From NCBI GenBank assembly GCA_947040495.1, contig CAMRBQ010000016.1, positions 1-35,079 on the forward strand: 35,079 nucleotides of DNA. Direction: 5' to 3'. The DNA comes from an uncultured Spirochaetia bacterium. GTDB taxonomy: Bacteria; Spirochaetota; Brachyspiria; Brachyspirales; Brachyspiraceae. The translations under genes and the position numbers were made by a program. A model generated the notes under the pieces. That model was not told the origin of the DNA. It was given only the letters and a program-made list of their open reading frames with translations, and searched no databases. Each line of letters starts with the position of its first letter. The first letter of the stretch is position 1. Positions 1-35,079 of this stretch are shown here, piece after piece.

Positions 1-1
1 T

Positions 2-70
2 TTTAATGACATAAAAGAAGGCGATATCCTTGAAGTCTATAAAACAGAAGAAGTAGCACAAGAACTATAG
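2..70 (+). CDS. infB: Translation initiation factor IF-2, C-terminal end (partial)
   Basis: Only the last 22 codons are in the window; the gene enters from the left edge and stops at TAG (68-70). The residues read FNDIKEGDILEVYKTEEVAQ plus two more. This matches the usual IF-2 ending, where a 'N-D-[IV]-K-x-G-D-[IV]-[IL]-E' strand in domain 4 is followed by a short acidic tail. IF-2 brings formyl-Met-tRNA to the 30S subunit and is a cytoplasmic GTPase. The call rests on this short tail alone, so another translation-factor-like beta-barrel cannot be excluded. Confidence 0.6.
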   Translation, partial: FNDIKEGDILEVYKTEEVAQEL

Positions 71-119
71 TTTTATATTACAGAAATATCTATTATTTTT
101 TAAATGTTTATATATAATT

Positions 120-698
120 TTGTATAAAATATTTGAGGTTTATATTGATACTTATAATAATTTAAAAATAAATATACTTAATGATTTATTAACTAAATAT
201 AATATCCAATCTATAAAAAACAAAGGGCTTACCCCCTATAGTTTAGCATATTCTAACAATTTACAGTTAAGCTCTTTTGAATATCCTAATAAACAACAGA
301 TCGATACTGTTACTATATTTCAGTCATGGGCTAAGTCAAATGCCAATAAAATAAAAAAAGATGGCAAAAAAACATGCAAATCTTTTATAAAAATATATTC
401 TCTTTCTAATGGTGGCACTGCTGCAACTACAAAAAATAAAAATATGCTCCATAAATGTGATGTATATTTACCTTTGACTTGTTTTAATAATATGAAGTCT
501 TGTACTAGTTTTGAAGCATTGCCAAATAAACAAGGATATGGTATTGTCTTTTTAAAAGAACATATTATGCTATATAACTTATTTTATTTTACAATTGATT
601 GGGAAAAAGAGGCTTTTTTATCTACTAACTCAGCATTAAATCTTAGCTTTAGTAGTATTGAAAAAGCTGTCATTAAACATGGAATAGTTGATAGTTAA
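120..698 (+). CDS. Hypothetical protein, unrecognised, TTG start
   Basis: An open frame of 192 codons begins 49 bases after the infB stop and ends at TAA 698. I do not recognise a family. The predicted protein is basic, has no signal peptide or membrane helix, and has a polar middle (around residues 75-115, rich in K, N, S, T) followed by a more hydrophobic aromatic stretch (residues 140-165). There is no in-frame ATG before residue 109. The start must be TTG at 120 or a non-standard codon, because an ATG at 104 is in another frame and stops after seven codons. No good ribosome site precedes 120. A decayed gene or a gene with a 5' frameshift is therefore possible. Confidence 0.4.
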   Translation: MYKIFEVYIDTYNNLKINILNDLLTKYNIQSIKNKGLTPYSLAYSNNLQLSSFEYPNKQQIDTVTIFQSWAKSNANKIKKDGKKTCKSFIKIYSLSNGGTAATTKNKNMLHKCDVYLPLTCFNNMKSCTSFEALPNKQGYGIVFLKEHIMLYNLFYFTIDWEKEAFLSTNSALNLSFSSIEKAVIKHGIVDS

Positions 699-780
699 AA
701 AAAATTAGAAAATATTTTTTATATTAGACATATTTTTTGGTTATATTATTATAGTAATGATTAATTTTTAAGGAAAAATA

Positions 781-1803
781 ATGAAAAAAGAATTAGATAA
801 AAGCAGAGTAGTGCAAGGCGTTGGCGGACAAGCGGTTATTGAAGGCATAATGCTTAGAAATAAAACAGATTATGTGGTTGCTGTAAGAAAGCCCGACAAA
901 TCACTTACATATATAAAAAAGCCTGTTAAAGAAAATAAGAACCCAATGAGTAAATGGATATTTATAAGGGGAATTATCAATTTATTTTCAATGGTAAAGA
1001 TGGGATATTCAACACTTGTTTATTCTGCAAATGCCTCGCTTCAAGAAGGTGAAAAAAAAGAAGAGATAAGCCCATTGGGTATGACAATTTCTATGGTTAT
1101 CTCATTAGTATTTGCTGTGGGTATTTTTGTTATACTGCCATATGTTACAACAAGTCTTCTAGGAATAGATGAAAAAAGCTCTCCTGTAGCATTTAATATG
1201 CTTAGAGGGGCGATAAAGCTTTTAATATTTATTTTATACTTATTTTGTATGCATTTTTTCAAAGACATTAGACGTGTGTTTGAATATCATGGTGCTGAGC
1301 ATATGGTTGTAAATGCATTTGAACATGGTGAAGAGCCTAATAAAGAAAATATAAAAAAATATACAACTATACATCCAAGATGTGGAACTACATTTTTATT
1401 TTTGGTTCTTAGTATTTCTATAATTTTATATATGTTTACAAGTTATTTTGTATATAATATAGTTTATGCTAATGGTGCTCCTTCAGAAATAATAGCAAGG
1501 ACTACTGTTGTAGCATTTAATATAATGCTTTTGCCACTAGTATCTGGGATATCATATGAGCTATTAAGACTTGGCTTTAGATTTGGTAGCTTTCCACTTG
1601 TACGTATTATAATATTACCGGGGCTTCTACTACAAAAGATAACAACAAAACGGCCAGATGATGAAGAGATAGAGGTTGCATTATTTGCTCTGAATAGGCT
1701 CTTGGATAGTTCTGTAGCCTATAAAAATGAAGATGATGATGATATGATGTCTGAAAAAATAGATGATACTGAAAAAGATATTATACCTGAAGATAAAAAA
1801 TAG
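781..1803 (+). CDS. DUF1385 family multi-pass membrane protein (YqhQ-like)
   Basis: 340 residues, ATG start with AAGGA at 770-774. Family hallmarks are present in order: GGQAVIEGIMLR (residues 15-26), the histidine motif EYHGAEH (168-174), and HPRCGTTF (198-205). Hydrophobic segments around residues 103-126, 143-162, 205-230 and 242-262 are probable membrane helices. The last 45 residues are acidic and soluble (run of D at about 317-321). The conserved His/Cys residues on cytoplasmic loops suggest a metal site. The biochemical role of DUF1385 proteins is not established, though they are widespread in Firmicutes, spirochaetes and others. It lies downstream of infB with the same direction, but with a hypothetical ORF between. 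Confidence 0.85.
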   Translation: MKKELDKSRVVQGVGGQAVIEGIMLRNKTDYVVAVRKPDKSLTYIKKPVKENKNPMSKWIFIRGIINLFSMVKMGYSTLVYSANASLQEGEKKEEISPLGMTISMVISLVFAVGIFVILPYVTTSLLGIDEKSSPVAFNMLRGAIKLLIFILYLFCMHFFKDIRRVFEYHGAEHMVVNAFEHGEEPNKENIKKYTTIHPRCGTTFLFLVLSISIILYMFTSYFVYNIVYANGAPSEIIARTTVVAFNIMLLPLVSGISYELLRLGFRFGSFPLVRIIILPGLLLQKITTKRPDDEEIEVALFALNRLLDSSVAYKNEDDDDMMSEKIDDTEKDIIPEDKK

Positions 1804-1833
1804 CTAATAAAAATCATTATAGAAAAATATTTA

Positions 1834-2274
1834 TTAACTAATAATATCTTTATTCATTATTATAGCTGATTTGTTGTAATTGTAATAATTATGTCTTATA
1901 GATATTTCTACAAAATTATTTTTTTTATAAAATTTTATAGCATTAGAATTATCCTCATGTACTTCCAAATATATATGAGATACATTTTTTTTAATAATAA
2001 TATCTATAGAATTATTAAGCAAAATTTGAGCAAAGCCTTGTCTTTGATGCTTTTCTGATATTATTAAATCTATAATTTCAGATTCATCTTCTATTACTGA
2101 TATGATAATAAAACCTAACATTATATTATCATCATGTATAGCTAGGCATGTATAAATAGGGCTTTCTAAATAAAAATAAATATTATTTTCATTTAATTGA
2201 ATATATTCACTTTGATTTGATATCAAAAGAATGGCTTCTACATCTTTCTCTTTAATATTGTCTATATATATCAT
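1834..2274 (-). CDS. GNAT acetyltransferase, RimI-like
   Basis: The GNAT fold is clear: N-terminal strand MIYIDNIKEKDVEAI, then the acetyl-CoA signature EKHQRQGFAQILL (the R/Q-x-x-G-x-A/G pyrophosphate loop), then the C-terminal HEDNSNAIKFYKKNNF. This matches RimI, which acetylates the N-terminus of ribosomal protein S18, but small GNATs have many substrates. An open frame extends up to GTG at 2358. I prefer ATG at 2274 (146 residues, like E. coli RimI at 148), because it is preceded by AGAG at a usable distance and lines up with the start of the broken paralogue at 3755. It converges with the DUF1385 gene. A 125-bp part of the gene is duplicated at 3577-3701. Confidence 0.78.
   Translation of the reverse strand: MIYIDNIKEKDVEAILLISNQSEYIQLNENNIYFYLESPIYTCLAIHDDNIMLGFIIISVIEDESEIIDLIISEKHQRQGFAQILLNNSIDIIIKKNVSHIYLEVHEDNSNAIKFYKKNNFVEISIRHNYYNYNKSAIIMNKDIIS
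2096..2220. repeat. 125-bp direct repeat, copy 1 (inside rimI-like gene)
   Basis: Matches 3577-3701 in the same orientation at a constant offset of 1481 bases, with four mismatches by eye. It encodes the middle of the GNAT domain up to the G-F-I-I-I-S strand. Confidence 0.9.
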
Positions 2275-2338
2275 TTTATAATACTCTATACTTTTTGATT
2301 TCATGCTAACTAACTTTTTTAATTTTGTCAATAACTCA

Positions 2339-2428
2339 TCAATTTTTTGTGTATCCACTTTGCTTTATAGTTGGTAATGCTACACCCAACGTATACAATT
2401 TTTTATATACTTTCGATTTTTTCAGCAT
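2339..2428 (-). CDS. Short ORF (29 aa) upstream of the rimI-like gene
   Basis: ATG at 2428, TGA at 2339-2341; 29 residues, begins MLKKSKVYKKLYTLG. A purine-rich AAGGGGG lies about 8 bases upstream (2437-2443), a strong ribosome site for this AT-rich DNA. It is very basic at the N-terminus with no recognised motif. It may be a leader peptide, or the start of an older gene now joined to the GTG-extended rimI frame by a one-base frameshift (its end overlaps the GTG at 2358). Low confidence as a real gene. Confidence 0.25.
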   Translation of the reverse strand: MLKKSKVYKKLYTLGVALPTIKQSGYTKN

Positions 2429-2460
2429 AATTTATACCCCCTTTTCTAATTTTGACAACA

Positions 2461-2490
2461 AGAAAGGACGTAAATTAATCCGTCCTTTCT
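2461..2490. repeat. Perfect 10-bp inverted repeat (hairpin)
   Basis: AGAAAGGACG at 2461-2470 and CGTCCTTTCT at 2481-2490, loop of 10 bases. It is unusually G+C-rich for its surroundings. It lies downstream of the nucleotidyltransferase (minus strand), where a terminator would be expected, but only a weak T-rich tail follows on either strand. It may be a weak terminator or one end of a vanished element. Confidence 0.6.
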
Positions 2491-2576
2491 ATGCTATTTA
2501 ATTGTTTTATTATTGAAATTTTACTGGTGCTTATTGATTTTGATGTTAGATAAGATTATGGTTATTTGGTTTATAA

Positions 2577-3365
2577 TTACCACTCTGCAATAACAGGTCT
2601 TTTTTTATACCACCATAATTCATTATCATCAATAAATCTTGTTAAAACTTCGTCATAATTTTCAGGCGGAGTGTAGTCAATAAAATTTAACACCGTATTA
2701 ACAAAATCATTTTTAGTAGTTTCTGTTGGTGTTGATATAAAATTATTTGTTAACGCGATTATATTTTTAGGTTTATTGCTTAAATTTTCAACGGTAGATA
2801 ATAGAGATTTATGACATGGAAATAATACTTCATTGTTTTGAAGCATTAGACGTAACCCAAACAAAACAATATCACTGCAAACTTTTACCCTAAGATAAGG
2901 ATTTTTATTAGAAACGCTCCAAAAATAACCATAATTCAAATTAAAAGCACTGTAAAAAGAAAGCATCTTCTCTGTTTTTGCTTTTATTTGAAACTTTGGT
3001 ATCTCGGATATTAGCTTTTTAACTTCATTGTTATTACCAAAAATATATTTTGAACAAGCAAATGCATTTCTTGAAGGTTCACTACCGTTTATTAAAAGCT
3101 GTTTTAAATATTTTATCGTAGAGTATTTTACGTCAAAATAGCCATTTTCATAAGTGCAATATCCAAAAATACATTCAGATAATTTCTTTTCTTTTTCAAG
3201 GATATTATATTTTTCCTCGGTAACTATAATTAAAGCATCTATATCGGAGTCTATTCGTTCACAGTCTTTTGCAATTGAACCACCTAATATAATTGCAATA
3301 ATATTTTCATCTTCTTTAAAATAACTAATTAAATTTTCAATTGATTCTTTATGATGTTTTAACAT
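2577..3365 (-). CDS. Nucleotidyltransferase-fold protein (aminoglycoside-adenylyltransferase-like)
   Basis: 262 residues from ATG at 3365, chosen because a perfect AGGAGG (3372-3377) precedes it by 6 bases; the frame stays open to TTG 3413 but without a ribosome site. The nucleotidyltransferase signature is near the N-terminus: GGS (28-30) followed by D-S-D-I-D (39-43), which supplies the metal-binding aspartates. The remaining helical C-terminal half resembles the substrate-binding domain of antibiotic or small-molecule nucleotidyltransferases (DUF4037-like or ANT-like). Substrate is unknown. It sits in a patch with duplicated acetyltransferase sequence and remnants, which suggests accessory DNA. 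Orphan NTases of this kind are often transferred with resistance-like genes, but nothing here proves a resistance function. Confidence 0.7.
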   Translation of the reverse strand: MLKHHKESIENLISYFKEDENIIAIILGGSIAKDCERIDSDIDALIIVTEEKYNILEKEKKLSECIFGYCTYENGYFDVKYSTIKYLKQLLINGSEPSRNAFACSKYIFGNNNEVKKLISEIPKFQIKAKTEKMLSFYSAFNLNYGYFWSVSNKNPYLRVKVCSDIVLFGLRLMLQNNEVLFPCHKSLLSTVENLSNKPKNIIALTNNFISTPTETTKNDFVNTVLNFIDYTPPENYDEVLTRFIDDNELWWYKKRPVIAEW

Positions 3366-3390
3366 TGTTATCCTCCTCATTATATCTATT

Positions 3391-3543
3391 TTATGGCATT
3401 CCACTAAATCCAAATAATCGTATTAACACTTGATACTTAGGGTCAAAATCATAGCCCATTCTTATTTCAGCAGAATACAATTCCATAAAGAATGCCTTTC
3501 TAATCTTTATAAAAACCTTTTCCTTCTTCATATACATTGTCAT
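3391..3543 (-). other. Gene remnant or short ORF (50 codons)
   Basis: Frame from ATG 3543 to TAA 3391-3393, 50 residues, ending with RMGYDFDPKYQVLIRLFGFS plus three residues. No ribosome site precedes the ATG and the frame runs back without ATG into the repeat, so I read it as the tail of a lost gene. In another frame of the same strand the stretch HDNVYEEGKGFYKD resembles the C-terminal part of a GNAT protein but meets a stop at once. Confidence 0.25.
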
Positions 3544-3755
3544 GGAGTGAGAGATATTAGAATAGGTAAGCCTAATACTGATATTATAATAAAACCTAAC
3601 ATTATATTATCATCATGTATAGCTAGGCATGTATAGATAGGGCTTTCTAAATCAAAATAAATATTATTTTCATTTAATTGAATATATTTACTTTGATTTG
3701 AAATGCAAATTATAGATTCTATGTCTTTTTCTTCAATATTTTCTATATGTAGCAC
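3540..3755 (-). pseudogene. Truncated RimI-like acetyltransferase paralogue
   Basis: The frame starts at GTG 3755 with GAGG eight bases upstream and encodes a GNAT N-terminal half (begins MLHIENIEEKDIESI if GTG is read as Met). This is homologous to the intact gene at 1834-2274. Homology stops abruptly after the G-F-I-I-I-S-V strand (around base 3576). Eleven unrelated residues follow before the stop. The acetyl-CoA loop and C-terminal half are missing, so it cannot be an active acetyltransferase. The N-terminal part differs clearly from the intact copy while the next 125 bases are nearly identical, so the two copies have exchanged sequence or duplicated in steps. Confidence 0.8.
3577..3701. 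repeat. 125-bp direct repeat, copy 2 (inside broken paralogue)
   Basis: Second copy of the repeat at 2096-2220; four mismatches over 125 bases. Sequence on both sides is much less similar or unrelated. Confidence 0.9.
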
Positions 3756-3962
3756 TTTATAGTCCTCATAATAATATTTAAAAGTATTAATAAAAATAAA
3801 TATTATATATTTAATTTATTTTATTATATTTTCTATAATAAAGTACGATACAATAATATTCAAGATATAATTTATATAATGCATTTTTAACTAATATAGA
3901 TATTGTATTTTTTTATAAATTATGGTATGAATTACAATCAATTTTAAACATAAGGCAGTGAA
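3756..3962. other. AT-rich intergenic region before galK-like gene
   Basis: 207 bases of nearly pure A+T between the broken acetyltransferase (minus) and the galK-like gene (plus). I see no gene. TTGTAT at 3903-3908 and TATGAA 17 bases further on could form a weak promoter for the galK-like gene, and AAGG at 3952-3955 is its ribosome site. Confidence 0.4.
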
Positions 3963-5144
3963 ATGATACCAAGGATATACCAAAAAATAGTTACACGTTT
4001 TAGAGATATATATGGACCTAAGGGTGAGGCTAAGTTGTTTTTTGCTCCAGGACGTATAACTATGATGGGCGAGCATATCGACTATAATGGTGGTAATATA
4101 TTAAGTTGTGCTGTAGAACGAGGCACTTATATAGTAGCTAGAAAAAGAAATGACCGCAAGGTTAATGTCTATGCCCATAGTCAAAAGGCTAAGAAAAGTA
4201 TTTTACTCGACAACATAGAATCTGCTACTGAGGATATGTGGATAAAATGCATCAAAGGTGTTTTATTTACGCTACTTGAGGACAAACATGATATATCTGG
4301 AGTGGACATCTATCTTTATGGCGACCTTCCATACAATACATCATTAGCATCAAGCAGCTCATTATGTGCTTGTTTTTTACTAGCAACATTATCTACAAAT
4401 AATATTAAGATTGAAGATAAACTAGAATTAGCAAATTTATCATATAGATCTGAAATACAGTTCGCATCACATAAAACATCAATAAATAATTATATATCTA
4501 TATTTGCCTCCATGAAATCACATTTAACTCTATACAATTCACAAACTTCTGAGATACAACATATCCCATTTAATTTTAATGAGCATAGCCTTGTTGTTAT
4601 AAATAGCAATAAAAAGCGTAGTATAGCTGATGGCGAATATAACTCTAGAAAAAAAGAATGTATTAATGCACTCAAAAAACTTAAAGAAGGAAAGCCTAAT
4701 ATAAATTTTATATGCGACCTTTCAAGTAAAGATACGAGCCTTATAGAAAGTAGCCTTACACCAAAAGAACAAAAACGTGTTATCTATGCTATTGAAGAGA
4801 ATGAACGTGTTAAAAATGCTGTAAAATATATTGAAAAAGAAAAAATAAAAGATTTAGCGAGCCTATTAACAGAAAGTCATAATGGCTTACGTTCAAAATA
4901 TGAGGTAAGCTCTGCTGAATTAGATATAATAGTAGAAGAATGCCTTGCAATGCCATATGTATTTGGTGCAAAGATGATTGGGCTTGGCTTTGGTGGAGGT
5001 GTATTGTCATTTATTAAAAAAGAGATGGCAGAAGAATTTATAGAAACACTTTACATCAAATATAAAGAACAAACACATAGAGATGCTGACGTTTATATAC
5101 TAAAGCCATCTGATGGTGCTAGAATCATACAAATAGATGATTAG
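3963..5144 (+). CDS. Galactokinase-family (GHMP) protein with altered active site
   Basis: 393 residues, the usual galactokinase length. Motif 1 is intact: APGRITMMGEHIDYNGG (residues 28-44), with the catalytic Arg (R31) and sugar-binding E37, H38 and D40. The C-terminal motif MIGLGFGGGVLSFI also fits. Two key elements are changed. The ATP phosphate loop, normally P-x-G-x-G-L-S-S-S, reads PYNTSLASSSS (123-133), losing its glycines. The catalytic-base motif, normally G-I-M-D-Q, reads T-S-I-N-N (172-176), with Asn175 where the essential Asp should be. It may bind galactose or another sugar without phosphorylating it (compare yeast Gal3, a galactokinase paralogue used as a sensor), or have a weak or new activity. 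There are no other galactose genes nearby. Confidence 0.75.
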   Translation: MIPRIYQKIVTRFRDIYGPKGEAKLFFAPGRITMMGEHIDYNGGNILSCAVERGTYIVARKRNDRKVNVYAHSQKAKKSILLDNIESATEDMWIKCIKGVLFTLLEDKHDISGVDIYLYGDLPYNTSLASSSSLCACFLLATLSTNNIKIEDKLELANLSYRSEIQFASHKTSINNYISIFASMKSHLTLYNSQTSEIQHIPFNFNEHSLVVINSNKKRSIADGEYNSRKKECINALKKLKEGKPNINFICDLSSKDTSLIESSLTPKEQKRVIYAIEENERVKNAVKYIEKEKIKDLASLLTESHNGLRSKYEVSSAELDIIVEECLAMPYVFGAKMIGLGFGGGVLSFIKKEMAEEFIETLYIKYKEQTHRDADVYILKPSDGARIIQIDD

Positions 5145-5176
5145 AATAATGTTTCTACAAATCAGGAGTTAATATA

Positions 5177-5451
5177 ATGGATAAGGAATATCAAGAAATA
5201 AAAGATTTACTTTCTGAATATGAAGAAATGTTTGATAAAGACCCTAATGCTGCCTTAAAAAAATGATAGATTTATATGAGAAAGTAAATGGTATTGTGGG
5301 AATTCATGACATAATAGACTCTATAGATATATGGCTTTATGAAAAGATGAATGATGATATTGCAAAATATTTGCAAATTAAAATTACAAAAAATAATGAT
5401 TTGAACAAAGTTTATTCTAGTTGGCTACCAAGGGCAGATGAATCAAACTAG
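5177..5451 (+). CDS. Small protein gene split at an A-AAA-AAA slippery site
   Basis: ATG at 5177 with AGGAG at 5164-5168 opens a 29-codon frame (MDKEYQEIKDLLSEYEEMFD...NAALKK) that ends at TGA 5264-5266. A second frame begins with ATG at 5263, overlapping the stop (ATGA), and runs 62 codons to 5451. The junction reads TTA AAA AAA TGA. The heptamer A-AAA-AAA immediately before the stop is a classic -1 frameshift signal, and a -1 slip gives a continuous 91-residue protein. The first half is acidic and helical; the second half continues as a helical small protein. No family recognised. It could be programmed frameshifting, a phase-variable tract, two coupled genes, or a plain mutation. It follows the galK-like gene by 32 bases in the same direction. 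Confidence 0.5.
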
Positions 5452-5492
5452 CATCTCAGTACAATGATACAGATAGATGAATAGTTAATGTT

Positions 5493-7076
5493 TTAATCTA
5501 CATTTTTGAGATTTAAATATATCCTAGTTTCTATTGTTGTTATATTTTTACTTAATTTTACCCCAGCCAATATATATTCAGGGTAGCTCCAATCTTCAAT
5601 ATCGCTATCTAGTTGTTTTAATATCCTGCCTGTATTCTTAAAATTAGATTCAAATAAATAATTTTTATCGCTTGTATTTATTTGGTTTTTTTTAAAACAA
5701 TAAGATATTGTTCTTTTATCTTTATAGCTATCTATTGAAATCTTCAAAGCTTCTTGTGTTTTTGAAAATAAAAATACATCATCTATAAATGTATAGCTTA
5801 GTGAATTATTATTTTCTAATTTATAGGTGTATATAAATTGATTTTCATATGATATAGAGTTTTTTTCCATATTTGGGGATATTTTAAGCAACTCTACTTC
5901 TAACTCGGGTATGACAATTTCATCCCCAATAATATTTGCCGCAAGTATTGGATATATTTTATTATCACTATTTGTTATAAAGAAAATAGCACTTTCATTT
6001 ATAGGGCTATGTATAATATCACCAAGTTTATAGACAGTCCTAAATTCATCTATTGTATTTTTTAAAAGTGGTATAGTATTTATAATATTATACTTAGATA
6101 TATTCGTATATAAATAACTATTACCTATAGATAGCCCTAAATATAATGGTGAAGAAGATGGAACATAGTCTATAATTTTTTGTTTTATTTTATTAGGTTT
6201 TATATTATTGCTTTCAGAAATCATATGAATGTCTAAATCGATTTTTTCATAATCTAAGCTTATATATCCATATAATTTTGAAAATTTCATATCATCTAAA
6301 AAAGTATTTTCTTTGAAGTTAAAGATTTTTTTATACCCATCATAGTCAATATATAAGGACATATCGGGTGAAAACTTCGTTTCTATGTTTTTAAGCCCTA
6401 TTATTTTATCTATTTTAGATGTTTTTGAACCTAGAAAATCTAAAATCTTTTTTATATTCTCAATTTTTTCTGTAAATATTAATCTGCCCTTATAAATAGC
6501 AAAATATAAGACAATATTATTTTTTTCTTCCATACTCACAGAAACAACATCTATATCCTGATATTTACTACTATTAAGTATATATTTATTATCTAGTATT
6601 GTAACTTCTTCTGTCAGTATTTTTTTTATGGCAAAATTAGAAAAATGCCCAACATCAAACATAAAGTACCATTCACTATCTAATACTGTATTTACTTGAT
6701 TTGTACCCCAAAGCATTAAAGAGGCATTGCGTGAGAATAAATATTTACCCAAAATACCCACTGGAAAATCTTTATTAAGAAAATCATCTGTAAATACTTT
6801 AATATATTTGAGCATTATCGCAAAATTATACAAAGATTTATCATGTACTATTTTATGTGTATATATTGAATTAACAATTTTTAATATACTATCATCTATA
6901 CTATTTACACTTAGATATAATATAGTATCTTTTGGTATATCAATTTTTGAAATATTTTTTTTATGTATGCCAACGGGTTTAAAACCGATAATTATCATGA
7001 ATATAGTTAACAGTATAATGGTCAGTGATATTTTCGTTAATGTGCGTATTCGCCTGCGTTTTCGTATACTTATCAT
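5493..7076 (-). CDS. Membrane-anchored exported protein, DUF3352-like
   Basis: 527 residues, ATG 7076 with AGG about 9 bases upstream. A basic N-terminus (KRRRIRTLTK) is followed by one membrane helix (about residues 14-34), placing the remaining ~490 residues outside the cytoplasmic membrane. The first strand after the helix, DIPKDTILYLSVNSID, resembles the opening of DUF3352-type proteins, but similarity is weak and I assign it with caution. The rest is rich in I, K, N, S and Y with alternating strand-like hydrophobic stretches and no catalytic motif visible. It converges with the small split gene and diverges from the acidic protein at 7176. Confidence 0.6.
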   Translation of the reverse strand: MISIRKRRRIRTLTKISLTIILLTIFMIIIGFKPVGIHKKNISKIDIPKDTILYLSVNSIDDSILKIVNSIYTHKIVHDKSLYNFAIMLKYIKVFTDDFLNKDFPVGILGKYLFSRNASLMLWGTNQVNTVLDSEWYFMFDVGHFSNFAIKKILTEEVTILDNKYILNSSKYQDIDVVSVSMEEKNNIVLYFAIYKGRLIFTEKIENIKKILDFLGSKTSKIDKIIGLKNIETKFSPDMSLYIDYDGYKKIFNFKENTFLDDMKFSKLYGYISLDYEKIDLDIHMISESNNIKPNKIKQKIIDYVPSSSPLYLGLSIGNSYLYTNISKYNIINTIPLLKNTIDEFRTVYKLGDIIHSPINESAIFFITNSDNKIYPILAANIIGDEIVIPELEVELLKISPNMEKNSISYENQFIYTYKLENNNSLSYTFIDDVFLFSKTQEALKISIDSYKDKRTISYCFKKNQINTSDKNYLFESNFKNTGRILKQLDSDIEDWSYPEYILAGVKLSKNITTIETRIYLNLKNVD

Positions 7077-7175
7077 TAATGTAAACCTAATATAACATAT
7101 TATGCCATGCTATATTGATTTATTATAAAGTGCAAGTTAAAATAGCCGAGCAATTATATTTTAGGATTAACTTTT

Positions 7176-8174
7176 ATGGAAGAAAATAACAACTTTGAAA
7201 ATGATTACGATATGGAAGATATGAGTGAAGTATTAGATGAGCCCGACAATAATGCCAATAATGATGACTATATTTTAGTTGCAAAGATTATATATAAATC
7301 ATCCGATACAACTACATATGGCGTTATATTACTATTTATTGATGTTTCTCAATCAAAAATTATTAATAAATATATTGCATTATCACATGATGAAAAATTT
7401 GTAGAACCTGTTAGCCTAAATTCTAATTACATTACTATAAAAAATACTATAAAAAATAAAATTAAGGATAATTTATTACCCATTAATTTTATTTCCGACC
7501 TTGAAACAAAATTATATGCAATATTCACAAAAAAATTCATAGATGTATTAAACTTATATCAAAAATCCGAATATAGAACAAATGTAGATAATAATGTAAG
7601 GATAATAGAACAAATCATAACAAAGGCTTTAGATGATGAAAATGCCATTATTTATACTGGCTTTGAAAGAGTTCATAAAGATTTAATAGATGATGATGAT
7701 GAGAATGATGAAGATATAGATAATGAAAATGACGAATCTCAAAATAAAGATGATTTGCTTAAAATTCAAAGTTCACTTGTATTATCACCTGTATACGGCA
7801 AACCAATAAATCAAATACTTGAAAATGATGTTATTATGATACGAGTAAGTAATAGTAGTGAAGAAGAAAAAAATATAAATACAATGTTTAAGGCTATAAC
7901 TAAAGATGGAAGAATAACTCCAATCCCTGCAACTGTTGTAAAAAGAATGAATAAAGGCAAAGAAGGTATTGTATTTATATTAAAAATTATAGATAATGTG
8001 TATTCTGTTGTAACAGAAACTGAACCTGTAAAGATACAATTATATGAAGATATGAAATTAAAAATGCTTAAAAATGAAAAAAAAGAACGTCTTATAAATA
8101 CAGTTCTTTTGGTATTAGGTCTGTCTGTATTTGTGCTTTCTGGTGTAATTATTTATTTTATAATAAACACATAA
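7176..8174 (+). CDS. Acidic tail-anchored membrane protein, unknown function
   Basis: 332 residues; ATG 7176 with AGGA 10 bases upstream. The first 31 residues and a block near 172-193 (rich in D, E, N) are strongly acidic. A single hydrophobic helix forms the C-terminus (about 308-330) after the basic KKER, so the protein is predicted to be cytoplasmic and anchored by its tail. No enzyme motif or known family is visible. It is followed after 10 bases by trkH and then by a TPR gene, so the three are probably one transcript. A regulatory or scaffold role for the potassium transporter is conceivable but not shown. Confidence 0.6.
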   Translation: MEENNNFENDYDMEDMSEVLDEPDNNANNDDYILVAKIIYKSSDTTTYGVILLFIDVSQSKIINKYIALSHDEKFVEPVSLNSNYITIKNTIKNKIKDNLLPINFISDLETKLYAIFTKKFIDVLNLYQKSEYRTNVDNNVRIIEQIITKALDDENAIIYTGFERVHKDLIDDDDENDEDIDNENDESQNKDDLLKIQSSLVLSPVYGKPINQILENDVIMIRVSNSSEEEKNINTMFKAITKDGRITPIPATVVKRMNKGKEGIVFILKIIDNVYSVVTETEPVKIQLYEDMKLKMLKNEKKERLINTVLLVLGLSVFVLSGVIIYFIINT

Positions 8175-8184
8175 CTGGATATTT

Positions 8185-9966
8185 ATGATAAAAAAACATA
8201 ATAATTTAAAAAAAATATTTAATAGTGATCCAAATAAAGACCATAACTTTAATCTACGTAATACAATTAAAAAAATAATAAGTGCTACAAATATTATTGC
8301 CATTACTATTTCTATATTTAGTATATTTCTTATATTATTCCAAATAAAAGTTACAAATGAAAATCATTTTTTAATTATTCACTTTAAATTTATACTTTTT
8401 ATACTAGCAATTTTTTATAGTATTTCTATTTTATGGCAAATAAAAAATATAGAGAGAAAAAAACTAATACAATATATTATACAATCAGTCCTTCTTATTT
8501 TTATATCTATACTTATAAAAGATGAGTTTAAATATGAAAAAGCATATATGTTTGAATTTATTATTGCTATTATTACTTATATATGGATTCTACTATCCAA
8601 TTGGTCTTCACTTTCAACATCAACACTAAGCCCATCTCAGCTTATTTCTTTTTCATTTATATTTGCTATCACATCTGGTGCTCTTGCTCTCTATTTACCA
8701 ATAAGCACAATAGATACGACACAAATATCATTTATAGATGCTATATTTATCTCCACAAGTGCTGTATGTGTAACTGGTCTTAGCATGTTTAATATTAGTA
8801 CAACATTTAGCATCTTTGGTTTAGTAATTATTATTATACTCATTCAAATAGGTGGCATAGGCATAATGACTTTCTCTGTGCTTTTTATGTCTATATTTAG
8901 CGAAAGAGTTAGCGTAAATGATAGAGTAAGAAACTATGGCGTATTTGACATAGGTAAACAATATAAACCAATACAAATAGTCAAAGTTATTATTATAGCC
9001 ACATTTATAATTGAGCTCATTGGTGCTCTTATTCTATTTACACAAATAAATGCAAATACAATTCAAGAGCGTATCGCCTTATCAATATTCCATTCTATAA
9101 GTGCTTTTTGTAATGCTGGATTTAGTACATATTCAGATAGTTTACATGGGGTTGTAGATAATTATACATTTGTTATAACAATATCTGCCCTTATAATATT
9201 AGGTGGTCTTGGCTTTACTGTAATATTTCATTTGTTAATAATGTTTACTAGAAAGATAAAAATTGAGCTAAGCAAAAATACTCATAGAAAAATTAGAATG
9301 ACCACACAAACTAGAGTCGTGCTCATAATGACAGTATCACTTGTTGTGATTGGTACTCTGTTTATATTTTTGAATGAATATAATAATTCATTCAAAGACT
9401 ATAGCCTAGATAAAAAAATAGTTGTGTCTATATTTAATAGTATAACACCACGTACCGCAGGATTTGAAGTTGTTCCTATATCTAATTTTAAAGAAAGCAG
9501 CCAATGGTTTGTGATATTTTTGATGTTTATAGGGGCAAACCCCGGTAGTACAGGTGGCGGTATAAAAACTACCACACTTTTTCTACTGATATCTTCTTTA
9601 TATATTGTTATCAAAAATAAGCCATATATGGTACTACATGGCAGGCGTATACCAACATTTCTTATAAATAAAGCTATTGCTGTTACAATGATAGCATTTT
9701 TAATTGCGACACTTAGTTCCTTTATTATAAGCATAGTAGAAGCAGATATACCACTTATGTCTATAATCTATGAATGTGTATCCGCTATATCCACTGTAGG
9801 TTTATCATTTGGTATAACAGCAGAGCTGTCTGATATAAGCAAGTGCATCATCATATTACTTATGTATATTGGTCGTATAGGGCACCTTACAATACTTATG
9901 AGTATAGGTGATTCTGAAAAACGCCATCTATTGGATATACCTACTGAAGATGTAATGGTTGGCTAA
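8185..9966 (+). CDS. trkH: TrkH/KtrB-family potassium uptake transporter
   Basis: 593 residues, multi-pass membrane protein. All four selectivity-filter loops of the TrkH/KtrB superfamily are visible: AVCVTGLS (193-200), ISAFCNAGFS (305-314), ITPRTAGFE (420-428) and SAISTVGLS (533-541), each with its conserved Gly. The inter-repeat motif GANPGSTGGGIKTTT (450-464) is also typical. The protein is longer than KtrB (~450) because of an N-terminal extension of about 140 residues with three to four extra hydrophobic segments, as seen in some TrkH subgroups. It would carry K+ inward, usually with a cytoplasmic TrkA/KtrA RCK subunit; none is encoded in this window. It lies in an apparent operon with the gene at 7176 and the TPR gene at 9996. 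Confidence 0.92.
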   Translation: MIKKHNNLKKIFNSDPNKDHNFNLRNTIKKIISATNIIAITISIFSIFLILFQIKVTNENHFLIIHFKFILFILAIFYSISILWQIKNIERKKLIQYIIQSVLLIFISILIKDEFKYEKAYMFEFIIAIITYIWILLSNWSSLSTSTLSPSQLISFSFIFAITSGALALYLPISTIDTTQISFIDAIFISTSAVCVTGLSMFNISTTFSIFGLVIIIILIQIGGIGIMTFSVLFMSIFSERVSVNDRVRNYGVFDIGKQYKPIQIVKVIIIATFIIELIGALILFTQINANTIQERIALSIFHSISAFCNAGFSTYSDSLHGVVDNYTFVITISALIILGGLGFTVIFHLLIMFTRKIKIELSKNTHRKIRMTTQTRVVLIMTVSLVVIGTLFIFLNEYNNSFKDYSLDKKIVVSIFNSITPRTAGFEVVPISNFKESSQWFVIFLMFIGANPGSTGGGIKTTTLFLLISSLYIVIKNKPYMVLHGRRIPTFLINKAIAVTMIAFLIATLSSFIISIVEADIPLMSIIYECVSAISTVGLSFGITAELSDISKCIIILLMYIGRIGHLTILMSIGDSEKRHLLDIPTEDVMVG

Positions 9967-9995
9967 ATTAGTTATAATTATTATAAAAAATAGAT

Positions 9996-10997
9996 ATGAA
10001 AGATAATGATGAAATAAAGAAATATTATAATGATGGCTTAATAAATTATAAACAAAATAATTATAATGATGCTATTAAATATTTTAATAATGTTATAGAG
10101 CTGGATGAAAATTTATATAATGCTTTTTATAATAGAGGGCTATGCTATTCTAGATTATTTGAATATGAGCTTGCAATAAAAGATTTTAAAAAATCTGTTG
10201 AATTAAAACCATACTTTTTAGATGCTAAATATAATATTGCAAATATATACTTGAATAGGCAAGAGTATCTACTTGCAATAGATATATATCAAGAGATAAT
10301 TTCTGTTGATAATAAAAATATAAATTCATATAACAACTTGGGTTATGCATATTATAAAATATCAGACTATCAAAAATCTATAGATATTTATAGTATAGCT
10401 ATAGATATTGATAAATTTAATGTTACCCTTTATAACAATAGAGGTAACTCATACGATGATAATGGCAATTATTCAAAGGCTATAGAGGACTATTCAAAGG
10501 CTATAGATATAGATAATAAAAATATAGAGTATTATTATAATAGAGCCATCGCTTACTATAGAATGAAAGACTATGGTTTTGCAATAAGTGATTTTTCAAA
10601 GGCATTGAATATTTGTGAAGAATTAGCCTTAGATAATACTACATTAGATATTTATTATTATAGGGGTCTTTCATATTTTTACAAAGCAGACTATACACTT
10701 GCATTGTCTGATTTTACTGCCGCAAATGACAATGATAATATAGACATCTTAATATTTATTGCAAGAACATACAAATACTTAAATATATATGAAATTTCTA
10801 TTAGCTATTACAATAAGATTATAGGTATAGAGCCTGATAATTTTCTAGCATATTATGAGCTTGGCTTAGTATATATAGACATCAAAAATTATAGCATAGC
10901 ATTAAAAAACTTTAACAAATCTATACAAATAAATCCAAACTTAACAGAAGCATATTATTATATAGATTTGTCAATATCAAAAAATCAAAACAAATAA
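9996..10997 (+). CDS. TPR-repeat protein
   Basis: 333 residues made almost entirely of tetratricopeptide repeats (about nine 34-residue units). Recurring patterns are Y-N-R-G, A-I-x-D-Y/F-x-K-A-I/L and D-x-x-N-x-x-x-Y-Y, for example NRGNSYDDNGNYSKAIEDYS. There is no signal peptide or membrane segment, so it is probably a cytoplasmic protein-binding scaffold. Start ATG 9996 lies 29 bases after trkH; the ribosome site is poor. A 17-base unit (TATTCAAAGGCTATAGA) occurs twice at 10470-10486 and 10491-10507 within consecutive helices. Partner unknown; co-transcription suggests a link to the upstream membrane genes. Confidence 0.85.
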   Translation: MKDNDEIKKYYNDGLINYKQNNYNDAIKYFNNVIELDENLYNAFYNRGLCYSRLFEYELAIKDFKKSVELKPYFLDAKYNIANIYLNRQEYLLAIDIYQEIISVDNKNINSYNNLGYAYYKISDYQKSIDIYSIAIDIDKFNVTLYNNRGNSYDDNGNYSKAIEDYSKAIDIDNKNIEYYYNRAIAYYRMKDYGFAISDFSKALNICEELALDNTTLDIYYYRGLSYFYKADYTLALSDFTAANDNDNIDILIFIARTYKYLNIYEISISYYNKIIGIEPDNFLAYYELGLVYIDIKNYSIALKNFNKSIQINPNLTEAYYYIDLSISKNQNK

Positions 10998-11003
10998 AAT
11001 ATT

Positions 11004-12161
11004 CTATCGCGATGAACGAGACCTTTTTAATGGTGCATATAACTTTTTTCTATTACCACTTTTTCTATTTGAACTATCATTGTCATTATCATTTTCATTA
11101 AATATTTTCATTACCTCAAAAAATAGTATGAAGCTTAATGGCCCAAGTATTATACCAGCTAAGCCAACACTGAAAATACCCGCGAGGATAGAGAAAAATA
11201 CAAATATTGGATGTAAATCTATTCGCCCACCCAGTAGTAGAGGTCTTATGAAATTGTCTGGCAATGTAATAGCCGCAAAAGATGCAATTATAAGGAAAAG
11301 CCCCATGAAAACACCGTCTTGTACCATCATAATAAGACCAAGTGGTATCCATATAATTGATGTTCCAATTATTGGAATAAATGATGATATCATAACCAAA
11401 AATCCAAACATTAGAGAGCCCTTTACACCAAATAGCGTAAATACAACAAATCCTGAAAATCCTTGAAAAAGCCCCGTCAATAGATTTCCATATACTATAG
11501 ATTGTATCCCCTCGCCAGCCACATGAGATAGTCTATTTACATATTCTTGTTTTATAGGCAATGACTTTTTAACTTCCCCTATAATATATTCGCCATCAAG
11601 GAAGAAGAAGAACAAGGTAAATATCATAAATATAAATGATGATATAAAACTACCTGTGCCTTTTAATATAGTGGCTAGATTTTGTGTAAGGTATCCACTT
11701 ATGGAAGAGAATTGCGAAAGGAATAAATCTTTAAGATTTAATAAAATTTCTTCAAATGATATATTTAAATTTGCTGGCAAAAGAGCGAGTATATCATCGA
11801 TGTAGGAACTTGCAAAAAATTCTTCTATATTTACAGACGATAAAAATTTCACAGCGATATCTGTTACTTGAATTAACTGTGCAATTATAGCATAGCCAAG
11901 AAGAGAGACTGGTATCAAAAATATTAATATTGATATAAATGAAAACAGTAGTGCTAATGATGTTCTTTTGAAGAAAAATAATCTTTCATGTTTGATTTCT
12001 TTCTTACCAAGTATTTTTAAATATAGCGGATTTAATACTATATAAAATAATGCGGCAAAAAATATTATCATTGCAAATGGTTTTAATAGCTTCGCCATAA
12101 CAAGCATTACAAGAAACACAAATACAACAAAAAATAGATATTTCATATTGTGATATTTCAT
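11004..12161 (-). CDS. AI-2E family transporter (PerM/YdiK-like)
   Basis: 385 residues, ATG 12161 with AAGGA 6 bases upstream. The topology is typical of the AI-2E family. Paired helices lie near the N-terminus (residues 7-50, then about 70-95), followed by a long amphipathic cytoplasmic region (about 95-150) and five to six C-terminal helices. These include the conserved GVKGSLMFGFLVMISSFIP and IIGTSIIWIPLGL, and LLGGRIDLHPIFVFFSILAG near the end. The family includes TqsA, proposed to export autoinducer-2, and Na+/H+ antiporter-like members, so substrate cannot be given. The C-terminal 35 residues are basic and polar (SSNRKSGNRKK). It converges with the TPR gene at 9996 with a gap of only 6 bases. 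Confidence 0.88.
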   Translation of the reverse strand: MKYHNMKYLFFVVFVFLVMLVMAKLLKPFAMIIFFAALFYIVLNPLYLKILGKKEIKHERLFFFKRTSLALLFSFISILIFLIPVSLLGYAIIAQLIQVTDIAVKFLSSVNIEEFFASSYIDDILALLPANLNISFEEILLNLKDLFLSQFSSISGYLTQNLATILKGTGSFISSFIFMIFTLFFFFLDGEYIIGEVKKSLPIKQEYVNRLSHVAGEGIQSIVYGNLLTGLFQGFSGFVVFTLFGVKGSLMFGFLVMISSFIPIIGTSIIWIPLGLIMMVQDGVFMGLFLIIASFAAITLPDNFIRPLLLGGRIDLHPIFVFFSILAGIFSVGLAGIILGPLSFILFFEVMKIFNENDNDNDSSNRKSGNRKKLYAPLKRSRSSR

Positions 12162-12256
12162 ATTATTTCCTTATATATTAATTATCTATAAAAATTTTCA
12201 ATATAATTAATATATACTATACTACCCTATCAATAGATTTATGTAAACGCTTTTTA

Positions 12257-13291
12257 TTAACTATCTAAATTTTCATAATTTTCATAATTCTCATCTCTAA
12301 TGTTTTCTATTAATAATTTTGTTTTTTTATACTCTTCATTACTAGGCTCTAATTCTATTGCTTTATCAATATCTTTTATAGCATTATCATAATCATCTTT
12401 TTGAGAGTATACGATGGCTCTATTATTATAAGCTATGAAATTATCTTTATCTAATTCTATAAGTTTAGTATAATTTTCTATTGCACTATCATAATTTTTA
12501 CTATCATCAGCCTGTAAAGCTAAATTAAAATAATTACTTATTTTTATACTTTGTTCTGATTCTTCTATAAGTTCTTTAATAGCTTCGTCAGCCTCTTGCT
12601 TTATAGATATGATAGCATTTTCAGAATCTTGTTTAACAGATAGAATAGCTTTTTCAGACTCTTGTTTCACAGCCGCAATATCTTTCTCTGCCTGCTTTAA
12701 TACATTATTATTTATAGTAAGCCCAAGTATTGTAAACACTACCATAATAACCGACAAAAATGCAAGCCAAAATGTAGTTGTATTTGTATTATTTATAACA
12801 ACCTGATTTATATATTCCCTCATGAGGCTATATTGCTTTTCCATATTGTTATTTATGCTTTCTTCTATCTCATCCAAATTATCCGAAAGTATATTATCTA
12901 TTAGAATTTTTTGATTTTCAATATTTTCATTTGTTACTGTCAATATAGATTCTATATCAATTGTGATATTGGCTATTTCATTTATCTCTACCATGTTTAA
13001 TATTTTTTCAAGCCGAGAATCTAGTTCATCTCTATTTTTATTCAAAAATTTATTTGCAGAAGAATATATAGCTAATAAAAATAATGCATAACATAAAAAT
13101 AAAAATATGCGTGTTCTTTCAAAACGCCCTACATATTTAAATAGAGATTCTGGCGATTCTTTTATCTTATGAAATGACCATAAAAATAATTTTTTAATAT
13201 ATCCATATATATTTTTGCATAAAGATAAAAATTTTTTTTTTAATTTATTATTTTGTTTACTACTATTAATTTCATTATTGCTTTCTTGCAT
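12257..13291 (-). CDS. Membrane protein with hendecad coiled coil and TPR domain
   Basis: 344 residues from ATG 13291, chosen because GGTGAG (13297-13302) precedes it at 5 bases; the frame extends to TTG 13303. Order of parts: basic N-terminus; membrane helix 1 (about 61-79); a long segment (80-172) likely outside the membrane; membrane helix 2 (about 173-193); then five 11-residue units from residue 201 (AEKDIAAVKQE, SEKAILSVKQD, SENAIISIKQE, ADEAIKELIEE, SEQSIKIS). These predict a right-handed or hendecad coiled coil. Next come two TPR units (about 253-325) and an acidic tail. It is probably a scaffold linking the membrane to cytoplasmic partners. No catalytic motif. Confidence 0.75.
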   Translation of the reverse strand: MQESNNEINSSKQNNKLKKKFLSLCKNIYGYIKKLFLWSFHKIKESPESLFKYVGRFERTRIFLFLCYALFLLAIYSSANKFLNKNRDELDSRLEKILNMVEINEIANITIDIESILTVTNENIENQKILIDNILSDNLDEIEESINNNMEKQYSLMREYINQVVINNTNTTTFWLAFLSVIMVVFTILGLTINNNVLKQAEKDIAAVKQESEKAILSVKQDSENAIISIKQEADEAIKELIEESEQSIKISNYFNLALQADDSKNYDSAIENYTKLIELDKDNFIAYNNRAIVYSQKDDYDNAIKDIDKAIELEPSNEEYKKTKLLIENIRDENYENYENLDS

Positions 13292-13427
13292 AAATCTCAC
13301 CAAGTACTAATCTTTAATTACTAGTATAGATAAATATTAAAATAAAGTAAATATAAACTACCTATATTATTCTCAAATATGATGTTATAATATTGCTTGG
13401 CATAATAATTTTTCAAAAATATAATCT

Positions 13428-14480
13428 ATGAAAAGTATAATAAACAAATATATAATATTATTAATCCTATCTCTATTAATAAACAATGGCTATATATATT
13501 CTAACACTTTTGAAATTTATAAAAAACAATATGAGAGTGGCAATAAAAATGATGCTTTAAAAGGCTTTAAAGATATTATTAGAAAAAATCCTCGCCATAA
13601 AAATATAGCTGATATGGAATTTATATTAGCAGAAAATGAAAAAGATTATATGAAAAGTATTAGTGCTTTTCAAGAAATATATAGAAAAAGAAAAGATTTT
13701 TTGAGGCGAGATGAAGTTGGATATATTATAGGCTCTTTATATATTTTACAAAATGGTTTTCTAAGTGCTGTAAATATATTTAACGATGTAAAAAAAGATT
13801 ATCCCAATTCAAAATATAACAAACTCAGTTCATTAAAAATAGCATCTATTAATATAAAACTCAATAATATAGATGATGCTATAAAAGAATATAAAGAAAT
13901 TATAGAGTTAGATAGTAATAAAAAAACAGAGGTCTATTATGAAGCTCTATTTGGATTAGCAAATTCATATTTTGCCAAAGAACAGTATTATCAAGCACTC
14001 GGTACATATAATAAACTTATAAAAGAAAATGAAGCATTCAATGAACGTGCCTTTGCATTATATCGTGTCGGCTTATGTTATGAATATACAGGTAAAAAAA
14101 TAAATGCGATAGATACATATAATATGATAGTTTCTATATATCCAAATACACAGAGTAAAACACTCGCCATGCAAAGATTAAAACTGCATAATATCCAAAA
14201 AGATAACAGTGAGCCCACAAAAACTAAAAATAAAAAATTAGAAGCCCCAACTATATATCAAACTAATAAACAAAATATATATCAAATGGGTAGATTTAGG
14301 GATAGAGCGAAATCTGACAAAATGCTTGCTATCATATCAGAACTTGGTTATAATGCCTATGTTACAGAAGAAGATTCTACATTTATTGTAAGATTAAGTA
14401 TTTATGATGATAAAAGAAACATAGAAGAAATGCGTAAAAGATTTAACAAAGAAAATATACCATTCTTCAAGGTCAAATAA
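13428..14480 (+). CDS. Exported TPR protein with C-terminal SPOR domain
   Basis: 350 residues. A signal peptide (KSIINKYIILLILSLLINNG, residues 2-21) precedes the mature part. Residues 27-245 hold TPR-like helical repeats of the BamD/YbgF type (for example EALFGLANSYFAKEQYYQAL, ALYRVGLCYEYTGKKINAID). Residues 283-350 have the length and pattern of a SPOR domain, a fold that binds denuded septal peptidoglycan: it starts IYQMGRFRDRAKSDKML and has the strand FIVRLSIYDD. It therefore probably acts in the periplasm in envelope assembly or division. A poor ribosome site precedes ATG 13428. The DUF368 gene follows by 33 bases in the same direction. Confidence 0.78.
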   Translation: MKSIINKYIILLILSLLINNGYIYSNTFEIYKKQYESGNKNDALKGFKDIIRKNPRHKNIADMEFILAENEKDYMKSISAFQEIYRKRKDFLRRDEVGYIIGSLYILQNGFLSAVNIFNDVKKDYPNSKYNKLSSLKIASINIKLNNIDDAIKEYKEIIELDSNKKTEVYYEALFGLANSYFAKEQYYQALGTYNKLIKENEAFNERAFALYRVGLCYEYTGKKINAIDTYNMIVSIYPNTQSKTLAMQRLKLHNIQKDNSEPTKTKNKKLEAPTIYQTNKQNIYQMGRFRDRAKSDKMLAIISELGYNAYVTEEDSTFIVRLSIYDDKRNIEEMRKRFNKENIPFFKVK

Positions 14481-14513
14481 AACAAGTTATATTTTAGGGA
14501 GCAAATTACAACT

Positions 14514-15350
14514 ATGAGAGACTATATAATACTTTTTATAAAAGGCTTTGTTATAGGAATCGCCAATGCAATACCTGGAGTATCTGGTGGGACGCTTGCC
14601 TTTATACTTGGCATATATGAAAAATTGACAAATTCAATAGCAATAATACCTAGCATAATATTTAAGCCAAAACAATGGATTAGCCCTATGAAAATACTAA
14701 TACCTGTAGGTATTGGTGCTGCTATAGCTGTAGTTGTTTTTTTAAACATCATCGAAATTTTATTTACAACATACCCCATCCCAACACAAATATTTTTTGT
14801 AGGTCTTATACTAGGCTCTCTACCATTTGTAACAAAAGAGGTAAAAGGCTTTGGTATTAAAAATCTAATATCATTTTCATTTGGTGCATTAATCATGGGT
14901 GCTTTTATATACTTTGCTATGATTTCAGACAAAGAATCTGCTATAGCAACATATACTGGGATGAGCTTTTCATATGCTATAAAATTATTTGTTTCTGGTA
15001 TACTTGCAGCAGCCGCAATGGTGATACCAGGGATTTCAGGCTCTCTACTACTTTTAATGCTTGGTGAATATCGAAATATATCAAGCTTCGTTAAAAATAT
15101 TGAAATTATACCCTTAGCTATAGTTGCTATTGGAATTGCTATAGGAATATTCTTTGTTACCAAAATTATAAGCATAATTATTGCAAAATGGCGTGAACAG
15201 CTATTCTCTTTTGTACTTGCTCTCATTGTTGTATCACTACTTAGCATATGGCCAAGCATGACAAGTAATTTATCTATACCTATGGTGGTATCTTCTATTA
15301 CATCTATGTGTATAGGATTTTTGCTAGCTATTGGACTAGAGAAACTATAA
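14514..15350 (+). CDS. DUF368 family transporter (PopT-type polyprenyl-phosphate translocase)
   Basis: 278 residues, multi-pass. The family hallmark is an inverted internal repeat with two related re-entrant motifs, and both are visible: NAIPGVSGGTLAFILGIYEK (residues 18-37) and AAMVIPGISGSLLLLMLGEY (166-185). DUF368 proteins (PopT) are known as one of two families that recycle undecaprenyl phosphate across the membrane for wall and surface-polymer synthesis. Start ATG 14514, with AGGGAG rather far upstream. It converges with fucU at 15378. A long open frame on the opposite strand over this gene is a reading-frame shadow. Confidence 0.88.
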   Translation: MRDYIILFIKGFVIGIANAIPGVSGGTLAFILGIYEKLTNSIAIIPSIIFKPKQWISPMKILIPVGIGAAIAVVVFLNIIEILFTTYPIPTQIFFVGLILGSLPFVTKEVKGFGIKNLISFSFGALIMGAFIYFAMISDKESAIATYTGMSFSYAIKLFVSGILAAAAMVIPGISGSLLLLMLGEYRNISSFVKNIEIIPLAIVAIGIAIGIFFVTKIISIIIAKWREQLFSFVLALIVVSLLSIWPSMTSNLSIPMVVSSITSMCIGFLLAIGLEKL

Positions 15351-15377
15351 TTTAAAAAATATAACACGAATTAGTTA

Positions 15378-15806
15378 TTAGATGATAATACCTTTTTTTA
15401 ATATTATATTAGCATATATAGCAGCCTCCCCACTGGCTATAACACAGTATGATATCTTTGACCTTGCATAAAAATCAAACCTTTCGATAAGACCTATTTC
15501 TCTATCATAACTATGCCTTTTTAATATATCTCTATATATTTTCCATATTGGAGGCTCTTCTATATTGCTTGGCTTATCCATAAGAAATACTGCACTATCT
15601 ACAAATGTATCGAGTGGAAATAAGGTTAATATAGCATCCAAAATTGTAGGCACATCCAAAGTATCATAACGCAACACATGATTTTGCTTACCCATACTAG
15701 CAGAAGGATAATTTCCATCACCAATAGTAATCTCATCACCATGACCCATTTCAGATAATATTTTTAATAAATCAGGACTTATAATTTTAGGTATATTTTT
15801 CAACAT
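15378..15806 (-). CDS. fucU: L-fucose mutarotase (RbsD/FucU family)
   Basis: 142 residues, ATG 15806 with GGAG 8 bases upstream. The N-terminal signature ISPDLLKILSEMGHGDEITI (residues 9-28, with His22) followed by D30 and N32 is that of RbsD/FucU. The length agrees with FucU (140) rather than shorter RbsD-like variants. FucU interconverts alpha and beta L-fucose so that the anomer needed by FucI is available. It is the last gene of the L-fucose cluster. A decameric cytoplasmic enzyme without cofactor is expected from the family. Confidence 0.9.
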   Translation of the reverse strand: MLKNIPKIISPDLLKILSEMGHGDEITIGDGNYPSASMGKQNHVLRYDTLDVPTILDAILTLFPLDTFVDSAVFLMDKPSNIEEPPIWKIYRDILKRHSYDREIGLIERFDFYARSKISYCVIASGEAAIYANIILKKGIII

Positions 15807-15930
15807 ATATTTTACTCCATATAATAATTTAGACTAAAAAATTAGGCTGCTAATATAGTTATATAAAAAATATTAAATTAATTATACACTACATAACAGC
15901 CAAAAATATTTTATTGGTACAAGTTATTTT

Positions 15931-16950
15931 TTATTCATATAGAAGAGGAGTTATATCTTCATCATCCATAGTTTCTTTAGTATACCATTTTGCACCAGTA
16001 TCAACATCAGAAACTGTTTCACCTCTTGATGCCAAAACAGCAAGTTCAACAGCTTTATAGCCTATCATATATGGATTTTGTGTTACAGAACCATAAAACA
16101 CACCATTACGCATAGCATCTAATTGTGGTTTACCAGAATCAAATCCACATATAATAATATCACCACCATCTTGTGCATCACCAACTATAGTACCTGGGGC
16201 ACCTGGTTTATTATTTGTATAAACTAAAACAGTACCCTTTACACCTGCTTCATTTGTATTATATATACCTAATACAGCATTCCCTTTAAACCCACTTACT
16301 TCAAGTTGTATATCAGACTCATTCTGTGTAGATGGAACCTTGACAACAATCTTAAATTTACCTTTAGTATTTGGGTCACTATTTGCAAGTTCAGTAAATT
16401 TATCAACAAATCCACCAGACCTATCAATAGCAGAGCCTGAGTTATCTTGTTGGATAACCCCGATGATAGCCTTATTTTCTGCTGTAAACTTAGCAATCCT
16501 ATCTTTTAGAGCCACAAACATTTTCTCACCAACAATTGCAGCAGCAGCTCTATTATCTGTAGAAGCTGTGGCAAGTAATACTCCTTGCTGTTGCTCTTTT
16601 TGAATACCAGAGTCAAATGCAACAAGTGGTATATTTTTATCTTTTATTCTTTTTATCTGCTGTGAAAAATCTCCTGTAATAGCAGCAAATGCTATAGCAT
16701 CTGGATTTTTATTTATCTCTGAATCTAATAAATCCTGCTGTACTTTTGTATCACTTTCTGTCTCAGGACCAACAAAATTTATTTTTACACCATATTCCTT
16801 AGCAGCATCTTCCGCACCATTTTTTACTGTTACCCAAAACTTATGCTGAAAACCCTTTGAAACCATCGCGATATACGGCTCTTTATCAGCACAACTTAAT
16901 ACAAATAAAGCAATACATGCGAGTAAAATAATTTTTACTATTCTCTTCAT
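15931..16950 (-). CDS. Sugar ABC transporter substrate-binding lipoprotein (RbsB type)
   Basis: 339 residues from ATG 16950, preferred over ATG 16956 because AGGAG (16958-16962) is 7 bases from the former and only 1 from the latter. A lipoprotein signal ends with LFVLSC (Cys20), so it is anchored on the outside of the cytoplasmic membrane. The periplasmic-binding-protein fold of class I (RbsB/Peripla_BP_4) is evident: IAMVSKGFQHKFWVTVKNGA, then VQQDLLDSEINKNPDAIAFA, and DSG before the second lobe. Given the fucose enzymes beside it, L-fucose is the likely ligand, but rhamnose- or ribose-type ligands are possible. It is transcribed after its permease and ATPase, an unusual order since binding proteins commonly come first. 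Confidence 0.88.
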   Translation of the reverse strand: MKRIVKIILLACIALFVLSCADKEPYIAMVSKGFQHKFWVTVKNGAEDAAKEYGVKINFVGPETESDTKVQQDLLDSEINKNPDAIAFAAITGDFSQQIKRIKDKNIPLVAFDSGIQKEQQQGVLLATASTDNRAAAAIVGEKMFVALKDRIAKFTAENKAIIGVIQQDNSGSAIDRSGGFVDKFTELANSDPNTKGKFKIVVKVPSTQNESDIQLEVSGFKGNAVLGIYNTNEAGVKGTVLVYTNNKPGAPGTIVGDAQDGGDIIICGFDSGKPQLDAMRNGVFYGSVTQNPYMIGYKAVELAVLASRGETVSDVDTGAKWYTKETMDDEDITPLLYE

Positions 16951-16987
16951 AAACATACTCCTAATTTTTAATTATATTCAAAAATAT

Positions 16988-18205
16988 TTATTTAATATTT
17001 TTTTTATCAATCTTTAATTTTTTTATCTCTGCTTTCATTTTAACAATATTTTGACTATAATCTTTACTCCTATCAGAATTCATATGCTCTATTTTGATAA
17101 GTAACTCATCAATATCAAATTCTATAGCCAATATTTTCATCTTTTTGTTATCAGATTTTTTCACAGTATTTGCAAGTTTAATTCTATATACATCTATAAA
17201 CACAGAAATAATAACAACAATACCAATAGTGAAATATTGGAAAAATTGTTCAACACCAACTGAAGGTAGACCAGATTTTAATACACTCATTATATAGACA
17301 CCTATCACAGTTCCTGATATAGAGCCAACACCACCAGAAAGTGAAGTTCCTCCTATAACAACACCAGCAATAGCATCTAATTCATAACCTTGTCCAGCTC
17401 CAGGGCTTATTCCAGAGTAGCTAGCAGCAAAAGCAATCCCTGCTAATCCCACATAAAAACCACATATGGCATATGCCATTATCTTCCATTTTTTTGTTTT
17501 AACACCCGAAAGCCTAGCAGCCTCTTCATTACTTCCTACAGCAAATATATATCTACCAATAACTGTTTTATTTAATATAACAGCAGCTAATATTGCAAAG
17601 AACAAAAGTACAAAAGCACCCAATGGAAAATTATTACTAGTAGCATTAAATAATGACCTAAACCACCAGCCCCCCGGCTCTGTTATTGTTGGATAATATA
17701 TTGTTTGTGAATTTGATACTATTCCTGAAAGGCCTTTTGTAACCATAAGAGTACCAAGTGTAGCAATAAATGGAGGAAGGTTCATATATGAAACAAGCAC
17801 GCCATTTATTACACCAACAGTTACACCTAAAAGCACTACAATAATTAGAACAAGCCACATGGGCAAGCCAGTATTTGTAAGTAAAACACCGCCAGACATA
17901 GCAGCAAATAATGCAGAAGAACCTATCGAAAGCTCTATGCCCCCTGTTATGATTGGAAATGTAACTCCTATTGCTAGAAAACCTATAAAATAGGAATGTC
18001 TTAATATTAAGGTAAATGTATCAAATGAGAAAAAATTTCTCCCAAATATGCAAAAAAATATGTATATAATTACAAGAGCAGCTACAGTTAAAAGTTTCTG
18101 TAGACCATTCCTTTTTACATAATTTTTCGTTTTTCTCAATCTTCTATTCACAGAAGACTTAAATCCTAGCTTCCCTGTAAATGTGTTCGTTTCTAAATCA
18201 TACAT
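16988..18205 (-). CDS. Sugar ABC transporter permease (RbsC/MglC type) with C-terminal extension
   Basis: 405 residues from ATG 18205, which has AAGGAG 8 bases upstream; the frame extends to GTG 18223. Core features of BPD_transp_2 permeases are present: GVTFPIITGGIELSIGSSAL, LPPFIATLGTLMVTKGLSG, GSNEEAARLSGVKTKKWKI (ATPase contact loop) and ELDAIAGVVIGGTSLSGGVG. RbsC/MglC proteins are about 320-340 residues. Here a polar N-terminus of ~35 residues and a charged C-terminal tail of ~66 residues (after FIDVYRIKLAN) are added. The tail looks helical, possibly coiled coil, and would lie in the cytoplasm. With the ATPase at 18233 and lipoprotein at 15931 it forms a sugar importer, presumably for L-fucose. 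Confidence 0.88.
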   Translation of the reverse strand: MYDLETNTFTGKLGFKSSVNRRLRKTKNYVKRNGLQKLLTVAALVIIYIFFCIFGRNFFSFDTFTLILRHSYFIGFLAIGVTFPIITGGIELSIGSSALFAAMSGGVLLTNTGLPMWLVLIIVVLLGVTVGVINGVLVSYMNLPPFIATLGTLMVTKGLSGIVSNSQTIYYPTITEPGGWWFRSLFNATSNNFPLGAFVLLFFAILAAVILNKTVIGRYIFAVGSNEEAARLSGVKTKKWKIMAYAICGFYVGLAGIAFAASYSGISPGAGQGYELDAIAGVVIGGTSLSGGVGSISGTVIGVYIMSVLKSGLPSVGVEQFFQYFTIGIVVIISVFIDVYRIKLANTVKKSDNKKMKILAIEFDIDELLIKIEHMNSDRSKDYSQNIVKMKAEIKKLKIDKKNIK

Positions 18206-18232
18206 ACATTTTACTCCTTTCACATCTTTTAA

Positions 18233-19738
18233 TTATCTTGATTGCCTTATTGTTGCATATTGCATAATTGATTCTTGAGATGCCTCTTTTATATCAAGGA
18301 CACCAGTAGTCTTGCCTTCAGACATAATAATAATTCTATCACTCATCCTCAGTATTTCTACCAAATCAGAGCTTATCATTATGATTGACTTTCCCAATGA
18401 AGCTAAATCATTTATAAGTTTATATATCTCACTTTTTGCTCCAACATCTATACCACGAGTAGGCTCATCAAAAATTAGTATACGACATTCTTTTATAAGC
18501 CAGTTTGCTATAATAACTTTTTGTTGATTACCTCCACTTAAATTTTTAACTAATTGCATAATAGAAGGTGTTTTTATTTTTAAAGATTGTACTTGCTCTT
18601 CTACAGTTTTTTTGATGCCATTATCATCTACAAATACACCATTTGAAAATTTATCATAATTACCAAGTAGCATATTAGATGATATAGAAAGTTCTAATGC
18701 AAGACCATATTCTTTTCTATCTTCAGATAAATAACCAATACCATTTGCAATGGCATCTACAGGGCTATTTATATTCACAGGTTTGCCATCAATATAAATA
18801 TTGCCGCCATCCTTTTTATCTGCCCCAAATATAGCCCGAGCTGTTTCGGTACGACCTGCCCCCATAAGTCCAGCAAATCCTAAAACTTCACCTTCATATA
18901 AAGAAAAACTAGCGTCACGCACAGCTTCTCCAATACTTAGATTTTTTACATCTAATACAACCTTCGCATCAGCCTTCACAGTGCTTTCAGATTTTGGGTC
19001 TTCATATATTACACGCCCAACCATCATATTCACAATTTCATTTTTATTTGTATCTTTTATATTTTTTGTAGCAACATATTCACCATCTCTAATAATTGTA
19101 ACCCTATCAGATATCAGGAATAATTCATCCAATCGATGTGATATATATACGATAGATGCTCCCTGCTCTTTAAGGTCTCTTATTATTCTAAATAGCTCTT
19201 TTGATTCTGTATCTGTCAATGCTGCTGTCGGTTCATCTAATATAAGTATCTTTGAATCATGAGTAAGTGATTTTGCTATTTCCACTAATTGCTGCTTGCC
19301 CACAGATAATTTACTTATTTTATCTTTTGGACTAATATCCACATTCATTTTCTTGAATATTTCAGCAGATTTATTATTCATTTTTTCATCATCTAAAAAT
19401 AGATTCATGAATTTTCTAGACTCTTGACCTATATAAATATTCTGTGCAACAGTGAGATGATTCATTAAATTAAGTTCTTGATGTACTATAGATATACCCT
19501 GTTCTTGAGCATCTTTTGGCTCTTTAATCTCAAGAGGCTTACCAAAATATTCTATAACACCGCCATCTTTTTTATGAATACCAGAAAGTATTTTCATCAA
19601 TGTAGATTTACCAGCACCATTCTCACCAACAAGGGAATGAACTTCACCTTTTCTTAAATCAAAACTGAAATTTTTTAAAGCATGTACGCCTTTAAAATAC
19701 TTTTCTATATTTTTCATCAACAAAATATTATCTGCCAT
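18233..19738 (-). CDS. Sugar ABC transporter ATPase, two-domain (RbsA/MglA type)
   Basis: 501 residues with two fused nucleotide-binding domains. N-terminal domain: Walker A GENGAGKSTL, signature LSVGKQQLVEIAKSL and Walker B ILILDEPTAALT. C-terminal domain: degenerate Walker A GLMGAGRTE, signature LSGGNQQKVIIANWL and Walker B ILIFDEPTRGIDVGAKSEI. This asymmetry is normal for the RbsA/MglA/XylG family. It sits on the cytoplasmic side of the permease encoded 27 bases downstream and powers uptake. Start ATG 19738 has AGGGG upstream. fucI lies 85 bases upstream and shares the direction. Confidence 0.92.
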   Translation of the reverse strand: MADNILLMKNIEKYFKGVHALKNFSFDLRKGEVHSLVGENGAGKSTLMKILSGIHKKDGGVIEYFGKPLEIKEPKDAQEQGISIVHQELNLMNHLTVAQNIYIGQESRKFMNLFLDDEKMNNKSAEIFKKMNVDISPKDKISKLSVGKQQLVEIAKSLTHDSKILILDEPTAALTDTESKELFRIIRDLKEQGASIVYISHRLDELFLISDRVTIIRDGEYVATKNIKDTNKNEIVNMMVGRVIYEDPKSESTVKADAKVVLDVKNLSIGEAVRDASFSLYEGEVLGFAGLMGAGRTETARAIFGADKKDGGNIYIDGKPVNINSPVDAIANGIGYLSEDRKEYGLALELSISSNMLLGNYDKFSNGVFVDDNGIKKTVEEQVQSLKIKTPSIMQLVKNLSGGNQQKVIIANWLIKECRILIFDEPTRGIDVGAKSEIYKLINDLASLGKSIIMISSDLVEILRMSDRIIIMSEGKTTGVLDIKEASQESIMQYATIRQSR

Positions 19739-19823
19739 ACTAACCCCTATAAAAAATATTAATGCTTATCCAATTATTATAACAATAAGAAAAGCACTAA
19801 TATAAATAGAAACAAAATTAAAA

Positions 19824-21617
19824 CTATTTTTTTAACTTACCATATAATGGACCTAATGCATCACAAGCTCTATAATCTGCCCCTTCCATACTATCAGTAC
19901 CAAAAGCACTCCATACCTTAGGTCTAAATATACGTGATGGAGCAACATTATGCATAGCAACAGGTATACGTAGCATAGAAGCAAGGGTTATAAACTTATC
20001 GCCTATATGACCATATGAAACAACACCATGATTAGCACCCCATGTATCCATAACATTATGCACAGTTGTAAATGCACCACTGCCTGTAAGTATTGGAGCA
20101 AACCATGTTGTAGGCCATGTAAAATTTGTACGCCTATATAATGCTTCATGTACATCACTATCAAGTTCTACTGTATAACCTTCAGCAATTTGAAGTATTG
20201 GACCAAGCCCTTTTATAAGATTTAGCCTTGTCATAGTAACAGGCATTTCACATTCTGTTGAAAACTGAGAAGAGTATCCACCTCCTCTAAAGTATGTCAA
20301 CTCAGCTGGGCACCATTTTGTAGATTTAAGACATTCATTCATCTCTGCCTCTGTTATATCCCAGAAAGATTTCATAACATTTTTGCCTTCACCATTTTTT
20401 TGCTTACCACATCCATCAATTGCAGCAGCACCACTATTAATAAGGTGTATTATTCCATTTGCCGCTTTACCTTTCAATTCTTTTCCAGTAACACGCTTCA
20501 CAGCACTTGGCGACCAATATGTTCTAACATCAGCAAATACTTGGGCTGTTTTTGAAATAAGATGGCCAAATGTCATAGCCATTCCATTCATGCAATCATT
20601 CTCTGTAGCAACTATAAATGATTGTCTAATGCCATTCCAATCAAATGATGAGTTTAATATAGATTCTGCAAAATCACAGTTTGGCATAAAATCAGTCCAA
20701 TGCCTCTGTCCTTGAAAACCAGAAGCTATCGCATTATGACCTTCTGCCTCTTCTGTATATCCCATATCTTTAAGTTTTTTATTACCAACCATAAGGTCTT
20801 TAATAATAAGAGCCATTTTTATAGATATTTCCCAAGCCTTATCTTTAGTTTCTCTGTCTTGTTGAGTTTCTTTTGGATTAGGGTCTTCACCTTCAGGGCA
20901 ATTCTTATTCTTCCATTCTAATGCTTTTTTATATTCATCTTTATCATAAATTTCACATTCAAGCCTTCTCTTTACTTCAATCATATCGACATACTCATTT
21001 CTCATGCCAAGATAATCGCTGAAAAAATGTGGGTCGGCAATGGAACCTGCTATACCCATAGATACATTACCTATACCTAAATAACTTTTACCTTTCATTG
21101 TAGCTACAGCAATCCCCGATTCAATAAATGCTCGTATCTTTCTTTTAACATCATTTGGGATAGAACTATCACCTGAATCTTGAACATCTTCTCCATATAT
21201 AGAAAAAACAGGCTCCCCAAATTGTGCATGAGCTGCCGCTACTGCTGCCAAATATACAGCACCCGGGCGTTCTGTTCCATTAAATCCCCAAACAGCTTTT
21301 GGTATATGTGGTGTCATATCCATAGTCTCAGTTCCATAACACCAACATGGTGTAACAGTTATAGAAAGCCCCACATTATTTTCAATAAATTTTTGCTGGC
21401 AACGAGAAGATTCTGCTATACCGCCAATTGTTTCATCAAATATATAGCATTCTACCTTCTCGCCACTCGCATGGTATAATGTAGATTCTATCAATGCTTT
21501 AACACCATTTACCATAGACATCGTTTGTTCTTCAAGAGATTCTCTTACTCCCTTCCTTCTCCCATCTATAGTGCCACGTATGCCAACCTTTGGTAATTTA
21601 CCATTTAATCTGAACAT
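19824..21617 (-). CDS. fucI: L-fucose isomerase
   Basis: 597 residues (E. coli FucI has 591), ATG 21617 with AAGGAG about 10 bases upstream. It converts L-fucose to L-fuculose, needs Mn2+, and is a cytoplasmic hexamer in known cases. The metal ligands of E. coli FucI (E337, D361, H528) correspond to E339 in [11 protein letters not shown]363 in FADVRTYW and H530 in [11 protein letters not shown], each shifted by two residues. The N-terminal [20 protein letters not shown] is also a FucI hallmark. No active-site loss is seen. Central gene of the fucose cluster. D-arabinose is a known side substrate of FucI enzymes. Confidence 0.96.
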
Positions 21618-21725
21618 CTAAATCGTTCTCCTTTTTAAATCAATTTTTTAATATTTAAAGTATAAAAAACAACTAATATTTCTATACATGTATTATCAAT
21701 ATATCATACTTACAAATCAACAAAA

Positions 21726-23111
21726 CTAATCTACTATAACACGAGAAACATTACTAATATCATTTGTATAACCTAAGGCATATAACTGCACTATAGCATT
21801 GCCTAATATAGAAGCCTCGGTAATACCAATTTCTATTTTTCTTTCTGTACTACTGGCGATTATTTGTAAAAGCAAATAATCCTTCGTACCGCCACCACCT
21901 ACTATGATACTATCTATTTTTGTATTTGACGTGCTTTCTATATCGGTAACAGCAAGTCTATATAAATTTCCAAGACTATTATAAGCTAGACGACATATAT
22001 CCTCTGTAGATAGTATTTCTTTATTATATTTTTTTCTATATCTATCTTTAAAAAGCAAAATCATGCTGTCTGGGTATATAAACTCATCATCTATATCTAC
22101 AAAGGCATTTTCAGAAGAGCTTTTGGCATATTCGCATATATCATCATAGGAATATTTTTGACCAAGCCTTTCATAATCTTCTTTTATAGCACGTAACAAC
22201 CAAGTACCTAAAAACATTTTCATATAGCGAATAGATGAATTAAAAGAACCCTCATTTACAAGTGCCCTCTTTACTCCATGTTTGTCTGTTACAGGCTCAT
22301 CTACCTCTATACCAAATAAAGACCATGACCCATTTAATAGATATGCCGCATTTGGCTTAATATTTAAACCTACAACGGCACTAGCAGTATCATGACCTGC
22401 TACTGATACTACAAGTGGAATGTTTCCTTTTAAGCCCATCTCATCAAATATTTCTTTCTTTAATAAACATTTATAATTTCCAGGCATAACTATGTCAGAT
22501 TTTATATCATTAGGAATTGATAGTTTTTTAAATATAGTATCAGACCAATCACGCTTACGGACGTCCATTAGTCCTGATGTTGAGGATATAGTATATTCCC
22601 AAGTATATTCACCAGTTAAAAGATAGAAAAATAAGTTTGGCATAAATAAAAACTTAGAAGCACCTTGTTCTATAACTTTATCAATATGAATATCTTTGTA
22701 TATCTGATATATTGAATTAAAATTAAAATATGCATTGCCATTGATCTGATACAAATCATCTAATGGTATAATTGAATGCACTTTATCTATAATATCTTTT
22801 TCTATTTCTTCTTTATATGACCTTGGGTTCTTAAGTACATCCCCATTTTTATCAATCCAAGCATAATCACAACCCCATGTATCAATAGCAATAGATTCTA
22901 TATTAGGCTCAAATTCAAATGCTTTTTTAATAGATAATTTTATATTTGAAAACAGATAATCTATATTCCAAAATAATTTATTATTATCCTTTATAATCTC
23001 GTTTGGGAAACGATGAACTTCATTCAATGAAAATGATTCATTATTATATGAAACAACAATAGCTCTGCCACTGCCTGAACCTAAATCTATCGACAATAAA
23101 GAAACTGACAT
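21726..23111 (-). CDS. fucK: FGGY kinase, L-fuculokinase (rhamnulokinase-like sequence)
   Basis: 461 residues, ATG 23111 with AAGGAT about 9 bases upstream. FGGY kinase pattern: LLSIDLGSGSGRAIVV at the N-terminus (phosphate-1 loop), IESIAIDTWGCDYAWIDKNG, VSVAGHDTASAVVG carrying the catalytic Asp, and IIVGGGGTKDYLLLQIIAS near the C-terminus (adenosine motif). The 'EVHRFPNE' and 'DTWGCDY' elements are those of rhamnulokinase (RhaB), which is close to fuculokinase. Its position between fucA and fucI makes L-fuculose the expected substrate, giving L-fuculose-1-phosphate. Specificity cannot be fixed from sequence alone. Confidence 0.82.
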   Translation of the reverse strand: MSVSLLSIDLGSGSGRAIVVSYNNESFSLNEVHRFPNEIIKDNNKLFWNIDYLFSNIKLSIKKAFEFEPNIESIAIDTWGCDYAWIDKNGDVLKNPRSYKEEIEKDIIDKVHSIIPLDDLYQINGNAYFNFNSIYQIYKDIHIDKVIEQGASKFLFMPNLFFYLLTGEYTWEYTISSTSGLMDVRKRDWSDTIFKKLSIPNDIKSDIVMPGNYKCLLKKEIFDEMGLKGNIPLVVSVAGHDTASAVVGLNIKPNAAYLLNGSWSLFGIEVDEPVTDKHGVKRALVNEGSFNSSIRYMKMFLGTWLLRAIKEDYERLGQKYSYDDICEYAKSSSENAFVDIDDEFIYPDSMILLFKDRYRKKYNKEILSTEDICRLAYNSLGNLYRLAVTDIESTSNTKIDSIIVGGGGTKDYLLLQIIASSTERKIEIGITEASILGNAIVQLYALGYTNDISNVSRVIVD

Positions 23112-23148
23112 CTTACTAAATATCCTTATAATATAAAGTTAAACCAAT

Positions 23149-23799
23149 CTATTTTTTTACCTGTCCATATGTCTTAAATAATTCTTTCATCTTAATCATC
23201 TCCGTATCATCTAATACAGCTGGCTCCATTCCTGTTTGCTTGCTAAGTATATATAGTTGAGAAATATATTCTATTTGAACTAATATACCATATGCTCCAT
23301 CTATATCATCAGCAACAGTAACTATACCATGATTAGCCAAGAGTACTGCTTTTGCTTCACCCATAGTTTTAAATGCATTTTCTGCCAATTCTTTCGTCCC
23401 AAATGTGGCATATTCTGTGCATCTTACTTCTTTATCACCTGCAGCCATTATCATATAATCTATCGCAGGCAGACTTTTTCTTAGGCAAGCTACAGTTGTT
23501 GAATATACTGTATGGGCATGTAGGCAGGCACTAACATCATCTCTATTTTTATAAAAAATACAATGTAAATCTAATTCACTCGTAGCTTTTTTACCCTCTA
23601 GCAGTGTACCATCTAATTTAACTACAGAAACATCTTCTGCTGTCAAAACATCATATGGAATACCTGTAGGTGATAATGCTACAAGATTCTCTTTTCTATT
23701 ATAAATACTAACATTACCTGAAGTACCATTTGTATAGCCTTCTTTCAACATTTTATTACATATTGATACTATTTTCTCTCTTTCAGTTTTTAATAACAT
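23149..23799 (-). CDS. fucA: L-fuculose-1-phosphate aldolase (class II aldolase/adducin family)
   Basis: 216 residues (E. coli FucA 215). ATG 23799 with GGGG 5 bases upstream. It cleaves L-fuculose-1-phosphate to dihydroxyacetone phosphate and L-lactaldehyde using Zn2+. The catalytic Glu is in ATSELDLH; the zinc ligands are in LHAHTVYST (two His) and LLANHG (third His). NGTSGNVS near residue 26 is the phosphate-binding loop. It is the first gene of the fucose operon, 38 bases before fucK. The related RhaD and AraD are less likely given length and fucI context. No lactaldehyde reductase or dehydrogenase is in the window. Confidence 0.9.
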   Translation of the reverse strand: MLLKTEREKIVSICNKMLKEGYTNGTSGNVSIYNRKENLVALSPTGIPYDVLTAEDVSVVKLDGTLLEGKKATSELDLHCIFYKNRDDVSACLHAHTVYSTTVACLRKSLPAIDYMIMAAGDKEVRCTEYATFGTKELAENAFKTMGEAKAVLLANHGIVTVADDIDGAYGILVQIEYISQLYILSKQTGMEPAVLDDTEMIKMKELFKTYGQVKK

Positions 23800-23848
23800 A
23801 AATACCCCATAATAATTTTACAAAATCTCACTTTAATGCCTAATCTAA

Positions 23849-23876
23849 AGTATAGACATTTATTATTTATTGTCAA
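23849..23876 (-). promoter_or_regulatory. Sigma-70-type promoter of the fucose operon
   Basis: On the minus strand, TTGACA (23871-23876) and TATACT (23849-23854) are separated by 16 bases. The expected transcript start is about 40 bases before the fucA ATG at 23799. Confidence 0.7.
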
Positions 23877-23881
23877 TTTTT

Positions 23882-23920
23882 ATTCTATTATCTTAATAAG
23901 ATATTTAAAATAAATAGAAT
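23882..23920. promoter_or_regulatory. Nested palindrome upstream of fuc promoter, possible regulator site
   Basis: TATCTTAATAAGATA (23889-23903) is a perfect 7-1-7 palindrome. Outer arms ATTCTATT (23882-23889) and AATAGAAT (23913-23920) are also complementary. It begins 6 bases upstream of the -35 box, the usual place for an activator. AT-rich DNA makes chance palindromes common, so this is tentative. Confidence 0.35.
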
Positions 23921-23988
23921 ACCGCCTTCTAATATATTTTGAATAAATAAATAGAAAACAGTATTCTAAGATTACTAATTAATATTTT

Positions 23989-24729
23989 TTAATACTTTGC
24001 TTGAGCAGTACTCCATTTTTCAAACAAAGGTTCATTAAATTCAAGATTGTCTCTTTCATATGCATTTTTTAATATAGTTAGAATAGATTTTATCCCAACA
24101 CCAAATCTATCACAACCACATTCAATCATACTATCTATATCTTCTATAGTTCTAACTCCACCTGCTGCTTTTATTTTTGCTCTATCTTTTATAGTGCTTT
24201 TTATAGTCTTAATTGTCTCAACAGTTGTTGGTTTATTACCCCAGCCTGTCCCTGTTTTTACATATGTTGTACCAGCATCAACTGCAATCTCAGATGCTTT
24301 TATGATTTCTTCATTTGTTAAATAACATATTTCTAATATAGTTTTAACTTCAAGTGGATATACAGCTTCAACAACCATAGCAATATCTCTTTTTACTAAT
24401 TCATAATCTTTTGATTTTAAAGCACCAACATTTATAACCATGTCTATTTCGCCACAACCAACAGCCTTCATTTTTTTAGCACATTCAACTTTAGATTCTG
24501 TAGTATCCGCACCAGAAGGGAAACCAGCAACTCCTCCAAGGATTACACTAGTATTATTGCCAAGACATTTATGTAACATTTCTGTAAAACAAGGCATGGC
24601 AAAAGTAGCCTTAAAATTATACCTATTAGCTATCTCTGCTATAGATTTAATCTCTTCATATGTCACGTCAGTTCGTACAGAACTTATATCAATAATTTTT
24701 GGTAATTCTTTGCAACTTAATTTATTCAT
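23989..24729 (-). CDS. DeoC-family aldolase, divergent (deoxyribose-phosphate aldolase-like)
   Basis: 246 residues from ATG 24729 (AGGAG 8 bases upstream; a TTG one codon earlier is less likely). Class I aldolase of the DeoC family with the catalytic set retained: D96 in EIDMVINVGAL, Schiff-base K158 in YVKTGTGWG, and K187 in IKAAGGVRT, matching D102, K167 and K201 of E. coli DeoC. Two places differ from typical DeoC. The loop after K158 reads KTGTGWGNKPTTVE instead of KTSTGFGxxGAT. The phosphate-binding tail, normally G-[AT]-S-S, reads FGVGIKSIL (209-217). The substrate may thus differ from 2-deoxyribose-5-phosphate. It lies 43 bases behind the FGGY kinase and no nucleoside phosphorylase or phosphopentomutase is nearby, so it belongs to a sugar pathway, not nucleoside salvage. 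Confidence 0.8.
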   Translation of the reverse strand: MNKLSCKELPKIIDISSVRTDVTYEEIKSIAEIANRYNFKATFAMPCFTEMLHKCLGNNTSVILGGVAGFPSGADTTESKVECAKKMKAVGCGEIDMVINVGALKSKDYELVKRDIAMVVEAVYPLEVKTILEICYLTNEEIIKASEIAVDAGTTYVKTGTGWGNKPTTVETIKTIKSTIKDRAKIKAAGGVRTIEDIDSMIECGCDRFGVGIKSILTILKNAYERDNLEFNEPLFEKWSTAQAKY

Positions 24730-24772
24730 CAATGTTACTCCTTAAAAATTTTATTCTATCATAAATTAATAT

Positions 24773-26314
24773 CTATATAAATTTTCTAGCCTCATCTCCA
24801 TACATGCTCATAAAACTCGATGCACTTTTGAAAAGGTTAAACATATTTTCATATACTTTTTGATTTTTTTCTAATGGGGTATATACTTTTTGAATAACAT
24901 GCAGCTCTTTTATAGGTGAAAAATCTTTCCATGCATTGATTCCAACAGCAACCAAAGCAGCAGCACCTAATGCAGCAGATTGTTGATCTATAGATGTTTT
25001 TAATACTTTAACGCCATAAATGTCTGAAATCATTTGTATCCAAAAATCATCCTTTGCACCACCACCTACAACAATCATTTCATCTTTAAATTTAGTCATA
25101 TTAGCAAGTACATCAAAAGCTATTTTTAATCCAAATGTTATTCCCTCAAGTGAAGCTCGAATCATATCTTCTCTAGTATGATTTAATGTTAATCCTATAA
25201 AAGCACCCATTATGTTTTGACTTTTATCAAGACTATTACCACCCGAAAGAGATGGATTAAATATAAGCCCTCTTGAACCTATAGGCGAATTCTCTGCAAT
25301 CTTAGAACATGCTCTATATACATACTCTTCACCAACTTCTAAAAGAACATCTTTACATATCTCTTTGACAACCCAATTAAAACTTGAACCAGCAGAAAAT
25401 ATAGAAGTGGCTGATGTATACATATTATCTATAACATGGGCAAAAACAAAAGGTCTATATTTTAAGTCTATGAGAGGCTTCTCTGATGAAACTGCTATCC
25501 AACTAGATGACCCAAGCGAATTATATACACTACCACTATCTATATTTCTTGCCCCTAAAGCCATACATGAATTATCAACTCCACCCGACACAACGACAAC
25601 GTCTTCTGTAAGCCCCATTAGTAAAGCTATATCTTTTTTTAATTTCCCAATTATATCTGTAGATAATCCGATATCTGGCAATAGACTCTCTTTTATAGAA
25701 GCTGCATTTAATATATCATTAGAATATTTTCTCGAAAATAAATCATAAGCCCCTAAACCTGATGCATATGAGTGGTCAGTTGATATATTACCTGTAAGTC
25801 TATAGTTTACATAATCCTTTGTTCCCAAAATATAATCTGTCTTTAAAAACAGTTCTGGATATTTATCTTTAAACCATAAAATTTTAAAAATTGTATATAA
25901 TGATGGAGGAAAACCATTGCCTGTCATTTCATACCATTTATCTTCTGGTATTTTTAAAAACACAGTGTCTAAATGTTTTTTTTCAGGGCGTAAATCCGAC
26001 CATATTGGTACAGAGTTTAATATAAGATTACCACTTTTATCTAACGGAACCATCCCAAGAGAAAAGCCAGAAATACCCAACCCACGAACTTGATTTTTAT
26101 CTATAGCAGTTTTTTCCAATATACTTTTCGATGAAGAAATAATTGAATTAAACCAATCATCTGGATTTTGCTCATGATAACTAGCACTGATATATTTAGT
26201 CTGATAGGGCACGAAGTCTGAACCTAAACAATATCCACTATAGTCATATAAAGATGCTTTACATCCACCAGTACCTAAATCAAAAGCGATAATATATTCT
26301 ATACTCTTAAACAT
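24773..26314 (-). CDS. FGGY-family sugar or polyol kinase (xylulokinase-like)
   Basis: 513 residues, ATG 26314 with GGGGA 9 bases upstream. Motifs: IAFDLGTGGCKASLYD (phosphate-1), PIWSDLRP (sugar-binding, 103-110), VVSGGVDNSCMALGAR with D247 as catalytic base, and MIVVGGGAKDDFWIQMISD (adenosine). Overall resembles XylB and the broad FGGY group that phosphorylates ketopentoses, pentitols and tetritols at the terminal hydroxyl. It is the first gene of the leftward arm, with the DeoC-like aldolase behind it and the GntR regulator and xylose-type transporter divergent. No xylose isomerase is present, so D-xylulose from xylose is not the obvious substrate. A pentitol or deoxy/anhydro-pentose derivative is my inference. 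Confidence 0.85.
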   Translation of the reverse strand: MFKSIEYIIAFDLGTGGCKASLYDYSGYCLGSDFVPYQTKYISASYHEQNPDDWFNSIISSSKSILEKTAIDKNQVRGLGISGFSLGMVPLDKSGNLILNSVPIWSDLRPEKKHLDTVFLKIPEDKWYEMTGNGFPPSLYTIFKILWFKDKYPELFLKTDYILGTKDYVNYRLTGNISTDHSYASGLGAYDLFSRKYSNDILNAASIKESLLPDIGLSTDIIGKLKKDIALLMGLTEDVVVVSGGVDNSCMALGARNIDSGSVYNSLGSSSWIAVSSEKPLIDLKYRPFVFAHVIDNMYTSATSIFSAGSSFNWVVKEICKDVLLEVGEEYVYRACSKIAENSPIGSRGLIFNPSLSGGNSLDKSQNIMGAFIGLTLNHTREDMIRASLEGITFGLKIAFDVLANMTKFKDEMIVVGGGAKDDFWIQMISDIYGVKVLKTSIDQQSAALGAAALVAVGINAWKDFSPIKELHVIQKVYTPLEKNQKVYENMFNLFKSASSFMSMYGDEARKFI

Positions 26315-26350
26315 TATAATTCATCCCCAAACAATAACGATTTAAATATA

Positions 26351-26364
26351 CATTACTAATTCAT
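26351..26364 (-). promoter_or_regulatory. Candidate operator, copy 1 (kinase arm)
   Basis: Read on the minus strand: ATGAATTAGTAATG. It matches the copy upstream of the sugar-binding-protein gene (27395-27408) in 13 of 14 bases, in the same orientation relative to the gene served. It lies just downstream of the kinase promoter. A GntR repressor site is the simplest reading. Confidence 0.5.
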
Positions 26365-26385
26365 CATTAATAGATTACATTATAC

Positions 26386-26414
26386 AATATAATTAAAATA
26401 TATCTCTTTGTCAA
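26386..26414 (-). promoter_or_regulatory. Promoter of FGGY kinase-deoC arm
   Basis: Minus strand: TTGACA (26409-26414), 17-base spacer, TATATT (26386-26391). An alternative -10, TATAAT, lies at 26379-26384 but would need a 24-base spacer. Confidence 0.55.
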
Positions 26415-26470
26415 CTCTTTTATCTAAAATAAAAATAATTTAATAAAATATTTTCTATTAATTTGTCCAA

Positions 26471-26498
26471 TTGTATTTTTAATTATAAATTATATAAT
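26471..26498 (+). promoter_or_regulatory. Promoter of gntR-family gene
   Basis: TTGTAT (26471-26476), 16-base spacer, TATAAT (26493-26498); 43 bases before the ATG at 26542. The 14-bp motif is not found at this promoter. Confidence 0.45.
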
Positions 26499-26541
26499 CC
26501 TTTTAGAAAAATAATAAAATATTAATGCTGGCAAATACAAA

Positions 26542-27255
26542 ATGACTAAAAAACCAATGTACTATGATATCTATCTCAAGATAAAAAATATGATTAGCAA
26601 TGGGGAGTATGCTGTTGGCGATTTTCTTCCAACAGAGAATGACCTCGAAAAAATATACCGAGTAAGTAGAACAACAATAAGAAAAGTTATATCTTTACTT
26701 TCTAGTGATGGTTACATCGAAGTAAAACAAGGCAGTGGAACTAGGGTTGCCAACTTCAATTCTACACAAAGATTTAATAGAGTAACATCAATATCTGAAA
26801 CATTGCGAAAAAATAATAATATAGTTACAACAAAAAGTATTTTTATAGATACAATAAAACCCGAAAAAAAAATAGCTGAAAAGTTAAAAATCGATGTAAA
26901 TGATGATATATATCGTGTTCAAAGAGTTATATTAGCAAATGATATACCTGTTGCAATAATAAAAAACTATATCCATCATAAATTTACCCCAAAAATAGAT
27001 AAAAAAGTAAATGATATAAAATCATTATATATTTTTTTAGAAAGTGAATATAATCTACGAATAGACTCCGCAAAGGATTTAATTAGCGCAAAAAATTCTG
27101 ACTTCATCGAGTCAGAACTACTTAATGTTGATATAGGTACATCATTAATGTCTATAGAAAGAACAAGCTTTCAAAAGAATATACCTATAACATATGATGA
27201 ATCGATTATTCGTGCTGATAAATATAAAATAGAAGTGCATACAAAAGGGCGTTAA
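26542..27255 (+). CDS. GntR-family regulator, HutC/UTRA subfamily
   Basis: 237 residues. N-terminal winged helix-turn-helix: MYYDIYLKIKNMISNGEYAV, LPTENDLEKIYRVSRTTIRK (recognition helix, about residues 30-49) and the wing YIEVKQGSGTRV. The C-terminal UTRA ligand domain (about 85-230) shows the typical YRVQRVILANDIPVAI and the ending ITYDESIIRADKYKIEV. UTRA domains often bind a sugar phosphate or related effector. It lies between the two arms of the module and probably represses both, with relief by a pathway intermediate. Ribosome site before ATG 26542 is weak, which may keep levels low. Confidence 0.9.
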   Translation: MTKKPMYYDIYLKIKNMISNGEYAVGDFLPTENDLEKIYRVSRTTIRKVISLLSSDGYIEVKQGSGTRVANFNSTQRFNRVTSISETLRKNNNIVTTKSIFIDTIKPEKKIAEKLKIDVNDDIYRVQRVILANDIPVAIIKNYIHHKFTPKIDKKVNDIKSLYIFLESEYNLRIDSAKDLISAKNSDFIESELLNVDIGTSLMSIERTSFQKNIPITYDESIIRADKYKIEVHTKGR

Positions 27256-27356
27256 AAAATATACCTAAATATTTTAAATAACACTACCTTAAAAAGTATA
27301 TTCCATACATAAAAATAATATCTATAAATTATATTATACATTAAATCTAATAAAAC

Positions 27357-27384
27357 TTGACAAGTTAATATTTTTGACTATAAT
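27357..27384 (+). promoter_or_regulatory. Strong promoter of the transporter-GRE operon
   Basis: Perfect consensus TTGACA (27357-27362), 16-base spacer, TATAAT (27379-27384), 80 bases before the ATG at 27465. Such a perfect promoter is normally held by a repressor. Confidence 0.8.
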
Positions 27385-27394
27385 TAGTAACGAT

Positions 27395-27432
27395 ATGTAT
27401 TAGTAATGAAATTTTAAATAAAACTAATTCAT
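27395..27432 (+). promoter_or_regulatory. Candidate operator, copy 2 (transporter arm), with inverted half
   Basis: ATGTATTAGTAATG (27395-27408) starts 10 bases after the -10 box, overlapping the expected transcript start. ACTAATTCAT (27423-27432) is the inverted half (its complement ATGAATTAGT matches ATGTATTAGT in 9 of 10). This position is classical for a repressor operator. See the partner site at 26351-26364. Confidence 0.5.
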
Positions 27433-27464
27433 ATCTAAAATATATCTAATTTAAGGAGTAAAAA

Positions 27465-28553
27465 ATGAAAAATAAAATTATTGTAGGTTTGATGATTATA
27501 ATGTCTTTTATAATTATTTCATGCGATTCTAATAAAAAAAGCAATGAACCAAAAACAGTCGCAAATATTAAAGTTGGAATATCGATGGCGACATTACAAG
27601 AAGAAAGATGGAAGAAAGACAGAGATATCGTAATAGAAGAACTTAAAAAATTAGGAGTAAAAGAAGAGAATATACTTGTTCAATCCGCTGATGGAAATGA
27701 ACAAAAACAAGTAACACAATCAGAAAACCTAATTACTCAAGGAATTGATGTACTTATTATATTTGCACAAAATGGTGAAGCAGCTGGACCTATTGTTAGT
27801 TCTGCTAATGATTCTGATGTAGAAGTTGTAGCTGTTGATAGAATTATAAGAAACTCTGATTTAGATTTTTTTATAAGTTATGATGCATACACTATAGGAA
27901 CAATACAAGGTGAATATGTTACAAAGATAATAGATTCTGGCAATTGGATAATGATAGCAGGTGCACCACAAGACCCTAATGCCGCTTTAATTAGAAATGG
28001 GCAAATGGAATATGTACAGCCACTTATCGATAACAAAAAAATTAATGTTGTATTAGACCAATCTGCAAACTATTGGAATCCTGATGAGGCTTTACTATAT
28101 ACAGAGCAAGGGCTAACAGCAAACAATAATGATATATCTGTTGTATTCACCTCAAATGATGGAACAGCTGGTGCTGCTATAGAAGCTTTAAAAGACCAAG
28201 GACTTGCTGGTAAAGTTATAGTTCCAGGTCTTGATGCAGACTTAGCCGCTTGCCAAAGAATAGTTGCTGGAACACAATCGATGACTGTATATCGAAAACT
28301 TTCTATTATTGATAAATATGCCGCAAGAGCAGCTGTCGCCTTAGCCTTAGATGAAGATATAAATCAATCATTAGATATAGATATTACAAGTGTAAACAAT
28401 GGAAAAATAAATGTGCCATCTATACTATTAAAAGGTAAAGATCAAATGTTTGCTGTAGATAATAGCAACATGGAAGAAATTGTTAAAGATGGATGGTTAA
28501 AGAAAGAAGATATTTATAAAAACGTACCAAAATCAGAATGGCCTAACTGGTAA
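27465..28553 (+). CDS. Xylose-type ABC transporter substrate-binding lipoprotein (XylF-like)
   Basis: 362 residues, ATG 27465 with AAGGAG close upstream. Lipoprotein signal ending IIISC (Cys20). The mature part follows the XylF family: VGISMATLQEERWKKDRDIV, then ADGNEQKQVTQSENLITQGI, AVDRIIRNSDLDFFISYDAY, PGLDADLAACQRIVAGTQSM and MTVYRKL. XylF in E. coli binds D-xylose; family members also bind other pentoses and alditols, and the enzymes alongside argue for a non-standard ligand. It is the first gene of the operon and likely the most expressed. Confidence 0.88.
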   Translation: MKNKIIVGLMIIMSFIIISCDSNKKSNEPKTVANIKVGISMATLQEERWKKDRDIVIEELKKLGVKEENILVQSADGNEQKQVTQSENLITQGIDVLIIFAQNGEAAGPIVSSANDSDVEVVAVDRIIRNSDLDFFISYDAYTIGTIQGEYVTKIIDSGNWIMIAGAPQDPNAALIRNGQMEYVQPLIDNKKINVVLDQSANYWNPDEALLYTEQGLTANNNDISVVFTSNDGTAGAAIEALKDQGLAGKVIVPGLDADLAACQRIVAGTQSMTVYRKLSIIDKYAARAAVALALDEDINQSLDIDITSVNNGKINVPSILLKGKDQMFAVDNSNMEEIVKDGWLKKEDIYKNVPKSEWPNW

Positions 28554-28631
28554 AATGTATAAGTAGTTTACTAATAAAAAAATATTTTTTATATTCTATT
28601 TAGATATATTCTATTTGGATGGAGATCTGTT

Positions 28632-30143
28632 TTGGAAAATTATATTCTTGAAATGAAAAACATAAGTAAAAAATTTTCCCATATAAAAGCCCTTGATAAA
28701 GTTAACTTAAAAGTATCTAAGGGTGAGATTCATGCTTTATGTGGTGAAAATGGTGCCGGAAAATCTACTTTAATGAAAATATTAAGTGGAGTATACCCTC
28801 ATAAGACATATGATGGCGATATAATTATCAATGGAGAAATAAAAAAATTCCATTCAGTGAGAGATTCTGAGAAGGCGCATATATCTATTATATATCAAGA
28901 ACTTGCACTTGTTCGTGATATTACTGTAGCTGAAAATATTTTTTTAGGAAAACTAAAAGCTAAATGTGGGATTGTCAATTGGAATAAAATATACGCTGAA
29001 TCTAAAAATATTTTAGATGAAATGGAGATATCAATTAACCTAAGCAAAAATGTCAAAGATATAGGTATAGGTCAGCAGCAGCTCATAGAAATAGCTAAAG
29101 CACTTATTTTAAACTCTGATATTTTGATTCTTGATGAGCCCACAGCAGCTTTAACTAAAAATGAAACAAAGATACTAATGAATATACTAATGGGTCTAAA
29201 AAGTAAGGGAGTAACTTGCATTCTAATTACCCATAAATTAGATGAGGTATTTGATATATCAGATAGAATATCTATTTTAAGAGATGGGTCTATTGTTTCA
29301 TCATTTAAAACATCTGAAACAAATGAAAATGAAATTATAAAACATATGGTTGGCAGAGAACTCACACAACGTTATCCCAACTCTACAAGAATATGTAAAG
29401 AATCTAAATTTAAAGTTTCAAATTTTAGTTTTGTAGACCATAATGAGAATACTCTTGTCTCTGATATTAATTTTGAAGTTAGAAGTGGTGAAATAGTAGG
29501 GATATCTGGGCTCATGGGTGCTGGACGAACAGAGCTCATATCAAGCATTTTTGGATTTATGAAGGGGAAAAGCAAAGGTGATATATACCTCGATGGAAAA
29601 AAAATTAATATAAAATGCCCTAAAGATGCAATAAATTTTGGCATAGCAATGCTTAATGAAGATAGAAAGCAATATGGGCTTATATTAGAACAATCTATAA
29701 GTAATAATATTTCTATATCAAGTTTATCTTTATTTAGTACTTTAGGTGTGCTAAATAAAGATAAAGAATATAAGGATACCGTTCTATATTCTGAAGAAAT
29801 TGGCGTAAAAGCCCCGTCTGTTTCTGCTAAAGTTTCTACACTAAGCGGAGGCAATCAACAAAAAGTTCTTTTAGCTCGATGTCTAATGACTAAGCCAAAG
29901 GTTTTATTTTTAGATGAACCTACACGAGGAATAGATGTTGGGGCAAAATATGAAATATATGTATTGATGAATAAACTCGCATCTGAAGGAACATCTATTA
30001 TTATGATATCTTCAGAATTGCCAGAAATAATTGGGATGAGTGATAGAGTTTTAGTTATGAGAGAAGGTAAAATTGTAGCTCAGTTTCAAAAAGATGAAGT
30101 AGACCAGGAAAAAATAATGACAAAATCTGCAGGAGGCGAGTAA
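28632..30143 (+). CDS. Xylose-type ABC transporter ATPase (XylG-like)
   Basis: 503 residues. Start is TTG at 28632, supported by GGAG (28621-28624) 7 bases upstream; the first in-frame ATG is at residue 8. Two nucleotide-binding domains: first with Walker A GENGAGKSTLMKIL, signature IGIGQQQLIEIAKAL and Walker B LILDEPTAALT; second with GLMGAGRTELIS, LSGGNQQKVLLARCL and LFLDEPTRGIDVGAKYEIY. The YPHKTYDGDIIING insertion after the first Walker A is typical of XylG. It energises uptake together with the permease that begins immediately after its stop codon. A 78-base gap before the gene contains a near-duplicate TATTCTATTT(A/G)GA. Confidence 0.9.
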   Translation: MENYILEMKNISKKFSHIKALDKVNLKVSKGEIHALCGENGAGKSTLMKILSGVYPHKTYDGDIIINGEIKKFHSVRDSEKAHISIIYQELALVRDITVAENIFLGKLKAKCGIVNWNKIYAESKNILDEMEISINLSKNVKDIGIGQQQLIEIAKALILNSDILILDEPTAALTKNETKILMNILMGLKSKGVTCILITHKLDEVFDISDRISILRDGSIVSSFKTSETNENEIIKHMVGRELTQRYPNSTRICKESKFKVSNFSFVDHNENTLVSDINFEVRSGEIVGISGLMGAGRTELISSIFGFMKGKSKGDIYLDGKKINIKCPKDAINFGIAMLNEDRKQYGLILEQSISNNISISSLSLFSTLGVLNKDKEYKDTVLYSEEIGVKAPSVSAKVSTLSGGNQQKVLLARCLMTKPKVLFLDEPTRGIDVGAKYEIYVLMNKLASEGTSIIMISSELPEIIGMSDRVLVMREGKIVAQFQKDEVDQEKIMTKSAGGE

Positions 30144-31292
30144 ATGAATAAATACTTTAATAAACAATACATAAAACAAAATGCAAAATCTTATATAATG
30201 ATTTTATCACTATTTTTTATTGGAATAGTATTTTCTGTTTTAACAGATGGTATATTTATAAGTAGTAGAAATCTTTCTAATCTTGCAAGACAGACTGCTG
30301 TTGTTGGAGTTATATCTATAGCCATGATGTTTGTTATTATCGCAGGGCATATAGACCTTTCTATCGGTTCTGTATTAGGTTGCTGTGGAACAATTGCTGC
30401 CGTACTACAAGTTTGGTTAGGTTGGTCTACTCCATCTACAATAATAGCTGTTGTTTTAATCGGTGTTCTTATTGGTGCTTGGCAGGGATTTTGGGTATCA
30501 TATAGAAATGTACCAGCTTTCATTGTTACATTAGGTGGATTGCTCATCTTTAAAGGTGTAAAACTTGGTATATCGAAGAGTATGTCTATATCTCCTATGC
30601 AACCAAGTTTTAGTATAATAGGTCAAGGATATTTACCGGCCTCTGTTGGATGGATAATAGCTTTCATAGCTATAGTAGTTATAGTTATATCTACTCTGAA
30701 ATCGAGAAAATCAAAAGAAAAATATAACATAGAAACATCTTCTATGACTATTGATATATTAAAAATGATAATGCTATCATTTTTTGTATTTCTAACAACA
30801 TTTATATTTAATAGTTATCAAGGTATTCCTGTCCCTGTATTAATACTAATATCTTTGGGTATTTTATTTTACTTTATAGCAAATAATACAACATATGGTA
30901 GAAGCATATATTCTATTGGTGGAAATCTAGAAGCTTCTACACTTGCTGGTATAAAAACAAAGAGAATTGTCATGTATATGTTTATGCTAACTGGGGCACT
31001 TGCTGCCTTCGCAGGAATAATTTTAACTGCAAGATTAGATGCTGCAACTTCAGCTGCTGGCGATTCTATGGAACTTGATGCTATAGCTGCTTGTGTTGTT
31101 GGTGGTGTTAGTATGGTGGGTGGAGTTGGAAAAATATCTGGCGTTCTTATAGGTGCTCTTATAATGGCTGCACTTGATAACGGAATGAGTTTAATAAATC
31201 TAGAAAACTTTTGGCAGTTTATTGTTAAAGGACTTGTATTAATTGTTGCTGTCTGGGCTGATATGTCTCTTAACAATGATAAAAAATGTTAA
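30144..31292 (+). CDS. Xylose-type ABC transporter permease (XylH-like)
   Basis: 382 residues, ATG directly abutting the TAA of the ATPase gene, so translation is coupled; GGAGG lies inside the end of that gene. Permease of the BPD_transp_2 family with XylH length (E. coli 393). Conserved parts: VVIAGHIDLSIGSVLG, VPAFIVTLGGLLIFKGV, GGNLEASTLAGIKTKRI and ELDAIAACVVGGVSMVGGVG. The long loop after helix six (about residues 185-205), which is polar (KSRKSKEKYNIETSS), is characteristic of XylH as opposed to RbsC. About ten membrane helices predicted. Confidence 0.9.
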   Translation: MNKYFNKQYIKQNAKSYIMILSLFFIGIVFSVLTDGIFISSRNLSNLARQTAVVGVISIAMMFVIIAGHIDLSIGSVLGCCGTIAAVLQVWLGWSTPSTIIAVVLIGVLIGAWQGFWVSYRNVPAFIVTLGGLLIFKGVKLGISKSMSISPMQPSFSIIGQGYLPASVGWIIAFIAIVVIVISTLKSRKSKEKYNIETSSMTIDILKMIMLSFFVFLTTFIFNSYQGIPVPVLILISLGILFYFIANNTTYGRSIYSIGGNLEASTLAGIKTKRIVMYMFMLTGALAAFAGIILTARLDAATSAAGDSMELDAIAACVVGGVSMVGGVGKISGVLIGALIMAALDNGMSLINLENFWQFIVKGLVLIVAVWADMSLNNDKKC

Positions 31293-31342
31293 TGCTTATA
31301 TCAATTAATATAGTACTCGTATAATTAGGAATAATAAAATAC

Positions 31343-32242
31343 ATGAATAAAAAACATACCGGCTTAGTTTTTGATATACAAAGATTTTCACTACATGATG
31401 GTCCTGGTATAAGAACAACAGTTTTTTTAAAAGGATGTAATTTAAATTGTTTATGGTGTCATAATCCTGAAGGAAAATCCAACAAGAGACAATTAAAATA
31501 CTTGGATGAAAAATGTATATTATGTAAAAAATGTGAAAACGCTTGTAAATTCAATGTACATTATTTATCAGAAAATAAACATTTTGTAAATTTTAATTCA
31601 TGTGTACTATGTGAATCTTGTGTAAGAACATGCCCATCAAAAGCACTTGAGATAGTTGGTATTGAATACTCTGCAGAAGAGATTATGGATATTGTTTCCA
31701 AAGATGAGGCATTTTTTGGTGATGATGGTGGTGTTAGTTTTTCTGGTGGAGAGCCTCTAAATCAAGATAATTTTTTACTTGATTTATTAAAGTCTGCTAA
31801 AAAAAGAAACTATACTACATGTGTCGATACCTGTGGTTATAATCTATGGGAGTCATACGAAAAAATAATACCATTTACAGATTATATCTTATATGACATA
31901 AAAGGAATAAACCAAGCAAAGCATATTGAAGCAACATCAAAAGATAATAATCTTATATTGGATAACTTGAAAAAACTTAATAAATATAATAAAAAAATAT
32001 TTATAAGAATACCTTTAATCGTTAATTATAGTTCTAGCGAAAGTGAAGTACAATTAATGGCTGATTTTATTAAAGATATTAAAGTAGAAGCAGTTACTCT
32101 CATGCCATATCATACACTTGGTCGCTCAAAATATGAAATGCTTGGCTATGAGGCAGCACCTGTTTTTGATAAACCTAGTAAAATAGAAATGGAAAAATAT
32201 ACAAAAATATTTCAAGATAAAGGCATTAAAATCATAAAATAA
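31343..32242 (+). CDS. Glycyl-radical enzyme activating enzyme (radical SAM, PflA family)
   Basis: 299 residues. N-terminal IQRFSLHDGPGIRTTVFLKG is the GRE-activase signature. The radical SAM cluster site is C32-x3-C36-x2-C39 (CNLNCLWC). Two extra 4Fe-4S ferredoxin motifs follow: C58, C61, C64, C68 and C87, C90, C93, C97. This places it with activases of glycerol dehydratase, CutC and related GREs rather than the short PflA of pyruvate formate-lyase. SAM-binding FSGGEP and the C-terminal TLMPYHTLGRSKYEMLGYE are present. It would abstract hydrogen from the glycine of the adjacent GRE under strictly anaerobic conditions. It lies 17 bases before the GRE start. Confidence 0.95.
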   Translation: MNKKHTGLVFDIQRFSLHDGPGIRTTVFLKGCNLNCLWCHNPEGKSNKRQLKYLDEKCILCKKCENACKFNVHYLSENKHFVNFNSCVLCESCVRTCPSKALEIVGIEYSAEEIMDIVSKDEAFFGDDGGVSFSGGEPLNQDNFLLDLLKSAKKRNYTTCVDTCGYNLWESYEKIIPFTDYILYDIKGINQAKHIEATSKDNNLILDNLKKLNKYNKKIFIRIPLIVNYSSSESEVQLMADFIKDIKVEAVTLMPYHTLGRSKYEMLGYEAAPVFDKPSKIEMEKYTKIFQDKGIKIIK

Positions 32243-32259
32243 ATTATGTGAGGACATTC

Positions 32260-34521
32260 ATGCAGAGATTAAAAACATTAAGAGAAAAAGCGATAAAAAC
32301 AGAGCATGGTAAAGCGAGAATTGTCATGCCTAAAAGTTGGCAAACAAAAGATATGGATTGTGGTTTATCACAAAGAAAGGCTCATAGCATCAAAATGATA
32401 TTAGATAATATGCCACTATATATTGGAGATGAAGAATTAATTGTTGGAACGAGAACTATATATGGTGAAACTGATGAAACAGGTAATAATCAATCTTCTT
32501 TTAGTTATATTGCTATGCCATCATATGTAAATGAAAAAGATATAGAATACTTTGGATTTAATCATGAAAATGTTACAAAAGCTCATTATGCTCCCGACTA
32601 TGATATCGTTATAAGTTTAGGTATAGACGGCATTATAAAAAAAACAGAAGATGCAATGGAGCATTATAAATTAGAAGATCAACTTGATTTTGGTCATAGT
32701 GTTTTAATTGTAAATAAAGCATTACAAAAATTTATCCTAAGGTATAGTGATTACGCCAAAGAACTTGCAAATAAAGAATCTAATGAAAGACGCAAAAAAG
32801 AACTTTTAGAAATATCAGATACATGCAAAAATATATCGAGCAATCCCGCTTCAAATCTAAAAGAAAGCTGTCAATTATTTTGGTTTTTATATTTAGCTGT
32901 CATTATAGAAAACTTCCAATTTATAAACTATGGAAGAATAGATCAAATACTTAATAAATATATAACTAATGAAACAAATTTAGAAATAGAGGAAACTATT
33001 GGCGCTTTACTCATAAAGATGTATGACCAATTAGATTTATTTCTACTCGATAAAAATCTTATGGGTAAATATTCAGCCCAACATAATATCACAATAGGTG
33101 GAGTCAAAAGAGATGGAACTGATGGCTCTAACAAAGTTACAAAAGCAATATTAAATGCATTAAAAATAACAAGATTACCAGAACCTTTAATATCTATTAG
33201 AGTTAATAGTATCTCGCCAGACTGGCTATTAGATTTATCATGTGGATTATCGGTAAGCGGTCTCAACTGTATGGCATATTATAATGATGATAAAGTTATA
33301 GAGAGCTTAAACTCTGTAGGTATTGATATTGAAGATGCAAGAGATTATGGCTTTGGTTTATGCCAAGACATTTTAATCCCAGGACGAGGTGACCATTATT
33401 GTAGTGGTGGAATAAATCTAACATATATATTACTCGATTTTATTGATAAGCATAAAAATGATAATCTTACATATAGAGAATTCTATGATTTATATAAACA
33501 AACATTAAAAGAAAATATTAAAAATAATATTAATGGCTATAATGATTGGGAATATGCTTTGAATGAATACAATAAAGGCAATAAAGATATATACTTTAAA
33601 TATATTAAAGAAGGAAAAATAGATGTTGATGCACCTTCTTTGGGCTTATCTACTGCTCAAGCTGCTGCAGGTGATACAAAAGAACTTAAAGAAATATATG
33701 TACAAACATTAATGTCTGCTCTTCCATTTACATCTAGTTTATATTATGGATGTATTGAAACTGGCATTGATATTTCAAGGGGTGGCAGTATTAGAAAGGA
33801 TAAGGGCGTCATGATTCTAAGCCCTGTTGTTGCATTTAATAGTTTGATTGCATTAAAGAAAGTTGTTTTTAAAGATGAAATTTATACATTAAATGAAGTT
33901 CATAATGCTTTGAAACATAACTTTGAAGGCTTTGAAGAGATGCGACAAATACTCTGGAATAGTCCTAAGTGGGCTAATGACGATGATTATGTTGATAATG
34001 ATGTTGTAGAACTTATACATTTTGTAAGCGATGAAATAAATAAATATTCCACACCAAGTGGTGGGCGTCATCTATCTGGCATACATCAGCCTCATCCTGT
34101 ATTTGCGGGAAGAAATATTACAGCCACTCCAGAGGGCAGATTTTCTGGAACCCCTATCCCTATAACGATATCACCTGAAAATGGAACATTACATAATGGG
34201 CCACTTGCGGCTATGAAGTCGGCTTCTAAATTTGATTATCATCGCATTCAATGGAATAATTGTTTAATGCTTCAATATCACTCTTCTACATTTGCATCAG
34301 AAGATGGGGTTAAACAATTTTCCCAGATGACACAAAGATATTTTAAATTGGGTGGGCTACAACATCAACCAAATGTTGTTAATATCGAAAAATTAAAAAA
34401 TGCCCAAATAAACCCAAGTGAACATAAAGATTTAATCATTAGAATGTGGGGAGTTAGCGCACATTTTGTTGATCTGCCAAAGGATGTGCAAGATGAATTT
34501 ATAGCAAGATATGATACTTAA
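32260..34521 (+). CDS. Glycyl radical enzyme of unassigned subtype (C-Q-D active site)
   Basis: 753 residues from ATG 32260, chosen because AGGA (32251-32254) lies 5 bases upstream; a GTG at 32248 has no ribosome site. PFL-like domain: RKAHSIKMILDNMPLYIGDE, DLIVG-type strand, and LDFGHSVLIVNKAL (conserved G-H). The catalytic thiyl Cys is C368 in ARDYGFGLCQDILIPGRGDH; known dehydratases have G-C-V/I-E-P here, so Glu is replaced by Asp and Pro by Ile. A later GCIETGIDISRGG is the structural C-x-E-x-G-x-D motif, not the active site. The C-terminal radical loop reads R-M-W-G-V-S-A-H-F with Gly731. There is no adjacent Cys-Cys, so it is not pyruvate formate-lyase. The catalysed reaction is inferred only: dehydration or C-O cleavage of a polyol or anhydro-polyol (or its phosphate) feeding the DeoC-like aldolase. 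Confidence 0.9.
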   Translation: MQRLKTLREKAIKTEHGKARIVMPKSWQTKDMDCGLSQRKAHSIKMILDNMPLYIGDEELIVGTRTIYGETDETGNNQSSFSYIAMPSYVNEKDIEYFGFNHENVTKAHYAPDYDIVISLGIDGIIKKTEDAMEHYKLEDQLDFGHSVLIVNKALQKFILRYSDYAKELANKESNERRKKELLEISDTCKNISSNPASNLKESCQLFWFLYLAVIIENFQFINYGRIDQILNKYITNETNLEIEETIGALLIKMYDQLDLFLLDKNLMGKYSAQHNITIGGVKRDGTDGSNKVTKAILNALKITRLPEPLISIRVNSISPDWLLDLSCGLSVSGLNCMAYYNDDKVIESLNSVGIDIEDARDYGFGLCQDILIPGRGDHYCSGGINLTYILLDFIDKHKNDNLTYREFYDLYKQTLKENIKNNINGYNDWEYALNEYNKGNKDIYFKYIKEGKIDVDAPSLGLSTAQAAAGDTKELKEIYVQTLMSALPFTSSLYYGCIETGIDISRGGSIRKDKGVMILSPVVAFNSLIALKKVVFKDEIYTLNEVHNALKHNFEGFEEMRQILWNSPKWANDDDYVDNDVVELIHFVSDEINKYSTPSGGRHLSGIHQPHPVFAGRNITATPEGRFSGTPIPITISPENGTLHNGPLAAMKSASKFDYHRIQWNNCLMLQYHSSTFASEDGVKQFSQMTQRYFKLGGLQHQPNVVNIEKLKNAQINPSEHKDLIIRMWGVSAHFVDLPKDVQDEFIARYDT

Positions 34522-34532
34522 TATACAAATAC

Positions 34533-34586
34533 ATACTTTGTAAAATACTTATAAATTTTATCCAAGAATACAAAGCATAATTTTTT
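34533..34586 (+). terminator. Possible terminator after the GRE operon
   Basis: ATACTTTGTA (34533-34542) pairs with TACAAAGCAT (34569-34578) with one mismatch; loop of 26 bases; TTTTTT at 34581-34586. The long loop and low G+C make it a weak call. It lies 12 bases after the GRE stop. Confidence 0.4.
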
Positions 34587-34597
34587 AATATACTATT

Positions 34598-35079
34598 TTA
34601 ATAAAATATGTCTCTACCTTGTTTTTTTAGTTTTTCATAACCTATTGAATTAATAACATTAAAAAAATTATCTGTATTTGACAAATCATTCCAAGTATAA
34701 TTTATATAATTAGAAGTTGAAAATTTATTTTTTTTATCCTGTTCAAAAATCCAAATACCTTCGCTTGATGAAAGAATTATGAGTTTTGCCCCCAAACGTA
34801 AAGCATAGCTTTTTGCCTGATAAAATGCATTTTCTAATTGCTTAGTATTAAGTATATCATATTTCAAATATACATTTTTTAATCTATATCCCCTCTTTCT
34901 TCAATAAGTAGTATCTCAAAACCATTTATTACATCAGATATACCATTTTTTTCACTTGCTCCTAATATACGTGTTTTGAGTATTTTCCAGAAAATCTTAC
35001 CTTCGCATCCTTTGACGTTGCAAACTTCTTTAGAAAACTTAATTATTCTTGTGTAAGAGAAACATCTATCCATTCCCAA
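34598..35079 (-). pseudogene. Frameshifted gene with nuclease-like C-terminal region (partial)
   Basis: The gene enters from the right edge. Its first frame (35079 to 34879) ends NGFEILLIEERGDID-stop. The neighbouring frame reads ERGYRLKNVYLKYDILNTKQ and then LENAFYQAKSYALRLGAKLI, to a stop at 34598. The two join naturally if one G is added to, or two removed from, the GGGG tract in AGAGGGGATAT (near 34887-34890). The pattern L-E-N-A-x-x-Q-A-K-S-Y-A-x-x-L-G-A-K followed by GIWIFEQ resembles the end of PD-(D/E)XK-type N-domains of restriction enzymes, where the same helix-strand pairing occurs; this is weak. There is no good start for the downstream part alone (TTG only, no ribosome site). Either a pseudogene, a phase-variable G tract or a sequencing error. 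Confidence 0.5.

Follow-up and report, generated by a model that had tools for sequence, protein, structure and literature searches.

A rare glycyl radical enzyme subfamily with Cys-Gln-Asp in place of Cys-x-Glu, and its possible role in pentitol dehydration

Glycyl radical enzymes (GREs) are oxygen-sensitive radical enzymes. The window, that is, the whole 35,079-nucleotide stretch of DNA from an uncultured Spirochaetia bacterium analysed here, carries a gene for such an enzyme in which the residue two places after the presumed thiyl-radical Cys is Asp, not Glu. This raises three questions: whether the Asp truly occupies the position of the Glu, whether the change is peculiar to one genome or marks a group of enzymes, and which reaction such an enzyme might carry out.

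The Cys loop and its register

The gene (Table 1) can be read as 757 residues from a GTG at 32248 or as 753 residues from an ATG at 32260; the ATG, with GAGG six bases upstream, is the likelier start, but residues are numbered here from the GTG. By its sequence, the product is a full-length GRE: Cys372 and Gly735 are in register, and both the PFL-like domain (PF02901, 358 bits versus a cut-off of 24.3) and the Gly_radical domain (PF01228, 61 bits versus 22.2) score above the curated Pfam cut-offs. A phmmer alignment against the PDB places Cys372 on C433 of glycerol dehydratase (1r8w; ..GCVEPQKPG..), ungapped from ARDYG to PG, with Gln373 on Val434, Asp374 on Glu435 and Ile375 on Pro436. Profile–profile alignment of seven members of the family described below with eight classical GREs gave the identical register. 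The first-pass annotation of this DNA, which had read an Asp two residues after the Cys and an Ile for the usual Pro, is thus borne out. Mapping through a surveyed trans-4-hydroxyproline dehydratase (HypD), in which residue identities at R156, H160, D278, K326, S334, D339, C434, E436, Y450, T645 and G765 were all correct, puts Glu436 on Asp374 and His160 on His113.

Comparisons were made within a survey of 116 GREs, most of which come from 89 genomes of the class Clostridia; 109 of the 116 lie outside the family of the window protein. The possibility that another Cys is the thiyl residue, raised by the same annotation, was ruled out, as all 116 aligned sequences have a Cys in this column. The annotation was also right that the radical loop lacks the usual Tyr or Phe after its Gly: Val736 stands there, compared with Tyr, Phe or Trp in 101 of the 109 other GREs. 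With the shorter acid, the substrate geometry may differ, as the annotation proposed. An AlphaFold model built from a four-sequence alignment was too poor for use (pLDDT 51), and a scan of viral contigs for a deeper alignment yielded one relative.

Table 1 Features of the glycyl radical enzyme locus (window positions)
Feature	Positions	Strand	Basis or remark
DeoC-family deoxyribose-phosphate aldolase	23989..24732	-	TIGR00126, 187.6 bits vs cut-off 117.3; 54% identical to G1240 DeoC
FGGY-family kinase, XylB-like	24773..26314	-	under xylulokinase cut-off; 45% identical to kinase near G1240 GRE
ATGAATTAGTAATG, second copy of possible operator	26351..26364	-	downstream of kinase promoter-like site; suggestive
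Promoter-like site	26386..26414	-	before kinase–DeoC genes; 11/12 match
GntR/UTRA regulator	26542..27255	+	profile matches; 38% identical to GntR beside decayed G976 GRE operon
Promoter-like site TTGACA-16-TATAAT	27357..27384	+	before transporter–activase–GRE operon; 12/12 match
ATGTATTAGTAATG, possible shared operator	27395..27408	+	downstream of promoter-like site; suggestive
Substrate-binding protein, XylF-like	27465..28553	+	top PDB hit is E. coli D-xylose-binding protein, E 4e-75
Sugar ABC transporter ATP-binding protein, XylG-like	28632..30143	+	profile matches
CUT2-type sugar ABC transporter permease	30144..31292	+	profile matches
Radical SAM activating enzyme	31343..32242	+	TIGR02494, 320.8 bits vs cut-off 174; CxxxCxxC and two ferredoxin-type clusters
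Glycyl radical enzyme, CQD subfamily	32248..34521	+	Pfam domains; full-length relative 56% identical
His113	32584..32586	+	equivalent of catalytic His160 (HypD) and His164 (glycerol dehydratase)
Cys loop ARDYGFGLCQDILIPGRGDH	33337..33396	+	Cys372 codon TGC 33361-33363; Asp374 codon GAC 33367-33369
GIHQPHPV segment, residues 611-618	34078..34101	+	invariant 7/7; in no other surveyed GRE
Glycyl-radical loop RMWGVSAHF	34441..34467	+	Gly735 codon 34450-34452

The CQD family among glycyl radical enzymes

A first relative, 56% identical over its full length, was found in Christensenella intestinihominis by scanning genome contigs. Genome searches added loci in G449, G477, G1240, G1252 and G1300, and a C-terminal half in G976. 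This gives seven full-length members in seven genomes, the other six being 39–56% identical to the window protein; the count is a lower bound, as the searches sample genomes and the larger ones score the best two candidates per genome. All seven carry LCQD, R-[ML]-W-G-V-S-A and the equivalent of HypD His160. Since the same residues recur in seven genomes, CQD is neither chance nor a sequencing error, and drift within one genome is ruled out. Close homologues with C-x-E, which the first-pass annotation had said would overturn its reading, did not appear.

In a tree of GREs, the seven form one clade (support 100) on a stem of 1.0 changes per site, with a weakly placed C-W-E sister, L016 (support 86). 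The family is, at the thresholds used, rare and sharply bounded, because no further member was found among 393 genomes of the window's phylum besides the window's own or among 399 genomes of Christensenella's phylum besides Christensenella, and because full-length members score above 900 bits against about 412 for the next best proteins, a gap of about 500 bits. Horizontal transfer is suggested by the finding that the closest known relative of the window protein belongs to another phylum. Leu371, Gln373, Asp374, Gln278, Asp382, Tyr384, the GIHQPHPV segment, Trp734 and Val736 are fixed in the clade and rare or absent elsewhere; at the residue before the thiyl Cys, for example, 96 of the 109 other GREs have Gly where the family has Leu371. 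The HQPH stretch is a likely specificity element, because GIHQPHPV falls in the segment that in HypD holds the substrate-binding Thr645.

With the window protein, none of the curated NCBIfam GRE models attains its cut-off. The PFL2/glycerol dehydratase model TIGR01774 gives 331.2 bits (cut-off 678.2), the HypD model NF043068 288 bits (cut-off 1100), and the equivalog models for CutC, 3-sulfopropanediol dehydratase, indoleacetate decarboxylase and hydroxyphenylacetate decarboxylase 179–277 bits (cut-offs 1000–1150). Together with the invariant CQD and the single, sharply bounded clade, this gives good support to the earlier suggestion of a separate subfamily. As far as sequence can define one, this is a new subfamily, rare and previously unnamed, throughout which the CXE motif is altered while the enzyme is otherwise an intact GRE.

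The earlier annotation had also taken Glu to be the residue at this position in characterised enzymes. CXE is described as a conserved motif of GRE eliminases (PMC7077986, PMC8473560), in agreement with this claim. Outside these, Glu is not universal: 28 of the 109 other surveyed GREs, eight of them classical pyruvate formate-lyases, have a different residue. Counted over all 116 sequences, this position holds Glu 81 times, Asp and Ser nine times each (eight of the Ser sequences being pyruvate formate-lyases), Gln six times, Trp five times, Gly three times, Ala twice and Asn once. Seven of the nine Asp sequences are the CQD family; the remaining two read C-W-D and are scattered among other clades, in which this residue is not constant.

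The window protein resembles the B12-independent glycerol/1,2-propanediol dehydratases (PDB 1r8w, 5i2a) in family, in the register of its thiyl Cys and glycyl Gly, in the catalytic His (H164, here H113) and in having an activase of the same radical SAM class. It differs in overall sequence (about 30% identity) and at individual positions, where Glu435 is replaced by Asp374, Pro436 by Ile, Gly432 by Leu371, His281/Ser282 by Gln/Phe, Tyr339 by Gln278, Tyr640 by His613 and Tyr764 by Val736. HypD Cys434, His160 and Gly765 have direct equivalents, and among NCBIfam models it is that of the HypD activase that fits the window activase best (331 bits, under the cut-off of 425). By contrast, HypD Asp278, Lys326, Ser334, Asp339 and Tyr450 are not conserved, Asp278, Ser334, Asp339 and Tyr450 being replaced by Gln224, Met272, Ala277 and Gly388. 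Pyruvate formate-lyase, a distant GRE, also has a residue other than Glu after its thiyl Cys (C-V-S in the alignment), but carries two adjacent Cys in the loop and is of very low similarity (51 bits).

The survey also contains further small Clostridia clades in which Gln, Gly, Ala or Trp takes the place of the motif Glu (L094, L087, L092, L096, L098, L101, L105, L106, L108, L109, L115 and L118–L120); they seem to be GRE groups still to be explored. As many as 14 GRE matches occur in one genome. Another departure from CXE, C-A-S, is seen in the Cys loop of a GRE from an uncultured Eubacteriales bacterium (L011:9497-11911).

Gene neighbourhood and proposed reaction

On the plus strand, the genes run in the order GntR regulator, XylF-like binding protein, ATPase, permease, activase and GRE, with 17 bp between the end of the activase gene and the ATG of the GRE. 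Divergent from these, on the minus strand, lie the FGGY kinase and DeoC, followed by a fucose-type gene set that has a promoter-like site to itself. The window DeoC keeps the catalytic residues of deoxyribose-phosphate aldolases, an Asp and two Lys. These neighbours lend moderate support to the hypothesis that the enzyme dehydrates a five-carbon sugar alcohol. A pentitol (or its phosphate) is favoured as substrate because a pentitol minus water is a 2-deoxypentose (C5H12O5 − H2O = C5H10O4); the pentose alternative would need a reduction step, and no gene for such a step was seen in the cluster. The kinase and DeoC give indirect support to the pentitol phosphates named in the first-pass annotation. 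We put at roughly 0.4 the probability that the protein is an active eliminase of a distinct CQD subfamily, a dehydratase of a pentitol or its phosphate that feeds DeoC, with Asp374 paired with His113.

The activity of the enzyme, the role of Asp374 as the base, the substrate and the order of the steps are what we infer, and the reaction would run as follows. The activase would place a radical on Gly735, which would hand it to Cys372. The resulting thiyl radical would abstract hydrogen from C1 of the pentitol or pentitol phosphate, and Asp374, forming with His113 the counterpart of the usual Glu–His pair, would accept the hydroxyl proton. Loss of the adjoining hydroxyl as water would then yield a 2-deoxypentose or its 5-phosphate. 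The FGGY kinase could phosphorylate either the pentitol before the radical step or the deoxypentose after it, and DeoC would cleave 2-deoxyribose 5-phosphate to glyceraldehyde 3-phosphate and acetaldehyde. A parallel is offered by YbiW and PflD of E. coli (PDB 8id7, 8yjo), anhydrohexitol-6-phosphate lyases in a sugar-alcohol pathway that likewise includes a phosphorylation step (PMC12441222). These differ from the window protein in their hexitol-derived substrates, their use of a phosphotransferase system and their weak overall sequence matches (185 and 224 bits).

The loci of the relatives bear on this proposal in both directions. An activase adjoins the GRE in six of the seven full-length loci (window, Christensenella, G449, G477, G1252 and G1300). 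Christensenella and G449 have in common with the window the binding protein, ATPase, permease, activase and GRE; the XylF-like proteins of the window and Christensenella are 55% identical, but the kinase differs, that of the Christensenella operon being more xylulokinase-like. DeoC is not beside the GRE in four of the seven loci (Christensenella, G449, G477 and G1252), and in G1300 it adjoins the kinase on a different contig from the GRE; this minority linkage is a weak point of the pentitol reading. A second may be the XylF-like binding protein, which would suit a pyranose better than a linear pentitol. Both would fit an active eliminase whose substrate is unrelated to DeoC, be it a pentose, another C5 compound or an anhydro-pentitol whose ring is opened in the way that YbiW and PflD open anhydrohexitol phosphates, with the kinase and DeoC forming a separate pathway nearby. 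So would the occurrence in Christensenella of the DeoC–kinase pair beside short-chain dehydrogenases without a GRE, because of which the pair seems to form a module supplied by enzymes of more than one type.

Against such an unrelated substrate, the same clades of GRE, kinase and DeoC are found side by side in three loci. In G1240, they lie in one run (DeoC, kinase, Fe-alcohol dehydrogenase, activase and GRE), and G976 has a decayed operon (L027:8200-11270) with GntR, an internally deleted DeoC, an intact kinase and the C-terminal GRE half, the activase being gone. The window shares 54% identity with these loci in DeoC and 44–45% in the kinase. By chance, a DeoC would fall within 12 kb of the GRE in roughly 1% of genomes (estimated as 24 kb over about 2.7 Mb), and its proximity in two of the seven other genomes has a chance probability of about 0.002, somewhat higher given that G1240 and G976 belong to the same family and are thus not fully independent evidence. 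We regard a substrate unrelated to DeoC as rather unlikely, though a serious competitor.

The role given to Asp374 can be questioned separately. It may be structural, with Asp382, His613, His616 or Gln278, which never vary within the family and are seldom or never found outside it, doing the acid–base work, perhaps in another elimination or in C–C cleavage. The motif Glu of HypD is not thought to be the base that forms the ketyl radical (PMC7077986), and other uncharacterised GREs vary at this position. However, HypD is inactivated by E436Q and IslA by E470Q (PMC7077986, PMC8473560), an acid and not a neutral residue is fixed in all seven members, and the equivalent of HypD His160 is kept. A non-catalytic Asp374 is, in our judgement, unlikely. 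That the GRE is non-catalytic or decaying is very improbable: the G976 relative has lost its Cys half and part of DeoC (although this could also be an assembly fault) and the activase beside the G1240 GRE reads in two frames (L037:4365-5228; a real frameshift or one of assembly), but the seven full-length genes are intact, with invariant Cys, Gly loop and active-site residues, and the window activase is intact with its CxxxCxxC.

If the pentitol reading is true, sugar alcohols would have an additional, radical-based route to deoxyribose phosphate. We advance only tentatively the broader claim of a new GRE reaction, in which Cys-x-Asp dehydration of a pentitol (phosphate) to 2-deoxyribose (phosphate) would open, via DeoC, a redox-neutral anaerobic route to ethanol and pyruvate. 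In the literature searched, which took in few subscription papers, there was no published GRE for xylitol, pentitol, ribitol or deoxyribose, although an earlier report may exist. A clade with a naturally fixed Asp is a ready test of how far the carboxylate can move, and CQD provides a marker for a GRE group in anaerobes.

The repeated element downstream of the two promoter-like sites (Table 1) is suggestive of an operator common to both divergent operons. A 25-base match between them was reached by 6 of 300 shuffles, the window length having been chosen after the match was seen, and promoter-like sites overall are no more numerous than expected by chance. The fucose-type operon (15931-23799, minus strand) encodes an aldolase, a kinase, a FucI-like isomerase and a CUT2 transporter; this isomerase shares 56% identity with a FucI whose gene lies about 6 kb from the G477 GRE. 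The window's genome also holds a second, ordinary C-V-E GRE of 813 residues on a short contig, G000:C143 (L002, L029).
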